A DNA stretch of 64,000 nt from Ruminococcus flavefaciens. Its GTDB lineage: Bacteria; Bacillota; Clostridia; Oscillospirales; Ruminococcaceae. Of the stretch, positions 1-64,000 are shown piece by piece. Position 1 is the stretch's first letter, and each line of letters begins with the position of its first letter. Made by a program: the position numbers and the translations under genes. The DNA lies in assembly GCA_023667045.1 (NCBI GenBank), contig JAMPAU010000001.1, positions 434,159-498,158 of the forward strand, in the 5' to 3' direction. The notes under the pieces were generated by a model. It was not told the DNA's origin and ran no database searches. It saw only the letters and a list, made by a program, of their open reading frames with translations.

Positions 1-3000
1 CTGACAGGTCGCTGTCCTTGAATTTTTCAACGAACTCAGTATAGTTATTGAGCATAAGAACAACAGCCGGAAGTGTATTTCCGGAGTTTCTGCAATATCT
101 TGCATATTCACCGCCCTGCTCCGCAAAGAGTTTACTTCTTCTTACGATTTCGTCCTTTACGGAAAGTATTATACTTCTTACATCGTCTTCTTCGTCGGCA
201 ATAACAACATCTCCTACATGGGGAGCTTTTGCATAGGTTTTAAGGAAACCAGCATCAAAGTCAAGCACATAAATATTAACCTGCTCTGGAGTATAGTTAT
301 AGATAAGCGAATATATAAGAGTAACAAAAAACATATCAAGACCGCTTCCGGCAGCACCGTAAATGGCAAGATTTCCTTTTCTTGAAAAAGGAATAGTCAT
401 GATTTCCTGTTTTCTTTCATAGAGGTCGTCCTTTTTGCCTATAACAGGCTCAAGCTGAACAAATCCGGTGTTTGTTTCCTTGCCATACTCCTCATACAAA
501 TCCCTTATTGAGAGTTTAGCTGGAATCGGGTCAAGCCACAGCGACCTTATTTCAATATCCTTTGCAATATCAATGAGATATTCCCTTACTGCTATAAGCT
601 GTGAAACTGTCTTGTCCTTTTCGGGATTTATTTTGATTTCGGGCTTTTTGACTTTTTCATGAATGACTGTTCCGGTATTGCTTATCACTTCTACTGATTC
701 AATATCCCTTTTCACAAATTCTTCTGCCTCTATATAGTCAGCACCGCACCATGCAGACTGACCCATGCTGAATACTTCGTTATAGCCGACCTGAAAGAAA
801 AAGCGACCTGTCGTATTTATTTCAGCAGCGTCGGGACAGTGAAGCACCGCCTGACTGTCTTCTCTGCCCTGAACTTTAAGGCATATCTTGAATCGTGAGT
901 TACTCCAGATTTCCGGCTTTACTGAGCCGTCCGGTTTCTGAGTTGCAAGAATAAGATGTACGCCGAGACTTCGACCTATTCGTGAGGCACTGACAATAAC
1001 GTCCATGAATTTGCTGCCGCCGTTTTTTTCGTCGGCTTTAAGTTCTGCAAATTCATCGCATACTATGAATAAATGCGGAAGTGCTTCAAGCTCTGCACCC
1101 TCACGTCTGAGTTGCTGATACTTGTATATATCCATAGTACCTTCATTTGAGATTTTACGTGCTTTCTTGAAAAGAAACTGTCTTCTTTTAATTTCTGTGT
1201 CAATTGAAATGCAGGCTCTCTCAATAGTTGCTCCGTCGAGGTTTGTAACCGTTCCGACAACGTGCGGAAGTATATGACGTACTTCAACGGTTTTTCCGTC
1301 TATTGTTTCTTCTCTCACTTCATTGAAAGCGTCGGCAAGACCACCGCCTTTATAGTCTACTATCACAAAAGCTACTTCTTCGGGGCTGTAGTTTACGGCA
1401 AGCGAAAGAATGATAGTTATAATTGTTTCGCTCTTTCCCGAACCGGTAGTACCAGCCATAAGACCATGAGGACCATGAAATTTTTCATGCATATCAATGA
1501 AAAATGTATCTCCGGACGGTGCTATGCCTATCTCCGTTTTAAGCGATTTAATCGGGTTATTTTCCACCCATCTTGCAAGGCTGTTAAGATGTTCTACCTT
1601 AGATACTCTGAACATATCGAGGAATGTAAGCATTTTAGGGAGCTGATATTTTTCAGTGTTTATATCAAGCTTTATATTTGCGATTCTGTTAAGATATGTT
1701 TCAAAATCCGCCTCATTGTTTACCCTGTATGGCAGAAACTCAGATACAATATCATTTTTGCGGTCATAAAGTTTCGGACTGCTATCTGTGAGTTCAATAA
1801 TGAAATCAGAGTTATTATAGTTATACAGACCAAATGATGTGAGAAGACTAAAATTAAGCTTTTCCCTGTTTTTCATTATAACCGGCATAATGTCAATGCT
1901 GTCTACCTTGTGCTTGTCTGAGGCTATAATCAGCATTTTGGGGAAATCATCATTTTTACGTGTAGTGCGGTTTTCGATTTCCTTTTCCAGTTCGTATGAA
2001 AGTTCCTTTATATCGTCCGACGTTGAAGCGACATATCTGAATGTGTTGTCAGCATTCCATACATGAGGAAGCCACTTTGCATACGACCATTTTTCTTCCT
2101 CGTCTTCATTATATATAAATACAAGTTTAAGCTCGTCATATGAATAAAGAGAAGTAAGCTGTATTACCATTTCTTTTATAATATCAAATGAACGCTCTTT
2201 ATCACCGCTTATACCGCATATACAGCCGTTATTCAGCGAGACAGTTATTGGTACGCCGTCCAAAATTCTATCCTCATTCGCAAACTGCATCATATCATAA
2301 CGCAGATTATCTTTAAAGAATACCTCGTTATCGGCACTGTACTTGACAACAACAGACGATTTCTTCTTGCCTGTACCGATAGAAATAGTCATAAAATCAT
2401 CGTCGTTAATGCTCTTGCTCCACAGATACCTGTCTCTGTTTATGGCACGTGTCATGCATTCTTCAACAGTAAGACACTTGTCACAAAGGTATTTCTTTTC
2501 ATTGTCTTTCATGACATCAACCTTTGCTCTGAGGTCAATAATATAATCTTGATAATCCTTGATACGCTTTGTTTCCTTTACCTTTGAGACAGATTTTTTA
2601 TGCCGTCTTGTTATAAGCGGAAAAGTTATTGAAGAAGTAATCATACTTCCTGCCATAATAAGAGTAGGAACAATATAAGAGATATTAGTACCCCTGTAGT
2701 GTGCGGCTATACCGGAATACATAGCAACAAGCAAAGTTGATATACCCATAGTCATGGCAGGACCCATAGCCAGCAGTGCAGACTGTTCTTCCCTTACTTC
2801 TGTACGTTCCGGAGGCAGTAAACGTATTTCAGGCATTTCGGGAGGATTAATTTCAAGGTCAACTGTTCTGTAGAAGTAATCAATGCCCTCGTCGGATTTT
2901 TTGTTGTTTCTTTCAAAGTCTCTGAGTTTAATCTTCATAATATTGGCTGTATGTACAGTCTTTTCAAAGTCAATATTTGCAGAAATAAAATCAGCACATA

Positions 3001-3568
3001 TTATAAACTTATATCCCATGATAAAAATAACATCACCGATTTCAAGGGGATATTCAGTATCAGGCTCAAGCCTTACATTATTAAGGTAAGTGCCGTTACG
3101 GCTGTTGTCGTCCAAGAGATACCATTTATTTTCACGGCGTGAAATAACCGCATGAGTTCCGGAAACAGACAATTCGCCCAACACTATATCATTGTCTGTA
3201 TTTCTTCCTATTGAAATTTTGCTGTCATAATTCTGAGAATCGTTAAGTATGAATTTAACGAATTTGTTTCTCTCATCGTTTATAGTTTCGGCAATCATTT
3301 GATACTTCATGCCGTTGCATTCAATAACAAAAATATCGCCGTTATCAATAACAGCTTTCATTCCGCACGCTGAAAGCCTGTCGCCCTCATAGCGTGAAAG
3401 AGTGTAGTTTTCGCCGGCGGAAATAATCCATCTGTTTTCAATGCCGTCTATATTTATGTCTTCTGTCAGTTCGCTTATACTATGGTTTACTTTATAGTGA
3501 CCCTTTTTTTTATCCGGCAGAACAGTAGTATTTATAAACTCATTCTGCATAAATGTTATAAGAAGCAT
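1..3568 (-). CDS. essC: EssC-type type VII secretion ATPase (3' end outside window)
   Basis: This is the motor ATPase of a Firmicutes type VIIb (ESX-like) secretion system, a membrane-bound FtsK/SpoIIIE-family protein. The 1189 residues in the window begin with an N-terminal region carrying an FHA fold (about 95-175, with SIGRNTDND and the NSRNGTYL turn). Two adjacent transmembrane helices follow (about 268-312), then a first FtsK domain with Walker A GTTGSGKS at 706-713 and Walker B LFIVCDEFAE. A second FtsK domain has P-loop GAAGSGLD at 1071-1078, in which the catalytic Lys-Ser/Thr is missing, so it probably does not hydrolyse ATP in the usual way. Family members run to about 1450-1500 residues, so a third domain should lie beyond position 1. 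The gene follows an EsaB-like gene by 22 bp. Identification of the family is firm; the substrate is unknown. Confidence 0.93.
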   Translation of the reverse strand, partial: MLLITFMQNEFINTTVLPDKKKGHYKVNHSISELTEDINIDGIENRWIISAGENYTLSRYEGDRLSACGMKAVIDNGDIFVIECNGMKYQMIAETINDERNKFVKFILNDSQNYDSKISIGRNTDNDIVLGELSVSGTHAVISRRENKWYLLDDNSRNGTYLNNVRLEPDTEYPLEIGDVIFIMGYKFIICADFISANIDFEKTVHTANIMKIKLRDFERNNKKSDEGIDYFYRTVDLEINPPEMPEIRLLPPERTEVREEQSALLAMGPAMTMGISTLLVAMYSGIAAHYRGTNISYIVPTLIMAGSMITSSITFPLITRRHKKSVSKVKETKRIKDYQDYIIDLRAKVDVMKDNEKKYLCDKCLTVEECMTRAINRDRYLWSKSINDDDFMTISIGTGKKKSSVVVKYSADNEVFFKDNLRYDMMQFANEDRILDGVPITVSLNNGCICGISGDKERSFDIIKEMVIQLTSLYSYDELKLVFIYNEDEEEKWSYAKWLPHVWNADNTFRYVASTSDDIKELSYELEKEIENRTTRKNDDFPKMLIIASDKHKVDSIDIMPVIMKNREKLNFSLLTSFGLYNYNNSDFIIELTDSSPKLYDRKNDIVSEFLPYRVNNEADFETYLNRIANIKLDINTEKYQLPKMLTFLDMFRVSKVEHLNSLARWVENNPIKSLKTEIGIAPSGDTFFIDMHEKFHGPHGLMAGTTGSGKSETIITIILSLAVNYSPEEVAFVIVDYKGGGLADAFNEVREETIDGKTVEVRHILPHVVGTVTNLDGATIERACISIDTEIKRRQFLFKKARKISNEGTMDIYKYQQLRREGAELEALPHLFIVCDEFAELKADEKNGGSKFMDVIVSASRIGRSLGVHLILATQKPDGSVKPEIWSNSRFKICLKVQGREDSQAVLHCPDAAEINTTGRFFFQVGYNEVFSMGQSAWCGADYIEAEEFVKRDIESVEVISNTGTVIHEKVKKPEIKINPEKDKTVSQLIAVREYLIDIAKDIEIRSLWLDPIPAKLSIRDLYEEYGKETNTGFVQLEPVIGKKDDLYERKQEIMTIPFSRKGNLAIYGAAGSGLDMFFVTLIYSLIYNYTPEQVNIYVLDFDAGFLKTYAKAPHVGDVVIADEEDDVRSIILSVKDEIVRRSKLFAEQGGEYARYCRNSGNTLPAVVLMLNNYTEFVEKFKDSDLS

Positions 3569-3593
3569 ATTTTTTCTCCTGTTTTATTATTTA

Positions 3594-3845
3594 TTAAACA
3601 AACATAAGCTGTGTTCTGTTGGATACGCCAAGTTCTTTAAGCGTACAATTCTGCAAAAGGCTTTTTCCGCTCTCTCTGAAACAAAGAATATTGACATCGC
3701 CCTTATAATAAAAGCCCTTTGCAGACTCCGAAAACAATTCAGCCAGTACTTCAGCGACATCATGCACATACATATTTTCGGGTACTCTCACATCGTAAGT
3801 CTTTCCGTTTGCCGGAAGATATACCTGAACAATTACCTTATTCAC
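3594..3845 (-). CDS. esaB: EsaB/YukD-like ubiquitin-fold protein
   Basis: This small cytoplasmic protein (83 aa) has the ubiquitin-like beta-grasp pattern of EsaB/YukD: an N-terminal VIVQVYLPANGKTYDVRVPE hairpin, a helix with VAEVLAELF, and a C-terminal LKELGV..RTQLMFV strand. EsaB is a conserved regulatory or structural component of type VIIb secretion systems in Staphylococcus and Bacillus. The gene overlaps the preceding one by 8 nt and lies directly upstream of essC, which is the usual company of this family. There is no diglycine tail, as in other bacterial EsaB proteins. The assignment rests on fold pattern, length and context. Confidence 0.88.
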   Translation of the reverse strand: MNKVIVQVYLPANGKTYDVRVPENMYVHDVAEVLAELFSESAKGFYYKGDVNILCFRESGKSLLQNCTLKELGVSNRTQLMFV

Positions 3846-4833
3846 ATTCGTTTCCTCCTTTCTGTACTTTAGGTTTCTTCTTTTTCTTCTTCTGCAATTC
3901 CGGATAGCTCCTCCACTTTATCTTTATAAGCAGATTATAGAAAATATGATAATTAAAATCAGCGAGTTCAGATTCACTCAGCGGTGTGCCGTTTGAATGG
4001 CAGTACTCCCATATAAGCACGTCTGACAGTTCATTCATATCACGCTCAAAAGGCTCTATAATTCTGCGTGAAACAGCCCTGTCCGTATTCACGACATCTT
4101 CATAAGCCGGAAGCTCCGGAGTGCATTCAAGGAGTATTCTAACACTGAGAGTATCGGCGTTTTTCTTGAAATAATTCATTTTTTTATGCTCTGCTATTTT
4201 TTTGAGAAGATAATAGCTGTTAGGATTCTTTTTCAGATTAATTCTGAATAATTTTTCCGGATAAGGCATTACCGGCATAGTTTTCATAACATAAAAAAAC
4301 TCGTCGCTGAAAGTAAAAATAATGACATTGTTTTTTATATTCACATCACTGCAAATCTTTATATCTTCAAGACTTCTCTCTCTGTTAGACGATTTTCTGA
4401 AACTCACCCTCATATTAAAAAGCGTGTTGAGGTCGGCACGTACCTGCTTACGCACTTCAGCACTGTTTTTTAGTTCACAGAGTTTCATATATTCTGTAAT
4501 GGGAAGATGAACAGTTCTCTCCCCCGACCCCATTTCTGTGAACTTCACCATAAGAGCGTCTGCAAGCCTGTGGGTAGTAGTTTTAAGACCTTTGCCGAGT
4601 GCAGAAAAATTATCAAAGTATATTTTAAGATTGTCCTTTTCAATGCAGACTATATCATCTTCATTTCCGGAAATAAGACTTTCAGTTGTTTTCAGAGTTG
4701 CTAGCTTATTCATAGCAGACGACTGTTTCATTATTCTGAAAGTATTTCTGGAAACAGAATTGATATGGAGGTCAGGCTCAAAAATCTTACCGACAGACGA
4801 TGACTCTCCGTCAATCCCTTTCAAGTATTTCAT
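3838..4833 (-). CDS. Replication-initiator-like winged-helix protein inside the T7SS operon
   Basis: This 331-aa soluble protein resembles a family commonly annotated as replication initiator on plasmids and integrative elements of Clostridia. The recognisable blocks are the LPITEYMKLC segment followed by ARKQVRADLNTL-like residues (EVRKQVRADLNTLF), the NPNSYYLLKKIAEHK block, PELPAYEDV, and RRIIEPFERDM with WEYCHSNG. The family match comes from remembered motif order, not a search. The C-terminus is a lysine run encoded by an A-rich tract. Its start overlaps the stop of the upstream gene (ATGA) and its stop overlaps esaB by 8 nt, so it is translationally coupled within the secretion operon. 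No known T7SS component looks like this. It may have been recruited as a DNA-binding regulator or be a remnant of a mobile element. Confidence 0.6.
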   Translation of the reverse strand: MKYLKGIDGESSSVGKIFEPDLHINSVSRNTFRIMKQSSAMNKLATLKTTESLISGNEDDIVCIEKDNLKIYFDNFSALGKGLKTTTHRLADALMVKFTEMGSGERTVHLPITEYMKLCELKNSAEVRKQVRADLNTLFNMRVSFRKSSNRERSLEDIKICSDVNIKNNVIIFTFSDEFFYVMKTMPVMPYPEKLFRINLKKNPNSYYLLKKIAEHKKMNYFKKNADTLSVRILLECTPELPAYEDVVNTDRAVSRRIIEPFERDMNELSDVLIWEYCHSNGTPLSESELADFNYHIFYNLLIKIKWRSYPELQKKKKKKPKVQKGGNECE

Positions 4834-5768
4834 CAGTCCACCTCAGAATCAATAAGCAGTGATATGAGATTAACCATAGAGGTACGGAAAACAGAAATAT
4901 CTTCAAGGCATTTTCTGACTGATTCAACTGCTTTTTCTGAGGGTTCAATACCTTCAAGGCTTATGGGTCTGAATATATCATTGAGTATTTTCAGCTTATT
5001 TAAGTATTCTCCGCCCTCTCCGGCAATTTCGTGTGCAAAGTCCTCACGCTGTGCATTAAATTCTTCAATCTGCTTTTTAAGTTCGCTCACGTCGGTACAG
5101 AATACAGTAAACTCCGGAATGTCAATTCTTTCTGCGATAAGTTCAAAAAGCCTGTTGTATGCCACTTGATATTTAAGACCGTCAAGCATAAGATTATTCC
5201 GGAAATACTCTATCTTGTCTGCCATATTTCCGGAATGTTCAAGGCTCATCATTTCCTGAAAACAGTCTATTTCCGGCTCAATAAAATGGTCCTGTGCGTC
5301 AAGGCAGTTAGGGTGGCACGGAAAATTATTTGCAACAATAGCTACTCCACGCTGTCTTGCCAGCTTACCCGGAGAATGCATTTCACCGAACTGGCTTTCT
5401 GTCATTATCATGGGGAGCATTTCTATCATTTTTCTTGCGTGTTCAACGTGCTGTGCCTGTGTCATATACATAAGCAGACGGCAGAAACCATTCTGTGCCT
5501 GCTGATTATAGGCAAAAGAAATTGCCTGTGCATATCTTATAAAATTCTGCAACTGTACGTAACAGTCAAGTATCTCTGCTTCTTCAACAGTGTCTATCTT
5601 TTCAATAATAGAATCAAGAGCCGACTGTGTCACCGGCTCATATTCTTCATCGGGGCAGTAAGCCCCGATTTGATTCTTATATGTGCATATATCATTATAT
5701 ATGATAAGTCTTCCTGCATCTTCGCCCGATACAGTTTCCCTTTCAAATAATTCTTCTGCGTTTATCAT
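4833..5768 (-). CDS. Hypothetical cytoplasmic protein, T7SS operon
   Basis: I do not recognise this 311-aa protein. It is acidic, mostly helical by composition, has no signal peptide or membrane segment, and carries a short cysteine-containing stretch (NNFPCHPNCLDAQDHF) in the middle. The second half has coiled-coil-like helices (SELKKQIEEFNAQREDF). The start at 5768 is chosen because AGGTG lies six bases upstream; a GTG nine bases earlier overlaps that ribosome site. It is 21 bp from the giant surface-protein gene upstream and overlaps the next gene by 1-4 nt, so it is co-expressed with EsaB and EssC. It is not a WXG100 protein by length or motif. A chaperone or adaptor role would fit the position, but that is a guess. 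Confidence 0.7.
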   Translation of the reverse strand: MINAEELFERETVSGEDAGRLIIYNDICTYKNQIGAYCPDEEYEPVTQSALDSIIEKIDTVEEAEILDCYVQLQNFIRYAQAISFAYNQQAQNGFCRLLMYMTQAQHVEHARKMIEMLPMIMTESQFGEMHSPGKLARQRGVAIVANNFPCHPNCLDAQDHFIEPEIDCFQEMMSLEHSGNMADKIEYFRNNLMLDGLKYQVAYNRLFELIAERIDIPEFTVFCTDVSELKKQIEEFNAQREDFAHEIAGEGGEYLNKLKILNDIFRPISLEGIEPSEKAVESVRKCLEDISVFRTSMVNLISLLIDSEVD

Positions 5769-5789
5769 CTTTATCACCTGTAAAAGATT

Positions 5790-8700
5790 TTATCTTATTC
5801 TTCTGCGTCTTTTTCTGCCTGCAATAGTAAATCCGCTTGCAGTGCCTATTCCGAGAATAGCAATACCGCCGGTAACTTTTACCCATGTTTTATGGAAAAG
5901 GTACAGGAACATATTTTCAGTGATGAGGAGATTTTCAAAAGTCTCAACCGTCTTGTTGCCAGCAAGGTCAGTAAGTTCGATAGTAACTGAACGTGCGGAG
6001 TTGGAGGCTGGCATATTGAAAGTATAGCTGTTGTCGTTTCTGTCTTTTTCGTCGTCTGCATCAATATCAAGAAGAACCTCGTCAAGACTTGTAGTTACAG
6101 TCACGTGTTTCAGCTTTTCATTGGCATTTATTCTGAAAGTCTTTTCGGACTCTCTAAATTCAGCACGTTCTATAAGCTCATCGCACTTGAACTCCGGTTC
6201 ATGAGTATCAACATTAAATCCAAGCTCTGCACCTCTGCCGGTACTTACATTCTGGTTTCCTGCCTCGTCAATAGTCTGTATTGAGATTTTATAGTCAAGG
6301 TCCTGACTGAAGTTTCCGGCTTTTATTACATATTTATACTCATATCCGGATTTATCAGCGAGCAATTCCGGACCTGTAATATCATACATACTTTCGTCAA
6401 GCTGTTCGGTAGCTGAACCCTTATCAAGTATGATGATAATATCTGAACCCTCTTGATGTTTGTCAACGTTAGTTTCGGTTATGAAAATATTAGGTGCTTT
6501 GTTGAGGTATTTACCGTTTATCTGTTCAATGTCTTCAACTGTAAATACAGAGCCGAATCTATTCACAGAAAATTTCTGTGTGTCTGTATAGCTGTTGCCG
6601 GACTTATCCACAGCAGATACTTCAATACTGTACGAACCGTCAAAACATTCTTCCGACGGGAAATTATCAAAGACAAATTTCTGTTTTATATTTCCGTCAA
6701 CAGTTTCTTCTGTCCATTTTCCAGTGATGTATTTTTCCCTGTCTGAAACTGCAAATCTGTAAACATCTTCTTTTTTGTCATATGACATTTCACAGATTTT
6801 GCCGTTTCTGGATATTTTAAGTTCATATTCGTCAAGGTTTTTATCCGATATATCTATGACAGGTGCGACTTCTCCCTTGTTAGCCGTATCAAATCCGGAA
6901 ACTGATATTTCGGGGCTTTCAGTATCTATGATAAAGCTCGCTGAATAGGTTTTAAATGCATTAGAGGCGAGGTCTGTACCTGATATGCTGACAGTATATT
7001 TACCGTCTTTCTTAAACTGCTCATAAGGTATTGTGGCAGTGTGTTTGCCATTATCGTCTTTCCAGTCTGACGGAGTATACTCCTTGTCATTTATAGTTAT
7101 TTTTATTTTGCTACTGTCGAAATTAAGTTCTTCAACAGATATAGATGCTTTTACAATGTCGTTTATATATTCATCTTTTTTGGTGTCAATCTTCTCACCG
7201 CTCTGCTTTGAAAATGCTACTTCAAGCACAGGGTCGGTCTTGTCAATTACAAAGTTTCCGGAAGAATATTTTATAGCAACGTTTCCGGCAAGGTCTGTAT
7301 CTTCAATATCAAGGTGATAAGTTCCGTCCTTGTCATATGAAATATCTTTAATATGCTTGAAACTGTCAGTATTTTTTATTGAATTAGGGTCTTCTGTAAA
7401 ACTGCTGTCGGCAGTTCCGTTTATCATCGGAGCATTGAAATTACGTTCTGCAATTACTATATGTGCTTTCTTATCTGAATTATAATATTGAGTTTCTGTA
7501 GACGGCTGTATTCCAGAGACGGATATATTCGGAGCTTGCTTATCAATACTGAAACGCACTTCACTTTCACTGGTGTTTCCGGAATTATCGGTTATTCTTA
7601 CCATTATGAAATTGTCGTTTGCGTCCCTTGAAACAGTAATGCCGTTTGATACAGAAAGAACGATATTTCTTTCGGTTGCGTCAACGCTCCAGCCGTCATA
7701 ATCTCCGTATATATTGCCTTCGCTGTCGATTCTTGCTGTTCTCCAGCCGTCAAAATCAGATGTAAGCCACTCGATAGTATTTATACCGGAAAAATCATCT
7801 TCAATTGTAACTGAAGCTGTAATATTGCTGTTGTAAAGTGGCAGACCGTCAACGTCCTTGTTTGCTGTCTGAGGCATTTCTATGGAAATAGATGCGTGCG
7901 AATCATGGCGTGTCTGATTTTCAGAGGCAAGACCTTCCGGTGATACAACATCAGATTGATTCGTTACATTATCTACTGCCCATGCCTGTATATCGCCCTT
8001 AAAGCCCTCCGGTATTTCAAATTCAGCACGGTATACGCCGTCTTCATAGATTTCTGGATTCTGTATGTCATACTGTGCAAAAATACTACCGTCCGGATTT
8101 AAAAGATTACAGTAAATAGCTTTTATGCCGGAGCTTGCATTTTGGTCTATAGCATGGACTACCATTGTAGTAGGCACATCAAAGAATATTCCGTATTTTA
8201 GTATCTCCTGACTTGCGGGACTTTCACTGAAATCAGTAAGATAAAATTCAAACTGTGTGATTTCCGGCTTAGTAGTATCCTTATAGACTGTGACTGTTTC
8301 TTCTGTGAGATTTCCGGCATTGTCTTTTGCATTGATACTGAATATAGCTTCTCCGTCAACCTCTTCTTTAGTTGACAAATTATCTCTGTAGTCCATTACC
8401 ATGTCATTATAGTTTTTATTTGCATTTATCTCTCTGGGTTCTGCACTGTCCTGTATTCGTTTAAACTCTACACTTTCAAGTCCGGAGTCTGTGCCGGATT
8501 CATCTGCTGATTTATCTGAAACACTATACTCAACAGTAACATCACTGCTGTACCATACTTCACTGCCGTTGTCGTATTTGTTTTCACCGGTTATTTTATG
8601 TATAACAGTTGGTGCTTTGTTTTCAATGATAACATTATCACTGCCATACTCATTAACAAGAGGATTATAAATATCATATTCAAGTATGTTTCCTACATTG

Positions 8701-11700
8701 TCCTCAGCTTTAATTTGAATATTACCCTGTACATTTACTTTATCGGGTATTGTGAAATGTGCATAACCTTCATTGTCTATATTGCCTTCATATTCCTTTT
8801 CGGCAAATGTAATGTAAACCTTATTATCCTTAAAGCCTGAAGACGCTACTTTACTGTTTTCATCTTCAATATTTTTAAGATTATCAGATAATTGGACTTT
8901 TATTTCTACCTGCTTATTGGCGAATGTTCCGAACGACTTAAAGTTGATTTCTTTGGTTTCAGCATTATTAGGATCAGCCGCATTTATTATACGGTCGGTA
9001 ACAGGTGCATTGTTGTCTATGTATACGTCTACATTTTGTACTGTATCTTCAGTGCTTTTTTTCATATCATACATATTTGACTGTACGTTTCCGGCATAGT
9101 CTGTAAGTGTAATCTGTACACTTAACTTGCCGTCACCGCCCAATGAACAAATATAATCATCAGCCAATAAAAATTTATTATCACCTGAATATATATACGG
9201 ACGGAAATGCTGATTATTAGTCGAATCAACCTCAAAGCCTATACGCAGATTTGTGAGGGTTTCATTTAGTTCATCTATTGATATATTGCCGTTTTCATCT
9301 TTTTTAATGAATGTCTTTATTATATCATTTATGTCAATTGTAAAATCACTTCCGTTGATATTCATAGATATAGTCTTTATACCCGAATTGCTGTCAGACG
9401 GATTAATTGCAATCGGCTGATAATCTTTATACCAACGATTTCCATTATTTTCATAGTCAGATTTAGATACTGTAGCTCCCACAACATTAGGTACGGTCTT
9501 ATCAATGATAACAGTTGTGGCTTTATTCTTGTCAGAAGATACATTATTTGTTGTCTCATCTGCATGATAATAATACTCTGCTGAGTTGCCGGCTTTGTCT
9601 GTTACAGTTACTTTTATTATGTCACTGCTGTCTTTAATATTTTCATCAAAAGTATAACTATTATCTGAATAATCTTCTAAACTTGATGAAACTGCATACT
9701 CATATTTTATTGTACTTACTCCCGATGCGTCGCTATCACTATTGCTCATCTTATCAGAAGTTTCAGCTTTTACGGTAAGGCTTGTGTCTTTAGGAAGAAC
9801 TTTCTGACCGTTCAGACCGTTAATGACATTTTCGACATTAATAGACTCTGCCTTAGGTGCTGTTATATCAATCTTTACATCAACAGAAGATGACGTGCCA
9901 GATGTATTACCACAGTTATCGGTTGCAGAAATATCAATTTTGCCACAATAGTCTTGATTTTCGGCATTAAGGGTAAGCGTTGCATTAAAAGTACCGCTGA
10001 AAATGCCGTTCTCTATTACTGGATTCAGAACTATACTATATGGAATATCAGCTCCGTCTTCCAGTGCTTTCGGTTCTATCTTTTCACTGCTCCAGCCTTT
10101 TTCATTGTCGGGTCTTTCAAATGTAAGTCCGCCGACATTAATGTACTTAATAGAATTAAGATTAGGGTTTTCATTGATTATATCATAATATTCTTTTGGA
10201 ATATCAGCAGAATTTACATCGTCGCTTATAGTAAAGCTGAAATCATACTGACCATTTCCGGCAGATGTTTTTTCATTAGACCAGCCGTTATTATACTCTT
10301 CAGATACTGCAATATTGTTTACTTTGGGTTCTGTTTTGTCAACATATATATACAATTCTGGGTCATAAAAATTATCAGCTTTTACATCTATAATATCTAT
10401 TCCGTTTTCTTCATAAGTGACATCAAATAATGTAGTTAATTTTAATAAATCACAATTATTTGTAAAGCTTGTTTGCCCCCTTGTTATATTCAATGGGTTA
10501 ACACTTGAATGAATACAGTCAACTGCTCTTAATTGTTTGCCGTTAAAGTTACTTTCTTCATCACTTTCAGCAAATATAAGAACTAATGCCCTTTTGCTTT
10601 TAACTGCTATAACGCTGTCATTTCTCTTTCCGCTGTTTTCTGTATGTTTAATTACAGCATTTATTATGCTTTCTGCATTTATATTATCAGAAGAAGAATC
10701 CATCTTTTCATATGTAACTGAAAAGTTTGAAAATTCTCCTTTATATTCAATTTTCATATATTCATCTGTTTTCAGCTTATCATACATATCTTTCAGCTCG
10801 TTGCCTGATATAGTAGCTCTTTCATATGAATATCCGCTGAGGTAATACTCGCCGTTTACAATAAGCGGTATCAATATATTATTATCTTCAATTTTAAATT
10901 CAACTGTATCTTCTTCTTCGACACCGTCTATTATGCGTTTTGCATTTATGGTACTTGGAATGCCTTTAACAGAGACCTCTATTGTTTGTTCTCCTGTAAT
11001 TCCTTCTATTTTTCCGTCATCTGAAACTGTATATCCTGCACACTGAAGAATATTCTTTATTGTATAATCACCAGTTCCATAGACTTCTGTGCTGTCTCCT
11101 ATTTTTATGCCTTGATAATCTTTGTCTGCTTCAAGATGAACTTCTTTATCATTAATATCATTCAGTTTTACAGATATAGAATAATTATCATTTCCGTCTG
11201 CCTTTACATTTGTCAGTGAGAGATTAATTGTATATTCAGATTCAGAGAGTGTATATAACGTTTTACTATTCTTAACACCTTCATTATCAATAGTAATCGT
11301 ACCGTTAACAGATGTAAATTTATGACGGTTTTTATCAGATGTAGGTGTAAGAGTATATCCTTCGTTTACTGAAAATGTAATACTATCAATATTTGTACCT
11401 GATTTTAAATATGTTTTGTCATTTCTGATTTCAACATTATCCTGTTTATCAATTGTTATAAGACCATTAGAATTATTATTCACAAGATAGTAATCTACTT
11501 TTATTTTAAACATTGTTTCATCTTCTGCAATGTAATGATAAATTTCATTATCAGTATCAGTTACATATTCAAAGCTTTTCATATTCTCCAAAATTTGAGA
11601 TTGATTACCATAATCACACTTTATTGTTATTTGATTTTGATAATATGTTATCTCCTCCTTTATTAAATTTTCTTTATCTGTTTCTTTTATCTTTTTAATG

Positions 11701-12101
11701 ATAGTGTCCATAGTTTCTTTATCGTTTGGACGTATACCTTCTACCCGTATAGACATTTTCGCTTCGTTATTAGTGACAGCAGTGGTAGTAGTAACAGTAG
11801 TTGTAGTTGAGCTTTCAGTGGTAGTGACTGCTGTCTCAGTGGTAGTAGTAGTCTTGCCACTGTCTTGATTATTGTTAGGCACTTTATTTGGGTCGTCGTT
11901 GTTTTCCGGCATTTTTTTGTCATCTTCAGAGGGTTGTGAGGTGTTGTCTCCCTCTGTATTGCTGGTGTCATCAACATTTGTAAAATCGCTTGAAACAGCA
12001 AAGACAGGGACATTATTTAATCCGCTGAAATTTACCGCTGCAATAGACAGTGCTGACATGACAGCAGCCATTTTTTTAAGTTGTTCTTTTTTATTGTTCA
12101 T
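5790..12101 (-). CDS. Giant membrane-anchored surface protein with Ig-like repeats
   Basis: This 2103-aa protein has a Sec signal peptide (about 1-36, ending near VPVFAVS), a Thr/Glu/Asn-rich linker (about 37-115) with threonine runs, and a very long extracellular part. The extracellular part contains around eleven bacterial Ig-like modules, recognisable by repeated D-x-AGN turns (TDKAGN, TDYAGN, AKDNAGN, TDLAGN and others) each followed by a strand such as FVIDKTDP. The C-terminus has one transmembrane helix (VTGGIAILGIGTASGFTIAG) and a basic tail (RKRRRRIR); there is no LPXTG motif, so anchoring is by the membrane helix. It sits 17 bp after the smaller surface protein and 21 bp before the next gene in the EssC operon. 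It is probably an adhesin or a scaffold spanning the cell wall. The ligand is unknown. Confidence 0.85.
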   Translation of the reverse strand: MNNKKEQLKKMAAVMSALSIAAVNFSGLNNVPVFAVSSDFTNVDDTSNTEGDNTSQPSEDDKKMPENNDDPNKVPNNNQDSGKTTTTTETAVTTTESSTTTTVTTTTAVTNNEAKMSIRVEGIRPNDKETMDTIIKKIKETDKENLIKEEITYYQNQITIKCDYGNQSQILENMKSFEYVTDTDNEIYHYIAEDETMFKIKVDYYLVNNNSNGLITIDKQDNVEIRNDKTYLKSGTNIDSITFSVNEGYTLTPTSDKNRHKFTSVNGTITIDNEGVKNSKTLYTLSESEYTINLSLTNVKADGNDNYSISVKLNDINDKEVHLEADKDYQGIKIGDSTEVYGTGDYTIKNILQCAGYTVSDDGKIEGITGEQTIEVSVKGIPSTINAKRIIDGVEEEDTVEFKIEDNNILIPLIVNGEYYLSGYSYERATISGNELKDMYDKLKTDEYMKIEYKGEFSNFSVTYEKMDSSSDNINAESIINAVIKHTENSGKRNDSVIAVKSKRALVLIFAESDEESNFNGKQLRAVDCIHSSVNPLNITRGQTSFTNNCDLLKLTTLFDVTYEENGIDIIDVKADNFYDPELYIYVDKTEPKVNNIAVSEEYNNGWSNEKTSAGNGQYDFSFTISDDVNSADIPKEYYDIINENPNLNSIKYINVGGLTFERPDNEKGWSSEKIEPKALEDGADIPYSIVLNPVIENGIFSGTFNATLTLNAENQDYCGKIDISATDNCGNTSGTSSSVDVKIDITAPKAESINVENVINGLNGQKVLPKDTSLTVKAETSDKMSNSDSDASGVSTIKYEYAVSSSLEDYSDNSYTFDENIKDSSDIIKVTVTDKAGNSAEYYYHADETTNNVSSDKNKATTVIIDKTVPNVVGATVSKSDYENNGNRWYKDYQPIAINPSDSNSGIKTISMNINGSDFTIDINDIIKTFIKKDENGNISIDELNETLTNLRIGFEVDSTNNQHFRPYIYSGDNKFLLADDYICSLGGDGKLSVQITLTDYAGNVQSNMYDMKKSTEDTVQNVDVYIDNNAPVTDRIINAADPNNAETKEINFKSFGTFANKQVEIKVQLSDNLKNIEDENSKVASSGFKDNKVYITFAEKEYEGNIDNEGYAHFTIPDKVNVQGNIQIKAEDNVGNILEYDIYNPLVNEYGSDNVIIENKAPTVIHKITGENKYDNGSEVWYSSDVTVEYSVSDKSADESGTDSGLESVEFKRIQDSAEPREINANKNYNDMVMDYRDNLSTKEEVDGEAIFSINAKDNAGNLTEETVTVYKDTTKPEITQFEFYLTDFSESPASQEILKYGIFFDVPTTMVVHAIDQNASSGIKAIYCNLLNPDGSIFAQYDIQNPEIYEDGVYRAEFEIPEGFKGDIQAWAVDNVTNQSDVVSPEGLASENQTRHDSHASISIEMPQTANKDVDGLPLYNSNITASVTIEDDFSGINTIEWLTSDFDGWRTARIDSEGNIYGDYDGWSVDATERNIVLSVSNGITVSRDANDNFIMVRITDNSGNTSESEVRFSIDKQAPNISVSGIQPSTETQYYNSDKKAHIVIAERNFNAPMINGTADSSFTEDPNSIKNTDSFKHIKDISYDKDGTYHLDIEDTDLAGNVAIKYSSGNFVIDKTDPVLEVAFSKQSGEKIDTKKDEYINDIVKASISVEELNFDSSKIKITINDKEYTPSDWKDDNGKHTATIPYEQFKKDGKYTVSISGTDLASNAFKTYSASFIIDTESPEISVSGFDTANKGEVAPVIDISDKNLDEYELKISRNGKICEMSYDKKEDVYRFAVSDREKYITGKWTEETVDGNIKQKFVFDNFPSEECFDGSYSIEVSAVDKSGNSYTDTQKFSVNRFGSVFTVEDIEQINGKYLNKAPNIFITETNVDKHQEGSDIIIILDKGSATEQLDESMYDITGPELLADKSGYEYKYVIKAGNFSQDLDYKISIQTIDEAGNQNVSTGRGAELGFNVDTHEPEFKCDELIERAEFRESEKTFRINANEKLKHVTVTTSLDEVLLDIDADDEKDRNDNSYTFNMPASNSARSVTIELTDLAGNKTVETFENLLITENMFLYLFHKTWVKVTGGIAILGIGTASGFTIAGRKRRRRIR

Positions 12102-12118
12102 AATACATTCTCCCTATA

Positions 12119-13117
12119 TTATTTTCTTTTACGCTTTATAAAAATCACAGTACCTGTTGCTACTGCTACCAGTATGGCAGATATTGCAATTATCAAAGGC
12201 TTATGTGTACTCTTTTTCTTTTCAGAAACAACAGTTGCAGTAGTAGTTGTTTCCGAAACAGCTTCACTGGTGGTTTCCGTTTCCGATATTGAAGAAGACG
12301 ACGATGATGATTCTTTCGTCAGAACAGTTTCAGTAGTTGAAGACGTTACTGTAGCAGACGATGTAGTTTCAGAAACTGTCGAAACAGTAGTTGTTTCAGA
12401 TGTAATGCTCTCTGTTGTTTCTGTAACCTGCGGTTCTGTTTCAGCTTCCGTCTCCTGCTCCGGAGGCTGTGTCTCTTCCGGAATTTCTTCCTGCGGAGAT
12501 TCAGGCGGTACTTCCGGAGGAGGTACTTCTGCCTGAGTAATCAGTATTCCCCCGCCGTTAAGCTGTGAAAATGAATCATTACCGAATACTGCATCAAAAT
12601 CATTTTCAAGCATTATAGACGTTTCAAGTTCATATGTATCAAAAAAAGTCCTTTTGAAATTTAAACTGTAAAACTCCCCTGCTTTAACGTCTTCCGGCAG
12701 TATGACGTTAGCCCTAACAATCAAACCATTATAGTCTATCTTTTCATTTATCAGAGCCGGAATATTACACATAATAACGTCCGGCAGTTCTGACGAACCG
12801 AGTTCAAAGCTCATACCGCCCATATTGCTTACCTGTTCTGCGTCGCTGAGATATGTATAAGGCAGATATTCAAGCCTTGAATCCTTTTCAATAAGAAAAG
12901 ACAGCATAGAATACGGAGGACAGTTTTCTGTATGTATTTCAAGTGAAATCACTCTGTTTTCCGGAATATCATTTATATCAATTTCTTTTGTTTCTATTGA
13001 TAAATGTATATCCTGCGGTGCGTCATACGCTGTGGCAGTGAAAGAACTTCCTGCAATACACATTACAGCAGAAAATACCGCTGAAAAAGCAACGGCACTT
13101 TTAGTTATTTTACGCAT
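12119..13117 (-). CDS. Membrane-anchored surface protein with Ser/Thr stalk
   Basis: The 332-aa protein starts with a signal peptide (MRKITKSAVAFSAV..., cleavage near ATAYDA). Residues about 35-190 form one compact beta-rich domain of a cohesin-like or CBM-like type (alternating hydrophobic strands, ISLEIHTENCPPYSMLSFLI). A Pro/Glu-rich hinge (about 195-230) and a long Ser/Thr/Glu-rich stalk (about 230-300) follow. The protein ends with a transmembrane helix (about 305-327) and the basic tail KRKRK. The architecture matches the giant neighbour: secreted head, low-complexity stalk, membrane anchor. It lies between that gene (17 bp) and a small membrane protein gene (21 bp). The cohesin-like reading is tentative. 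Both proteins could present binding domains outside the peptidoglycan as part of the secretion complex. Confidence 0.8.
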   Translation of the reverse strand: MRKITKSAVAFSAVFSAVMCIAGSSFTATAYDAPQDIHLSIETKEIDINDIPENRVISLEIHTENCPPYSMLSFLIEKDSRLEYLPYTYLSDAEQVSNMGGMSFELGSSELPDVIMCNIPALINEKIDYNGLIVRANVILPEDVKAGEFYSLNFKRTFFDTYELETSIMLENDFDAVFGNDSFSQLNGGGILITQAEVPPPEVPPESPQEEIPEETQPPEQETEAETEPQVTETTESITSETTTVSTVSETTSSATVTSSTTETVLTKESSSSSSSISETETTSEAVSETTTTATVVSEKKKSTHKPLIIAISAILVAVATGTVIFIKRKRK

Positions 13118-13138
13118 TTATTATCCTCGCTTTACTCT

Positions 13139-13711
13139 TTATAATACAACTTTACGACGTATTGAAGACGGGTCGCCATGTATTACTATTATATTTTCCG
13201 ATATGATAAAGTCATCAGTTTCATTATTATCTTCTTCATCTATTGTATTGATTTCTTCCTGCTGAGGTACGAAAACAGTATTACTTGTGTTAAGTTCTTC
13301 CTGTTGCGGTGCAAGAACAGTATTACTTGTGTTAAGTTCTTCCTGCTGAGGTGCGAGAACTGTATTGCTTGTGTTAAGTTCTTCCTGCTGAGGTGCGAGA
13401 ACTGTATTGCTTGTGTTAAGTTCTTCCTGCTGAGGTGCAAGAACTGTACTGCTTGCATTATTAAAGTTTTTATTATTATCGGTTATTGTAATGTGACTGA
13501 TTGATTCTTCAGATTCATTGAATACTTTATTTTCGTTCATAGTAAAGTAATCAATTTCATCGGAATTTTTCCTGTCTTTTCTGTTGTTTATTTCCGTCTG
13601 TATTATTGATATAAGATGAAATTTTGATGAGAGCCAGACAGTAAGAACCAAAAAAATAATTCCGGCTATCAGAAAAACATTTGAAATATTACGCCATAAT
13701 TCAGGACTCAT
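13139..13711 (-). CDS. Small membrane protein with 14-residue tandem repeats
   Basis: The 190-aa protein has one N-terminal transmembrane helix (about 8-32, NVFLIAGIIFLVLTVWLSS) followed by a soluble acidic tail. The tail carries four near-identical tandem copies of TVLAPQQEELNTSN and a fifth degenerate one (TVFVPQQEEINTI). No enzyme domain is visible. The repeats are rich in Thr/Ser next to Gln/Glu, so they could be kinase substrates or FHA docking sites; the adjacent genes encode a Ser/Thr kinase, a PP2C phosphatase and an FHA protein. That link is inference. The gene begins 16 bp after the kinase gene. Repeat copy number may vary between strains. Confidence 0.75.
   Translation of the reverse strand: MSPELWRNISNVFLIAGIIFLVLTVWLSSKFHLISIIQTEINNRKDRKNSDEIDYFTMNENKVFNESEESISHITITDNNKNFNNASSTVLAPQQEELNTSNTVLAPQQEELNTSNTVLAPQQEELNTSNTVLAPQQEELNTSNTVFVPQQEEINTIDEEDNNETDDFIISENIIVIHGDPSSIRRKVVL
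13256..13450 (-). repeat. 42-bp tandem repeat (about 4.6 copies) inside a coding region
   Basis: A 42-bp unit encoding TVLAPQQEELNTSN is repeated head to tail with few substitutions; the copy nearest the 3' end of the gene has diverged. The unit is a multiple of three, so gain or loss of copies keeps the frame. Confidence 0.9.
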
Positions 13712-13727
13712 CTGTATCTCCTTTCAG

Positions 13728-15398
13728 TTAATCAGAATATGCCATTTTTACTTTTTGTCTGACTGCTTCTATATTGAAATTCTTTGATATACTTATAGAA
13801 TATTTATTAAGATATGTAATATTGCCGTTGTCATATATTTTTTCGTCTATGCGGTCAAGAACTTCTGTCAGATTCTGCTCAACAATGCCCATTTGTCTGA
13901 ACTTTGCAGAATACCTTGAAATAAGAGTAAGGAGAGTTTGGCATACTCTTGCACTTACTACTTCATTCGGTTCGTCTATGTACTCTGCCATTTCTGAAAT
14001 ATTATTCCACATATTATTGTAAAATTCACTGTTGTCAGTGCCGTCACGTTCTTTTCTGTCAATTTCAGCATAGAATTTTCCGATATTGTAGAATATGACT
14101 GCACGGTTGTATGAATCCGCATCATTTCTTTTGAATGACCCGTCACTGACAGCCTTTTCAAACCATTCATATGATTTTGTTATCCTTGCTTTTTCAAGCT
14201 CAAGGTCGTTGAGGTTTGAATCAACAGGATAATAATACAGCCAGTAGGCGTTGCCTATTTCGTACATACAGCGACCGTAATTGCTGTCTGTTTCCTTAAT
14301 GGAATCAAGGCTTTTTATTTCATTGATAATAAAATTATCCTCGTCGGAATCAAGTTTTTCGTCTTCAGTAAAGCTTTCTATAAGCTTTGAATAAATATCA
14401 TCTCTGTTAGTATGGTCTATCTTTATAGCGTCAGCATAGTTGCCCTTATTAACATTTATGCTGTAATTATTGCTCTCGTTTTCCTTGTTGAGTGCGTCAG
14501 CCTTATAAGCTGAAAATCCCGCTACAGAAAAACACACAACTGAAACCGCAAGCGACATGGCAATATAGCGGAGACTTGAATGTTTTTCTACACGGCACAA
14601 ATCTTTGTAAATGGCATTGCATGACTGATAACGTTTTTTCGGGTCGTCTTCAATGCATTTTCTGATAATCTTTTTAAGTTCAAAGTTTACGTTCTTATCA
14701 AATACAAATCTTTCACTTGAATACAAGGCACGTGTTTCATTAGCGACCTTTTCCGGTTTTTTTCCGCACAGCATATGATAAAAAGTAGCACCAATATTAA
14801 AAATATCCGACCTTCTGTCAATATCGGTACGGAGTTCATACTGCTCACGTGAAGCATATTCGGGAGTATATCCTGCAACGCCGGACTCATTTTTGATTGC
14901 TGTGCCGAAATCAATAAATTTGAGCTTGACGCTTTTCTTGCTTGAATTTTCCATGAGAGTACTGCTCGGTTTAAGAACCATTATATTTTCCGGTTTCATA
15001 TCGCTGTGTACTCTGCCGGTCTGATGAAAAAATTCCATAAAGGAACATATCTGTTTTGCAGACTCTATGAAGACATTATACGGCATAGGATCTCTTTCAA
15101 GCATTTTATCCATACTTTCACCATCAAGGAAATCTTGAACTATATAGAACTTGCTTTCAATGCCGAATGTATGTATTATATTGGGCAGAAACGCATTTGA
15201 CTTATCCTTTTCATAAAGTTCCTTTATCAGCTTTGATTCCTGCTTGGCGAGTTCATATATAGCCCTGTTGCTCTTGTCTATTTCCTTTATGGCTCTTACC
15301 GCTCTTTCAGCCTGCAAATCATAAGCCTTATATACTACTGAAGTACCACCCCTGCCAGCTATTTTTTCTATTTCATAACGATTAGCCAGTATATGCAT
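13728..15398 (-). CDS. PknB-type Ser/Thr protein kinase, membrane-anchored
   Basis: A eukaryotic-like protein kinase that should phosphorylate Ser/Thr on partner proteins at the inner face of the membrane. The catalytic domain (about 5-275) shows the glycine loop IAGRGGTSVVYKA, the ATP-anchoring lysine in RAIKEI, the catalytic loop VHSDMKPENIM, the metal site FIDFGTA and GYTPEYASREQ. The usual HRD is HSD, so it is a non-RD kinase that probably needs no activation-loop phosphorylation. One transmembrane helix (about 280-302) is followed by an extracellular helical, TPR-like domain in place of PASTA repeats. The start is the ATG at 15398, which overlaps the TGA stop of the phosphatase gene by one base (TGATG). 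The kinase/phosphatase/FHA trio heads the EssC operon and probably regulates secretion. Confidence 0.9.
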   Translation of the reverse strand: MHILANRYEIEKIAGRGGTSVVYKAYDLQAERAVRAIKEIDKSNRAIYELAKQESKLIKELYEKDKSNAFLPNIIHTFGIESKFYIVQDFLDGESMDKMLERDPMPYNVFIESAKQICSFMEFFHQTGRVHSDMKPENIMVLKPSSTLMENSSKKSVKLKFIDFGTAIKNESGVAGYTPEYASREQYELRTDIDRRSDIFNIGATFYHMLCGKKPEKVANETRALYSSERFVFDKNVNFELKKIIRKCIEDDPKKRYQSCNAIYKDLCRVEKHSSLRYIAMSLAVSVVCFSVAGFSAYKADALNKENESNNYSINVNKGNYADAIKIDHTNRDDIYSKLIESFTEDEKLDSDEDNFIINEIKSLDSIKETDSNYGRCMYEIGNAYWLYYYPVDSNLNDLELEKARITKSYEWFEKAVSDGSFKRNDADSYNRAVIFYNIGKFYAEIDRKERDGTDNSEFYNNMWNNISEMAEYIDEPNEVVSARVCQTLLTLISRYSAKFRQMGIVEQNLTEVLDRIDEKIYDNGNITYLNKYSISISKNFNIEAVRQKVKMAYSD

Positions 15399-16186
15399 CA
15401 AATATCATTCCCCTTTGTGTATTTTAATGCCAGTGCCGTTATATTGTCTGTTTCCTTACGTTGAATGTTAAGTGCAAGAAGACGCTCAAGATTTGATTTC
15501 AGAGAATCGTTGTCAAGGTTGACATCAGGGCTTAAATACGTATTTATTTCAGTTTCGGTTATCATTTTTCTGAAACCGTCAGAGCATATCATGTATACGC
15601 AGTCTGTCTGAGGAGTTTGTATTATAAAATCGTATATTCTGTTTTTTGAGGCAACGCCGATACAGTTAGTAATCTGATTCTGTCTGCTGTCGTTGCGTGC
15701 TTCTTCTTCTGAAATAATACCACGCCTTACTTCTTCTGCAACAACTGAATGGTCCATAGTAACTACTTCAATATGGTCAGTAAAAATCTTGTAAAGCCTT
15801 GTATCACCCACATGACCGGTAAGGGTAATATCAAGAATCGGGTCTATAAGCAGTGAAGTAAAAGTAGTGCCCATAGACTTGCCTTTTTCAGTATTATCTA
15901 TTATATCATCATTAAGGCGGTGAAGACACTCGTCAAGGCTCTGCCTTATTTCGAGGATATTACCGCCTTTTTTTATAATTTTCGGATATTCCTTTTCAAA
16001 CCACTCTGAAACGCCCGATATGACAAACGAGCTTGCCTTTTCACCACAATAAAGTCCGCCCATACCGTCGCACACGGCAGAAAACAATATCTTATGTTTT
16101 TTATATTCTGCAATTTTTATCAGCAGTGCATCTTGATTTACAGTTTTAACGATGCCCTCTGTTGTCACATAGGAAAAATTGTACAT
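15398..16186 (-). CDS. PP2C-family Ser/Thr protein phosphatase
   Basis: A metal-dependent (Mn/Mg) phosphoprotein phosphatase of about 262 aa. All the usual PPM motifs are visible: the N-terminal region with NQDA, VCDGMGG near residue 40, GTTFTSLLI, GHVGDTRLY, CSDGFRKM and the terminal DNITALAL with the last metal-binding aspartate. It is cytoplasmic, of the Stp/PrpC type, and normally reverses phosphorylation by the kinase encoded next to it; the two genes overlap. The start at 16186 is preferred over 16192 because GGAGA ends six bases upstream of it. Together with the FHA protein 8-15 bp upstream, it forms a phospho-signalling module for the secretion operon. Confidence 0.93.
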   Translation of the reverse strand: MYNFSYVTTEGIVKTVNQDALLIKIAEYKKHKILFSAVCDGMGGLYCGEKASSFVISGVSEWFEKEYPKIIKKGGNILEIRQSLDECLHRLNDDIIDNTEKGKSMGTTFTSLLIDPILDITLTGHVGDTRLYKIFTDHIEVVTMDHSVVAEEVRRGIISEEEARNDSRQNQITNCIGVASKNRIYDFIIQTPQTDCVYMICSDGFRKMITETEINTYLSPDVNLDNDSLKSNLERLLALNIQRKETDNITALALKYTKGNDI

Positions 16187-16200
16187 AATCATTCTCCAAA

Positions 16201-17733
16201 TCAGTTTTCAATAATAAATGTATACTTCTCTCCGTTTATAAAAAGCGAACAGCCCGAAAAGATTTCTGTTTTCATGCCTATATTTATATTCACGTTTTCA
16301 AGTTTAAGAGAATAGCAGGCGGTATTTTCCATAAAGAGTGCCATTCTGCCATTAAAACTCTCCATAGAGAACACTACACCGTAAATAGAATCATCAGTAA
16401 AGGGATATTTCATTACTCTGAGAGTGCTATTGTCAGAAACTTTTCTTATATATGCCAACGCTCTTGTTTCCGGAGACTGTCCCACTATAAAAGTATGCTG
16501 TACAGGAGCAGGTTGCTGTACTATAACTGTATGCTGTTGTACAGGCTTTGGCTTTTTCACCAGATGAAAAGTATAACAGGTGCGATAAAAATAAAGCCTG
16601 TCTCCGTCATTAATCTGCACACTCGTCTGAATCCTCTTATTGAAGTTTTCATTAATAAAAGTGCCGTTTGAGTTTGACCAGTTAACAAGATAATATAGAT
16701 TGTATTCTTTCTTTATTTCTGCATGATTACCTGAAATGGTCATATCGTTTATAACAAGGGATTTGGGTGGTTCTCTGCCTATAGTAAAAGGAAATTCTTC
16801 AATATATATTTTTTTGCCGTCGGGTGCGATGAGATATGCGTCAAACATTTCATTTGAAGAAACATTGCTTGACGGTTCTTCATCGGGTACAATATCATCT
16901 TCTCTGGGAGGAACATACGTACCGCCTTTATAAACCGGCTGTGATTCTGGAGCTGGCGGAGGTTTCGGAGTGTCTGCCGTTTTTTCGGCGGGTTGTACTG
17001 TTTCAAACTGTCCTAAAGGATTAGTAGTTTCTGTATGGGGTTTGACAGGCTGTGAATTATTATTATCTATCTGTCGGTTTATGTCGAATTTCGAATCATT
17101 TACATATACAATATTGCTTGGATTTTTCGGCATCTGTCGGTGTTCCTGTACAGACTTCTGAGTTTCGTTTTCATTAAAGAAATGCTGAAGTGCGTCCGGC
17201 GAAAAAGTCTGAGCCTTTGATTTTTTGCCTTGAAAGCGACTGAGATATTCTTCATATTTGCCCATATAATTACCGTCTTTTATAATAATATCCTTTGCAC
17301 TTTTATGTAATTTCAAGAGACATTCCGGAATATCCATACTTACTGCTTTAGGAGACTGCATAGGCAGAAAAGCCATAAGTATTTTCTTATCCGCATTATC
17401 ATAATACATATATTTAGGGTCACATATAAGATTCTCAAAGGGCAGGCTTGCCGATTTGCAGAAAGAAGCGATTTTCTGAATGCCGGCGATTATTTCAAAA
17501 TACTGCTCCTGCTCCATTCTTGTTTTTATATATTCAGATAATGAAGTAAGTCCGCTTATATCAAAGCTTATTTTTGTTGTAGTGCCGTTTTTGGTACACA
17601 TAGGAATAATAAAATATTCCTTATATATTTCATTTTTAAACATATCAAGCTGTGCATAGCTTATTTTATCTCGTCTGCCAAGAGTACATATAAGATAAGT
17701 ATTATTTCCCGAACAATGAGTGCGGAATCCCAT
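16201..17733 (-). CDS. FHA-domain protein with DUF6382-like N-terminus, first gene of T7SS operon
   Basis: This 510-aa cytoplasmic protein has an N-terminal domain (about 1-180) of the type found with FHA domains in Clostridia (DUF6382-like; it recalls the pseudokinase fold of EssB, though that is a loose comparison). A Pro/Gln-rich linker (about 180-295) leads to an FHA domain (about 310-395) with the phosphothreonine-binding signature FTIGREPPKS, SGNHAEI and NSNGTFIN. A short beta-rich C-terminal domain ends the protein. FHA domains read threonine phosphorylation, so it is the probable reader for the neighbouring kinase. AGGAGG lies eight bases before the ATG, and a TTGATT-17-TATAAT promoter lies upstream, making this the first gene of a transcript of at least ten genes. 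Confidence 0.82.
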   Translation of the reverse strand: MGFRTHCSGNNTYLICTLGRRDKISYAQLDMFKNEIYKEYFIIPMCTKNGTTTKISFDISGLTSLSEYIKTRMEQEQYFEIIAGIQKIASFCKSASLPFENLICDPKYMYYDNADKKILMAFLPMQSPKAVSMDIPECLLKLHKSAKDIIIKDGNYMGKYEEYLSRFQGKKSKAQTFSPDALQHFFNENETQKSVQEHRQMPKNPSNIVYVNDSKFDINRQIDNNNSQPVKPHTETTNPLGQFETVQPAEKTADTPKPPPAPESQPVYKGGTYVPPREDDIVPDEEPSSNVSSNEMFDAYLIAPDGKKIYIEEFPFTIGREPPKSLVINDMTISGNHAEIKKEYNLYYLVNWSNSNGTFINENFNKRIQTSVQINDGDRLYFYRTCYTFHLVKKPKPVQQHTVIVQQPAPVQHTFIVGQSPETRALAYIRKVSDNSTLRVMKYPFTDDSIYGVVFSMESFNGRMALFMENTACYSLKLENVNINIGMKTEIFSGCSLFINGEKYTFIIEN

Positions 17734-17778
17734 TACTATAACCTCCTGTATCTGTTGTTAAAATATCAGCCTATCACC

Positions 17779-17807
17779 ATTATATCACAATTCTTTCCAG
17801 AAATCAA
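17779..17807 (-). promoter_or_regulatory. Sigma-A promoter of the T7SS operon
   Basis: Reading on the minus strand, TTGATT (17807-17802), a 17-bp spacer, then TATAAT (17784-17779) preceded by an extended -10 TGA. It is placed 46 bp upstream of the FHA gene, and no other good promoter is seen within the operon. Confidence 0.8.
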
Positions 17808-17871
17808 CTGTTATAACCAAAAATTAAAAAAAAAAAAAAACGATTATTGTATATTTTGCACAAAAAGTAAT

Positions 17872-17928
17872 AAAAAAAATAATCCTTAACTAACTGCACA
17901 TACATAGGTATGATGCAATCAGTCAAGG
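17872..17928 (-). terminator. Strong intrinsic terminator after the lipoprotein gene
   Basis: On the minus strand a stem of about 20 pairs (17928-17908 with 17903-17884, one bulge, some G-T pairs) is followed by a run of T (17883-17872). It ends the lipoprotein transcript. An A-run near 17826-17840 lies just beyond it. Confidence 0.85.
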
Positions 17929-17937
17929 AAAATTCAT

Positions 17938-18801
17938 TTATTCCCAAGTTCCTATACTGCCGTCTATCTGGGTAAAATCTTCATAACTGCCGTTGATTGT
18001 TATTGTGCCGTCGCCGTTATCAATGATTGCGTCAGCAGTATAAGCAGTTCCGCCGTTATCATCGGGAAGAATGAAAACAGAACCCAAATCAATATTTTCT
18101 GCAACCTCTGCCGGAAGTTTTATTGTATTTCCGTTTACTTCAAAATCAGAAGTACTGAGTATGCCGGTAAGGTCAATAACATTATCACCAAGCTCTATAT
18201 TTATTTCTGTGTCAAATTCCTGATTAGTCCATGCATGATAAGCCGAGTTTACAATATCAACCGCTTTGCTGAGGTCTATTGCTGAAAGGTCGCTGCTGCT
18301 GATAATGCCCTTTTCAACGGCAAAACTTACAATCTCGTCTAGCGAGTTACTGCCGTCAAGTATACCTGTTGCTCTCACTGAGGCTGAAACAAGGAACTCT
18401 GCTGTAATTTCAGCTTCGGGGTCTATTTCAGCAGTGGAATCAACTATATCCCAGCTTATTGCGGTCTGCAAATCATTTTCAAAAGTTCCGTCAGAAATCA
18501 TTCCGAAAACGTTATTTATAAGACTGAGGAGTTCGGCATTTGTAAGGACTTCCCTTTCTTCTTCTTCTGTCTCTGTTTCGGGTTCAGTAGTTTCTTCTTC
18601 GGTTTCCGGTTCTGTTTCTGCTGTGGTAGTTTCTTCTTCGGTTTCCGGCTCTGTTTCGGATTCAGTAATCGCCTGAGTTGTTTCAACAGTAGTTGTAACA
18701 ACCTCGTCTGCCTGTGAGTCTTCCGGCTCTGCACCGCACGAAACCGCCGACACAAGACCAGCTACAACAGCCATTGCAAGAACTTTTTTTCTTATAGACA
18801 T
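17938..18801 (-). CDS. Secreted lipoprotein with acidic Thr/Glu stalk
   Basis: A 288-aa lipoprotein. The lipobox VSAVSC puts the lipidated cysteine at residue 22 from the chosen start, after a short basic, hydrophobic signal. A stalk of Glu/Thr/Pro repeats (about 30-85, with repeating PETEEETT) carries a C-terminal domain of about 190 residues whose function I do not recognise; its end (DNGDGTITINGSYEDF) is beta-rich. The start at 18801 is preferred over the longer reading because AAAGGTG lies just upstream and the signal peptide then has normal length. It has its own promoter and terminator, so it is a separate transcript from the secretion operon next to it. Confidence 0.82.
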   Translation of the reverse strand: MSIRKKVLAMAVVAGLVSAVSCGAEPEDSQADEVVTTTVETTQAITESETEPETEEETTTAETEPETEEETTEPETETEEEEREVLTNAELLSLINNVFGMISDGTFENDLQTAISWDIVDSTAEIDPEAEITAEFLVSASVRATGILDGSNSLDEIVSFAVEKGIISSSDLSAIDLSKAVDIVNSAYHAWTNQEFDTEINIELGDNVIDLTGILSTSDFEVNGNTIKLPAEVAENIDLGSVFILPDDNGGTAYTADAIIDNGDGTITINGSYEDFTQIDGSIGTWE

Positions 18802-18849
18802 ATTATACACCTTTTTCCAAAATATATTATGCAATCAAGCACGGTAGTT

Positions 18850-18878
18850 ATTATAGCACATATATTTTTTAATTTCAA
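18850..18878 (-). promoter_or_regulatory. Promoter of the lipoprotein gene
   Basis: Minus strand TTGAAA (18878-18873), 17-bp spacer, TATAAT (18855-18850), about 50 bp before the start codon at 18801. Confidence 0.75.
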
Positions 18879-19090
18879 TAGACTGATAAAAGATTATAAC
18901 ATATTCAGAAAAAATACAACAAATCATATATTTTTTTAATTCATTATGACGAAAAATTTTCCACTGAAAATATCAGTAATAAATTCATTTAGAAAATTAT
19001 TTTTCTGAATTTATTTTCCGCATAATTACGCATATAATCATATTGTATACTTTATTAATTATTTATATAAGTAATTTTATAACTTTTACG
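18879..19090. other. AT-rich intergenic stretch between divergent genes
   Basis: The 18802-19141 gap holds the divergent promoters listed separately. The rest is very AT-rich; I see no gene, repeat or convincing RNA in it. Confidence 0.6.
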
Positions 19091-19120
19091 TTGTTTACTT
19101 TCACAAATTAGTCGTATAAT
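19091..19120 (+). promoter_or_regulatory. Likely promoter of the XRE regulator gene
   Basis: TTGTTT (19091-19096), 18-bp spacer, perfect TATAAT (19115-19120), 21 bp before the start at 19142. The weak -35 and the location fit a self-regulated gene. Confidence 0.55.
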
Positions 19121-19141
19121 CTGAATTATGAGGTGATAATA

Positions 19142-19480
19142 ATGATACTTAATTACAGACAAATCGGCAAAAATCTTGCAAGACGGCGTAAGGAGCTGAG
19201 ACTTAAACAGTTTGAGGTCTGTGAGCGTGCCGGAATCAATGACAAATACCTTTCCTGCATTGAGACTGCACGCTCTATACCAAGCCTTGAAGTATTCATG
19301 AAACTCTGTTCTGCTCTTGAAACAACTCCCGACCGTATTCTTCTGGGTGCTGTCCGCCAAACAAACTACTCGGAAGAAGATACGACCCTGCTGGAAAAAT
19401 TCAAAAATCTTTCTCCAGACAATAAACGCCTGTGCCTTGCATTCATGAACCTGCTTTCTGATGATTTTCAGAATACATAA
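19142..19480 (+). CDS. XRE-family helix-turn-helix regulator
   Basis: A 112-aa DNA-binding protein with one N-terminal HTH_3 domain (about 4-60: IGKNLARRRKELRLKQFEVCERAGINDKYLS..E). The recognition helix is around NDKYLSCIETARS. The C-terminal 45 residues are helical and may serve for dimerisation. The start at 19142 has GAGGTG six bases upstream; a GTG at 19133 overlaps that site. It is the only plus-strand gene for many kilobases and is convergent with the ABC-F gene, sharing its terminator. Its target is unknown. A copy of the 36-bp intergenic element lies 30 bp downstream. Confidence 0.88.
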   Translation: MILNYRQIGKNLARRRKELRLKQFEVCERAGINDKYLSCIETARSIPSLEVFMKLCSALETTPDRILLGAVRQTNYSEEDTTLLEKFKNLSPDNKRLCLAFMNLLSDDFQNT

Positions 19481-19510
19481 GTCCATGTTTTTATTATACT
19501 CATAATATCA

Positions 19511-19546
19511 GACATACGGCTGTCCGTTCAAAAAAAATTTACAATT
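19511..19546 (+). repeat. 36-bp intergenic element, copy 1
   Basis: GACATACGGCTGTC followed by CGTTC, an A-run and ATTTACAATT. It aligns without gaps to copies at 31861 and 36593. The first 14 bp form an imperfect palindrome here (perfect in copy 2). A terminator stem follows directly. Confidence 0.88.
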
Positions 19547-19554
19547 GAACATAA

Positions 19555-19592
19555 AAAATCCGCTGTCAAAAATAACTCACAGCGGATTTTTA
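19555..19592. terminator. Bidirectional terminator between XRE and ABC-F genes
   Basis: ATCCGCTGT and ACAGCGGAT form a stem with a 12-base loop and are flanked by A-runs on one side and T-runs on the other. It can end both convergent transcripts. Confidence 0.85.
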
Positions 19593-19613
19593 ATTATCAT
19601 TTTATAAAATTAT

Positions 19614-21407
19614 TCAGACCATTTCGCCGTTGCTGATTCTTTCGGCAAGTTCATTTAGATATACCCACCTGTCCATTTTTTCTGCAAGCTGATTTTCTAA
19701 ATTTTCTTTCTCATCGGATAATTCCTGCAATCTTACATAATCAGAAGAACAGGCAGTTATTTCATTCTCGACTGCCTTTATCTTTTCTTCAAGAGCTGAA
19801 ATATCATCGTCAATAGTTTCAAATTCCCTTTGCTCCTTAAAAGAAAATTTAAGTTTTTTCTTTCCTGTGAAAATCCTTTCTTTTTTAGCGGACTGTTTCT
19901 TTTCCTTTGCCGGAGCTTCAGAAAACTGCTGTGCTTTTTCGGCATAGTCGCTGTAATTTCCGTTGTAGCGGTTAATATTTCCGTCGCCTTTGAGTTCCCA
20001 TATTTCAGAGGATATTTTATCAAGAAAATACCTGTCATGAGACACGGCAATAACAGCACCGTCGAAATTATCCAGATAGTCTTCAAGAATTGTGAGAGTA
20101 GCAATATCAAGGTCGTTGGTCGGCTCATCAAGCAGAAGAATATTAGGGGCGGTCATAAGGACTTTCAGAAGATAAAGTCTTTTTCTTTCACCGCCGGAAA
20201 GTTTTTCTATTCTGTTCCACTGAAGTTCGGGAGTAAACAGGAATCTTTCAAGCATTTTAGCGGCTGTAATAGTTCCGTCGGGAGTGCGTATATTTTCAGC
20301 CGTTTCTTTTATGTAGTCTATAACTTTCATGGATAAATCCATACTTTCGCATTCCTGAGAGAAGTAGCCTGTTCTGACAGTTTCGCCGACAGAAATTTCA
20401 CCGCTGTCTGCATTCAGTTCACCGTTTATAATTTTTATCAGCGTACTTTTTCCTGCTCCGTTATGCCCTACAATTCCTATTCTTGCGTTTCTTGGAATTA
20501 TACACGAAAAACCGCTGATAAGATTTTTACCGTCAATGCTTTTTGAGATGTTATCAAGTTCAACAGTTTTCTTTCCGAGCCGTGACGAAACAGACTGCAA
20601 CTGTAGCTTTTCTGTTTCAACGGGCTTTTCTCTGTTTTCAAGTTCATAAAATCTTTCAATTCTGTCCTTTGATTTGGTTCGGCGAGCCTCAGCACCACGC
20701 CTTATCCATTCAAGCTCCTTGCGGTACAGAGTACGGTTTTTGCGTTCTTTAGCTTCTGCATCGGCTTCACGCTGGGCTTTCTGTTCAAGGTACGTGCTGT
20801 AATTCCCGTCATATACGAAAATATTACCTCTGTCAACCTCAACTATCTTTTTGGTAATGCTGTTAAGAAAATACCTGTCGTGAGTTACCATAACTATCGC
20901 ACCACGATATTTTTTTAACTGCTGTTCAAGCAACTGTACGGTTTCATTGTCAATATGGTTTGTAGGCTCATCAAGCAAAAGAACGTCGCTCGGCTGTATC
21001 AGTGCAGCGGCAATACCCGCACGTCTTTTTTCACCGCCGGAGAGAGTACCTATATCCCTTGTGCAGTCTTCTATTCCAAGTTTTCCGAGAATAGCCTTTG
21101 CCTCAAATTCCTTTGATTCCTTTAGGTCTGCCGGAAGATGTTTCATAACCTGCTCAATTATACTGCCGTGTTCTTCAAACTCTGGTATCTGCGGAAGATA
21201 CGAAACCCTGAGACCGTTTGTGCGGACTACCTCACCGCTGTCGGATTCTTCTACACCTGCAAGAATTTTCAGAAGTGTAGACTTGCCAGTGCCGTTTATG
21301 CCTATAATTCCGACCTTATCGCCCTCGTTAAGAAAAAAAGACGCATTATTCAGAACTTTTCGCTCCATATATGTTTTTGAAATATTCTGTGCTGAAAGTA
21401 ATATCAT
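19614..21407 (-). CDS. ABC-F family ATPase (Uup/EttA-type translation factor)
   Basis: A 597-aa soluble protein with two ABC domains and no membrane segments. ABC1 has Walker A GINGTGKST, signature LSGGEKRR and Walker B VLLLDEPTNH; ABC2 has GHNGAGKST, LSGGERKR and ILLLDEPTND. A basic linker with coiled-coil character joins them (about 240-310), and a C-terminal coiled coil (about 520-590) resembles Uup. ABC-F proteins act on the ribosome, either as housekeeping factors or as antibiotic-protection factors; the Uup-like C-terminal coil suggests a housekeeping or branched-DNA/ribosome role. The start at 21407 follows GAGGAG by six bases; longer readings have no ribosome site. It has its own promoter. 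Confidence 0.92.
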   Translation of the reverse strand: MILLSAQNISKTYMERKVLNNASFFLNEGDKVGIIGINGTGKSTLLKILAGVEESDSGEVVRTNGLRVSYLPQIPEFEEHGSIIEQVMKHLPADLKESKEFEAKAILGKLGIEDCTRDIGTLSGGEKRRAGIAAALIQPSDVLLLDEPTNHIDNETVQLLEQQLKKYRGAIVMVTHDRYFLNSITKKIVEVDRGNIFVYDGNYSTYLEQKAQREADAEAKERKNRTLYRKELEWIRRGAEARRTKSKDRIERFYELENREKPVETEKLQLQSVSSRLGKKTVELDNISKSIDGKNLISGFSCIIPRNARIGIVGHNGAGKSTLIKIINGELNADSGEISVGETVRTGYFSQECESMDLSMKVIDYIKETAENIRTPDGTITAAKMLERFLFTPELQWNRIEKLSGGERKRLYLLKVLMTAPNILLLDEPTNDLDIATLTILEDYLDNFDGAVIAVSHDRYFLDKISSEIWELKGDGNINRYNGNYSDYAEKAQQFSEAPAKEKKQSAKKERIFTGKKKLKFSFKEQREFETIDDDISALEEKIKAVENEITACSSDYVRLQELSDEKENLENQLAEKMDRWVYLNELAERISNGEMV

Positions 21408-21459
21408 TTTCTGCTCCTCATTATTGTATTTTTTTAAACTGCTTATATAATATTTTTTA

Positions 21460-21487
21460 TTATAGCATAAATAAACTACAAAATCAA
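21460..21487 (-). promoter_or_regulatory. Promoter of the ABC-F gene
   Basis: Minus strand TTGATT (21487-21482), 16-bp spacer, TATAAT (21465-21460), 52 bp before the start codon. Confidence 0.72.
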
Positions 21488-21495
21488 GCATACAT

Positions 21496-21532
21496 AAAAG
21501 ACCTCCACCGAAAGAATCAGCAGAGGTCTTTT
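21496..21532 (-). terminator. Terminator of the HerA-TerY-like operon
   Basis: AAAAGACCTC (21496-21505) pairs with GAGGTCTTTT (21523-21532). It lies 10 bp after the stop of the last gene of the eight-gene operon and just before the ABC-F promoter. Confidence 0.78.
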
Positions 21533-21542
21533 TATTATAATA

Positions 21543-22532
21543 TCACAGCTTTATTGTGGATATATATTTTTGATTTCTGACTTCAACGAAGTTCAGTTCA
21601 ACAAGCTTTCTGATTTTTCTTTTCAGAAATTTCGGACGTATATAACAGATTTTAGCGGTCTCCTTTAAAGTCCTTTCCGTTTCCAGAGCTTCAAATATCC
21701 TGTCATACGATTTTATCTGACGGCAGATTGTCTCAGAATTTATATTCAGTTTAAGAAACTCAGCCTTTTCTGCCCTGTCCATATTTCTGTAGCACCTGCC
21801 GTGGTCGTTTCTTGAAATAACAATACTGCAATCGTCAGTTGTGGCATTGCGGATAATAGTATTGAAACTTTCCGTAAGCTGATTTTCCAGTAAGTCTGAA
21901 CGCATATAAACCATAAAATTCATGATACGGCTCAGTACTGGTGCAAGCCTGCTATCACGCTTACTGTAAAGGCTTGCTTCAGAACCGTCTGACATAAGCA
22001 CAAAACCGTCGATACTGCCGAGTTTACCCTTGATAAGTTTCATTGACTGAATAACATTTCCAGAAGTTGTGAATATGGTTGTATTGGCAAATTCGCCATT
22101 TTCCGGCTTTGAGGCTACTTTCAGTTCGCCGTCCCTCATATATCCGAGAACACCGTCACCGATATGACACAGTAAATAACGCTCGTCCTTTACGGCAGTA
22201 AAAAGCAGAGTAGAAGCAAGGTCACGGATTCCGCATTCATGTTCTTCTGCGAGTTCCGCAAGCTGACAGCGGATTTCTTCAATGAGACTTTTTTTGACTG
22301 CCACGCCGTCCGGATTTGAATAATAGTCATCAAAATTTTCAGTCAGAATATTGCATACATGGGCAGTAACTCTTTCTGCACCATAATGTGAAAACTTCGC
22401 TGAACCTGCACCGTCGGCAAGGGCTGTAGCTACAACTCCGTTCTTCTCGACAGAAAAAGTTTTGTCCTGACACGGAATGTCATTTGAAATATGACTGCGA
22501 CCCTGTACGGCACACTTAATGATATTCCACAT
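21543..22532 (-). CDS. PP2C-family phosphatase with C-terminal winged helix (TerY-P triad)
   Basis: A 329-aa PPM phosphatase of the divergent PPM_2 type. Visible motifs are CQDKTF near the N-terminus, the metal aspartate in ALADGAGSAKFSH, CHIGDGVLGYM, LMSDGSEAS and TTDDCSIVI. The C-terminal 75 residues form a helix-turn-helix-like segment (FEALETERTLKETAKICYIRPKF...KLVELNFVEV) that could bind DNA. In TerY-P systems a VWA protein, a PP2C phosphatase and a kinase with zinc ribbons are encoded together; this is the phosphatase member, last in the operon and 12 bp after the second VWA gene. It should reverse phosphorylation by the PIN-kinase. The HTH tail is inferred from pattern only. Confidence 0.85.
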   Translation of the reverse strand: MWNIIKCAVQGRSHISNDIPCQDKTFSVEKNGVVATALADGAGSAKFSHYGAERVTAHVCNILTENFDDYYSNPDGVAVKKSLIEEIRCQLAELAEEHECGIRDLASTLLFTAVKDERYLLCHIGDGVLGYMRDGELKVASKPENGEFANTTIFTTSGNVIQSMKLIKGKLGSIDGFVLMSDGSEASLYSKRDSRLAPVLSRIMNFMVYMRSDLLENQLTESFNTIIRNATTDDCSIVISRNDHGRCYRNMDRAEKAEFLKLNINSETICRQIKSYDRIFEALETERTLKETAKICYIRPKFLKRKIRKLVELNFVEVRNQKYISTIKL

Positions 22533-22544
22533 ATATATCTCCTT

Positions 22545-23321
22545 TTAATTATACAGATTGTCCCAGCCCTCTGCCCATACATCCGGAGAGTCAAGATTTA
22601 CTCTCTCACCTGGAACAGACTGTGAAGTTCTTGAAACGCTTTTGCCGAGCCATTCAAAAAACTCCTGAAATTTAAGTCCCTGAAGTTTAAGGGGCGAGCG
22701 TTTCGGAGATAAACTGCTCAATGCACTTTTATCTGCCTCGTTGCCTATACCTATAGCAAATACAGTGAGTTTTCTGTTGTTTGTCATTTCTGTTATTCTG
22801 TCAATGGCTCTTTGCATTTCAGCTGTTGAACCATTCGGCACTCCGTCAGACATGATAACAAGCCAAGGCTGATAGTAGTCAACGCCCTTATCCTTGTATT
22901 CCTGCTTACATTTTTCAAGAAGGTCAAGAGCAAGATTCACGCCCTCGCCCATTGCAGTAGAGCCTTGAGCGTCAAGTTTCGGCACTTCACCCTGACGTTC
23001 AATATTTGCAAAGTCAAGTATACACGATGCAGAATTATTGAAAGTAACGATACATATTTCTGCGGAATTTTTTGCCACGTCGTCTGCTTTTATTGCTTCA
23101 TAAAAAAGCTCAATGCCTTTCTGTAACTCATCAATGCGGGTTGTACCGCCGGTTACGACTTCCCATTCTCTGCCATCCTCGAATACAGTTTCACCAGTCG
23201 GCACACAGTTGCCCTCAACTGCACACATAGAACCGCTTGTATCAAGACAAAGACAAATCGGCACTCTTGTAGTGGGATTTTCTTCAAGGTCTTTTTCTCT
23301 GAATAATAAATAATTGTCCAT
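22545..23321 (-). CDS. TerY-like VWA protein (second copy)
   Basis: A 258-aa cytoplasmic von Willebrand A domain protein. The MIDAS metal site is complete: LDTSGSM (DxSxS), the threonine in GGTT/GSTAMGEG, and the aspartate in VIMSDGVPNGS. Compared with the neighbouring paralogue it carries an insertion of about 27 residues just after the MIDAS loop (about 33-60) with a pair of cysteines. TerY proteins are single VWA domains that work with a kinase and a PP2C phosphatase in the predicted tellurium/stress-type TerY-P module. The two VWA genes lie in tandem, 38 bp apart, and are clearly duplicates (shared DYYQPWLV, RKLTVF.IGIG, SQSVPGE/SQSIPGE blocks). Confidence 0.9.
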   Translation of the reverse strand: MDNYLLFREKDLEENPTTRVPICLCLDTSGSMCAVEGNCVPTGETVFEDGREWEVVTGGTTRIDELQKGIELFYEAIKADDVAKNSAEICIVTFNNSASCILDFANIERQGEVPKLDAQGSTAMGEGVNLALDLLEKCKQEYKDKGVDYYQPWLVIMSDGVPNGSTAEMQRAIDRITEMTNNRKLTVFAIGIGNEADKSALSSLSPKRSPLKLQGLKFQEFFEWLGKSVSRTSQSVPGERVNLDSPDVWAEGWDNLYN

Positions 23322-23359
23322 AATTTTACCTCCACAATCTAAAAATAATTAAAACGAAA

Positions 23360-24043
23360 TTACAGCTCTGCCCAGTCTTTCATGCCCTCAATATCAAGCT
23401 TTATAAACTCACCCGGTATGGACTGAGAAGTTGTCGAAACGCTTTTACTGAGCCATGAAAAGAACTTACTGAAATTAAGTCCTATAAGGTGTACGGGCTT
23501 ACGGTTAGGGGAAAACCTTTCAAGCACTTTCATATCTGCACCCGAACCGATTCCGATAGGAAAAACAGTCAGCTTTCTGCCCTTGACAAGTTCAACTGTT
23601 CTGTTGACTGCCCTGTTAAGTTCAGAAGAACTTCCGTTAGGTTCTCCGTCGGTCATGAGAACAAGCCAAGGCTGATAGTAGTCAACGCCCTTATCTCTGT
23701 ATTCGTTTTTTCTTTTTTCAAGCATATCGAGAGCCATGTTTACCGCCTCGCCCATAGGCGTACCGCCTGTTGCACTGAATGACGGGGGATTAGGCTGTAA
23801 TTCAAGGCTTGAAAAATCTGATTCACATTTTGCCTTTCCGCCGAATGTAACAACGCTTATTTCAGCGGAATACAGAGCCGTTTCATCGTCTTTTATAGCG
23901 TCGTAAAAAAGCTTAACGCCGTCATTGAGTTCTCTAATGGGACTTCCCTGCATAGAACCGCTTATATCAAGGCACAGACAAACCGGTACTCTGGGAGTAG
24001 GATTATTTATTAGGTCTTCCATTCTAATAAAATCATCAATCAT
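23360..24043 (-). CDS. TerY-like VWA protein (first copy)
   Basis: A 227-aa VWA domain with an intact MIDAS (LDISGSM, TGGTPMGEA, LMTDGEPNGS). It is closest to TerY of the TerY-P triad. It probably binds a phosphorylated or metal-dependent partner. The gene begins 18 bp after the kinase stop and is followed by its longer paralogue. Both share the C-terminal FSKFFSWLSKSVSTTSQS-type ending, which is typical of this family rather than of secreted VWA proteins. There is no signal peptide, so it acts in the cytoplasm. Confidence 0.9.
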   Translation of the reverse strand: MIDDFIRMEDLINNPTPRVPVCLCLDISGSMQGSPIRELNDGVKLFYDAIKDDETALYSAEISVVTFGGKAKCESDFSSLELQPNPPSFSATGGTPMGEAVNMALDMLEKRKNEYRDKGVDYYQPWLVLMTDGEPNGSSSELNRAVNRTVELVKGRKLTVFPIGIGSGADMKVLERFSPNRKPVHLIGLNFSKFFSWLSKSVSTTSQSIPGEFIKLDIEGMKDWAEL

Positions 24044-24061
24044 TATAATATCTCCTTTCTG

Positions 24062-26368
24062 TCAGTCAGAAAATTCAGACTGCATATATCTGACCATTTT
24101 TATATAAAGTTTTTTGCAGTTTTCATATTTTTCATTATAAATCATTTCAATGCATTGACTTATGTAGTCATTCCAGAGGATTTCACAGTATTCGCTGTAG
24201 CGTGGCGAATCCGTCATCTTTTCCACAATCTGAGGTGCATTGTCATAATACTCTGAAATAAGTTCTTTGCCGTCGGGCTGATTTATAAGCCAGTTGTCAC
24301 GGTAGTTTCTCATTGTCTGCATTTCCATGCAGTCGTCAGCAAGACCATAATACTCGCAGACGGCTGTAGTGATAAAACACCCGCCCTTGTTATTATTTCC
24401 GGACGTATTATTAGTACTATAAGTATTATATGTCGGAATACTTCTTGAAGACTTTCCGCTGTTGCCACGACAGTTTTTACATCTCTTAGGTATGTCAAGA
24501 CCTTTCTGTCTAAAGTAATCGTATTCTGAATTAGTAATTTCAAATCTTGTACCGCAGTCCACGCACCGACTTGAAGTATAAACTTCTTGTCTCCATTCAA
24601 AGCACTCCGGACAGTATTCATGTTTCTTAGAATGTGTTACATATTTCTGACGGTTTGTATATATTATTTTTTTACCGCACCTTGCACATTTATACTCATC
24701 GCCCTTTTTCAGACAGTCATTACAGTAGCCGTTTGTACTTCTTGATTCGTCAATTTCCTGTTTACACAGCTTACAGGTAATATATGTTGCTTTAGGATTT
24801 TTCTTGAAACGTGTCGGATATAGTTCTTCTGACATAGAATCCTGTTTTCCCATTGTGCCGTTGTCAAGCAGGTCAAGGTAGTATCTGAAATAAGCGAGCC
24901 ATGTTTTTACATCAAGACGGTTTTTTTCGGTTGAGTGTGCCTCGCCTTTCTTGAAAGTCGTATAAAAAGCCTCTTTAAGCTGATATGTAAGATGACTCCA
25001 CATGAAACGCCACGGACCGTCAGGGACTTTGCCGTTCTTTTTCTGACCGAAAGGATAAGAGAAGTCCATATTGATAATATTGGCGATAGGGTCTTCTCCG
25101 CCTTGCTGTGAATAGGGAGGCTTACCAGGGAGCATAATCATAAAAAGCAGAGTGGCAACGGCAAAGTTTTCATTGCCCATTGTTCTTAAAAATTCAGAAA
25201 AATGCCGTCTTTGTATTTCCGGTGCAGTAAAATTGACAGTACCGACAGGACACGGAAAATCTTCAATCTGGTAGCTGTCAGTATCAACAAAATATACTTC
25301 CTTTGTCGATACAACAAGAATGTTGGCAGGGTTTATATCGCCCATAATAATATTTCTGTCGTGCAGATAGTCTATTTTTTCAAGGATAGTGACGCATAAC
25401 TCAACAGTGTCACGTTTTTTCCATTTCGGGAAATTTTTCTGAAAAAGAGGTTTTATAAAGATACTTTTCTGCAATTCCTTGCCCTTTGCTGTGGGCATAA
25501 GAAAGCCTACAAACTGTTTCTGAGCGTTATATATTACATCAACCGGATAACACACGCCCTTACAGTCAATTTTCTTTGTAAGCATACGCATTATTTTTTC
25601 CTGCTTACGTCTTGTTATATTTTCTTTTTTATATATTTTTGCGACAAATGGCGTATTTGTTGAATAAATAACCGCCTCACCGCCTGCTCCGAGTTCCTTT
25701 GTAAGACGTATAGCACCGTGAGAAGTATACACGGTATCGTTTTCTTTAGGCAGAGAGGAAATATTAAGCCTGTCGTCCTTTATACTTGTAACATTTTTAC
25801 ATACTTTAAATTTTTCGTCTTCTGAAATATTTTCTGACTGTACATTATTCATTTCAGTACTGCGTGACGTATTTTTTACGCTGAAATCAGTAAGGCGACC
25901 GTCTTTTCCGATTTTTCTGACCTGAACCGGCTTAGCTTTTACTGACTTTATTGAATTGAGATTTTCAACATCTGATGCAAGTTTCTTATCTTGAGTAATA
26001 AGAAAAAGCTTATGATTCATTCTGTGTTTCATAAATACAGACAGAAAAACATTATCGGCGAAATTATCGCTTTTTTCCCCTCGCACCTCAATAAGACCGC
26101 CTTTCAGAAGTTTCTGAAGTGCTTTCAGACATTCTTCTGCCCGCTTTGAAAGAGAAGCGTTGCTTGCATTAACATAGTGTTTCTGTACTTCTTCAATACA
26201 ACGCATGGGGACAATGATTTTCTTCTGATATGTATGAAGCAAAGGAATGACATTCTGCCAAAATACAATCGACTGCGGTTCTAACAAACTGCACGTATCA
26301 ATAAAGATAATCTGCTCTTTTACAATCTTTTCCAACTCATGCTTATATGAATCATTTATTTCCGACAT
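24062..26368 (-). CDS. PIN domain - protein kinase - zinc ribbon - CFITTA fusion protein
   Basis: A 768-aa multidomain protein. Residues 1-150 are a PIN-like nuclease domain (IIFIDTCSLL with the first acidic residue, LFLITQDKKLA near the end). Residues about 215-480 are a kinase of the TerY-P type: glycine loop ELGAGGEAVIY, lysine in FVAKIYKK, catalytic loop IMGDINPANILV (HRD replaced by MGD) and FVDTDSYQI in place of DFG, a form typical of this kinase group. Residues about 535-650 hold several CxxC pairs (CKLCKQ, CNDCLKK, CARCGKK, CPECFE, CVDCGTR, CKNCRG), which should bind zinc. The C-terminus (about 660-768) is a CFITTA-type domain. It is the central signalling protein of the operon. PIN activity is not certain because the middle acidic residues are unclear. 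Confidence 0.88.
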   Translation of the reverse strand: MSEINDSYKHELEKIVKEQIIFIDTCSLLEPQSIVFWQNVIPLLHTYQKKIIVPMRCIEEVQKHYVNASNASLSKRAEECLKALQKLLKGGLIEVRGEKSDNFADNVFLSVFMKHRMNHKLFLITQDKKLASDVENLNSIKSVKAKPVQVRKIGKDGRLTDFSVKNTSRSTEMNNVQSENISEDEKFKVCKNVTSIKDDRLNISSLPKENDTVYTSHGAIRLTKELGAGGEAVIYSTNTPFVAKIYKKENITRRKQEKIMRMLTKKIDCKGVCYPVDVIYNAQKQFVGFLMPTAKGKELQKSIFIKPLFQKNFPKWKKRDTVELCVTILEKIDYLHDRNIIMGDINPANILVVSTKEVYFVDTDSYQIEDFPCPVGTVNFTAPEIQRRHFSEFLRTMGNENFAVATLLFMIMLPGKPPYSQQGGEDPIANIINMDFSYPFGQKKNGKVPDGPWRFMWSHLTYQLKEAFYTTFKKGEAHSTEKNRLDVKTWLAYFRYYLDLLDNGTMGKQDSMSEELYPTRFKKNPKATYITCKLCKQEIDESRSTNGYCNDCLKKGDEYKCARCGKKIIYTNRQKYVTHSKKHEYCPECFEWRQEVYTSSRCVDCGTRFEITNSEYDYFRQKGLDIPKRCKNCRGNSGKSSRSIPTYNTYSTNNTSGNNNKGGCFITTAVCEYYGLADDCMEMQTMRNYRDNWLINQPDGKELISEYYDNAPQIVEKMTDSPRYSEYCEILWNDYISQCIEMIYNEKYENCKKLYIKMVRYMQSEFSD

Positions 26369-26403
26369 TTTTCACACTCCTTAAAACATTATTTCTGCAT
26401 TTT

Positions 26404-26853
26404 TCAGTCATATTCTGCCAGACTTCCGTCTTCCGCTATCTTTGCTGTCTTTACACAATACATATCTGTAATATTTATATCTCTGATATTTTCCGCAAGC
26501 ATTATATCCTGTGTAATCAGAAGAAGATTACAATTCACGCACAATTTTTCAAACAACGACACAAAGGAAATATCTGAGGGTTTTATTTCCTTGTTGCCAA
26601 GCACTTCTATGAAACCGTCGCCAAGCAGTTCACGGAGCTTTTTCAGACAGTCCCCTGCACGCTGTGAAAAAGATTCATTTTTTCTGCTGTAATAAATTTT
26701 ACGCATTTCATCAATACAGCAGACAGGAACAATAACTTTTTTTCCGTACTTACTAAGAAAAGGAATGATATTTTCCCAGAATAAATCTGACTGAGAGTTA
26801 AGCAGACTGCACGTATCAATAAAAATGATGTAGTCTTTTACATAGTTTTCCAT
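26404..26853 (-). CDS. Stand-alone PIN-like nuclease domain protein
   Basis: A 149-aa protein that closely resembles the N-terminal 150 residues of the kinase encoded next to it: IIFIDTCSLL, FWENIIPFL, KKVIVPVCCIDEM, RAGDCLKKLREL and LLLITQD align one to one. PIN domains are metal-dependent RNases, often toxins. The first aspartate (IDTCS), an acidic residue after the central hydrophobic strand (CIDEM) and the late aspartate (TQD) are present. It has no antitoxin partner next to it, so regulation by the linked kinase or pairing with the kinase PIN domain is more likely than a simple toxin-antitoxin pair. Gaps are 35 bp downstream and 6 bp upstream. Confidence 0.82.
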   Translation of the reverse strand: MENYVKDYIIFIDTCSLLNSQSDLFWENIIPFLSKYGKKVIVPVCCIDEMRKIYYSRKNESFSQRAGDCLKKLRELLGDGFIEVLGNKEIKPSDISFVSLFEKLCVNCNLLLITQDIMLAENIRDINITDMYCVKTAKIAEDGSLAEYD

Positions 26854-26859
26854 AGATTA

Positions 26860-27693
26860 TCACCCTTTATTACTGGACTGCCAGTACTCCAAAGAATTTT
26901 TATCAGCATACAGGAAACTGATTTTTCTTTTAATATTGCGTATTCTTTTCTTTATATCGCTTGCAATAGTACTTTGATTTGTAACAAATACAATGTCTTT
27001 TCTTGATTTTTCTTTATTTTTATCCTTTACTTTTTCAAGAATACAGCACAAGGCACTGTTAAGGTCTTTATCTTCTTTTGTACCGCACGCACGCCATAAA
27101 CTCCGGTACTTATTCAGCATTTGCTTTTTTAATTTTGATTCGTCAGATTTATCATTATTGAGATTATTTACTTCAAAAAAACTTATAATCACAGGTTTAT
27201 TTTTAAGTATCTCCACAAGAGAACCAAACCACACAGAACTGCACATTTTACAGAAAGAATCAACAGTCATAACAACAATATTGTTGTTAAAAATATCTTC
27301 ATTAGCAATAACACTGCTCCTGCGTATATACATTCTGTAAGGAACACCGCATATCTTTAAACTGGAAAAAACAGCACCGGAAATATTATTAAATCCTATT
27401 TTCTGAGATATAAAACTTTTAAGTGCATTTTCCGTCCATGAAGTACCTACTGGAGAATGGATAATCTTATACGGAAAGTTAGTTTTTTCTGGGAGAATAA
27501 AAAGTAAATCTGCAATATCCATACTCTCACAGAAAGCAGTCTCTCTTGCCCATTTTTTCCAGAAATCAAGGTCGTTTGCCCTTAAAAAATTTTTGTCGTC
27601 AAAGATTACCCTGTCAAAAATATTATTGTTTCTTTTCAGAAAACAATGTATATTATTGTTTAGCTGAACAAATGCATATCTTAAATCCGGCAT
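26860..27693 (-). CDS. Hypothetical protein of the HerA-TerY-like operon
   Basis: I do not recognise this 277-aa protein. It is basic, AT-rich in sequence, and has alternating hydrophobic strands and helices suggesting an alpha/beta fold (IADLLFILPEK, NNIVVMTVDSF, NKPVIISFFEV, RKDIVFVTNQ), with no signal peptide or transmembrane helix. The pattern of strand ends recalls actin-like or RNase H-like ATPases (first strand AFVQLNNN, later GAVFSSLKICG), but the key acidic residues cannot be placed, so no function is given. It sits 2 bp after the hydrophobic protein gene and 6 bp before the PIN gene; coupling is tight, which makes it a core member of the system. Confidence 0.7.
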   Translation of the reverse strand: MPDLRYAFVQLNNNIHCFLKRNNNIFDRVIFDDKNFLRANDLDFWKKWARETAFCESMDIADLLFILPEKTNFPYKIIHSPVGTSWTENALKSFISQKIGFNNISGAVFSSLKICGVPYRMYIRRSSVIANEDIFNNNIVVMTVDSFCKMCSSVWFGSLVEILKNKPVIISFFEVNNLNNDKSDESKLKKQMLNKYRSLWRACGTKEDKDLNSALCCILEKVKDKNKEKSRKDIVFVTNQSTIASDIKKRIRNIKRKISFLYADKNSLEYWQSSNKG

Positions 27694-27695
27694 AA

Positions 27696-28466
27696 TCAGC
27701 CCTCATCAAAACTTAATTTCATATCAAAGAGTTTGTCGTCAACTTCACTTTCGGACATTTCAGGGTGTGCCAACGATATGCCCTCCGTTATAACCTCTCT
27801 CATTTCGTACTGTTCATCTTCGTCCAGTCCACCGGATAAATAAGCCCCCAACTGCACATCGTCCATACCGTGTTCATTTGCAGATTCAATAGTTGCATAT
27901 ACTTCCTTGCCATCCATATTGACTTTTTGTGCGTCAACATAAAATTCCGGTGAAATTTCCATGCCTGTCTTATCGGTGATAACCTTGTGCATAATACTGT
28001 TTCCTGCCAGTGAATAAGCAGCTTTTTCCTCATCTGTAAGCAGTTCAAGTTTCTGTGGGTCTTGCTGTACATCATTGTTAAGATAATTTAAATATGCCTC
28101 ATAGTCTTCAAAATCGTCCGGACCTTTAAGTGCAGACTCAGCACGCATACCAATATCAGCCGGCTCAATATCGCCTTCCATGCCACAGAGGGATTTTACA
28201 ACCGCCGAAATAAGACCGCCGACTACCTCTATAGTCTGGATAACCTCTGCTATCTCCACTATTGCGAGTTCCGGAAAAGCAATAGCCACTGCACCTGCTA
28301 TAGCCATACCAATCCCGCATATTTCAGGTCCGAAATCTTCCGCTACTTCCTTAAACTTATTTCCTAAGTTCTGAAAAAAACTCTTAATAGGAGATTCCGG
28401 AATTTTTGGAACAAATTTATCAAAGCTGAATGCATCGTTGCCGATACTGCTCGTTAAATCAAACAT
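27696..28466 (-). CDS. Hypothetical protein with Gly/Ala-rich hydrophobic hairpin
   Basis: A 256-aa acidic protein. After a polar N-terminus, residues about 45-95 form a glycine/alanine-rich hydrophobic stretch (ICGIGMAIAGAVAIAF, VVGGLISAVVKSLCG) broken by a short charged turn, as in membrane-inserting hairpins. The rest (about 100-256) is acidic and helical with no recognised domain. There is no signal peptide. Such a layout could be a membrane-active effector released when the system is triggered, or a bridging subunit; this is inference. It is encoded 22 bp after the HerA-like ATPase and 2 bp before the next gene. Confidence 0.7.
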   Translation of the reverse strand: MFDLTSSIGNDAFSFDKFVPKIPESPIKSFFQNLGNKFKEVAEDFGPEICGIGMAIAGAVAIAFPELAIVEIAEVIQTIEVVGGLISAVVKSLCGMEGDIEPADIGMRAESALKGPDDFEDYEAYLNYLNNDVQQDPQKLELLTDEEKAAYSLAGNSIMHKVITDKTGMEISPEFYVDAQKVNMDGKEVYATIESANEHGMDDVQLGAYLSGGLDEDEQYEMREVITEGISLAHPEMSESEVDDKLFDMKLSFDEG

Positions 28467-28488
28467 AATATTTATCCTCGCTTTCTGA

Positions 28489-31400
28489 TTATTTTTTACT
28501 TATATATCCCGACATTGCGTCAAAAACCTTGTCACATTTTCTTGTAAAGCTATTGAATATATCTTCCTCGCCGTCGTCAGTTTTTTTGCTATTTTTTCTG
28601 ATAATATCACTATCAGACGGCAGAGACATTATTTCATGGAGCAAAAAGGCTGTATTTTCTATAAAGCTTTTTCCGTTTTTAGCTTTTGTATCGTAAAAAG
28701 CACCAACAAGACGGAATGAAAAATAATTTGCACTTGATTCTATTCCGTATCGTCCGACAAATTTCTGAATTGCATTGATGTGTACAGCTTCTATTTTTTT
28801 CCCACCTTTGTTAAGTTCCAAGAAATGCACAAACGATTTCATTATCTGCCTGTGTATTGCATAAAATTCCTCAAATCTTTCAAGACTTACGTTCAAGAAC
28901 TGCATACCCGCAATAATTCCGGTATTTTTGCGTTTATAAAGATACTCGTTTGACATCTTGTGTATTTCTCCGGAAGTTACTTCGTTAGGAGATGTAGTGT
29001 CGCTAAGTTGAGCAATCTGTACTTGTACTGCGTTTTCATAGTTCTGTGAAAATACCACAGCACGACCTACTTCAAGAAAAGAAAGAAATTCCTTTTGCTT
29101 GTCATTGAGTGCCATTGTATTGCCGATTGCGTTTTTGTCGTCCTGAGCAAAAAGACGGTGTACTATTTTTGTGTTGGTATTTTTGAGGACTTCCGGTATC
29201 ATCTTGTCTGGTATCTGGTCGGCTATGATAAGAGATTCGCCGTACTTTCTTACTTCAGCGAGCATATCAGCGAATATCTCAGTACCGTGACGGCGGTTAG
29301 GGCTGTCACCCGGAGTGAACTTAGTAAGCAGTCTATGAGCTTCCTCAATAAGCGTGATGTGCATAAAGGACGGATTTTCCATATGTTCTGCTTTAAGAGC
29401 CTCATTCATATGCGACATGACAAGACCCATGACAAAGGCTTTTTCATCACCGCTTTTAATATCTTCAATTTCAAGAACTACTCTCATTTTCAGAAGTTCA
29501 TGGAAATTAACTGAACGTCTTGTATCAAGCATCTGACCTTTTGAGCCGATTGTAAGGCTTTGAAGTCTTGCCTTGATTGAGCCTATGTAATCTTTTTTCA
29601 GTCTGTCATCAAAACCCTGCTCAGAAACTACCTCATCAATAAGTGCGATAACTTCCGACAGTGTAGGAAAAGCAGTTGAATCTTCGGCGAAAGGGTCTTT
29701 GTTCTGAGCGTCATATTTTATGTTTCTGTTTGTTTCAATGTCCCAGCCGGCTTTTTCGTATGCCTTGTATATAGTAGCCTCTATAATCTGTGGAATAGCA
29801 GATTCCATATCAAAAGAAGCCTCAATGCTTGCCTTTACCATGTCAACGTGAGACGAAATAATTTCATGTCTGAAAAACTCAAAAGGATTCAGACGGAAAG
29901 GTGCTACCTGTTCATTGCCGAGCGTGAATATCACAAAGTCGTCGTAATTATTTCTTTGCATTATGCGGTATTCAGTCTTTGCTGGTTCAATAACCATAAA
30001 GGGCAGACCGCTCTGTATAAGGAGATTCTGACACGTGGTGGTTTTACCGCTGCCAGTAACTCCGGTAACAAAAATATGCTTGTTAAGTATATTTTTATTG
30101 AATGTAACCGGAATATTTTTCAGTTCAATGCCGGATTCGACAAGGTTTCCTATTTTAAATGAATCTGTTTCATCTCCGGAATCAAAATTAAGCCCGAAAT
30201 CCACTTCTTCCTTGAGAGATACGCCGTGTACTTCTTTCTGAGGAAGACCGACAATAAGGCTTAATTCGTTTGCAGAGTACCAGTTGCCCAGACGGCATTC
30301 ATGATTTTCAACGTTCTGAGAGAGTGCAGACCTTGTAAATTCTTCTGCTTTAGATGAGATGTCAATTCCGGAAATAACCGGTATCTGAAAATCAAGCAGA
30401 GCCTTGCATATGGGATTGCTGTTATTTACGTCAGTGTACTTCAAAGGCACACGGTTGCCCTCACTGCCAGAATACAGCGAAATAAAGGCATTTGAGAGTT
30501 TTCTAAGCTGACCTTTTCCGACCGTAAACATAAAAGAACAGCATGAAAAAAGACCCCGTCCCTTTCCGTAATCAAGACGTGGGAAAAGTACCTTGTCAAA
30601 ATATTCAATCCAGTCTTTCACCAGCTTGTTGTATTCTTCGCACGTTTCAGACTGACTTGTTGAATTATTAGTGCCTTTCTGCTCGGTAGCCGATTCAGAC
30701 GAACCATCAGAAAGATTTTTGGATTCCTGCTTGCTCTTGGAACTGCTTGTACCTGTCTGACGTGACTTGCTTGTACCCTTTGATTCGCCGTCAGTAGAGC
30801 TTCTGTCTTTTCCACTGCTTGACGTAGAAGACGAGTTAGTGCCTTCATTTGTGCCTATAGTATCGCTTGTGCTTTTTCCTTCCTGTATGGACGTGGAAAT
30901 ACTCGTGCCGGAGCTTTTATTAGAGCCTTTTGTAACAGATTTTGAGTAAGATTCGCCTTTGTTTTTTCCAACCTGTATAGAATGCTTTACACTGCCGGAC
31001 AAAGCTGTATAGAGCTTTTCGAGTTTTCTCTGAATAGTGAAAATTTCTTCCGGAGTATAGGCATTTGCAACAATCATAACGCCAAACTCATCACCGCACA
31101 TGACATCAACGAGACGGTCAACCGCCTGAAAAGCCTCTTTGTTTTCGTCAATACCTGGTACACCCTCAATAACACTGCACTCTGTCATTCGGAACATCTG
31201 CTTTCTGAGCATACGTGACTGCACAGGGTCTACTTTTTCAACTATACTGCCACGAAAATTTCCAACAATACTCTGTCTTAGAATCTGGTCGCCGACAGTA
31301 TTTATTGAGAGTTCACGCTTTTCTTCAATCTGATAAAGGTCACGTGAAACGCCGAAATAAAACTTTACTTCAGAGCCGTCGCTTAAAATCAGATAAATAA

Positions 31401-31623
31401 GGTTAGCACCCGAAATCCTCATTGAACTGATAACATTTTCAAGTGCTTCCTTTCTCGGTGCTTTTTCTTCAAAGGTAATGCGTTTTATCTGATAAAATAC
31501 TATATCCGAAATATTAAAATCTGAATATTTTTTGACATTGATTGCATTTTCGTCAACAAGATAATAATTGTTGAAATTTTTCAGAAAAGATTTTATCGTT
31601 TCAGAATAATTATTTAATTCCAT
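28489..31623 (-). CDS. HerA/FtsK-like DNA-pumping ATPase with Ser-rich insert
   Basis: A 1044-aa ATPase of the HerA/VirB4/FtsK group (DUF87-type), which forms hexameric rings that move DNA or protein. Walker A is GVTGSGKT at residues 521-528, Walker B is ITLIEEAHRLL around 755, followed by the typical RKYGESLIIADQIPDKM and KIVHRLFAQDD blocks. The N-terminal part (about 1-210) is unknown. Residues about 211-326 are a low-complexity Ser/Thr/Gly/Lys insertion that could be disordered or phosphorylated by the operon's kinase. No membrane helices are visible. The start at 31623 has GGAG six bases upstream; the ATG at 31635 overlaps that site. It is the first gene of the operon under a consensus promoter. 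Confidence 0.88.
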   Translation of the reverse strand: MELNNYSETIKSFLKNFNNYYLVDENAINVKKYSDFNISDIVFYQIKRITFEEKAPRKEALENVISSMRISGANLIYLILSDGSEVKFYFGVSRDLYQIEEKRELSINTVGDQILRQSIVGNFRGSIVEKVDPVQSRMLRKQMFRMTECSVIEGVPGIDENKEAFQAVDRLVDVMCGDEFGVMIVANAYTPEEIFTIQRKLEKLYTALSGSVKHSIQVGKNKGESYSKSVTKGSNKSSGTSISTSIQEGKSTSDTIGTNEGTNSSSTSSSGKDRSSTDGESKGTSKSRQTGTSSSKSKQESKNLSDGSSESATEQKGTNNSTSQSETCEEYNKLVKDWIEYFDKVLFPRLDYGKGRGLFSCCSFMFTVGKGQLRKLSNAFISLYSGSEGNRVPLKYTDVNNSNPICKALLDFQIPVISGIDISSKAEEFTRSALSQNVENHECRLGNWYSANELSLIVGLPQKEVHGVSLKEEVDFGLNFDSGDETDSFKIGNLVESGIELKNIPVTFNKNILNKHIFVTGVTGSGKTTTCQNLLIQSGLPFMVIEPAKTEYRIMQRNNYDDFVIFTLGNEQVAPFRLNPFEFFRHEIISSHVDMVKASIEASFDMESAIPQIIEATIYKAYEKAGWDIETNRNIKYDAQNKDPFAEDSTAFPTLSEVIALIDEVVSEQGFDDRLKKDYIGSIKARLQSLTIGSKGQMLDTRRSVNFHELLKMRVVLEIEDIKSGDEKAFVMGLVMSHMNEALKAEHMENPSFMHITLIEEAHRLLTKFTPGDSPNRRHGTEIFADMLAEVRKYGESLIIADQIPDKMIPEVLKNTNTKIVHRLFAQDDKNAIGNTMALNDKQKEFLSFLEVGRAVVFSQNYENAVQVQIAQLSDTTSPNEVTSGEIHKMSNEYLYKRKNTGIIAGMQFLNVSLERFEEFYAIHRQIMKSFVHFLELNKGGKKIEAVHINAIQKFVGRYGIESSANYFSFRLVGAFYDTKAKNGKSFIENTAFLLHEIMSLPSDSDIIRKNSKKTDDGEEDIFNSFTRKCDKVFDAMSGYISKK

Positions 31624-31658
31624 ATTCCACTCCATTCAATACGCTTTAATCGTTTTTT

Positions 31659-31687
31659 ATTATACATCAATATGTATATTTTGTCAA
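31659..31687 (-). promoter_or_regulatory. Consensus sigma-A promoter of the HerA-TerY-like operon
   Basis: Minus strand TTGACA (31687-31682), 17-bp spacer, TATAAT (31664-31659): a perfect consensus, 36 bp before the herA-like start. The spacer contains the inverted repeat TACATATTGATGTA, which could bind a repressor. Confidence 0.88.
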
Positions 31688-31860
31688 GTCATTTTTGAAC
31701 TTTTTTAAAAACACTGCACAATTGCTGATAAAAATTTAAATCAGATTTACAGCTATATATAGCCATATAAGTGCATTTTTCGTATTAAAAAAAGATTTAT
31801 AATTTTTATACAGATTTATTACTGCTGTATTTTTATAATTTAATTATACACATCTAGTCA
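31688..31860. other. AT-rich intergenic DNA upstream of the HerA-like operon
   Basis: The 31624-31956 gap contains the promoter, the 36-bp element and the lyase terminator listed separately. In the remaining part I see only AT-rich sequence with short palindromes (near 31752-31766) and no gene. Confidence 0.6.
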
Positions 31861-31896
31861 GACATACGTATGTCCGTTCAAAAAAAATTTACAATT
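31861..31896 (+). repeat. 36-bp intergenic element, copy 2
   Basis: Perfect 14-bp palindrome GACATACGTATGTC, then CGTTC, an eight-A run and TTTACAATT. It differs from copy 1 at two positions. A terminator stem follows nine bases later. Confidence 0.9.
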
Positions 31897-31904
31897 ATAT
31901 GAAA

Positions 31905-31943
31905 AAATACCTGCAAAATCCTTTACAGACCATGCAGGTATTT
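31905..31943 (-). terminator. Terminator of the rhamnogalacturonan lyase gene
   Basis: AAATACCTGCA (31905-31915) pairs with TGCAGGTATTT (31933-31943), an 11-bp stem located 13 bp after the stop codon on the minus strand. Confidence 0.85.
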
Positions 31944-31956
31944 GAGTTATTATTTA

Positions 31957-34900
31957 TTATTTTACAAGAGCCTGTCTCATAACAACGAGGTCAAAAACGT
32001 CAATTCTACCGTCGCCTGTGAGGTCACCGGCTTTCCAGTCAGCAAGTGTTGTATCGGAAACTCCGAGAATCCACTTCTGAAGCAGTACAGCGTCTGTTTT
32101 GTCAAATTTTCCGTCCTTGTTTACATCGCCTGTTATAGTTTCCGGCTCTGTCTTCTGATAAGGAAGAACATAGTCAACAGGAATAAGTTTCCATTTCTGA
32201 CAGTCATTGTCATTCCATGTCCACTGCTGAACGTTTGCACCAGAAGTCTTATCAGCATTGATAACTTCCATGCACGAAAGGTCTTTAGAAGAACGTGTAA
32301 CAACGGTATAAGTGCCGTCTTCATTGTCAACAAACTTAAAATACTGGTTGCTTGACTTCTGGAAATCATTTATATAGATATTAGCGCCATCCTTGTTGTT
32401 GTCGCACTGGAGGAGCAGTTCATTGCCCTCGCCCACACCAGAGTAAACATAGTAATAGCCCCAGTTTACTTCTTCAAAGTGCCATACATTGTGCTGTGCC
32501 GGACTTGCTGTATCTGCACCCCACTGCTGAACATTAGCACCGGCTTCTACCTTGCCGTCCTGTACTTCAAGAAACTGTCCGCTGTTTACATTCTGAATCA
32601 TGTAGTTTTTGGTTGTATCAAGAGTTGCACCGTCTTTTATGGTGATAGTTTCAATAGTCCATTTCTGGAAATCACTGCCGTTATCCGTATTCTGAACTAT
32701 ATTAGCACCGGAAGACTTAGAATCTCCGTCAACACTCAAACAACTTGCATCTTTGGTGGTTTTTGTAGTGATAGTGTAAGTGCCGTCGCCATTATCAAAG
32801 AACTTGAACTTTTGTGCGTCCTTTTCATTTTTAGCCCATATTTCAATGTTTGTGCCGTCTGTAGCCTTTCCTGCTGTCAGGTCAAGGTAATATGTTTTTC
32901 CGTCGCCGACATATGAACGTATATAATAGTAGCCGTCGCCAGCGTCCTGAAGTTTCCATGTATTCTGCACTGCCTCGCCGTCTGCACCCCACTGCTGAAC
33001 ATTAGCTCCAGCCTCAGCCTTAGCACTTTCAACTTCCATATAAAGACCACTGCCTACATTTTTGAACATATATTTAATGCTTGTGTCCATTGTAACGGCT
33101 GTCTTTACTGGTAAAGGGTCTGGTATTTCAACGCCCTCTGTATTTACTGTGCATTTTGAACGTGCCGGCATATCATAGCCAGTGCCAATGAAAAAGCTTG
33201 TATGCGGTGGCTGATTGTAAGCTGTATTCTGTGCAGAAACCTGTGAGCGATACTGTGGGTCATGCATAAGGCACTGAAGTCTGTAATCAGTATCATATGT
33301 GGTTGTGAAAATTCTTATTGATTTGCCGTCAGCAGCACGGACTATTAATTCTTCACGCCAGTCGCCGAAAATATCAGCGGAAAGACAAGGCGTACCCTTT
33401 GTAGTATTGCAGGTGTAGTAACCGTCTGTCTGCATAAGCTGTGTGATTTTACCGTTTTCGGTCATTTTGCTGATTTTTGCCGGAGAATCTGTGTAACCGT
33501 CAAGTATTTCACGCTCCAAATCGCCGTCCCAGTAAGTAAGGAAGTTAATAGCAGGTCTGTTGCATGAGAGAGTTTCACCTTTTGCGTTTTTTACAGGAGT
33601 AGAGCCGTCGGATTCCTTGTTGCCCCAAAATTCAGCACCCGCATTTCCAACCCATATATTATCGGCACAGCAACGTCCGGTATCGCCTGCTCCGTCATTG
33701 TGGAAGATAATTTTTCCGGTGTCACAGTCGATAAGCGAAACTCCGTAAGGTTTGTCTTCGTGGCAAATCCAAGCTTCGAGACCTTCATTAGTCGGGTCAA
33801 GGTCGCCGACGTGCATAGCGTCGCCGTGTCCCTGATTGGTATTCCAGAGGATTTTGCCGTTATCGTCAATACAGGTAGAGCCTGTTATGATTTCCTGTTT
33901 GCCGTCGCCGTCAACGTCCGCTGCCATTGAGTTGTGGTTGCCGTCGCCGAATCCGGCAGTACTACTGCTTGTTCCGGTATCGAAAGTCCACATCTTGACG
34001 AGCTTTTTATTTTCAACCTTATAAGCTGTAGCGGTCATTCTGGCATAGTAGCCACGACCAGTCACAACACATGGGTGTACGCCGTCGAGATATGCGGTAG
34101 TACCCCAGAATCTGTCAACACGGTTGGTTTTGTCGCTTGTCTTGCCCCATTTGGTAGTATCACCTCTTGCTGGTTCGTAAGGTACGCTGTCAAGAGCCTC
34201 GCCTGTTGCACCGTCAAAAAGCGTATAGTATTCGTCGCCCTCAATAATAAATCCGGAAGAATTACGGTAATCTTTAGATGCGTCGCCGATTACTTTTCCT
34301 GTACCGTCAACAGTGCTGTCAGCTGTCTTACAACACATTTCGGCTTTTCCGTCGAGGTCATAGTCTGCAACAAAAAACTGTGTATAATGAGCTCCGGCAC
34401 GGATATTAACGCCCATGTCAATACGCCACAGACGCTTGCCGTTGAGTTTGTAGCAGTCAATAAATACCTTTCCGGTCTTACCGCTCTGTGAGTTGTCTTT
34501 TGAATCAGACGGGTCCCATTTCAAGAAAAGCTCATACTCGCCGTCGCCGTCAACGTCGCCCACAGACATATCATTAGGGGTATGACTTGAACTAGGCGGA
34601 CTTAACTTTATGTCAAAATATGGTGCGTCAGCCTGAATGGAACAGGTATCGCTTGTAAGCAGTTTAGAACCACTGTAGCACTCTACCTTATATACAGACT
34701 TTGCATTTCCGGACTTATCAAGAAAACACGTTGCACCCTTTGTGGTCGCATTATCCTTATCAGTACTTGTGTAAACAAGGGTATTGTCACGGTAAAGCTT
34801 GAATACTGAATCATCGGGGTCTGTAGCAAGAAAACGCCAGTTTACAAGCATTCCCTCGCCTGTATTAACTGCACATATTCCCCTGTCAAGATACTCAACA

Positions 34901-35028
34901 ACATTACTCTGAGTATTATTGACTTTCACCGCATTTGCATACGGTACAAAAGCCGACATACCGCTGAGTGCCGTAAGCGAAACAACACCTAAAAGCAATG
35001 CAGATGCAATTTTTTTCTTCATACGCAT
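31957..35028 (-). CDS. Dockerin-bearing rhamnogalacturonan lyase (PL11) with ricin-like modules
   Basis: A secreted pectinase of about 1023 aa. A signal peptide (1-30, ending ANA) precedes a PL11 rhamnogalacturonan lyase domain (about 35-640), recognisable from VEYLDRGICAVNTGEG, the repeated D-x-D-G-D calcium loops (VGDVDGDGEYEL, AADVDGDGKQEI) and HNDGAGDTG. It cleaves the rhamnose-galacturonate backbone of pectin by beta-elimination. Two ricin-type beta-trefoil modules (about 650-950) follow, with repeated NVQQWGAD and QKWK blocks. A type I dockerin closes the protein (GDVNKDGKFDKTDAVLLQKW and GDLTGDGRIDVFDLVV). The dockerin implies attachment to a cohesin scaffold, as in Ruminococcus cellulosomes. 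The start at 35028 has GGAGG about ten bases upstream and gives a proper signal peptide. Confidence 0.93.
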   Translation of the reverse strand: MRMKKKIASALLLGVVSLTALSGMSAFVPYANAVKVNNTQSNVVEYLDRGICAVNTGEGMLVNWRFLATDPDDSVFKLYRDNTLVYTSTDKDNATTKGATCFLDKSGNAKSVYKVECYSGSKLLTSDTCSIQADAPYFDIKLSPPSSSHTPNDMSVGDVDGDGEYELFLKWDPSDSKDNSQSGKTGKVFIDCYKLNGKRLWRIDMGVNIRAGAHYTQFFVADYDLDGKAEMCCKTADSTVDGTGKVIGDASKDYRNSSGFIIEGDEYYTLFDGATGEALDSVPYEPARGDTTKWGKTSDKTNRVDRFWGTTAYLDGVHPCVVTGRGYYARMTATAYKVENKKLVKMWTFDTGTSSSTAGFGDGNHNSMAADVDGDGKQEIITGSTCIDDNGKILWNTNQGHGDAMHVGDLDPTNEGLEAWICHEDKPYGVSLIDCDTGKIIFHNDGAGDTGRCCADNIWVGNAGAEFWGNKESDGSTPVKNAKGETLSCNRPAINFLTYWDGDLEREILDGYTDSPAKISKMTENGKITQLMQTDGYYTCNTTKGTPCLSADIFGDWREELIVRAADGKSIRIFTTTYDTDYRLQCLMHDPQYRSQVSAQNTAYNQPPHTSFFIGTGYDMPARSKCTVNTEGVEIPDPLPVKTAVTMDTSIKYMFKNVGSGLYMEVESAKAEAGANVQQWGADGEAVQNTWKLQDAGDGYYYIRSYVGDGKTYYLDLTAGKATDGTNIEIWAKNEKDAQKFKFFDNGDGTYTITTKTTKDASCLSVDGDSKSSGANIVQNTDNGSDFQKWTIETITIKDGATLDTTKNYMIQNVNSGQFLEVQDGKVEAGANVQQWGADTASPAQHNVWHFEEVNWGYYYVYSGVGEGNELLLQCDNNKDGANIYINDFQKSSNQYFKFVDNEDGTYTVVTRSSKDLSCMEVINADKTSGANVQQWTWNDNDCQKWKLIPVDYVLPYQKTEPETITGDVNKDGKFDKTDAVLLQKWILGVSDTTLADWKAGDLTGDGRIDVFDLVVMRQALVK

Positions 35029-35099
35029 AAAAAACATTCCTCCGCTATAAAATATTACTAAAAATTTATCCACAAACGCCTCAAATATAACTAATATAG

Positions 35100-35128
35100 A
35101 TTGTAGCATATTTTTCACGAAAATGCAA
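35100..35128 (-). promoter_or_regulatory. Promoter of the rhamnogalacturonan lyase gene
   Basis: Minus strand TTGCAT (35128-35123), 17-bp spacer, TACAAT (35105-35100), leaving a leader of about 65 bases before the start at 35028. Confidence 0.72.
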
Positions 35129-35232
35129 TAGTTTTTTAAAAAAATATTTCGGAAATGTTAACAAAAAATAGACAGCATATGATTTTGTATCTGCTCTGCA
35201 TAAAAATTTACCTGTCCAAAGGCAGAATGAAT

Positions 35233-35772
35233 TTACGGCAGTCTATTCCGGCTGATAAAATCTGAAAACTGTGCAAAGACATTCTTTTCAAGCGAAGAAG
35301 TAAGAAACTTATTTCTTCTGTAAAGAATTTCCAGTCTTTCAGCTCTGATTCTGGCGGACGAAAGAGAGATATTGCATATTCCAGCTATGTCTTCAGCGGT
35401 ATGTAGATTAAGCCCCCAAAGAACGCAGGCAGGTGCTAATATACCTATGGCAAACCTCTCGGCTTCATATTCGCCTATATGATTGCCCATAAGAATATGC
35501 CCTATCTCATGTGCTATGCTATATCGCTGTACAGCCATTGAATCAGAATCATCAACAACAATGTACCATTTATTGCCGATAAGCATATTTTTGGCTCTTT
35601 CGCTGGTCATAAGCCTGTTTTCTGTGAGGAAGCTGTTCTTAACAATCGTTATGTTATAGTGCCGGCAGATTTGTGAAAGATTTACAGGAAGACTGCTGAC
35701 ACCGCATTCCAGAAGGCATTTCCAGCTTGAATTTCTGACATTTTTATAAATTTCATAAATCAAATTAATCAC
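35233..35772 (-). CDS. ImmA/IrrE-family metallopeptidase
   Basis: A 179-aa cytoplasmic zinc peptidase with the HExxH motif in AHEIGHILMGNH and the downstream glutamate in YEAERFAIGIL. ImmA/IrrE peptidases usually cleave an XRE repressor encoded next to them to switch on mobile elements or stress genes; here an XRE gene lies 107 bp upstream on the same strand. The C-terminal third (about 120-165) looks like a small helical HTH-like tail. The start is either the GTG at 35772 or a TTG at 35763, which has GAGGTG six bases before it. An inverted repeat (TCACCTCA...TGAGGTGA, 35769-35802) covers this start and could hide the ribosome site. Confidence 0.88.
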   Translation of the reverse strand: MINLIYEIYKNVRNSSWKCLLECGVSSLPVNLSQICRHYNITIVKNSFLTENRLMTSERAKNMLIGNKWYIVVDDSDSMAVQRYSIAHEIGHILMGNHIGEYEAERFAIGILAPACVLWGLNLHTAEDIAGICNISLSSARIRAERLEILYRRNKFLTSSLEKNVFAQFSDFISRNRLP

Positions 35773-35802
35773 CTCAAAAATAGTATATCAATTCTGAGGT
35801 GA
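35769..35802. promoter_or_regulatory. Inverted repeat over the ImmA ribosome site
   Basis: TCACCTCA (35769-35776) and TGAGGTGA (35795-35802) can pair with an 18-base loop. The left arm, read on the minus strand, contains the GAGGTG ribosome site, so the hairpin could limit translation of the peptidase. Confidence 0.5.
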
Positions 35803-35879
35803 TTGTCATATTGTCATTCTACTTCAAAAAACGAAGTATATTATTATATGGCAATACAAATATTATTTAACTTAAAATA

Positions 35880-36371
35880 TCAGTATTCGTCTGTATCGTC
35901 CGGAGCATTAAGAACGTCGCTGAAATCTCCGGTAACCATACGAGGAGGCGAATTATCAAAACTTCTCGCTGAGACACGGACAGTCTGAATATTTATATTA
36001 TTTTCCGGTCTGTTATTTTTCTGTAGGGCGGATTTTTCAAAGTCTGCCAGAGCGTCAGCCCTTTCTTTCAGCCTTGCCTTGCCTATATTGGAAAGACTGT
36101 TATAGACGGCGAGAAGTTCCCGCTCATCGTCAGCGAGCAAGGATACATCAACGCTGTCTTTATTGCCCGAAAAAAGCAGATTAAAGTCTATATTAAGGTA
36201 CTCTGCCAGTTTCAGCACTTTGTCGTATGACGGGGTTTTAAGCCGTCCTTTTTTCCAGTCGGTAAGAAAACTCGTGTTGATATTACAATTTATAAGACAT
36301 TGCTTTTCAGTCAAGCCTTTTCTTTGTATATACTTCAACAGAATTTCTAATATTTGATAGCTATTATTCAC
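35880..36371 (-). CDS. XRE-family regulator, partner of ImmA-like peptidase
   Basis: A 163-aa DNA-binding protein. The N-terminal domain (about 1-70) is a helix-turn-helix (QILEILLKYIQRKGLTEKQCL...NTSFLTDWKKGRLKTPSYD), and a helical C-terminal part (DDERELLAVYNSLSNIGKARL) resembles that of phage-type repressors. A disordered tail ends with DDTDEY. The GTG at 36371 is chosen because AAGGAG lies eight bases before it; the longer reading starting upstream lacks a ribosome site. The pair with the ImmA peptidase is typical of integrated element switches, although I see no integrase here. The third copy of the 36-bp element lies in the intergenic DNA upstream. Confidence 0.87.
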   Translation of the reverse strand: MNNSYQILEILLKYIQRKGLTEKQCLINCNINTSFLTDWKKGRLKTPSYDKVLKLAEYLNIDFNLLFSGNKDSVDVSLLADDERELLAVYNSLSNIGKARLKERADALADFEKSALQKNNRPENNINIQTVRVSARSFDNSPPRMVTGDFSDVLNAPDDTDEY

Positions 36372-36550
36372 AAAAAAATCTCCTTTTCCATAAGAATTTA
36401 ATATTGTTCTGTTAACTGATACTAAATTTCTTATCAAAATATTAACGGCAGTAATAAATGATGATATAAAATACCACATTATAATTTTACCACAAGTATA
36501 TCAAAAAGTAAACAGAAATGAGTGATTTTATGATACTCAGACAAAAAAAT

Positions 36551-36586
36551 AACCTCTCATATGTGTAATTTTACGGATGAGAGGTT
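36551..36586. terminator. Stem-loop next to 36-bp element copy 3
   Basis: AACCTCTCAT (36551-36560) pairs with ATGAGAGGTT (36577-36586), flanked by A-runs and T-runs. No gene ends right here on either strand, so it may insulate the divergent promoters or end a small unannotated RNA. Confidence 0.6.
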
Positions 36587-36592
36587 TTATGC

Positions 36593-36628
36593 AATTGTAA
36601 ATTTTTTACGAACAGACATACGTGTGTC
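36593..36628 (-). repeat. 36-bp intergenic element, copy 3 (inverted)
   Basis: Minus strand GACACACGTATGTC then TGTTCGT, A-run and ATTTACAATT. Length and layout match copies 1 and 2, including the neighbouring stem-loop on the ATTTACAATT side. Confidence 0.85.
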
Positions 36629-36679
36629 CAATGCTGTACTTATAATAGAATATAAAACAAATGACTTTCTAAAAATTAC

Positions 36680-36708
36680 TTGACAGCAGAAAAAATACAA
36701 CTTATAAT
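36680..36708 (+). promoter_or_regulatory. Consensus promoter of the small basic protein gene
   Basis: TTGACA (36680-36685), 17-bp spacer, TATAAT (36703-36708): perfect consensus, suggesting strong expression of the gene that follows. Confidence 0.88.
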
Positions 36709-36748
36709 GATACTGTATATGAGTGTCGTTAAAAAATCCTAAACGGAG

Positions 36749-37075
36749 GTGTTTATTATAAAAACAAGATTAAGAGAGGGTTATAAAAATAATTTAAAAA
36801 AAAGAGTAAAGGAAAAAAGATTCAAGAAAAAAATAAGAAAGGAATACTATGAGGCTCAGAAAGGCTACTGCTTTGGTGTGTGTACTTTCAGAGGCTACTA
36901 TATAGACCAAAAAGGTCTTATCAAAACAGCAAATAAATACTCAAAACGTTATCAGTTTAAGACCCCGAAATACTACAGACACGTAAGAAGACGTTACTTC
37001 AATGAATGTGCCGGAGATATAAATATAACCAGTCTGGGCAGAAACTATGAAAAAATATTTTCAAAATCGTCATGA
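36749..37075 (+). CDS. Small, highly basic hypothetical protein with uncertain start codon
   Basis: I do not recognise this protein of about 106-108 aa. It is strongly basic (runs such as NLKKRVKEKRFKKKIRKEYY) with aromatic residues and three cysteines, so nucleic-acid binding is plausible. It is preceded by a perfect sigma-A promoter and a good GGAGG site at 36745-36749, but there is no ATG, GTG or TTG at the right distance: the only standard start is a GTG at 36749 that overlaps the ribosome site. Translation may begin at ATT (36755) or ATA (36758). A sequencing error or true use of a rare start codon would both explain this. No signal peptide is seen. Confidence 0.62.
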   Translation: MFIIKTRLREGYKNNLKKRVKEKRFKKKIRKEYYEAQKGYCFGVCTFRGYYIDQKGLIKTANKYSKRYQFKTPKYYRHVRRRYFNECAGDINITSLGRNYEKIFSKSS

Positions 37076-37121
37076 CTGCCTGAATCGTCCGATAAAAATA
37101 ACATAAAATCAAGATATTTTA

Positions 37122-37150
37122 TTGACTTTTTCATATCATAGTGATATAAT
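37122..37150 (+). promoter_or_regulatory. Promoter of the bile salt hydrolase-like gene
   Basis: TTGACT (37122-37127), 17-bp spacer, TATAAT (37145-37150), 41 bp before the start codon; GGAGG precedes the ATG by seven bases. Confidence 0.85.
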
Positions 37151-37191
37151 AATATAAAATACAAATCTCAAAAAACTATGGAGGAAAAAAT

Positions 37192-38163
37192 ATGTGTACC
37201 GCTCTAACCTACAAAACAAAAGACCACTATTTCGGTCGCAACCTTGACTATGAATTTGCATATCAGCAGACTGTAACTGTCACTCCCCGAAACTATCCGC
37301 TTACATTCCGTAAAATGCCGACCCTCTCTGAACATTACGCTATGATTGGCATGGCATTTGTACAGGAAAATTATCCGCTCTATTACGACGCAACAAATGA
37401 AAAAGGTCTGAGTATGGCAGGTCTGAATTTCCCCGAAAACGCTGACTATAAGCCATTCGCTCCCGACAAGGACAATGTAACACCCTTTGAATTTATACCA
37501 TATATTCTCGGAAAGTGTGCAACCGTCTCTGAAGCTAAGGAACTTCTCTCAAAAATCAGCATTTATGCAGAGAATTTCAGCGAGCAACTGCCGTTATCTC
37601 CACTGCACTGGATAATTTCCGACAGAAAAGAGAGCATTGTTGTGGAATCAGTACGTGACGGTCTGAAAGTTTATGATAATCCGACAGGAGTTATGACAAA
37701 TAATCCGCCTTTCGACTTCCATTTAACTAATCTCAGCAACTATATGGCACTTTCACGCCGTGACCCTCAGAATAACATTGCTCCCGATTTACCGCTGAAA
37801 CCCTACAGCAGAGGCATGGGTGCGATTGGCATTCCTGGCGATTTGTCGTCAGCGTCACGCTTTATAAAGGCAGTATTCACACGGCTTAATTCTGTTTCCG
37901 GAGAATCAGAAGCTGAGAGCGTAAGTCAGTTTTTTCATATTCTCGCATCGGTTGCACAGCAGAAAGGTTGCTGTCAGGTAGAGAATGGTTTTGAATATAC
38001 TATCTATTCTTCATGCTGTAACACCGACAAGGGCATTTATTACTATACTACATACGAAAACAGCCGTATCACTGCCGTAGATATGCACCGTGAAAATCTG
38101 GACAGCAGTGAACTTGTGAGCTATCCTCTGCTGGAAGAACAACAGATATATTTTCAGAACTGA
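37192..38163 (+). CDS. bsh: Choloylglycine hydrolase family enzyme (bile salt hydrolase-like)
   Basis: A 323-aa Ntn-hydrolase of the C59 family that hydrolyses the amide bond of glycine/taurine-conjugated bile salts, or of penicillin V in some relatives. The nucleophile Cys2 follows the initiator methionine, which is removed. Other active-site residues can be placed: Arg16 and Asp19 in YFGRNLDYEF, Asn in AGLNFP, Asn in MTNNPPFDF and Arg in SSASRF. Blocks such as VTPFEFIPYILG, SEQLPLSPLHW and CCQVENGFEYT closely follow Clostridium bile salt hydrolases. Full family length, no signal peptide, so it is cytoplasmic. It is a single-gene transcript with its own promoter and terminator, as expected for a gut inhabitant. 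Substrate choice between bile salts and penicillin is not decided by sequence reading alone. Confidence 0.92.
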   Translation: MCTALTYKTKDHYFGRNLDYEFAYQQTVTVTPRNYPLTFRKMPTLSEHYAMIGMAFVQENYPLYYDATNEKGLSMAGLNFPENADYKPFAPDKDNVTPFEFIPYILGKCATVSEAKELLSKISIYAENFSEQLPLSPLHWIISDRKESIVVESVRDGLKVYDNPTGVMTNNPPFDFHLTNLSNYMALSRRDPQNNIAPDLPLKPYSRGMGAIGIPGDLSSASRFIKAVFTRLNSVSGESEAESVSQFFHILASVAQQKGCCQVENGFEYTIYSSCCNTDKGIYYYTTYENSRITAVDMHRENLDSSELVSYPLLEEQQIYFQN

Positions 38164-38195
38164 ATCAACTGATATGACTGTAATTTAGTTATAAA

Positions 38196-38236
38196 AAAAC
38201 TGTCTGCTATGGCATAAAGCTGTAGCAGACAGTTTT
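38196..38236. terminator. Bidirectional terminator between bsh and the carboxypeptidase gene
   Basis: AAAACTGTCTGCTA (38196-38209) pairs with TAGCAGACAGTTTT (38223-38236), a 14-bp stem with T-runs on both strands. It serves both convergent transcripts. Confidence 0.9.
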
Positions 38237-38249
38237 TTTGATTAATATA

Positions 38250-39383
38250 TTATGTATAATTATTTAATAGTTTTAAAGTCAATTCGTATCTTTCAGAAGT
38301 TGTATTACAACCGATAACAACAGAAATATATAATTTGTTATTTTTATTGAATGCCCCTATAAGACAGTTTCCGGCATCAGCAGTTGTGCCTGTTTTCAGT
38401 CCTACAGCATTTGGACAATAATATGGGCTATCCGGATTAAGAAGACTATTTGAATTAGTCCATGTTACATTTTCGCCGGAATCAAATACAACATATTTCT
38501 GATAAGTACCTGCTATTTCACGGATTTCGGGAATATTCATTGCATATTCGGCAAGTATAAGCAAATCTGAAACAGTGGTATACTGGTTATCGTCGTCCCA
38601 GCCCTCCGGATTTACAAAGTGACTGTTCTGCATACCGATATTTTCAGCAAAACTATTCATAAGTCCGCTGAAATACTGCACTGCCTCATAGTCGGTCATG
38701 GGTATATCCGGATAAACAGCCCTTGCGGTTGAAACGGCAACAGTATATGCAGCGTCATTTCCGGAAGCCATTAGCATACCGGTCAGCAAGTCGTATAATT
38801 TCAGGCGTTGTCCCTGCTGAATAAGACAAAGGCTTGAATACGGTTTTACAAGAGCCTGCTCCGTGCCTACTGTAACGACGGTATCGGGACTGAGATAATA
38901 AAGTGCCACAGAAGCTGTAAGCAGTTTGGTAATGCTTGCAAGCGATACAAAATTATCAATTCTGTCATTGTATATGATTTTTTTATCGTCAACACAGTAC
39001 AGTGCCGAAGATTTACAGTACGGCGAGGTTATCAGTTCGGGATATGCAGGGTCAAGCCAGTTTTCAATATTAGTTTCCGTGCCGTTTGTTGAAATATACG
39101 CATAAAAACCAAGTACCAATGTTGAATCACAGGCATCTATAAATCCGTCTTTATTTATGTCAGCCGAGACTTTCTGTATGTCTGAAAACGTCGATATTCC
39201 GCTGGTGGAAAGAGCGGTATATTCCGTAAGAATCAACGTTGCGTCAACAGCGTCTACAAATCCGTCGCCGTTTATATCTCCCTTTGAAATGTTTTCTTCT
39301 GCATAGGAAACAACAGGTATAGTTATATTTATTAAAAATACAGCTAAGGTTGCTATTACAGATATTAATTTTTTTAATCTCAT
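38250..39383 (-). CDS. D-Ala-D-Ala carboxypeptidase with N-terminal dockerin
   Basis: A secreted serine peptidase (about 377 aa) of the DacA/DacF (S11) type that trims peptidoglycan stem peptides. A signal peptide (about 1-28, ending SYAEE) precedes a dockerin module (about 33-90) with two calcium-loop repeats, GDINGDGFVDAVDATLIL and ADINKDGFIDACDSTLVL. The catalytic domain shows SxxK (LASITK), SxN (ASGND) and KTG (GLKTGTTADAG), so all active-site motifs are present. A dockerin on a peptidoglycan enzyme is unusual and implies binding to a cohesin. The start at 39383 gives a normal signal peptide, but the best ribosome site (GAAAGGA) is 17 bases away. It follows the putative anti-sigma gene by 22 bp and ends at the terminator shared with bsh. 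Confidence 0.88.
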   Translation of the reverse strand: MRLKKLISVIATLAVFLINITIPVVSYAEENISKGDINGDGFVDAVDATLILTEYTALSTSGISTFSDIQKVSADINKDGFIDACDSTLVLGFYAYISTNGTETNIENWLDPAYPELITSPYCKSSALYCVDDKKIIYNDRIDNFVSLASITKLLTASVALYYLSPDTVVTVGTEQALVKPYSSLCLIQQGQRLKLYDLLTGMLMASGNDAAYTVAVSTARAVYPDIPMTDYEAVQYFSGLMNSFAENIGMQNSHFVNPEGWDDDNQYTTVSDLLILAEYAMNIPEIREIAGTYQKYVVFDSGENVTWTNSNSLLNPDSPYYCPNAVGLKTGTTADAGNCLIGAFNKNNKLYISVVIGCNTTSERYELTLKLLNNYT

Positions 39384-39405
39384 AATTTTAAAATAAAAAA
39401 TCCTT

Positions 39406-40548
39406 TCATTTAAAATAATTTGCAGAATAAAAGATAAATGTTTCATCACTCCTGCATTCAAATTCTTCAAGATGTTTTTTTGTAGCAAAGGTATAAAAAC
39501 AGAAATTTTCTTCCGGTATACCGCCTGTCGTATTTGTATATATTTCAAGTCCGTTATTATTAAAACTATCTCTGAATTTCTGTATTTTTTCATTGCGGTA
39601 AGCAGACATGATTTCATTTATTTTAAATTCTATTTCTGTAACCTTTTTTTCACTTTCGGAAGTCAGAAAATACTCAATGTGTTCTATGCCGTCGCTGTCA
39701 ACGTATGTATAGCTGTCTTCTGAATATTCAGCGACCTCTGCAATCTGTAGCCTCAAATCAGCAATGGTGTTGCCGTTATACTCCCAGTCAAGCATTTCAT
39801 TTTCGTCGATACAAGAGGAAAAATCAACCATTACAGCATAAACCGTGCTGTCTGGATTATTCTGCATTGAATCAGATAATTCTTCTGAAATCTTTGTATT
39901 TCCTGCCGATATATATTCTGTACTCAAAAGACTTTTAGTATCGTTTTCACTCCATATGACATCTGGGTTTTCAAGCCATTCTTCAATGGAAATACCCGAA
40001 AAATCCGCCTTATCGTAACCGTCGGTTATATTGTCGCAATCGGGTTCTGTTGTTATATCTTTTGATGTAAACTCACTTGTTTCTGTCATGGAAATTTCCG
40101 TCTGAATAACCGGATTATTAGTAATTTCAATAATATCTGAAATGTATGATGTAATTGTTTCTTCTGATGATTCAGTATAGTTTTCATTTGCAGTATTGTT
40201 ATTTACTGTTGTAGTCAGATATTCAGAACTGATTCCGGAAATATTTTTGGCAGTTTCTGTTATTGTTTCAGATTCTTTTTTATTTTCGGTTGCCATAATA
40301 ATATCTGTCTGAATTGTTCCGGATTTTTCTATTACTTTAGGGACATTATTAAAATCAATCTTTCTTATGTCAGAATTAAAAAATACTGTGGCAATAATAA
40401 CCAAACTACCACACAGTGAGGAAACAACGCTTATTTTCCTTGCCTTTGTACGTCTGAACTCAGCGGATATTTCAGAAAAATTTTCAGAATCAGAAAGATA
40501 TTTTTCATCAATACCCGACAGAGCATTATATAAATCTTTTTTCTTCAT
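39406..40548 (-). CDS. Single-pass membrane protein, putative anti-sigma partner
   Basis: A 380-aa protein with a short cytoplasmic N-terminus (about 1-38, KDLYNALSGIDEKYLSDSE), one transmembrane helix (about 38-57, VVSSLCGSLVIIATVFF) and a long extracellular part. The extracellular part starts with a Thr/Ser/Glu-rich stalk (about 75-175) and ends in a globular domain of about 200 residues that I do not recognise. The gene starts 2 bp after an XRE-sigma region 4 fusion gene. The small cytoplasmic head, one helix and outer sensor domain fit the layout of membrane anti-sigma factors, but no known anti-sigma domain is identified, so this is inference from context. Confidence 0.68.
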   Translation of the reverse strand: MKKKDLYNALSGIDEKYLSDSENFSEISAEFRRTKARKISVVSSLCGSLVIIATVFFNSDIRKIDFNNVPKVIEKSGTIQTDIIMATENKKESETITETAKNISGISSEYLTTTVNNNTANENYTESSEETITSYISDIIEITNNPVIQTEISMTETSEFTSKDITTEPDCDNITDGYDKADFSGISIEEWLENPDVIWSENDTKSLLSTEYISAGNTKISEELSDSMQNNPDSTVYAVMVDFSSCIDENEMLDWEYNGNTIADLRLQIAEVAEYSEDSYTYVDSDGIEHIEYFLTSESEKKVTEIEFKINEIMSAYRNEKIQKFRDSFNNNGLEIYTNTTGGIPEENFCFYTFATKKHLEEFECRSDETFIFYSANYFK

Positions 40549-40550
40549 AG

Positions 40551-40997
40551 CTAATCCCTCTTGAAATATTTTTTTAATTTTTTGCGTGTACGCATAAGAA
40601 TTGTCCTGACGTTGCTTTCCTTGATTTTATATTCCTCAGCAATAACAGATATATCTTCAAAAAAATAATAACGCCTAATAAAAACGCTCCTGTCCCTTAC
40701 ATTGAGAGTAGCAAGAAATGCATTGATAACTGCTGTCAGTTCAGTAGGATTTTCATTATATTGATTAGGAATAAAATCAGATAATTCTTTTAACAGGCTG
40801 TCGCTCTTACTGAATATATCTTCTGCATTAACACCAAATATCTCAGCTATTTTCAGAATCATTTTATAGTCCGGATTTCTTTTTCCCGTTTCCCATTTTG
40901 ACACAAGTTCTCTCGTTATGTATAATTTTTCCGCTAATTGCTCTTGCGTTAAATTTGCTTCTATTCTAAGCCTGGCAATTTTTTGACCGGTCAGCAT
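40551..40997 (-). CDS. XRE helix-turn-helix fused to sigma-70 region 4
   Basis: A 148-aa protein with two DNA-binding halves. Residues about 3-58 are a standard XRE domain (GQKIARLRIEANLTQEQLAEKLYITRELVSKWETGKR). Residues about 88-145 resemble sigma-70 region 4 of ECF-like factors (LNVRDRSVFIRRYYFFEDISVIAEEY..KESNVRTILMRTRKKL). There is no region 2, so it cannot be a complete sigma factor; it may guide RNA polymerase to XRE sites or act as a plain regulator. The start at 40997 has AGGGGTG six bases upstream. The gene is preceded by a TTTACC-17-TAAAAT promoter and overlaps into a small operon with the membrane protein and the carboxypeptidase. Confidence 0.82.
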   Translation of the reverse strand: MLTGQKIARLRIEANLTQEQLAEKLYITRELVSKWETGKRNPDYKMILKIAEIFGVNAEDIFSKSDSLLKELSDFIPNQYNENPTELTAVINAFLATLNVRDRSVFIRRYYFFEDISVIAEEYKIKESNVRTILMRTRKKLKKYFKRD

Positions 40998-41021
40998 TTT
41001 AATCACCCCTGCTTTGATTTA

Positions 41022-41050
41022 ATTTTATCAGAAAATATCACAAAGGTAAA
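41022..41050 (-). promoter_or_regulatory. Promoter of the XRE-sigma4 operon
   Basis: Minus strand TTTACC (41050-41045), 17-bp spacer, extended -10 TGATAAAAT (TAAAAT at 41027-41022). The spacer includes the inverted-repeat-like CACAAA/TTTGTG sequence. Confidence 0.65.
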
Positions 41051-41109
41051 GGGACAATTTGTGACACTTTATACTTGCAGTTCCATTACAGCAAAGATAT
41101 ATAAAAAAA

Positions 41110-41144
41110 GCTCCGATATACTGTTATTTTAAAGCATATCGGAG
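41110..41144 (-). terminator. Terminator of the LPXTG adhesin gene
   Basis: CTCCGATAT (41111-41119) pairs with ATATCGGAG (41136-41144); on the minus strand the stem is followed by a run of T. It lies 12 bp after the adhesin stop. Confidence 0.88.
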
Positions 41145-41155
41145 TTTTTAAGTAT

Positions 41156-44100
41156 TCAAGAATCCGCATTACGTTTTCTGCTTGATTTTTTAACAAGAAG
41201 AAAAACTACAGCTATAATAATCGGAGTTGAAATAATGTAGAAAATTGACGTACCTTTTCCGCCTGTTATGGGCAGTTCGTAATATATCACACGGTTTGTA
41301 ACTGTAATGCTGTTATTTGCCAGTGAAACATAATTATTTGAATATGATACCTCAAAAGTATGACCGTTCATAAAAGCAGTACTGCCCTGCGTTATAGGTT
41401 TGTCGTTGCAGAGTTCATATATAGTATACTGTATACCGGATTGGGCACAGGTAAATTCCGGTGATTTCACTGCTATGCCGTCCAGACGATAAACAGGCTC
41501 TGAATTTTCGGAATATTCTATTGTAAGTGTCTGTAAAGGCGTGGAATCAAGATTATTGCCCTCATATATTCCAAAACTGTATATTCCGTTTATTTGAGAA
41601 CCGCCCTCAAAATCTTTATTAAGTTTTATTTTTTTCTTTTCGTTTTTTACTTTATATTCACATTCGCCTTTATTTGAATAGTCTCCATAGTCGTCTGCAT
41701 ACATAAAAGTAATATTTTCTATGCCATTAAATTCTTGTTCAGTCTTTGTATTCAGAACAACAATACACTTTTCTGTGCTGTCAAGTTCATACCCCGAAGG
41801 TGCAGATATTTCCTTTATATAATATATTGTATCATAATCAAGAGGAGTATTATTGTTATCATTCTGAAAAATAATTTCACCTTTGCTGTCAGTTATGCCA
41901 CTGTAGATTATTTGTTTGTTACTGTTCATAAGTTCAAACTTTGCACCGGCAAGGAATTTTGCGTCATTGCCGTTTTCGGTTTTGATAAGGTGTATTTTCG
42001 GGTGTGGCAATAAATTTATGTTGCCTGATGACTTAAACAGCATATTTGCATTATTTATCTGAGGATTTTGTGGCTCATCATAGCCGTCCCAGTAAACCAT
42101 ATTTGAGATATTGGCAGATTCACTGTCTTTCAGCTTAGTTATTTTAGCCATGTAAGATATTTTTATTGCTCTCTCATCTAGAAGTCCCGAAAACGTAATA
42201 GTCTGACCGTCAGCCACATATGAACAGCCTTGAACATCTGTTCCGTCAGTATACTTAACGCTGATAGTTGAGGCATCTATTTCAAGCCTGTCACTCATCT
42301 TATCTATCAGCAGTGGGAGTATACCGCTTGTGCTTAGCTTTTCCTCAAGCGGATTCACTTCTATTACAAATGGAATTTTCGTCATTGAAGTCTGGTAATT
42401 ATTATTTCCGTTATCGGTTACTGTATTGCCTTCAAAGTTTTTCCTAAGAGAAGCACCACTGTCTATGCAGATAACATCATTGTCACTGTCCATAAAACTA
42501 CCCGACTCTATCGTGACATTATTTTCAACAACAGTATTACTGCCATTCATGAGTATGTCAGTGTCTTTTACCTTGCATATTACTATAAAGCCGAGACTGT
42601 TATTGTAGTTCTGTACTCCGTCGGGGTCAGAATCACCCTCTCCGACAATGTTTGTAATTCTCCAGCGTACCTGATTTGTTTTCTGATTATAATAATAGTT
42701 AAAATCTCTTAAGTTTTTACTCCAGTAAGCGTGCATTACATTCATTTTTGTAGTATTTTTCTGCCAGTTGCTGTCATTTTCAAGTACAGGGATTTCTGGA
42801 TATTGTGGATTTTTTACTTGTGTTTCAGTCCAGTCATACAGCGAAATACATATCGGCTCAAAGTTTTCCGGCAGAGTATCGCATATATCTACTGTATCGC
42901 TGAGAGTACCGTCCCAGTTTGCCGTGATGTACCATTCCGCATACGTACCCGAACCATATACTTGCTCCAGATATTTTTTAACGCTTGTTTCGGTATTATT
43001 ATACTTTATGCCGAGCCTGTTAAAGTTATCCCATACATTATTGAGACGGTTGAAATTTCCGTCTGCATAGGCAACACTCCACTCGTCTGACTTTTCATCA
43101 TAGGAATATACCGCCTCGCCTGTTTTCATAACACTTCCAGCAAACCTCTGTATATATTCAACCTTATTTATTGTACCCTCTGTGCCTTTTATTATGTCGT
43201 TTATCTGAAACTGATTTCCGTAGCGGTTATTGGTATGTGAAGTCTTATCCTGTTCTTTATGGTTAACTGTTCTTACAATAACATAAAGAGCCTCGTCGTC
43301 TGTAAGGGGAATATCTTTCTGAAAAGTTATTGTTGCCCTGTAACCGTTTTGAGAAGTCCACAGATAATCGTCGCCAGTAAGTTCTATCAATGAAATCTGA
43401 CGGCTGTCTTCATTAGTTTCTCCCCATGCACTGAACATCATATTTTCTCCGCCTATACCTGCCCATGTAAGACAAGCGTTGTTATTTAATATGCGGATTT
43501 GTCCGCTTTTATTAGGACTGAGCTTTACTGTAAGTTCAACAGGCGTATCAGACAATGAAACATTGCTGTTTTTTACTTCTAAATATTTACTGCCATTTTT
43601 TATATAAAATTTATTGTCTTTCACTTTTTCAAAAGTCCACATAATCGTTTCCGGCATACCCATTATATGATTTCCGGCTACATATGGTGAACTGGCAATA
43701 TTAAGGTAGTTTGATACTGATATGCCTTTAGTGCCACTGCTGTGAACTGCTTGTGTGTTTCCCATTGTTGCATTTAAACTGCCACTGCCATTTACGTTAG
43801 CAATGATAAAACTTTTTCCGTCAAGCTGGTCGATGTCAGTAATATCTATTTGTTTATATTTAAATTTCAACTGGTCATGACCGATTAAAAAGTTGCTGTC
43901 GTTTCCGGTAAGTTTTTCAAAATTTTGAGTATCTGCGAGCATGTCGCCATACTTATTGTAAGTTTCCGCTATGTCAATATCCTTTGAACCTCTAAATATT
44001 CCGGCGACACTGTCAGGACAGAATACATGATTTGCATATCCAGTAGTATCATTTACAGGAATATCATCAATTGAAAATCCTGCATTTACAGTACCGTCTA

Positions 44101-46816
44101 CTTTTATTATCCAGTATAAAGCACCATTATTTTTATTATAATCGTCACATAAAGAGGCGTTTTCTACTTTGTCATTTGTGAGATACCATGCTTCTTTTGT
44201 GGCATTGTAATGTATAGCACCACTGACTGTATTAGATACAGAACAAAGTATACCCGGAGCTGTAATATATGCACCGTTGCCGACATCGCCGTATATGGTA
44301 AACTCATTTGTGACCGATATTGAGCCGATATTTTCAACGTTCTGAGGTTTTGCATAATAAGTAAGGAGATATGTGTGCTTATCTTTGTCAAGACCGTAAT
44401 TCTCCGGAGTTAAATCAAATGATGTTTTGCCGTTGATGTCAATCCATACTGTTTCTGTCGGTATAAGGTCATTGAGACGGCTTATTGCTTTTTCGTCGTT
44501 TTCAGACTTTATAGAGTTTTTGTCTGTTTCGTCAAGGGTAAACTCCTCAATGCAGAGAAAACCAGTATAAGCCATATAATCAGTATTATTCATCTGACGG
44601 AAATTGTCATGCAGAGTGGCAGAAGACAAATCCCACGCACCGCCTTCATTTACGATAATCTGATACTGTCTGCTGTTTTTCGGCACAGTAAAATTTTCCG
44701 GCGGATTATTGTATTCTGAACCATTATAATTGCGTACATTGTCGCCTACTGCTATGCTTGTTTCATTGTCAAGGCTTACACCGCTTATCTTTCTTATCCA
44801 TGAACTCTGACGAATAGTATAATCCACAAAAGAGTCTTTAAATACATAAGCACTGCCCATACCATTATTGTCAAGATATATATTGGCTGTGTTCTTGAAC
44901 TGAATATCATTGTTTTCAGCAGTGAGGATATTTTTCAGTTTCATTGTATAGGTAAGCATTACAGCGTCCCCTGCTTTCAGTTCAGGGATAGTATAGCTTA
45001 ACTGTTTATTCTCGCCATATTCAATAGTCTGATATTGCGGTTCACGTTTCACCATAACAACCTTATTGTCTATTATTGTATATGTCTCATTTATGATTTG
45101 TACATTTACTGAATCGCTGTCAATAAAGTTTTTATATTCCGGCTTGATAATATCGTTTATTCTGACATCTTTCAGAGTATAGCTGTTGTTTGCCCACGAA
45201 ACCACACGGACTTTATAAGTGATTGTACCTGTACCTGTTTCGTCAATCTGTGGAGTACCGGATATTTCCTTTGTTACATCAAGGTTTGCAATCGGTGTAA
45301 AATAGCTGTCCGCAGTGTCTTTGGGGTATTCGCCGGAAAACAAATCAGCCTTGTTTGAGACAGTGCCTTTAGATTCACCGCCGGTATAGCCGTTGATGAG
45401 TTCAGCATAATAAGTCAGCACTCTTGTTTCACCCTTATCGAGAGTACCTATATTCCATTCCATGACATTATCATTCAAAGAAACTTTTCCTGCTCCGCCT
45501 GTTCTTGTTTCGTATGGAGTTACTCCGTTTTTGCTGTTGCCGAGCGTATATGGATTGGCGGTTATTTCTGCATAACTTACATACTTATTGTTTGCCGTGA
45601 AAGTATCTTTAACAATAATATTCTTAATGTCAAAATCTTCTTCCATTGACTGCACAGTAAGAGTATATTCAAGGTAGTCCTTATTGCCAACACTTACTAT
45701 ATTTTTGCTTATGGATTTTTCAACTGTCACTTTTCCGTACTTTTCGGGAAGGTCATCTTCAAAGTCAAGCACTTTTACATTAAGCTCCGGCAAATCTATT
45801 TCATTGCCCTCAGAACTTAGCTTACGCCATTCCACTTTACCGTAAACATAAAATGTACCGCTCATAGTAGGATTTTCTTCTTCTGCTTCATGCTTTTCTA
45901 TAAAGTCATCATATATAGTGACAAGAATTGTACCGTTTTTTACAGAAATACGCCCTGCAATTTCTTCCTCTTCTTCTCCGCCGACCTTTTTAGTATAGAT
46001 AAGGTTATTGTCTTCCAAAGCCAGCCATTCCGGTACTCTGTCCCTAAGAACAAGCTTATTATCATACTGTGCAAGATTTTTTACCAAACCAAAGTTATAA
46101 GAAACATCAAGACGGTATTCTTTAGCAATAGGAATATCATTATTATTTTGGTCAGTTATTTCAATCAATTTGTTATATTCGTCTCTGTATTTTAGTGAAA
46201 TTGCAGTTATGTATGGTGTAATATCGCAAGCATTACCAATATCAATATCATCTGCCGGAGGTGCATTAGCGTTCTGAGGCTCATAGAAATCCGCATCGTC
46301 ATAAGCAATCTCCTGCACGGCATACTCTGCCGGACTTTCTGCCGGAGTATTGACTGGTTCGGGAGATACTTCATTACATTGTGCCGTATGAACGTGAGCG
46401 TTTTTTCCACAGATAAGAACTTCCGTCTCGCCGTATTCTTCTGTGCTACTGAAACACTGTTCGCTGTGCTGATGAACTGTAACTCCGCATATTATTGTAT
46501 TATTCTCGTCATAACAATTTTCGTCATGCGTATGCGAATATTCCTCAATGGGACATATGAGATTATCGTTTTCATAGCAGAAAGTATCATGTATATGTGC
46601 CGTTTTTCCGCTGTCGGACATATTGCAGACAAGAACATTTTTTCCGGCAGTACTGCACAGTCTAAAGCACTCACTGGTATGTATATGCTCATCAGTACCG
46701 CATACGGCGATATTAGACTTGCTGACCGCAGGCATAATTAAAATGTACAAAGTGGAAATAAAAACAAGAATGCCCAGTATTGTCAAAGCAATATAACTCT
46801 TTTTCCTATTTGTCAT
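41156..46816 (-). CDS. LPXTG-anchored adhesin with Cys/His repeats and Cna-B domain
   Basis: A wall-anchored surface protein of about 1886 aa. An N-terminal signal/transmembrane segment (about 8-30) is followed by a Cys/His-rich region (about 35-150) with four to six repeats of the form CGxxxHxHxxxC (TDEHIHTSEC, EYSHTHDENC, VHQHSEQC, NAHVHTAQC). These may bind zinc or form disulfides. A long series of beta-sandwich adhesin domains follows, including a ricin-like stretch in the middle. A Cna-B/SpaA domain sits near residue 1650-1740 (HLIKTENGNDAKFLAGAKFEL, YYIKEISAPSGYEL), a type that forms isopeptide bonds. The sorting signal LPITG, a hydrophobic helix and the tail KKSSRKRN end the protein, so a class A/B sortase should anchor it. 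No sortase gene is in the window. It has its own consensus-like promoter and terminator. Confidence 0.9.
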   Translation of the reverse strand: MTNRKKSYIALTILGILVFISTLYILIMPAVSKSNIAVCGTDEHIHTSECFRLCSTAGKNVLVCNMSDSGKTAHIHDTFCYENDNLICPIEEYSHTHDENCYDENNTIICGVTVHQHSEQCFSSTEEYGETEVLICGKNAHVHTAQCNEVSPEPVNTPAESPAEYAVQEIAYDDADFYEPQNANAPPADDIDIGNACDITPYITAISLKYRDEYNKLIEITDQNNNDIPIAKEYRLDVSYNFGLVKNLAQYDNKLVLRDRVPEWLALEDNNLIYTKKVGGEEEEEIAGRISVKNGTILVTIYDDFIEKHEAEEENPTMSGTFYVYGKVEWRKLSSEGNEIDLPELNVKVLDFEDDLPEKYGKVTVEKSISKNIVSVGNKDYLEYTLTVQSMEEDFDIKNIIVKDTFTANNKYVSYAEITANPYTLGNSKNGVTPYETRTGGAGKVSLNDNVMEWNIGTLDKGETRVLTYYAELINGYTGGESKGTVSNKADLFSGEYPKDTADSYFTPIANLDVTKEISGTPQIDETGTGTITYKVRVVSWANNSYTLKDVRINDIIKPEYKNFIDSDSVNVQIINETYTIIDNKVVMVKREPQYQTIEYGENKQLSYTIPELKAGDAVMLTYTMKLKNILTAENNDIQFKNTANIYLDNNGMGSAYVFKDSFVDYTIRQSSWIRKISGVSLDNETSIAVGDNVRNYNGSEYNNPPENFTVPKNSRQYQIIVNEGGAWDLSSATLHDNFRQMNNTDYMAYTGFLCIEEFTLDETDKNSIKSENDEKAISRLNDLIPTETVWIDINGKTSFDLTPENYGLDKDKHTYLLTYYAKPQNVENIGSISVTNEFTIYGDVGNGAYITAPGILCSVSNTVSGAIHYNATKEAWYLTNDKVENASLCDDYNKNNGALYWIIKVDGTVNAGFSIDDIPVNDTTGYANHVFCPDSVAGIFRGSKDIDIAETYNKYGDMLADTQNFEKLTGNDSNFLIGHDQLKFKYKQIDITDIDQLDGKSFIIANVNGSGSLNATMGNTQAVHSSGTKGISVSNYLNIASSPYVAGNHIMGMPETIMWTFEKVKDNKFYIKNGSKYLEVKNSNVSLSDTPVELTVKLSPNKSGQIRILNNNACLTWAGIGGENMMFSAWGETNEDSRQISLIELTGDDYLWTSQNGYRATITFQKDIPLTDDEALYVIVRTVNHKEQDKTSHTNNRYGNQFQINDIIKGTEGTINKVEYIQRFAGSVMKTGEAVYSYDEKSDEWSVAYADGNFNRLNNVWDNFNRLGIKYNNTETSVKKYLEQVYGSGTYAEWYITANWDGTLSDTVDICDTLPENFEPICISLYDWTETQVKNPQYPEIPVLENDSNWQKNTTKMNVMHAYWSKNLRDFNYYYNQKTNQVRWRITNIVGEGDSDPDGVQNYNNSLGFIVICKVKDTDILMNGSNTVVENNVTIESGSFMDSDNDVICIDSGASLRKNFEGNTVTDNGNNNYQTSMTKIPFVIEVNPLEEKLSTSGILPLLIDKMSDRLEIDASTISVKYTDGTDVQGCSYVADGQTITFSGLLDERAIKISYMAKITKLKDSESANISNMVYWDGYDEPQNPQINNANMLFKSSGNINLLPHPKIHLIKTENGNDAKFLAGAKFELMNSNKQIIYSGITDSKGEIIFQNDNNNTPLDYDTIYYIKEISAPSGYELDSTEKCIVVLNTKTEQEFNGIENITFMYADDYGDYSNKGECEYKVKNEKKKIKLNKDFEGGSQINGIYSFGIYEGNNLDSTPLQTLTIEYSENSEPVYRLDGIAVKSPEFTCAQSGIQYTIYELCNDKPITQGSTAFMNGHTFEVSYSNNYVSLANNSITVTNRVIYYELPITGGKGTSIFYIISTPIIIAVVFLLVKKSSRKRNADS

Positions 46817-46851
46817 GTCACCCGCCCTTTCTTTAATTATTCGGCATATAC

Positions 46852-46880
46852 ATTTTAGCATATTTCACTAAAAAAGTCAA
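46852..46880 (-). promoter_or_regulatory. Promoter of the LPXTG adhesin gene
   Basis: Minus strand TTGACT (46880-46875), 17-bp spacer, TAAAAT (46857-46852), 35 bp before the start at 46816. Confidence 0.8.
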
Positions 46881-46910
46881 CTGTTTATGCACAAAATAAT
46901 GGATATAAAC

Positions 46911-46936
46911 AAAAAGTCCCGTAATACAGGACTTTA
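46911..46936. terminator. Small stem-loop between divergent promoters
   Basis: AAAGTCC (46913-46919) pairs with GGACTTT (46929-46935). It lies between two divergent promoters where no transcript should end, so it may be an insulator or a remnant. Confidence 0.4.
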
Positions 46937-46955
46937 TATAAATTTAGAAAACTAC

Positions 46956-46995
46956 TTGACTATTAAATATATTCTATGTTATACTAATCTTAGTA
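46956..46995 (+). promoter_or_regulatory. Promoter with overlapping palindrome before the DUF6273-like gene
   Basis: TTGACT (46956-46961), 18-bp spacer, TATACT (46980-46985). The palindrome TACTAATCTTAGTA (46982-46995) covers the -10 end and the start site and could be an operator. Confidence 0.65.
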
Positions 46996-47035
46996 AATAT
47001 ATCATTATTTAATATTATGTAAGGAGGAGTTTTTT

Positions 47036-47716
47036 ATGAGTGAAAGTTTCCGTCATGTTAAATTCGGCAACAAAATCTGGTATGTTTTAAAAGAAACACC
47101 GGAAAAAATTCTGTTAGCCGGTGATACATGGGAAAAGAATTATGTCTGGCAGGTAGACTTTTCCCATAATATTACTTCCGAAGGAGAGTATATCAGACTT
47201 TTCGAATATAAGAATTGTGAAGAATTTTTTAACAGCGTTCACATATATTTGAATGAGATGTATTATAACTCCAGCTTTTCAGAAGAAGACAAGAAACATA
47301 TCATAACTGTTGAAAACAAATACCCTGTTATCAGAAAAACTAAAGATGAACAGGGTACTAAAAAGAATATCTTTACAATGGAAAGCAAAGAAGACCGTGT
47401 TTTTCCTTTAAAATATGAAGATGTCCGTGATTTTGATACACATCAGTTAGGCTGTTTTCAATATGGCTATTGGTTTAAAGAATCAACACTTCTGCTTCCC
47501 CCAGTTTCAGACATTGATGAAAGACAACCAATTCCAGCAATTGAACGTTGGTGGGACGAGAGACGTGATGAAGGAGAGAAAGAACATTCAATATCAACAA
47601 GTTATACGTATGATGAGATGGTCGACCTAAGTTGTGCACGGGGTCTACGTGATTATTATGTTGTTCCGTGTGTATGGGTAGACGCTGAGACAAATCTGGA
47701 AGAATTTAAAAAGTAG
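47036..47716 (+). CDS. DUF6273-like protein with probable 3' frameshift
   Basis: A 226-aa protein without signal peptide. The sequence follows the DUF6273 plan: a start with KIWYVLKETPEKILLAGD, a middle with FFNSVHIYLNEMYYNSSFSEEDKKHI and DRVFPLKYEDV, and a tryptophan-rich end (YGYWFKESTLLLP). The family's role is unknown; members are common in gut Firmicutes and some bind or modify surface proteins. The last 12 codons are followed by a second copy of the same 35-bp sequence in another frame. One extra A in the five-A run at 47708-47712 would extend the protein to 47760 (adding VDAETDSEEFKNQAF), so the present stop may be a frameshift. GGAGGAG precedes the ATG. Confidence 0.7.
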   Translation: MSESFRHVKFGNKIWYVLKETPEKILLAGDTWEKNYVWQVDFSHNITSEGEYIRLFEYKNCEEFFNSVHIYLNEMYYNSSFSEEDKKHIITVENKYPVIRKTKDEQGTKKNIFTMESKEDRVFPLKYEDVRDFDTHQLGCFQYGYWFKESTLLLPPVSDIDERQPIPAIERWWDERRDEGEKEHSISTSYTYDEMVDLSCARGLRDYYVVPCVWVDAETNLEEFKK

Positions 47717-47747
47717 ATGCCGAGACAGATTCAGAAGAATTTAAAAA
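47678..47747 (+). repeat. 35-bp direct tandem duplication at a gene end
   Basis: GTAGACGCTGAGACAAATCT... (47678-47712) is repeated as GTAGATGCCGAGACAGATTC... (47713-47747), each ending in GAAGAATTTAAAAA. A 36-bp unit would keep the frame; the 35-bp spacing breaks it. Confidence 0.88.
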
Positions 47748-48980
47748 TCAGGCTTTCTGAAAAACACAGGTGACATTCATAAAATCATTTTCTGTTTCCG
47801 CAAAAATATCACCGTTCATTTTACGCATAAGCTGACGGCAGATATAAAGCCCCAGTCCGCTGCCGCTTTTATCCTTAGCATTCGTACCACGATGAAAACT
47901 CTCAAATATATGAATAATTTCATTGCTGGGCAGAGTGTTACCGCTGTTTTTCACTGTTATAAGCTGACAGCCGTCTTCCTCACGAAACAAAACTTCTATG
48001 CTTTTGCCGTCGCCGTATTTTATTGCATTTTCTATTATATTTTGCAGTACTTCGATACTTCTTTCAATGTCGCCTTTAATAATACAGTTGCTGTAGCTGT
48101 CAATGCTGAAATCGGTATGTATAAGTTTGAGCTTTTCGCTGTAATAATCGGAAATACGGCTTATCAGCTCCGAAAGATAAAATTCGCCGTTTTCAACCTC
48201 AAGGTGCAGAAAGTCTTCATTTGAGGCTTTTATAATCTGTGAAATATAGTCTTCTATTTCGTCGGCTTTTCCGTTTATGTTTTTGGCGATTTCAACCTGC
48301 TTTTTCTTTTCGGAGTACAGACCTTTTGAAAGTGCCATTGAGTAAAGTTTTATTGCGGAAAGTGGCGTTTTTATGTCATGTGAAAGAGACAGCAAAAGAG
48401 TTTTCTTTTCTTTCTGAAATTCAAGCTCACGTTTTTTCTGTTCTTCCATATTTTCACGGAGCAGGTCAATGCCCCATATGAATTTACCGAAAAAGCGGTT
48501 TTTTTCTGCCTTGACCGGTGCGGTAAGGTTACCCTTTGAGAGTTCATACGGAACGTTTACCAGCTTTTCAAAGGGTGCAAGAATCTTGGCTCGGATATAC
48601 AGCATTACTCCGATTATAACCGCCGACATAACAGCAAGAATTATATTTATATAGGTTATTATATTTTTATCAAACGATAAAATATTATAATCAAAGCGGT
48701 AAAGTTCGCCGTTTATTTCACGTACTACATAGTCACTGCCAAACTTATAGAAATTTTCCGGACTGTCTGAATATTCTGCAATTTCGGTTATGTATACGCA
48801 TTCCGAAAGGTCGGCAGAACTAAAAGAGCCGTTTTCAATAAGTACTGCCATTCTTTCAATTTCCACACGGTAGAGTCTGCTGTTGTCGGAATTTTTATTG
48901 ATAAGAATTAAATTTGCTCCTGCAAAAATTACTGCAATAAGCATAAGCACTACCGCAAAAATCCTGTTAAATGTTTTCAT
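47748..48980 (-). CDS. Two-component sensor histidine kinase
   Basis: A 410-aa membrane histidine kinase. Two transmembrane helices (about 7-27 and 105-128) bracket an extracellular sensor of about 75 residues; a HAMP-like linker follows (PFEKLVNVPYELSKGN). The H-box is LSLSHDIKTPLSAIK (His at about 205), and the ATP-binding domain shows the N-box NIIENAIKYGDG, G1 with KDKSGSGLGLYI and the final strand. It should phosphorylate the response regulator encoded upstream, whose stop overlaps its start (48977-48980). It is the last gene of an operon with an ABC exporter, a layout typical of antimicrobial peptide detection and detoxification modules. Confidence 0.92.
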   Translation of the reverse strand: MKTFNRIFAVVLMLIAVIFAGANLILINKNSDNSRLYRVEIERMAVLIENGSFSSADLSECVYITEIAEYSDSPENFYKFGSDYVVREINGELYRFDYNILSFDKNIITYINIILAVMSAVIIGVMLYIRAKILAPFEKLVNVPYELSKGNLTAPVKAEKNRFFGKFIWGIDLLRENMEEQKKRELEFQKEKKTLLLSLSHDIKTPLSAIKLYSMALSKGLYSEKKKQVEIAKNINGKADEIEDYISQIIKASNEDFLHLEVENGEFYLSELISRISDYYSEKLKLIHTDFSIDSYSNCIIKGDIERSIEVLQNIIENAIKYGDGKSIEVLFREEDGCQLITVKNSGNTLPSNEIIHIFESFHRGTNAKDKSGSGLGLYICRQLMRKMNGDIFAETENDFMNVTCVFQKA

Positions 48981-49642
48981 ACAAATTTATACCCCACACC
49001 CCACACTGTCTGAATATGCTCCGGTTTTTTAGGATTATTTTCAATTTTCTGCCTAAGCCACTTTATATGCACAGTAAGCGTCTGCATTTCAGAAAAACTA
49101 TCACTTCCCCATATCGTATTGAAAATGTAATCCTTGTTAAGCGTTTTACCCTTGTTTTCGACGAGCAGAAGCAGTAACTCAAATTCCTTTGCCGTCATAT
49201 TAACCGGAATATCATTTCTATAAACAGTTTTGTTTTCTTTATCAATCTTCAAATCGCCCTCTGTAATTTCATCGAGTGCATATCTGCGTTTAAAAATACC
49301 TGCGATTTTTGCAAGAAGAATGTCAATATCATACGGCTTTTCAATGTAATCGTCAGCACCAAGAATGAGACCGTTAATTTTATCGTCCTTGTCGGTTCTT
49401 GCACTTACTATCAGTATAGGTGCATTGCTGTTTTCACGGATTTTACTACATACCGCAAAGCCGTCCATACCGCCTGTAAGCGTCACATCAAGCACGATAA
49501 GCCTTGCCCCGTATTTTTCGTACAGGGACAAGGCTTTTTCTCCGCTTTCTGCAACCGATACCGTGTAATTTTCCGCACGCAGAAAATCACACAGCAGGGC
49601 TGACAGTTCTTTATTATCCTCAACAATCAGAATATCAATCAT
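48977..49642 (-). CDS. OmpR-family response regulator
   Basis: A 221-aa regulator with an N-terminal receiver domain (acidic pair in VEDNKEL, phospho-acceptor Asp in IVLDVTLTGGMDG, Thr/Ser in ILIVSARTD, Lys in YIEKPYD) and a C-terminal winged-helix DNA-binding domain (about 128-220, MTAKEFELLLLLVENKGKTLN...WLRQKIE). It probably activates the ABC transporter genes of its own operon. AAGGAG lies six bases before the start. Adjacent genes are the ABC ATPase (16 bp upstream) and the kinase (overlapping). Confidence 0.95.
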   Translation of the reverse strand: MIDILIVEDNKELSALLCDFLRAENYTVSVAESGEKALSLYEKYGARLIVLDVTLTGGMDGFAVCSKIRENSNAPILIVSARTDKDDKINGLILGADDYIEKPYDIDILLAKIAGIFKRRYALDEITEGDLKIDKENKTVYRNDIPVNMTAKEFELLLLLVENKGKTLNKDYIFNTIWGSDSFSEMQTLTVHIKWLRQKIENNPKKPEHIQTVWGVGYKFV

Positions 49643-49658
49643 AGGCTTCTCCTTTTTA

Positions 49659-50429
49659 TTACCAGCCCATTTCCATGAGCCAGTTATTTAAAGCACGCTC
49701 CCTCTCCCTCATCTGTGAGGTATCTTCGTACTTACCTATATTATACTCGCCTTTTATGTTTCCGTCAACTATATAAATCACTCTTGAGCATTTCGCAGCG
49801 ACTTTTGCATCATGAGTAACAAGCATAATAGTAGTACCTTCGGTGTTGTTAAGTTTTGTAAGTTCTTCCATAACTTCCTCAGAGGAATTGCGGTTCAACG
49901 CACCCGTCGGCTCGTCAGCAAAGATTATCTTCGGATTGTTTATCATGCTCCGACAGATACAGGCACGCTGTAACTGTCCGCCCGAAACTTCTGTTATGTC
50001 ATTGTCCGCAATGTTTATTATGTTCAGCTTACGCATAAGGGCTTCGCCTCTCTCGACAGTCTCCTTGCGTGTTTCGTTTATTTTCTTGGACTGGCAGGCA
50101 GGGAGAATTATATTGTCAAGAACGGTCAGATTTTTAAGCATATACATCTGCTGAAAGATAAAACCCATTTCGTCAAGCCTAAGTCCAGCAAGTTCTTTTT
50201 CTCCTAACTTTGCTATGTCCTTGCCACAGAACTGCACTTCTCCGGCGGTTATGCTGTCCATACCCGACACTGCATAAAGCAGTGTGGATTTTCCTGAACC
50301 GGAAGGTCCCATTACAGCAACCATTTCACCCTCGTCAATGCTGAAGTTAACGTTTCTGAGGACGTTGTTCTGACGTTTGTTTACTATATATGTCTTGCAT
50401 AAATCTTTTGCGGTTAATACTGTACTCAT
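49659..50429 (-). CDS. ABC transporter ATP-binding protein
   Basis: A 256-aa MacB/LolD-type ATPase. Walker A GPSGSGKST, Q-loop with FIFQQMYMLKNLT, signature VSGGQLQRA (Val in place of Leu), Walker B IIFADEPTGALN and the switch histidine in LVTHD. It energises the FtsX-type permease encoded 12 bp upstream. In this family such transporters often resist or sense cell-wall antibiotics and bacteriocins (Bce-like modules), although the permease here has two FtsX units with a large outer domain. AAAGGAG precedes the start. Confidence 0.95.
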   Translation of the reverse strand: MSTVLTAKDLCKTYIVNKRQNNVLRNVNFSIDEGEMVAVMGPSGSGKSTLLYAVSGMDSITAGEVQFCGKDIAKLGEKELAGLRLDEMGFIFQQMYMLKNLTVLDNIILPACQSKKINETRKETVERGEALMRKLNIINIADNDITEVSGGQLQRACICRSMINNPKIIFADEPTGALNRNSSEEVMEELTKLNNTEGTTIMLVTHDAKVAAKCSRVIYIVDGNIKGEYNIGKYEDTSQMRERERALNNWLMEMGW

Positions 50430-50441
50430 AAAAATTCTCCT

Positions 50442-52796
50442 TTATTCAATGTTGGTCGCTTCGGAAGTCTTTATTGTTCTTGTGTAAAGAGAGGTTATAC
50501 ACGCTGTGATTATTGTTACAGCAAAGATAACAGCAGGATAAACCAAGAATACAAGAAGCGGATTGATATTGAAATTTACGTCGGAAGCTCCCATCATTCT
50601 GAAAATCGGTGTTATACAAAGACTTGTCATCGGGACAGATGCTATACCGGCAAGAACCGCTGATACAAGTGCGGATATACCAAAACGCAGTGTATGCCAT
50701 TTTATTATTGTTCCGTTTCCGAATCCGATAGCCTTTAAAATGGCAATCTGGCTGTGTTCGTCGGATATGAATGAACGTTCAACAAGAATGGTTACAAGCA
50801 CAACCACAATAACTGTTATTGCTAAAAGAAGATACTGTACTGCTTCCATCATAGGAACTGCTGACAAACAGTCAATGCAGTATTCAGTAGCATTCATTGC
50901 TTCGGCATTATCAAAAAGATTTTCAATTCTTTCCTTGCGGTTTTCAATTTCTTTCTCTGACGGATTATCTGTAAAGTCAACCTGATAATTTCTCAAAACT
51001 GAAACAAATTTCATATCTGTAGGTGCTTCGTCGCTGAGTCTTACAATTTCGCCAAGCTGATTCATGGACTGGAAATATGCAGTAATTATGCAGTCGATTT
51101 TTTCAGTGCCGAAATCTATCGTTACGGTGTCGCCGATTTCAGCGTCGAGCTTTTCCGATACCTGTGGTGTTACTGCAATTTCATTTCTGTTCTGCGGAGC
51201 AGTTCCCTCATAATATTCGTATTCTTCGGCAGGTATATTAATACTCTGCGAACAGTTGAAAGAATAGTCGTTGCCTTTTGAAGTTATTTTGTATTTATAT
51301 TGAATATCAATACCGACTTCACACGGCATACCCTCCGCCGTAATCTTATCTGTAATTTCTTTTAAATTTTCTCTAACCTCATTTTCATTACTTGTAAATT
51401 CACCGATGATACCTGATATATAGATGTCACTTTTTGTACCGAAAAGATTCATAAGACTGGGGCTTTTCATAGTAGCAACGGTATTTACCAGTATAAGAAC
51501 AAAAAGCGTACAGATAAAGAACGAAATTATAACCGTCATGAAGCGTTTCGGCGAACTGAGAATATCGTTTACTGCCATATAAAATGCCGGTTTTGCTTTT
51601 GTCTTGCCGATTCTGAAAAAACTCTTTTTGCTGAAACGCTCGCCTTTCTGTCCGGAGCGTATAGCGTCAAGGGGTGTGAGTTTCTTAACCTTTCCGGTAC
51701 AGTTGTAGGCAAAAAGAAGAATAAGTGCCATAGTACCGATAGTGCTTAAAATATTTGTAATCATACTGGAGTCGTTGCCAAGTACCATGTTTTCGCTTAC
51801 TGATTTAAGCAACATATTGCCAAAAGGAATACTTGCGAAAATTCCGACAACACCGCCGATTACTGAAAGAATAAGATACTTTACTATATAAAGACCTCTG
51901 ATTTTGTGATTTTTAAGTCCGATAGCCTTCATAACGCCGATTTCTCTGTATTCTTCGGTAATCGTAAAGCCTATTGAGAATCGCAGTACAACAAATGATA
52001 CAATCATGAGGCATATACTTAATATAAGTACAATGAATGCAACAATCATGTCCATTACATAGCACAGTTTTAGAGTACTTCTTGCACCGTTAAACGCAAC
52101 TCCCTGTATATCTGAAATGACAGAAGTTAAAGCTGTTGTGTCGTCTGTTTCGATATAGGTGATTTCTCCATGAGAGAATGTATCTGCATTTTCGTCGGAC
52201 AGGAATTTGTCATAGTCCGCTTGATTGAACAGAAATCTTGTATTACCCATAAAGTCTGAACCCAGAAAAGCGTCCTTTGCCTTGCCTGCAATTTTAAAGT
52301 CTGCCTGAGTATCGCCAAGCTTAATTCTGATATTGTCACCAACCGCAAAGTCGTTGTTCTCCATGAACTTTCCGGCAATCATTACTTCGCCTTGTTTTAC
52401 TTCCGTAATGGGTTCGTTGTTTACGTCAAAGAATGTCAGCTTTGAATCTGATATAGACTGAAAAACCGGATTGTTTTTTGTCTCAACGTCTGTATCGTCG
52501 GTTCTTTTTACATTGCCGTTAGAGCCTAAAATAATCTTCTCCGTTTTATAGTTCTTTACGCATTCAGCCTTGTCAAGTACGGAAGATGTATTACTCGTGG
52601 AATCGTCATTCATTGCGATAATGACAAAATCCCCTACTCTTGCCTTGTCAAGATAATAGTCTGTGCCGTTCATTACTGTAAACACATTGTTCAGACCGCT
52701 TGAAACAAACATTACCGCAAGAATGATAAACAACAACAGTATTACATTCATTGTTTTCTTTCGTTTCAAGTCCTTTTTCAGTATATTCAGATACAT
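50442..52796 (-). CDS. FtsX-type ABC transporter permease
   Basis: A 784-aa membrane protein. An N-terminal transmembrane helix (about 17-38) precedes a MacB-like outer domain; a first FtsX unit with three helices lies at about 250-380, a second outer domain at about 440-650 and a second FtsX unit at about 660-780. It forms the membrane part of the exporter with the ATPase that follows. GGCGG precedes the ATG by seven bases. It is the first gene of the permease-ATPase-regulator-kinase operon. An extended -10 (TGATATAAT, TATAAT at 52832-52827) with a weak -35 lies upstream, which would suit activation by the response regulator. The substrate is not known; peptide antibiotics are a reasonable guess. 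Confidence 0.9.
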   Translation of the reverse strand: MYLNILKKDLKRKKTMNVILLLFIILAVMFVSSGLNNVFTVMNGTDYYLDKARVGDFVIIAMNDDSTSNTSSVLDKAECVKNYKTEKIILGSNGNVKRTDDTDVETKNNPVFQSISDSKLTFFDVNNEPITEVKQGEVMIAGKFMENNDFAVGDNIRIKLGDTQADFKIAGKAKDAFLGSDFMGNTRFLFNQADYDKFLSDENADTFSHGEITYIETDDTTALTSVISDIQGVAFNGARSTLKLCYVMDMIVAFIVLILSICLMIVSFVVLRFSIGFTITEEYREIGVMKAIGLKNHKIRGLYIVKYLILSVIGGVVGIFASIPFGNMLLKSVSENMVLGNDSSMITNILSTIGTMALILLFAYNCTGKVKKLTPLDAIRSGQKGERFSKKSFFRIGKTKAKPAFYMAVNDILSSPKRFMTVIISFFICTLFVLILVNTVATMKSPSLMNLFGTKSDIYISGIIGEFTSNENEVRENLKEITDKITAEGMPCEVGIDIQYKYKITSKGNDYSFNCSQSINIPAEEYEYYEGTAPQNRNEIAVTPQVSEKLDAEIGDTVTIDFGTEKIDCIITAYFQSMNQLGEIVRLSDEAPTDMKFVSVLRNYQVDFTDNPSEKEIENRKERIENLFDNAEAMNATEYCIDCLSAVPMMEAVQYLLLAITVIVVVLVTILVERSFISDEHSQIAILKAIGFGNGTIIKWHTLRFGISALVSAVLAGIASVPMTSLCITPIFRMMGASDVNFNINPLLVFLVYPAVIFAVTIITACITSLYTRTIKTSEATNIE

Positions 52797-52826
52797 ATTT
52801 CTACCGCCTTTCTATGTTGTGATTAA

Positions 52827-52855
52827 ATTATATCATGGAAATTATTAAATAATCC
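52827..52855 (-). promoter_or_regulatory. Extended -10 promoter of the ABC/two-component operon
   Basis: Minus strand GGATTA (52855-52850, weak), 17-bp spacer ending TGA, TATAAT (52832-52827). The poor -35 suggests activator dependence. Confidence 0.55.
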
Positions 52856-52892
52856 TTAAATCCTGCGTGAACTGTAAAATTTATATGAACAT

Positions 52893-52935
52893 AAAAAAAC
52901 CGAACCAAATTGTCATAAAAATACAATTGATTCGG
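52893..52935 (-). terminator. Terminator of the helicase-nuclease module
   Basis: On the minus strand CCGAATCAATTGT (52935-52923) pairs with ACAATTTGGTTCGG (52913-52900, one bulge), followed by a run of seven T. It ends the transcript 20 bp after the second gene. Confidence 0.88.
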
Positions 52936-52955
52936 CTATTTATATATTTTAATAA

Positions 52956-54779
52956 TTATAAAATATCAAATCCGAGTTTTTTTATATGTTCTCTGATATA
53001 TTTAAATGGAAACGGAATAACTGTCAACTGCCTGTTGTGGACAAATCCAACGTCCATTAAAGGCAGAAGTTTTTCAAATAATTCCTCTGAATCTTCATAT
53101 ACATCAATCCGGCGTATATTCACAGCGGTTTTCATATCGTCCATGCTTTTTCCGACAACTCCGGCAAAATAATAAATTGAATTGTCATATCTGAACTGTT
53201 TTATATCAATTACAGAGGGCAATAACTCATTTCGTGCTTCTTCATTTTTTAGGGCTGTATTACCGTTTTCAAGTTCACTGCGTATCTTGAAAATCTCCGG
53301 TATTGTTACCCATTCTGTGTCTTTTATAATGTTGATATTGCCGTATTCGTCCCTAATTATGCCCTTGATAGTTTCAGAATTTTGTTTTGCAATTTCAAAA
53401 ATATCAATACACTGATTATATTCATTCTGTTCAAACAATGTGAACTCCTGTTCTGTAATATCAAAACTACCGTCCGGACTTATTGTCATAAAGAAATAAT
53501 GCGTCTGTTCGTCTTTTTCCGCCTTGATTCCGAAAGAAATTTTATGGTCAAATCCCATGCCTGTCCAGTCAAATAATGTTATTTTGTCATTCAACAAGTC
53601 CGTTTTAATTAAAAGTTCATGTATAGCCTGTGCAACATCGGCTGAGGGTTTACCATTTTTATTAAAAAGTTCAAAATCTTCAAGAGTTATATGCTGGACT
53701 ATTGCATCATAATATTGTTTATGTAGGTCGTCTTTTTCAATATTTTCATAATATTCAGCGTTATGTATAAGACACAGATTCATGCTGTTTTTTACTATTC
53801 TTTTTCTGATTTCCGCCTTAATTGTGTATTCTTTCAAAAGTATATCCTGTAATTGCTCACATAATTTTTGCGAATCCTCATCATTGATTTTATCGACTAT
53901 GTATATTTTCTGTGACTGTATTATTTTCTTTATAAATTTTATGTCTGCTTTTCTGTCATGTTTTTCACATTCAACAGAAATATAGTTGTCAATATTCTGA
54001 AAACCAACCTCTGCAATGTCTGAAAACTTTTCATTAAACTTCATCATTACAGACGATAGCACACCCATTTTACTTTTTTCAAATGTTTCAAGTTTTCTGA
54101 AATCCATAAAATTAATATGGGATTTTTCGCCGCTTATCTGCCTAAGAATAAACGCCTTGTCTAAATCAGTTTCAAGCTTTCGTCTTAGTGTATTATTTTC
54201 TGACAGAACGTACTGCGGATAATCCTTGAATTTCTTTTTGCCAAATTTAATACAATTTTCCAGCCTTTCAGAAGTGAACGTCCTCACATCAAATTTAAGT
54301 CTGTAGTCGGGCGATACACCGATTTCAAGGCATATTATCTGTACAATATTATCCTTTCTGCGTACTAACCAGTCATTATGAAAGCAATAAAGATGTCCTG
54401 TAATATTATTGAATCTCAGCAACGGGTGCGAAACGCTTCCGAGACTGTTAAAAAGCAACTGAAGTATAATTCTGTCGTTATAAAGTTCTGAACTTTCCAC
54501 ACACCTAAGAGTAATAAATTCCGCTCCTTTTGCTCCGGACAGCGTTTCATGCAAAAGTCTTTTATTATCTGAATTTTTATTCATCATGACATAAAATTTA
54601 TTTCCCGATTCAAACTGAACTGAACATACGTTTTTGTTCAAGGCAGGTGCGTCAACTATATATGCACCGGATTTAAAATGTTTTTCCGAAGTCTGAATGC
54701 AGAAAATATCATATTTTCCGTCCAGCTTATCATAGCTGATTTTGTAAACAAGCTGATTTGTTTTAATCGGTGTACTCAT
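52956..54779 (-). CDS. Hypothetical protein partnered with the helicase-nuclease
   Basis: A 607-aa soluble protein that I do not recognise. The first half mixes strands and helices with a block FNNITGHLYCFHNDWLVRRK and a conserved-looking LEIGVSPDYRLKFDVRTFTS. The middle (about 280-400) is helical with charged residues, and the end is alpha/beta (FDITEQEFTLFEQ, YYFAGVVGKSMDDMK, IPFPFKYIREHIKK). No Walker, nuclease or polymerase motif can be placed. The overlap of 17 nt with the helicase gene means the two are made together, as in two-gene defence systems where a helicase-nuclease has a sensor or regulator partner. I considered an Argonaute-like fold but could not find catalytic residues. Confidence 0.72.
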   Translation of the reverse strand: MSTPIKTNQLVYKISYDKLDGKYDIFCIQTSEKHFKSGAYIVDAPALNKNVCSVQFESGNKFYVMMNKNSDNKRLLHETLSGAKGAEFITLRCVESSELYNDRIILQLLFNSLGSVSHPLLRFNNITGHLYCFHNDWLVRRKDNIVQIICLEIGVSPDYRLKFDVRTFTSERLENCIKFGKKKFKDYPQYVLSENNTLRRKLETDLDKAFILRQISGEKSHINFMDFRKLETFEKSKMGVLSSVMMKFNEKFSDIAEVGFQNIDNYISVECEKHDRKADIKFIKKIIQSQKIYIVDKINDEDSQKLCEQLQDILLKEYTIKAEIRKRIVKNSMNLCLIHNAEYYENIEKDDLHKQYYDAIVQHITLEDFELFNKNGKPSADVAQAIHELLIKTDLLNDKITLFDWTGMGFDHKISFGIKAEKDEQTHYFFMTISPDGSFDITEQEFTLFEQNEYNQCIDIFEIAKQNSETIKGIIRDEYGNINIIKDTEWVTIPEIFKIRSELENGNTALKNEEARNELLPSVIDIKQFRYDNSIYYFAGVVGKSMDDMKTAVNIRRIDVYEDSEELFEKLLPLMDVGFVHNRQLTVIPFPFKYIREHIKKLGFDIL

Positions 54780-57700
54780 TTATACATCTCCTTATTTTTT
54801 TGACTGCATTTATATCAATAGTCACTTTATCATTATTGTACTGCAAAAGCGACGGAACAACAACAATATCTTTTCCGTTGCAATTATATAATCTTATTCT
54901 GTAATTTTCAGTCGCTAAAATATTTGCTATGATAGCAAGTTGACAGTTGCATTTTTCTGCTTTGGCTGATATTTTTTCAAGAGTTTTATTCAGCTCTATG
55001 TCATAGTTTTCACCCCAATTTTTAAAATCAATAAATATGTTTGTATCTGGAATCTTAAAATCAAAGAGTTCAAATATATCAGGATTTTCAAGTTCCTCCA
55101 ACTCAATATTTAAAACTTCCGAAAACCAAAACTGACCGACTGCTTCACCTAATGCACCTTTATAAATGTTATTCCACACTGCCGGAGACATGATATAGTT
55201 ATTAGGCTTGAACGACGTAGCATAGCCTTTTTCAATAAAATATTCCCTAAGAATATCCCATTTCATAAAAATATTCAGTCTTGTTTTTTCCTCATTCAGT
55301 ACATTGTAGTTGAGTTGCGGGAAAAACGAAATATTTATTTTATGGAAATCTTCCTCTTGTAAATAATAAAGTTTATTATCGGGTTTGGAGAGCGAAACAA
55401 AGAAATTATAGCGTATCATATTGATTTTTTCGTCTTCTTCATTGCCCGACATAGTAGGCAATCTTAATGTGACATCACGCATTATTTTCCATTCGGACAC
55501 TGTCTTGTCAGCCCAGTTGTTGTAATTGCGGATATTGTCAATACGACAGCTTGCCCTGTCAGAAACAAGCTCAGCTTGATTTACTGTATTATCCGGCACA
55601 GAATAATTTGTATTTGTTTCACGTATTTTGTCGCACAACGACTTAAACTCAAAATTAAAAATCCTCTTTTCCGCAATATTCGGGTTAATTGTATCTTTAA
55701 TTCTGCTGTCGGCAAAAATATAAATATTTTTATTTTTCTGGTTGGTACGACAAATTCGACCTATCGCCTGAATGATAGTTCCTGTGGCGTGCATTTTTAC
55801 ACTTTCACATTTATATACATCTGTCCAAGACTTTGGATAATTATTGACAGCTTTTAATGAACCTGTAGAATAGCATTTAAATGCTCTTTTTATTTGCGTC
55901 CATGCATCTGCTTTTGAAAGTTCACGTGATTCCTGTAAAAACTCCATTTGAAACATATATTTGGCAAAACTTTCTTCTTTCCAGTCATCTGTAATATTTA
56001 CAATAATATTTGTTGGTTTGTCGAGGTATACAGCGTCAAAATCCTTTTCATCTCGTGGAGAATAATTATTTGAATGTATAAGTTTTCCCTTTAAATTTTC
56101 CGGAATAGGATACTGAAGATTCTGACCTGCTCCGATGGTCTGATAAGAAGATATAACAAAGATTTTTTCACCATCAGCAAGCCTTTTTATAAGTTTGTCT
56201 TTTGTTTTGTCATATTCTTCAGTGCTGATAAATTCCACATCATATTTGACATCAGGAAAATCATAAGCAATATATTTAAAAATTTCTTTTAACAGCTTTT
56301 TATCAAGCTGTCTGTCATTCTCTTTAGGAAGTTTAGTCAGAAAACACAAAAATGAATATATGTCATCGTGAGCAAGAAAAGCCTTGAAAGCCATAGCGAT
56401 TCTTGCATAACGCTCTTTATTATAATTATTATTGTTATTTTCATACACTTCACGGTCAAGTTTGTCATAAATTTTATTGGCAATTTCATTATCACTGACA
56501 ATATCACACCATGTCTGCAAAGAATAACCGGAAACTTCTATTAATTCAGAATGTATTTTTATCTGACTATAACCACACTGGGATTTATTGAAATCATCTT
56601 TTAACCGCTGGGAATCACTTTCAGAAATAGTACAGAAACGTTTTCCCATTCTGTGTCTGAGATATTCAATGTCATAATTTCCTGTTACAGTGGGAAGAGT
56701 GCCAGTGGCGGAAAGTCCTATCACTTTTGCTTTTTCACAGAAACGCAGCAGCATTTTTTCCGGAGTATTATTAAACGAACTCATCATTATTTTTGACAGC
56801 ATATCATGTTTTGTGTCGTTTTCAAAAAAATAGTAACGGAATCCTTTTTCATACAGACTTAAATCAAATTCAGAAGCTAAAGAATTACTGTTGCTTTTTC
56901 TGTACGAATCAATCATAATCTGAGATACAAGATAGTCCATATAATATTTGTTAAGATTAAATTCAGAAATAACTGTCTTTAATGAGTCTTCCCATGTAAA
57001 GTCTTTTTTTCCTCTTTCTTCTTTCAGTTCTTTATAGTTAATTGCAAGAATTCTGACAATCCCTTGAAACTGCTTTATAAATCCCCTAATCGCACTGATA
57101 ATTGACTGTATATTATGGCAGTCCTTTTCGGGATTTTCATTGGAAAATTTTATGTAATTCATCTTTTTATTTTGATTAGTAACAAAATATATATATTTTT
57201 TTCCATCAACAATAGTATGATACTTGTAATTCTGAAACATAAAATTTTTCTGAGTATCATCTTCATTATCCGTGCGGTAATTGAATTGCACTGAATATTC
57301 CTCATAAATTCCCTCAGCGGTTTTCTTAACATCATCAAATATTTCCTGTAAATTTTTATATTTGTCACTGTTTTTTCTTTTCTGTGAAGGAGTAATATAA
57401 ACTTTTGGAAGTTTTTTTGTTTTCATTGCCGAATATATTACTTTGAACATCTCAATAAAATCTACTTTATTACCTAGACTGTCTTCTATGATTTTTGTCA
57501 GTATTTTTTCTTTAGTTGAATCAAACTCATCAATAAATATCACAGAATTTTCAATAATTTCAGAATCAAAGAACATATACGGCGGTTCAACGATAGTGGA
57601 GTTTTTTAAAATAAACTTGTCCATACTCATGAAATAAATCTGATAATCATTTGTTAATACAGTGGGATAAAGTTTACTGAGCCACTGCCAGCGTTTATTT

Positions 57701-58218
57701 TCTTTTATGGCATTAATTCTGTCTTTTACAGTTGAAAATTCATCTTTTAGTTTCTGCTGTAAAATATATCTGAAAGCCAGCTCTGTATTCTTTCGGAAAT
57801 CATCTTTGAATTTTTCAAAAACCTTGGGATTTATAAAACTGTTATTTTTTTCGAGCTGTCTTAAAAGAGAGACCTGCTGACTGAAATTTTTATATTCTTC
57901 AGTCTTTTTTATGTCGTCCGGAATCGGAAAATTATCATCATAATTTTCTATTGCCATATCCGCATTTGATTTAATAACAAGCACCTTTTTCTGAAATTCT
58001 TCTAACCTGTTATTTTTTCTGAAAAACTCCTCCAATTTCTCAACAGGAAGATTTTTCTTCATAGGCGTAATAAAGAAAAACTTTCTTTTTTGTTCTTGAC
58101 AAGCATTAAAAATATATTCCAGTACAGAATGTGTCTTGCCGAATCCCGTGGGCATATCCACTAAAAGCAATCCATTATCGCTGTTATTTTCACAGTATGA
58201 CTTTATAATTTTATACAT
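54763..58218 (-). CDS. SF2 helicase fused to a PD-(D/E)xK nuclease domain
   Basis: A 1151-aa protein. The N-terminal two thirds form a superfamily 2 helicase: motif I DMPTGFGKTHS (about 20-30), motif II FIDEFDS (DEFD box, about 226), motif III GLSATGT (about 505), motif V-like SYQTIGAGQNLQY and motif VI QAIGRICRTNQ (about 815). The C-terminus (about 1010-1090) has a restriction-nuclease pattern: GALGEAVGQFWF, then FELFDFKIPDT and FIDFKNWGE, which supply the E, D and D-x-K residues. The helicase is distantly DinG/Cas3-like. The start at 58218 has GGGGG seven bases upstream. The gene overlaps its partner by 17 nt. A helicase-nuclease with an unknown partner strongly suggests anti-phage defence. 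Its leader contains a tandem repeat and a terminator. Confidence 0.88.
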   Translation of the reverse strand: MYKIIKSYCENNSDNGLLLVDMPTGFGKTHSVLEYIFNACQEQKRKFFFITPMKKNLPVEKLEEFFRKNNRLEEFQKKVLVIKSNADMAIENYDDNFPIPDDIKKTEEYKNFSQQVSLLRQLEKNNSFINPKVFEKFKDDFRKNTELAFRYILQQKLKDEFSTVKDRINAIKENKRWQWLSKLYPTVLTNDYQIYFMSMDKFILKNSTIVEPPYMFFDSEIIENSVIFIDEFDSTKEKILTKIIEDSLGNKVDFIEMFKVIYSAMKTKKLPKVYITPSQKRKNSDKYKNLQEIFDDVKKTAEGIYEEYSVQFNYRTDNEDDTQKNFMFQNYKYHTIVDGKKYIYFVTNQNKKMNYIKFSNENPEKDCHNIQSIISAIRGFIKQFQGIVRILAINYKELKEERGKKDFTWEDSLKTVISEFNLNKYYMDYLVSQIMIDSYRKSNSNSLASEFDLSLYEKGFRYYFFENDTKHDMLSKIMMSSFNNTPEKMLLRFCEKAKVIGLSATGTLPTVTGNYDIEYLRHRMGKRFCTISESDSQRLKDDFNKSQCGYSQIKIHSELIEVSGYSLQTWCDIVSDNEIANKIYDKLDREVYENNNNNYNKERYARIAMAFKAFLAHDDIYSFLCFLTKLPKENDRQLDKKLLKEIFKYIAYDFPDVKYDVEFISTEEYDKTKDKLIKRLADGEKIFVISSYQTIGAGQNLQYPIPENLKGKLIHSNNYSPRDEKDFDAVYLDKPTNIIVNITDDWKEESFAKYMFQMEFLQESRELSKADAWTQIKRAFKCYSTGSLKAVNNYPKSWTDVYKCESVKMHATGTIIQAIGRICRTNQKNKNIYIFADSRIKDTINPNIAEKRIFNFEFKSLCDKIRETNTNYSVPDNTVNQAELVSDRASCRIDNIRNYNNWADKTVSEWKIMRDVTLRLPTMSGNEEDEKINMIRYNFFVSLSKPDNKLYYLQEEDFHKINISFFPQLNYNVLNEEKTRLNIFMKWDILREYFIEKGYATSFKPNNYIMSPAVWNNIYKGALGEAVGQFWFSEVLNIELEELENPDIFELFDFKIPDTNIFIDFKNWGENYDIELNKTLEKISAKAEKCNCQLAIIANILATENYRIRLYNCNGKDIVVVPSLLQYNNDKVTIDINAVKKIRRCINEYTD

Positions 58219-58249
58219 AAAAAATCCCCCATATTTTGTGAGTTTTTCC

Positions 58250-58290
58250 AAAACAAAAAGCCGAAAGACAGTATTATACTATCTTTCGGC
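58250..58290 (-). terminator. Strong terminator in the leader of the helicase gene
   Basis: On the minus strand a 14-bp stem (58290-58277 with 58273-58260, loop of three) is followed by TTTTTGTTTT. It lies between the promoter and the helicase start, only 32 bp before the ATG, so it acts as an attenuator or as the end of a short RNA. Confidence 0.92.
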
Positions 58291-58397
58291 ATATATTTTA
58301 ATTTATTTTCAGATTTCAAGCATGACAAACAGGCACAACTATTGCTGTGCTGTGCTGTGCTGTGCTGTGCTGTGCTGTGCTGTGCTGTGCTGTGCTG
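58251..58397 (-). ncRNA. Predicted repeat-containing leader RNA
   Basis: From the predicted start near 58396 to the terminator, the transcript would be about 145 nt: eleven CAGCA units, about 50 nt of unique sequence, then the terminator stem. No credible coding sequence is present. The layout (promoter, tandem repeats, terminator, protein gene) recalls type III toxin-antitoxin antitoxin RNAs, but the repeat unit is much shorter. This is a prediction from sequence alone. Confidence 0.5.
58343..58397 (-). repeat. Perfect pentanucleotide repeat, (TGCTG)11 on plus strand
   Basis: Eleven uninterrupted 5-bp units (55 bp), CAGCA on the transcribed strand. Such a repeat is prone to slippage, and length will probably differ between strains. 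Confidence 0.97.
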
Positions 58398-58402
58398 AAA
58401 GC

Positions 58403-58432
58403 ATTTTATCACACCTGCTCACTGTTTGTCAA
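58403..58432 (-). promoter_or_regulatory. Promoter driving the repeat leader and helicase module
   Basis: Minus strand TTGACA (58432-58427), 18-bp spacer ending in TGA (extended -10), TAAAAT (58408-58403). The start site would fall at the edge of the pentanucleotide repeat. Confidence 0.78.
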
Positions 58433-58509
58433 CCCCGTTCCGATTTTTTAATTTAGTATATTATATCACAAAATTCTACATATGTCAAGAATTTTTTGCT
58501 GATGTAAAA

Positions 58510-58524
58510 TATCCGAATCGGATA
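58510..58524 (-). terminator. Possible short terminator of the FtsX-type permease gene
   Basis: TATCCG and CGGATA with a three-base loop, followed on the minus strand by TTTT. Weak but correctly placed 55 bp after the stop. The rest of 58433-58579 holds nothing else I can identify. Confidence 0.45.
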
Positions 58525-58579
58525 ATTTTTTTATGTATTGTTTATGCGGTATTGCCTTCATGATATTCTTAAACTATCT

Positions 58580-61051
58580 TTATTCCCTGTTTTTGAGAAC
58601 CTCCGCCGGCGTAATTCTTTTGATTTTACGCACAAGCAGACAGTTTATTACCGCATAAACTGCAAGGATTACCGCAAATATTCCGATATACAGATACCAT
58701 GGAAAATGAAGATTCATACCGCAAGCTGTATTTGAAATGAAAAACGGATATATTGTATCCATAATTACTTTTGCCAGCGGAATACCGATAACTGCACCAA
58801 TGATGACAATCAGCAGATTTCCGTTGAGGTAAAGCCGGCGTATTTCTTTCGTGCGGAATCCGAAAATCTGTATTAGGGAAATACCGAATGAAGCACGGTC
58901 AATCATAACGCCCATCATCAGATACATGACCACACAGAAAATAATAACGGAAACAGTCAGCATTGTTGTAACCATAGGCATCATCAAATCAATAAAAACA
59001 CCTGCTGAACGCTCAATATCTGCCTTTGTAGTCACGGAATAAATCCTGCCTTCATCAATATTCAATTCATTATCAGAGAGAAGCATATTATAGTAATCTT
59101 CAGACTGCCCGAAAAGTTCACGCATACTGTCAATATCCATGAATACAGTAAGACCTATTGAATAATTGGCAATGCCGTCTATTGTAAATGCATAGTCCAT
59201 TTCGTCCGCATTGTCGCTCAGAATCAGCTTATCACCGACTGACAGGTCATATTTCTGTGACACAGCGTCAGAAATTACAATACTGCTTTTGCTTTTTTTA
59301 GGTTGTGCATTAAAGTACTTGTTGTCGCTGTCAATACCGATAACAGAAATATCCAGTGTATAACCCATTTCGGTTTTTGAAAGCGACTCCATATAGCAAG
59401 CCTCACTGCCGTCGGGAACTTCTTCATCTGGATATTTCAGCGTGTACATATATTCATAGCTTGCGTCCTTGATATTGCCTGTTTTTACGTTATTGCACAT
59501 TACATAGCAGTCTGAACCAAGCATGAAAATCAACAGTGAAATTATCATGCCAATCATGACAGTAATTCCCGTACGCATTTCACGGAGCATTTGCCGTACC
59601 TGAAAACGTCTCACAAATCCCATTTTTCCGAGTTCAAGACCTCTGTGTTTACCTGTTTTCTGCTCATTTTTAATGAGTGAAAGTGCAGTCTGTGAAAGTT
59701 TTTTATTGATAACTAAAGTATTCACGACAAGTGAAATAACAGGCGGCATTACAATACCATAAATCACAAGATACAGCGGATAAACAGTTTCGAGATTAGG
59801 GACGGAAAAATAATTACAGGTATCTGCCATTTGCGTATTAATTCCTAAACTGCTGAAACCAAGAGCCGAACCAATCAGACCACCTAAAAATGCAATAGTC
59901 GTCGGCAATGTGACATAGTGCCGTATAAGGTCTTTTTTCTTTGCACCAAGTGCATACAATGCACCGATTACACTGCTTTCACGCTGAATCTGGTGCATAA
60001 CAAACACAGACAGCACATATGTAAACAATATCATTACGATAATACCTGCAACAAGTCCTGCCTGTTTGTTCATAAGCACATCACCTGCTCCAGCAAGTAT
60101 TCTCGGGTTTTCATCTGCTGTTACAAAGTTAGTCAGATTGTCGATGTTGATTTCAAAAACTTCATCAAGCATTTCATCAGTACTGTCTTTCAGTTCGCCG
60201 ATTCCGCTGTGGAGTTCTTCTGCACCGTCTTGAAAGGGTGTTCCGGCAAGTGCATTTCTGAGGGATTCCGAGCCGTCATAAATGGACTGTATACCGTCCT
60301 GCAAATCCTCTTTTTTACTCAGCATATCGGAGATTGTTTCCTTGAAATATTTGTCCTCAACGTCGGTGTAATCAAAATCAAAATCCTTGATTTTCTGCTT
60401 TACATCGTCGTTTGTTAGCGTTTCTGAAAGGCGGTAAGCATAGGTGTAATCCTCAGCTTTCATCATACCGCTGTCGAGAATCTCCTGATACTGTGCAGAC
60501 GTAATGAATGCCGTACCGAATAAAGCACTGTCAACAGACGAATCCGAAAATTTTCTTGTTGGCATATCATAATCGGGAGTACTGCCGATACCTGTAATAA
60601 TAAAATCCGTATCTGCAAAGGAAACCGTATCACCGACTTTTAAATTATGTTCCTCGCAGTACCGCTTTTCAAGGACGATTTCACCGTTTTTTTCAGCAAG
60701 TCTGCCGTTGTCCAAATCAACCAAATCCACATTTTCACGATTTTTCATAAGCCGGAGAACAGAACCGTCATCAAGTTCAACGTCCATAGAGAATATTTTT
60801 TCCAGTATAAGACCGCTGTCTGTTAGTTCATCTTCCTGCTGATGAGTTAATGGCAGAAATACACTGAATTGTCCGTCCTCTACTAAATTTTCTTCCGCTC
60901 TCTGCTCTGAACCGACGATTATCGTTTCCGACGCACCAACCATTGATACAACAAGATACATTCCCATGACAATCAGCAGTCCGAGAGCAAGATAACGCAT
61001 GAAATTACTTTTAAAATCACGCAAAATACGCTTGCGAAGTACTCTGTTCAT
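58580..61051 (-). CDS. FtsX-type ABC transporter permease
   Basis: An 823-aa membrane protein with an N-terminal helix (about 17-37), a MacB-type outer domain (about 40-300) with a helical, coiled-coil-like part (KKEDLQDGIQSIYDG...), an FtsX unit of three helices (about 330-450), an internal helix near 495-515, a second outer domain and a final FtsX unit (about 690-815). The ending KRITPAEVLKNRE is typical of this permease family. It pairs with the ATPase whose stop overlaps its start. It is not closely similar to the other permease in the window. Under TetR control it probably exports a toxic compound or peptide. Confidence 0.9.
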   Translation of the reverse strand: MNRVLRKRILRDFKSNFMRYLALGLLIVMGMYLVVSMVGASETIIVGSEQRAEENLVEDGQFSVFLPLTHQQEDELTDSGLILEKIFSMDVELDDGSVLRLMKNRENVDLVDLDNGRLAEKNGEIVLEKRYCEEHNLKVGDTVSFADTDFIITGIGSTPDYDMPTRKFSDSSVDSALFGTAFITSAQYQEILDSGMMKAEDYTYAYRLSETLTNDDVKQKIKDFDFDYTDVEDKYFKETISDMLSKKEDLQDGIQSIYDGSESLRNALAGTPFQDGAEELHSGIGELKDSTDEMLDEVFEINIDNLTNFVTADENPRILAGAGDVLMNKQAGLVAGIIVMILFTYVLSVFVMHQIQRESSVIGALYALGAKKKDLIRHYVTLPTTIAFLGGLIGSALGFSSLGINTQMADTCNYFSVPNLETVYPLYLVIYGIVMPPVISLVVNTLVINKKLSQTALSLIKNEQKTGKHRGLELGKMGFVRRFQVRQMLREMRTGITVMIGMIISLLIFMLGSDCYVMCNNVKTGNIKDASYEYMYTLKYPDEEVPDGSEACYMESLSKTEMGYTLDISVIGIDSDNKYFNAQPKKSKSSIVISDAVSQKYDLSVGDKLILSDNADEMDYAFTIDGIANYSIGLTVFMDIDSMRELFGQSEDYYNMLLSDNELNIDEGRIYSVTTKADIERSAGVFIDLMMPMVTTMLTVSVIIFCVVMYLMMGVMIDRASFGISLIQIFGFRTKEIRRLYLNGNLLIVIIGAVIGIPLAKVIMDTIYPFFISNTACGMNLHFPWYLYIGIFAVILAVYAVINCLLVRKIKRITPAEVLKNRE

Positions 61052-61752
61052 TATAAATCCTCCAGTTCTACGGCAGGTACACGAGTTTCATTCAGATAGT
61101 CCTTTTTAATAAGACCGTCTTTCACTATTATAACCTGATGTACCATATTTTTGATTGAATTATTATGTGTAACAATTAACATTGTAGTGCCGTATTTTTC
61201 GTTGATTTTTTCAAGCAGAATCAGAATATCCCTTGATGTTTTACTGTCTAACGCACCGGTCGGCTCGTCGCACAAAAGCAGTTTAGGATTTTTAATCAAA
61301 GCCCTTGCAATAGCACATCTCTGCTGTTGTCCGCCCGAAAGCTGAGACGGGAATTTATTCTGATGTTCTGTCAGACCAAGAGTTTCAAGCAGTTCGTCCA
61401 TGTCAAGCGGATTCTCTGAAAGATACTCGCATACCTGAATATTTTCCCTCACTGTCAGATTAGGCACGAGATTATAAAACTGAAAAATAAATCCTAGATT
61501 ATCACGGCGGTAATCGGAAAGAGCATCGGGTTTGAGTCCGAAAATTTCCTGTCCGTCCACTTTAACTGAACCGCTGTCCATAGTATCAAGACCGCCGATA
61601 CAGTTAAGCAATGTGGATTTTCCCGAACCGCTCGTTCCCTGAATAACGCACATTCTGCCACGCTCCACGCCTGTTGAAACGCCTTTCAGCACCTGAATAT
61701 AACTTGCGTCTTTGCCGTAACTTTTCTTTACATCTTTGATTTCCAAGTACAC
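61051..61752 (-). CDS. ABC transporter ATP-binding protein
   Basis: A 233-aa MacB/LolD-type ATPase: Walker A GTSGSGKST, Q-loop FIFQFYNLVPNLT, signature LSGGQQQR, Walker B LLLCDEPTGALD, switch histidine VTHNN. It drives the 823-aa permease. The GTG at 61752 is chosen because GGGAGGA lies six bases upstream; a longer ATG reading has no ribosome site. A palindrome with TAAC/GTTA half-sites lies about 70 bp upstream and matches the one over the tetR promoter, suggesting control by that repressor. Confidence 0.94.
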   Translation of the reverse strand: MYLEIKDVKKSYGKDASYIQVLKGVSTGVERGRMCVIQGTSGSGKSTLLNCIGGLDTMDSGSVKVDGQEIFGLKPDALSDYRRDNLGFIFQFYNLVPNLTVRENIQVCEYLSENPLDMDELLETLGLTEHQNKFPSQLSGGQQQRCAIARALIKNPKLLLCDEPTGALDSKTSRDILILLEKINEKYGTTMLIVTHNNSIKNMVHQVIIVKDGLIKKDYLNETRVPAVELEDL

Positions 61753-61818
61753 AATAATTCCTCCCAAGTTAGAAATAACTAACCACATTTTAAAATATAG
61801 ACTGCCTTAGCAGTCACA

Positions 61819-61835
61819 ACATAACAATGTTATGT
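61819..61835. promoter_or_regulatory. Palindromic operator upstream of the ABC transporter genes
   Basis: ACATAAC-AAT-GTTATGT with eight-base arms, in the gap between the methyltransferase stop and the ATPase start. Its TAAC/GTTA halves resemble the operator over the tetR promoter. Confidence 0.62.
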
Positions 61836-61870
61836 TATCGTTATGTAAAATGCCGTTCAACACGGCAGAA

Positions 61871-62473
61871 TTACTTATACATACATTCCGCATACACTAG
61901 CGGAAATGAGGCTTTTAATAATGACTTTCTTTTTATTATCCAGCCATTTTTTCTAAGAAAATTGATATATGTTTTTTCAGACCATTTATGTTCTGCATGA
62001 AATCCGACAATGCTCATCATCTTAGCAAGCACTTTTTTTGGCAGTGACATATGTGCATGAACAAAAGTCGGAGCTATCAGAATACCATCTTTTTTCAGAA
62101 CACGCTGAATTTCAGCAAGTGCTTTTTTCGGTTCAGGCATGATATGAAGTGCGTTTGAAATAATTACAACATCAAATGATTCATTGTGATACGGCAGTTT
62201 ACAAGCGTCTGCAACAGCAAAATGTACATTATTGGCATGAACATTTTTTCGTGCCTGCTCAATCATTTTTTCAGAAAAATCTGTCGCCTCAACACTTTCT
62301 GCAAAGTCAGCAATATTTCCGGCAATCAAACCTGTACCTGTGGCAAGCTCCAATACTTTTTTGTCTTTCACTGCAATACATATTTTCTGATACATCTGTG
62401 TGTATGCCTTTTTATCTTTTTTCATGAAAAGATTATAGACCGGAGCGAATTTATCCCATGTTTTCTTATTCAT
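61871..62473 (-). CDS. Class I SAM-dependent methyltransferase
   Basis: A 200-aa methyltransferase of the UbiE/Methyltransf_11 type. The SAM-binding motif I is LELATGTGLIAGN, the acidic residue at the end of strand 2 is in VEATDFSEKMIEQA, and motif IV/post is FDVVIISNALHIMPEP. The C-terminal part has the basic, helical VLKKDGILIAPTFVH. The substrate cannot be told; in this context (TetR, ABC exporter) it may modify a small toxic molecule. Its start overlaps the tetR stop by 8 nt, so the two are one transcript. Confidence 0.9.
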   Translation of the reverse strand: MNKKTWDKFAPVYNLFMKKDKKAYTQMYQKICIAVKDKKVLELATGTGLIAGNIADFAESVEATDFSEKMIEQARKNVHANNVHFAVADACKLPYHNESFDVVIISNALHIMPEPKKALAEIQRVLKKDGILIAPTFVHAHMSLPKKVLAKMMSIVGFHAEHKWSEKTYINFLRKNGWIIKRKSLLKASFPLVYAECMYK

Positions 62474-63113
62474 CTGTTTTTTCCTCCGGCATAAGAATCA
62501 TTTCCATCCACCCTTTTACCAGATAATTCATAATCTGACGCATATGACAGATAGCTTTTTGTTCGTCTGGTTCGTGTGTCAGCAGATGAATAAAAGCGTC
62601 AACATTCATATGAGTGAACCAATGTCGCATATATTCATTTACTTGACAGTTTGGATTCTGTTCAGCCATTTTGTCAGCCATTTCCTTGTAACTTTTTTCA
62701 ATCATTTCAACCATTTCGTCGATACAGTTTTCAAACCTTGACCCCTGTGCCTTTGTCAGCAGAAGCATAAAAGCATCATAATTCTGATAAATATGATGTA
62801 CTAAAACCTCTCCGATAATTTCGTGTTCTTTATCATCTTCGGGTACATAATGCTCTGCAAATTTAGGAGCGGACAAAACTTCCACATCTTCTGTAAAATG
62901 CTTTGTCAGCACGTCTGTCAGCGTATCAAGCGGAGGTTTTACGATTGAAGAAAATAAATTTTCCTTACTTCCGAAAAAGAAGTACAATGCACCTGTGGTA
63001 ACACCCGCATCTGCACATATTTTCCGGAGAGAAGCCTTCATATAGCCCTTTTCAAGAAATTCTTTTTTTGCACTTTCCAGCAATTTTTCTTTAGTTTCCC
63101 TGTCTGCTCTCAT
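62466..63113 (-). CDS. TetR-family repressor
   Basis: A 215-aa regulator with an N-terminal helix-turn-helix (about 5-50, KEKLLESAKKEFLEKGYMKASLRKICADAGVTTGALYFFFGSKENLF), the classic TetR signature. The C-terminal ligand domain (about 60-215) is helical. It probably represses its own operon and the ABC transporter genes; a palindrome overlaps its promoter and a related one precedes the transporter. The start at 63113 has GGAG eight bases upstream. It is the first gene of the tetR-methyltransferase transcript. Confidence 0.94.
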   Translation of the reverse strand: MRADRETKEKLLESAKKEFLEKGYMKASLRKICADAGVTTGALYFFFGSKENLFSSIVKPPLDTLTDVLTKHFTEDVEVLSAPKFAEHYVPEDDKEHEIIGEVLVHHIYQNYDAFMLLLTKAQGSRFENCIDEMVEMIEKSYKEMADKMAEQNPNCQVNEYMRHWFTHMNVDAFIHLLTHEPDEQKAICHMRQIMNYLVKGWMEMILMPEEKTDE

Positions 63114-63126
63114 AAACATCACTCCA

Positions 63127-63150
63127 TAACGCTGTTACGTAACGATGTTA
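63127..63150. promoter_or_regulatory. Palindromic TetR operator
   Basis: TAAC-GCT-GTTACGTAAC-GAT-GTTA: a perfect 10-bp core palindrome with symmetric outer TAAC/GTTA halves, touching the -10 box of the tetR promoter. Confidence 0.8.
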
Positions 63151-63178
63151 TTGTATCATATTTTTTTCTGTTTGTCAA
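63150..63178 (-). promoter_or_regulatory. Promoter of tetR-methyltransferase operon
   Basis: Minus strand TTGACA (63178-63173), 17-bp spacer, TACAAT (63155-63150), 37 bp before the start codon and overlapped by the operator. Confidence 0.85.
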
Positions 63179-63226
63179 GAGGTTTTCAGAAATTTTTTAT
63201 TAATGATAAAAGTCATCATAATCTAA

Positions 63227-63264
63227 TAAAAAACTCCGCTCTGTACCATAAGGCACGGGCGGAG
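63227..63264 (-). terminator. Terminator of the GHKL histidine kinase gene
   Basis: CTCCGC (63234-63239) pairs with GCGGAG (63259-63264); on the minus strand the stem is followed by TTTTTT. It lies 8 bp after the kinase stop. Confidence 0.82.
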
Positions 63265-63271
63265 AAGAATT

Positions 63272-64000
63272 TTATTTTATAATAATTATCTGTGTTGTAA
63301 ATTCTGTATCTGTGCATTCAATTTGCATGACAGCATTGTACTTTTCCAGCGTATTACGGATATTTTTCATACCGAATCCATGATAGCTCTTATCAGACTT
63401 TGAAGTATACTGTGAATTTCCATTAATCTGTGAACATTCCACAAGCTGTGCGACGCTGTTATGCAGAGTAATGATATACTGGTAGTCAGTCTTTCTGATA
63501 TTGAATTTTATATATCTATTCTGAACTTCTACTTTTTCACACGCCTCTATTGCATTGTCTATCAGATTCGCAAACACAGCACAGACATCAATTGGTTTCC
63601 AGTTCAGACCGCCGTCAATTATACCGCTTGTATCAAACTTTATTGATTTTTCTTCTATAACAGGGAGTTTTGAAGAAAGCAGTGAATCAAGCATACTGTC
63701 GCCGGTTACGATTTTCGGAGAGAAAGACGAAAGTTTTTCTGAAAGACTGTTTACATATTCCTCTGCTTGACCGTACTCTTTTTTCTTCATCATTGCAGAA
63801 ACCATTATAAGATTGTTACCCATATCATGACGGAACGCCCGTGTATCTTCTTGAGACTGACGGTAAGCGTTGGCTGTTGCAAGTTGCATTTCAAGAAACT
63901 GCTCATTGCGGGTACTTAATTCATTATAATATGCACTCTTTCTGTTTTTGACAATCATAACAGGTATTAAAATCAATGTAAATATCGTAAACATTCTTAT
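63272..64000 (-). CDS. GHKL-type sensor histidine kinase (5' end outside window)
   Basis: The C-terminal 240 or so residues of an AgrC/LytS-like histidine kinase. A last transmembrane helix (IFTLILIPVMIV) is followed by the H-box region RAFRHDMGNNLIMVSAMM (His at about 55 of the visible part) and the GHKL ATPase domain with N-box FANLIDNAIEACEK and G-box HGFGMKNIRNTLEKY. The reading frame stays open to the window edge, so several more transmembrane helices probably lie outside. Such kinases usually respond to a peptide signal and work with a LytTR-type regulator, which is not seen here but may lie upstream, outside the window. Confidence 0.88.
   Translation of the reverse strand: MRMFTIFTLILIPVMIVKNRKSAYYNELSTRNEQFLEMQLATANAYRQSQEDTRAFRHDMGNNLIMVSAMMKKKEYGQAEEYVNSLSEKLSSFSPKIVTGDSMLDSLLSSKLPVIEEKSIKFDTSGIIDGGLNWKPIDVCAVFANLIDNAIEACEKVEVQNRYIKFNIRKTDYQYIITLHNSVAQLVECSQINGNSQYTSKSDKSYHGFGMKNIRNTLEKYNAVMQIECTDTEFTTQIIIIK

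Follow-up and report, generated by a model that had tools for sequence, protein, structure and literature searches.

A PIN-bearing TerY-P triad and a HerA cassette joined in one operon of Ruminococcus flavefaciens: a candidate conflict system

Layout of the operon

The DNA analyzed here (the window) is a stretch of 64,000 nucleotides from Ruminococcus flavefaciens. Eight of its open reading frames, all on the minus strand and located where a preliminary description had placed them, form a compact operon. In order of transcription they encode a HerA/VirB4-like ATPase, a predicted helical protein (hyd), a protein referred to as p6, a stand-alone PIN domain protein, a PIN-kinase fusion, two TerY-like VWA proteins, and a PP2C phosphatase, and the gaps between them measure 22, 2, 6, 35, 18, 38, and 12 bp. 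A sigma-70-type promoter (TTGACA-17-TATAAT; 31659..31687, minus strand), which matches the consensus at 12 of 12 positions, lies ahead of the HerA gene, upstream of its ATG at 31635. Of the 51 promoter-like sites in the scanned stretch, no other reaches 12/12; the mean number of such sites of any listed quality in shuffled sequence was 41.3. At the other end, 3' of the PP2C gene, is an intrinsic terminator hairpin (21496..21532, minus strand) of 16 bp with a short U run, which folds with an energy of -23.9 kcal/mol (z -6.9) and was equaled by none of 200 shuffles. Thus, the tight packing (gaps of 2-38 bp) between one consensus promoter and one terminator that had been claimed for these genes was confirmed. 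The hairpin was not listed by a consensus terminator scan, probably owing to the shortness of the U run.

The gene that follows encodes an ABC-F protein and has a promoter-like site ahead of it (21487-21459, 10/12); the PP2C gene is therefore probably the end of the operon. The ABC-F gene and a pectin lyase gene are the direct neighbors of the operon, whose GC content gave no signal that would set it apart. Among the loci that we read, the exact order of the eight genes was seen in this operon only.

A TerY-P triad with two PIN domains

The five promoter-distal genes (26853-21543; module A) begin with that for the stand-alone PIN protein (26404..26853, minus strand), which falls below the Pfam cut-off for PIN_12 (25.0 versus 32) and which nonetheless has the D-E-D-D residues and aligns strongly (score 328) with the PIN domain of its neighbor. 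That neighbor (24062..26368, minus strand), identified by Pfam and NCBIfam models and by motifs, is a single protein of 768 amino acids composed of a PIN domain (residues ~1-170), a Ser/Thr kinase domain (~220-500), and then zinc knuckles and a CFI-box. Its PIN domain is barely above the Pfam cut-off for PIN_4 (22.3 versus 21.9), its kinase domain is above that for Pkinase, and its CFI-box exceeds the NCBIfam cut-off. VWA 1 (23360..24043, minus strand) and VWA 2 (22545..23321, minus strand; distinguished by an insert of ~26 residues) are both above the Pfam cut-off for VWA, and both keep the D-S-S, T, and D residues of an intact MIDAS; the PADLOC model for TerY matched VWA 1 at no better than E 0.0019 and VWA 2 not at all. 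The last gene (21543..22532, minus strand) encodes a PP2C phosphatase (PP2C_2, 4.5e-47, above the Pfam cut-off) with a weak helix-turn-helix match at its C-terminus (HTH_20, below cut-off).

Module A is thus a TerY-P phosphorylation triad, in which a TerY-like VWA, a PP2C phosphatase, and a Ser/Thr kinase with a C-terminal zinc motif are contiguous; its kinase has a PIN nuclease domain at the N-terminus, and another PIN is encoded alongside. In these respects the PIN-kinase fusion and the TerY-P identity proposed previously were both upheld. The motifs checked in the operon's enzymes are intact. In an alignment of 16 rows, the kinase residues D344, N349, and D362 are kept in all 16 and K244 in each of the 15 that have data; for the PIN residues, D24 and E60 are kept in 13 of 13, D105 in 12 of 13, and D127 in 12 of 14. 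Some relatives have lost an acidic residue of the PIN domain: locus L085 has V at D105, and N replaces D127 in one PIN copy of L042 and in the cut row of L086.

As described in papers that cite Anantharaman 2012 and Gao 2020, the TerY-P triad unites in a single operon a VWA, a PP2C phosphatase, and a Ser/Thr kinase that ends in zinc motifs; here the kinase has in addition an N-terminal PIN fusion and a CFI-box tail, and a second PIN and HerA-hyd-p6 lie upstream. A genomic island of Helicobacter pylori shares the triad and, in one strain, an FtsK-type ATPase, and it carries WXG/FtsK, an McrC N-terminal domain, and a helicase where the present operon has HerA-hyd and PINs (PMC4978471). A TerY-P module has been found to be active against T7-like phages (Gao 2020, as reported in PMC7699616). 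A search of open-licence PMC literature found no PIN-kinase TerY-P joined to HerA.

A HerA cassette without a CoCoNuT core

MADS consists of methyltransferase, kinase, and HerA-like genes, and SIR2 or DUF4297 is the partner of HerA in SIR2/DUF4297-HerA defense. PADLOC models for MADS matched both the kinase (mad6, 4.8e-7) and the HerA-like ATPase (mad8, 1.4e-20) of the operon, whereas Pfam revealed no methyltransferase, SIR2, or DUF4297 match among the eight proteins.

The first of the three promoter-proximal genes (module B) encodes the ATPase (28489..31635, minus strand; 1048 amino acids, with the ATG at 31623 as a possible alternative start). Its claimed HerA-like nature is borne out by matches to DUF87/HerA above the Pfam cut-off and to the mad8 and HerA models, and it has a Walker A motif at residue 525 and LIEEAH at 762; the NF033849 and CedD models match below cut-off. 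An insert at residues ~218-345 is rich in Ser and Thr (40% S+T), and we considered it as a substrate of the kinase. HerAs of six loci in which the stretch read contains no TerY-P kinase have inserts that are equally rich (29-45%), however, and so we take the insert as no evidence of cross-talk and dropped it as specific evidence.

The next gene encodes hyd (27696..28466, minus strand), a predicted all-helical protein with a hydrophobic N-terminal and an acidic C-terminal half that neighbors HerA in 10 loci. The membrane-inserting hairpin attributed to it is plausible from its hydropathy (best 19-residue Kyte-Doolittle window, 2.09), but AlphaFold models that region poorly (mean pLDDT 53.5). 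Nine family members, this one included, have hydrophobic N-terminal parts (19-residue maxima of 1.59-2.21) that are mostly rich in Gly, Ala, and Ser, and hyd stays constant beside HerA while other partners change. Both observations would fit a model in which the effector proper is hyd, as a pore-forming or membrane-disrupting protein that HerA threads or inserts into the membrane upon a signal from the kinase, with the PINs being secondary. We consider this unlikely, given that AlphaFold does not model the hydrophobic half with confidence, that Foldseek returned no match to the model at E<=0.001, and that no immunity gene was recognized. A comparison of hyd with plasmid records gave no match.

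The third gene encodes p6 (26860..27693, minus strand), whose N-terminal domain (p6N; residues ~1-130) is common to other HerA-hyd loci. We judged relatedness by pairwise shuffles in place of profile iteration, which was abandoned after a pentapeptide-like L080 protein, in our view a false match, had entered the profile. None of 500 shuffles reached the score for this operon versus L074, L074 versus L076, or L047 versus L076, and hence p6N is connected to L047 via L076. Weaker pairs were this operon versus L076 (1 of 500), L047 (7), and L048 (11) and L074 versus L049 (9), with others weaker still; by the same measure a 224-residue protein of L001 is unrelated. The C-terminal half of p6 weakly resembles a PIN domain and is possibly a degenerate one: its score against the fused PIN was reached by 40 of 1000 shuffles and that against the free PIN by 449 of 1000. 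The AlphaFold model of p6 was uninformative (pLDDT 39.5).

The preliminary description knew of no named system with this gene order. That nothing similar has a name is not supported, as an EccE3-HerA extension of Type III-A CoCoNuTs, which combines HerA with a small helical protein, duplicated VWAs, and TerY-P, has been published (PMC11090510, also the source for the EccE3-like fold). Shared features are an ATPase of the FtsK/HerA superfamily whose insert is variable, a small helical neighbor, duplicated TerY-like VWAs, and the TerY-P triad. By homology to loci L074 and L022, the combination of this ATPase and small helical protein with duplicated VWAs is present here. In another genome of the genus, G459 (L074/L088), the counterparts are 61.6% (HerA), 36.2% (hyd), and 39.5% (p6N) identical to those of the operon, and HerA-hyd-p6N lies upstream of a CoCoNuT core that matches, gene by gene, the core on a Photobacterium plasmid. 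Homologs reside inside CoCoNuT restriction loci.

Type III-A CoCoNuTs have CnuB (an McrB-like GTPase with a coiled coil), CnuC(D), CnuH, and CnuE, whereas none of the eight proteins matched CnuB, CnuC/DUF2357, CnuH, or CnuE. Moreover, the kinase here bears a PIN and a CFI-box, there is an additional PIN, and the VWAs are in tandem and both keep the MIDAS threonine, which the internal CoCoNuT VWA lacks according to PMC11090510. Module B is therefore the HerA-hyd-p6N cassette of Type III-A CoCoNuTs, present in this operon in the absence of a CoCoNuT core. This suggests that a cassette hitherto reported as an extension of CoCoNuTs can stand by itself as a module and has other partners as well.

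Distribution of the modules and a model for their union

Genes for the kinase, VWA, and PP2C occurred in that order in 15 of the 17 kinase loci that we read, in several phyla and on plasmids, and two PIN-bearing open reading frames were present in five of the 15 loci. These findings suggest that a PIN-armed form of TerY-P is widespread, with a candidate output, an RNase, built into the kinase. The distribution is patchy and partly plasmid-borne: the PIN-kinase was found in six of 398 genomes of the phylum and, diverged relatives included, in four of 125 genomes of the genus (own genome included), triads are carried by plasmids of Lysinibacillus and Paenarthrobacter, and HerA-hyd is carried by plasmids of Photobacterium and Acinetobacter. 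The ABC-F gene is present in 51 other genomes of the genus, and in the 11 relatives among them that we read the operon is absent beside it; the neighbors differ among these 11, and no clean empty site was found. A viral collection contained no relative of the kinase and two distant relatives of HerA, phage records gave two HerA matches and one partial kinase match, and E. coli genomes gave no DNA match.

TerY-P has been proposed to be a metal-sensing, DNA-processing stress module (Anantharaman 2012, as cited in PMC11090510 and PMC4978471), and the operon could accordingly be a stress-response switch (for metal, tellurite, or DNA damage) and not an anti-invader system. This is very unlikely in our view; the patchiness of the distribution, the carriage by plasmids, and the location within restriction-like loci are more in line with conflict, and a Pfam scan of the operon and 20 flanking proteins revealed no ter gene.

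HerA adjoins the triad in only two of the 17 kinase loci, this operon and L001, which differ in gene order. The HerA-hyd pair itself occurs in 10 loci, in company with PIN-TerY-P (two), CoCoNuT (two), an Hsp70-like ATPase (four), or others (two). In a HerA tree the operon and G459 were sisters (100/100), and a clade uniting the HerAs of the operon and L001 was rejected (AU p 3.6e-10). Since the two PIN-TerY-P loci do not have sister HerAs, partners have been exchanged. Either the union formed or was reassembled on more than one occasion, or a single old union has repeatedly been broken up. The proposal that the eight genes are one complete system is not supported as stated, the halves being usually apart, and the operon makes most sense as two modules joined together. 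That its homologs are rarely found together is true of the full set but not of each half.

Two independent defense modules could simply share a promoter, HerA-hyd-p6 and PIN-TerY-P having no mechanical or regulatory contact. The occurrence of either half without the other in most loci read, the rarity of the union, and a genome (G353) in which both are present ~54 kb apart are in keeping with this. Yet the union, with its non-sister HerAs, is co-oriented and tightly packed in both loci, and in CoCoNuT III-A the HerA cassette is likewise linked with a TerY-P triad and duplicated VWAs (PMC11090510). We regard independence as a lesser, though serious, possibility.

On balance, we lean toward reading the operon as a recombined conflict system, most likely anti-phage or anti-plasmid, built from two mobile modules, and we infer the following mechanism. 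With hyd and p6 as its anchors, a HerA ring would sit at the inner membrane and there engage invading DNA or an invader protein. The VWA proteins, via their metal-dependent MIDAS sites, would dock the kinase/phosphatase pair to the HerA complex. In healthy cells PP2C would keep the kinase silent; engagement would tip the balance to phosphorylation, the paired PIN domains would be licensed to cut RNA, and growth would stop. Thus, module B would sense or seize and module A decide, with the PIN pair as the output in place of the CoCoNuT effectors. The targets of TerY-P phosphorylation could be sought directly in this compact operon, as could the action of HerA-hyd upon a change of partner.

Finally, we note a quite improbable extension, in which HerA-hyd(-p6N) serves several decision modules (PIN-TerY-P, CoCoNuT, an Hsp70-like ATPase, and WYL/dynamin/HEPN) as a counter-injection engine that is portable and anchored in the membrane, and hyd mimics the membrane-spanning part of a tape-measure protein. 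A VirB4/HerA-type ring would be set on the channel of the incoming DNA, and the attached module would arrest or kill the cell. Phage tail tape-measure profiles weakly matched three of five hyd family members tested (best E 8.5e-4), the hyd of this operon and that of L111 being the two with no match; none of nine shuffles matched such a profile, and one matched another profile at 0.016. As to the partner ATPase of four HerA-hyd loci, Pfam (two proteins scanned) and phmmer gave no match, whereas a three-row profile retrieved 18 chains, all named as Hsp70/DnaK types (best E 0.016), which makes an Hsp70-like identity probable.

Layout and products of the operon

The operon is real and, judged from its sequence, combines a PIN-armed TerY-P triad (kinase, VWA protein and PP2C phosphatase) with a HerA cassette of the kind carried by the restriction-type CoCoNuT systems, without the CoCoNuT core. 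Its eight open reading frames (HerA; hyd, a predicted helical protein with a hydrophobic N-terminal half; p6; PIN; PIN-kinase; VWA 1; VWA 2; and PP2C) run from 31635 down to 21543 on the minus strand, as previously placed, with gaps of 22, 2, 6, 35, 18, 38 and 12 bp. A promoter scan gave a perfect sigma-70-type match (31687-31659, minus strand), and the terminator (21532-21496, minus strand) has a 16-bp hairpin (-23.9 kcal/mol, z -6.9, 0 of 200 shuffles as good). A second ATG (31623), with a purine-rich stretch immediately upstream, may be the HerA start. The GC content is unremarkable, and the next gene downstream, encoding an ABC-F protein, has a promoter-like site of its own.

Pfam matches identified PP2C (4.5e-47), the two VWAs (4.2e-7 and 4.4e-12), DUF87/HerA in the ATPase (4.3e-6) and, in the kinase chain, Pkinase (2e-13) and PIN_4 together with zinc matches under cut-off; the stand-alone PIN also scored under cut-off. 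For the CFI-box on the kinase protein the score was 65.6 bits, the cut-off being 40. The PADLOC models mad8 and HerA matched the ATPase, PD-T4-6 and mad6 matched the kinase, and the TerY model weakly matched VWA 1 alone of the two VWAs. The PP2C metal motifs, the MIDAS sites of both VWAs and the HerA Walker motifs were all found. In a 16-row kinase alignment, K244 was conserved in 15/15 rows with data and D344, N349 and D362 in 16/16; among the PIN residues, D24 and E60 were conserved in 13/13, D105 in 12/13 and D127 in 12/14. The parts list of the preliminary description was correct in its reading frames, promoter, terminator and domains.

The PIN-kinase triad in other genomes

Searches with the window PIN-kinase as query yielded 17 kinase loci, including the window. 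All matches were read in the species-representative collection (4 loci), the phylum sample (6 of 398 genomes, own plus five) and the genus sample (4 of 125, own plus three), as were 4 of 64 plasmid records with a kinase match, two of the 64 spanning 80% or more of the query. Because the order kinase, VWA, PP2C recurs in 15 of the 17 loci (the window, L001-L004, L020, L021, L025, L042-L046, L085 and L086, with L043, L045 and L086 each truncated on one side by a contig end) across collections and on plasmids, the triad is a real and widely travelled unit. The plasmids include those of Lysinibacillus and Paenarthrobacter; a Fusobacterium record is labelled a plasmid, yet is 2.1 Mb long. The exceptions are L024, where VWA and PP2C come before a kinase that lacks PIN, and L087, which retains a kinase remnant and has neither VWA nor PP2C. 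PIN and kinase are separate reading frames in L003, and the kinase of L004 and the PP2C of L001 are fragmented. Among the 15 ordered loci, VWA is duplicated in two (the window and L042) and two PIN-bearing frames occur in five (the window, L020, L042, L046 and L085), the second PIN of L020 and L046 being an upstream helix-turn-helix-PIN protein (HTH_3 below cut-off in L020; by eye in L046).

In Anaerovibrio L001, the PIN-kinase operon has upstream of it an HTH protein and an FtsZ-like protein, which matches Tubulin and FtsZ_C, and downstream a NERD-helicase protein (7321-9415 and 19449-21119). In Fibrobacter L003 (7384-16751), a sigma-54 activator, RtcR-like in appearance (N-terminal part by eye), precedes the triad and two large, similar-looking unknown proteins follow it.

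The HerA-hyd cassette and its partners

HerA adjoins hyd in ten loci (the window, L001, L022, L023, L047-L049, L074, L076 and L111), a count that leaves out more remote HerAs (L050-L054 and L077-L081), beside which no hyd match was found, and that includes L023, whose hyd was picked by position and pattern and then put into the profile, so that its match is not independent. The sources were two of the 92 plasmid records that matched HerA, 7 of 7 other genomes with HerA in the phylum sample, 7 of the 22 others with HerA in the genus sample and 1 of 1 other genome in a further search. A protein like the N-terminal domain of p6 (p6N) follows hyd in the window, L074, L076 and L047 (similarity computed) and in L111 (close to that of L047, by eye). 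The partner is the PIN-TerY-P triad in the window and L001, the CoCoNuT core in L022 and L074, and an Hsp70-like ATPase in L047, L048, L076 and L111; L023 has WYL (above cut-off), HEPN (below cut-off) and dynamin-family genes (record annotation), and L049 a GTPase with a zinc motif (by eye).

HerA-hyd with the Hsp70/actin-like ATPase (about 960-1090 residues; motifs GIDFGTKST and DFGGGTTDFDFG) seems to form a system of its own that has neither TerY-P nor the CoCoNuT core (L047 5713-12705, a copy split over two frames; L048 1436-13182; L076 4375-11657; L111 11107-18371). In L049 (1375-9440), hexapeptide-repeat, Cys-rich and radical-SAM-like proteins accompany HerA-hyd and the GTPase (labels by eye). 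An IMG/VR viral contig (L113 2992-11314) encodes in series an EF-Tu-like GTPase, a protein in which an Hsp70-like motif was recognised by eye, a distantly related HerA and a protein of 277 residues. The window's own genome carries one more HerA (L054 8104-10815, contig 101), distant but from the same superfamily, in another gene neighbourhood.

Genome G459 (L074/L088), of the same genus, resembles the window in HerA (61.6% identity over 995 positions), hyd (36.2%) and p6N (39.5%). There the cassette is followed by VWA, a shorter protein resembling VWA, PP2C, kinase and a helicase (AAA_11/AAA_12). Next come a protein of 712 residues, a coiled-coil protein of 903 residues that has a P-loop, and one of 1290 residues whose DUF2357 match lies below cut-off. 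Five of its genes pair one to one with a Photobacterium plasmid locus (445, 37, 455, 137 and 133 bits), at which DUF2357 is above cut-off. Both loci agree with the third Type III-A CoCoNuT extension as described in section 10 of PMC11090510; the name CoCoNuT for them is our own assignment.

Nine hyd members have in common a hydrophobic N-terminal part, mostly Gly/Ala/Ser-rich, and a helical, acidic C-terminal part. AlphaFold modelled the C-terminal helices alone (two sequences, pLDDT 71-84). Foldseek found nothing at E<=0.001. Three of five members tested weakly matched phage tape-measure profiles (best 8.5e-4), those of the window and L111 matching none; 0 of 9 shuffled controls matched a tape-measure profile, one matching another profile at 0.016. 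The likeness to tape-measure proteins is a lead only.

Joining of the two modules

The eight genes had been read as one complete, unnamed sense-signal-act system, a claim that holds only in part. In favour of this reading is their tight, co-oriented arrangement; against it, the modules mostly occur apart, HerA adjoining the triad in only 2 of 17 kinase loci (the window and L001), and the CoCoNuT extension is already published (PMC11090510). The order also differs, HerA coming first in the window and the triad in L001. In the HerA tree, which has long branches on several rows, the window sequence pairs as sister with the CoCoNuT-linked one of G459 (100/100); a window-L001 clade was rejected (AU p 3.6e-10; the pair was chosen by gene content and the test made after the first tree was viewed). 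The kinase tree lacks the resolution to bear on the joining. Genome G353 has both modules, about 54 kb apart. From the non-sister HerAs, the differing orders and this separation we infer that partners have been exchanged, the union having either formed or been rebuilt more than once, or been old and repeatedly broken up.

Rings of the HerA family move DNA or power nuclease complexes. Here, HerA-hyd-p6 would sense or seize invading DNA at the membrane, the VWA adaptors would connect this complex with the kinase/phosphatase switch, and RNase output would come from the two PINs. TerY-P is active against T7-like phages, according to an excerpt of PMC7699616. A Ser/Thr-rich HerA insert was considered as a sign of kinase cross-talk and dropped, because HerAs without a nearby TerY-P kinase also carry it (six loci compared).

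Within the genus, PIN-kinase scores 1337 bits in its own genome and 433, 391 and 265 in the other three, where it is diverged or partial; HerA exceeds 1000 bits in 3 of 125 genomes, own included. The ABC-F gene is present in 52 of the 125, and on its operon side the operon genes were absent from the 11 of 51 other genomes read, some over less than 3 kb. Past the pectin lyase upstream of the operon, the next two genes (35233-36479) encode an M78/ImmA-IrrE-like peptidase (capP model, 1.7e-9) and an HTH protein. About 2-4 kb past the ABC-F gene, a second, unrelated kinase gene (Pkinase 3.2e-30) lies near an FHA/DUF6382 protein (13728-17733).
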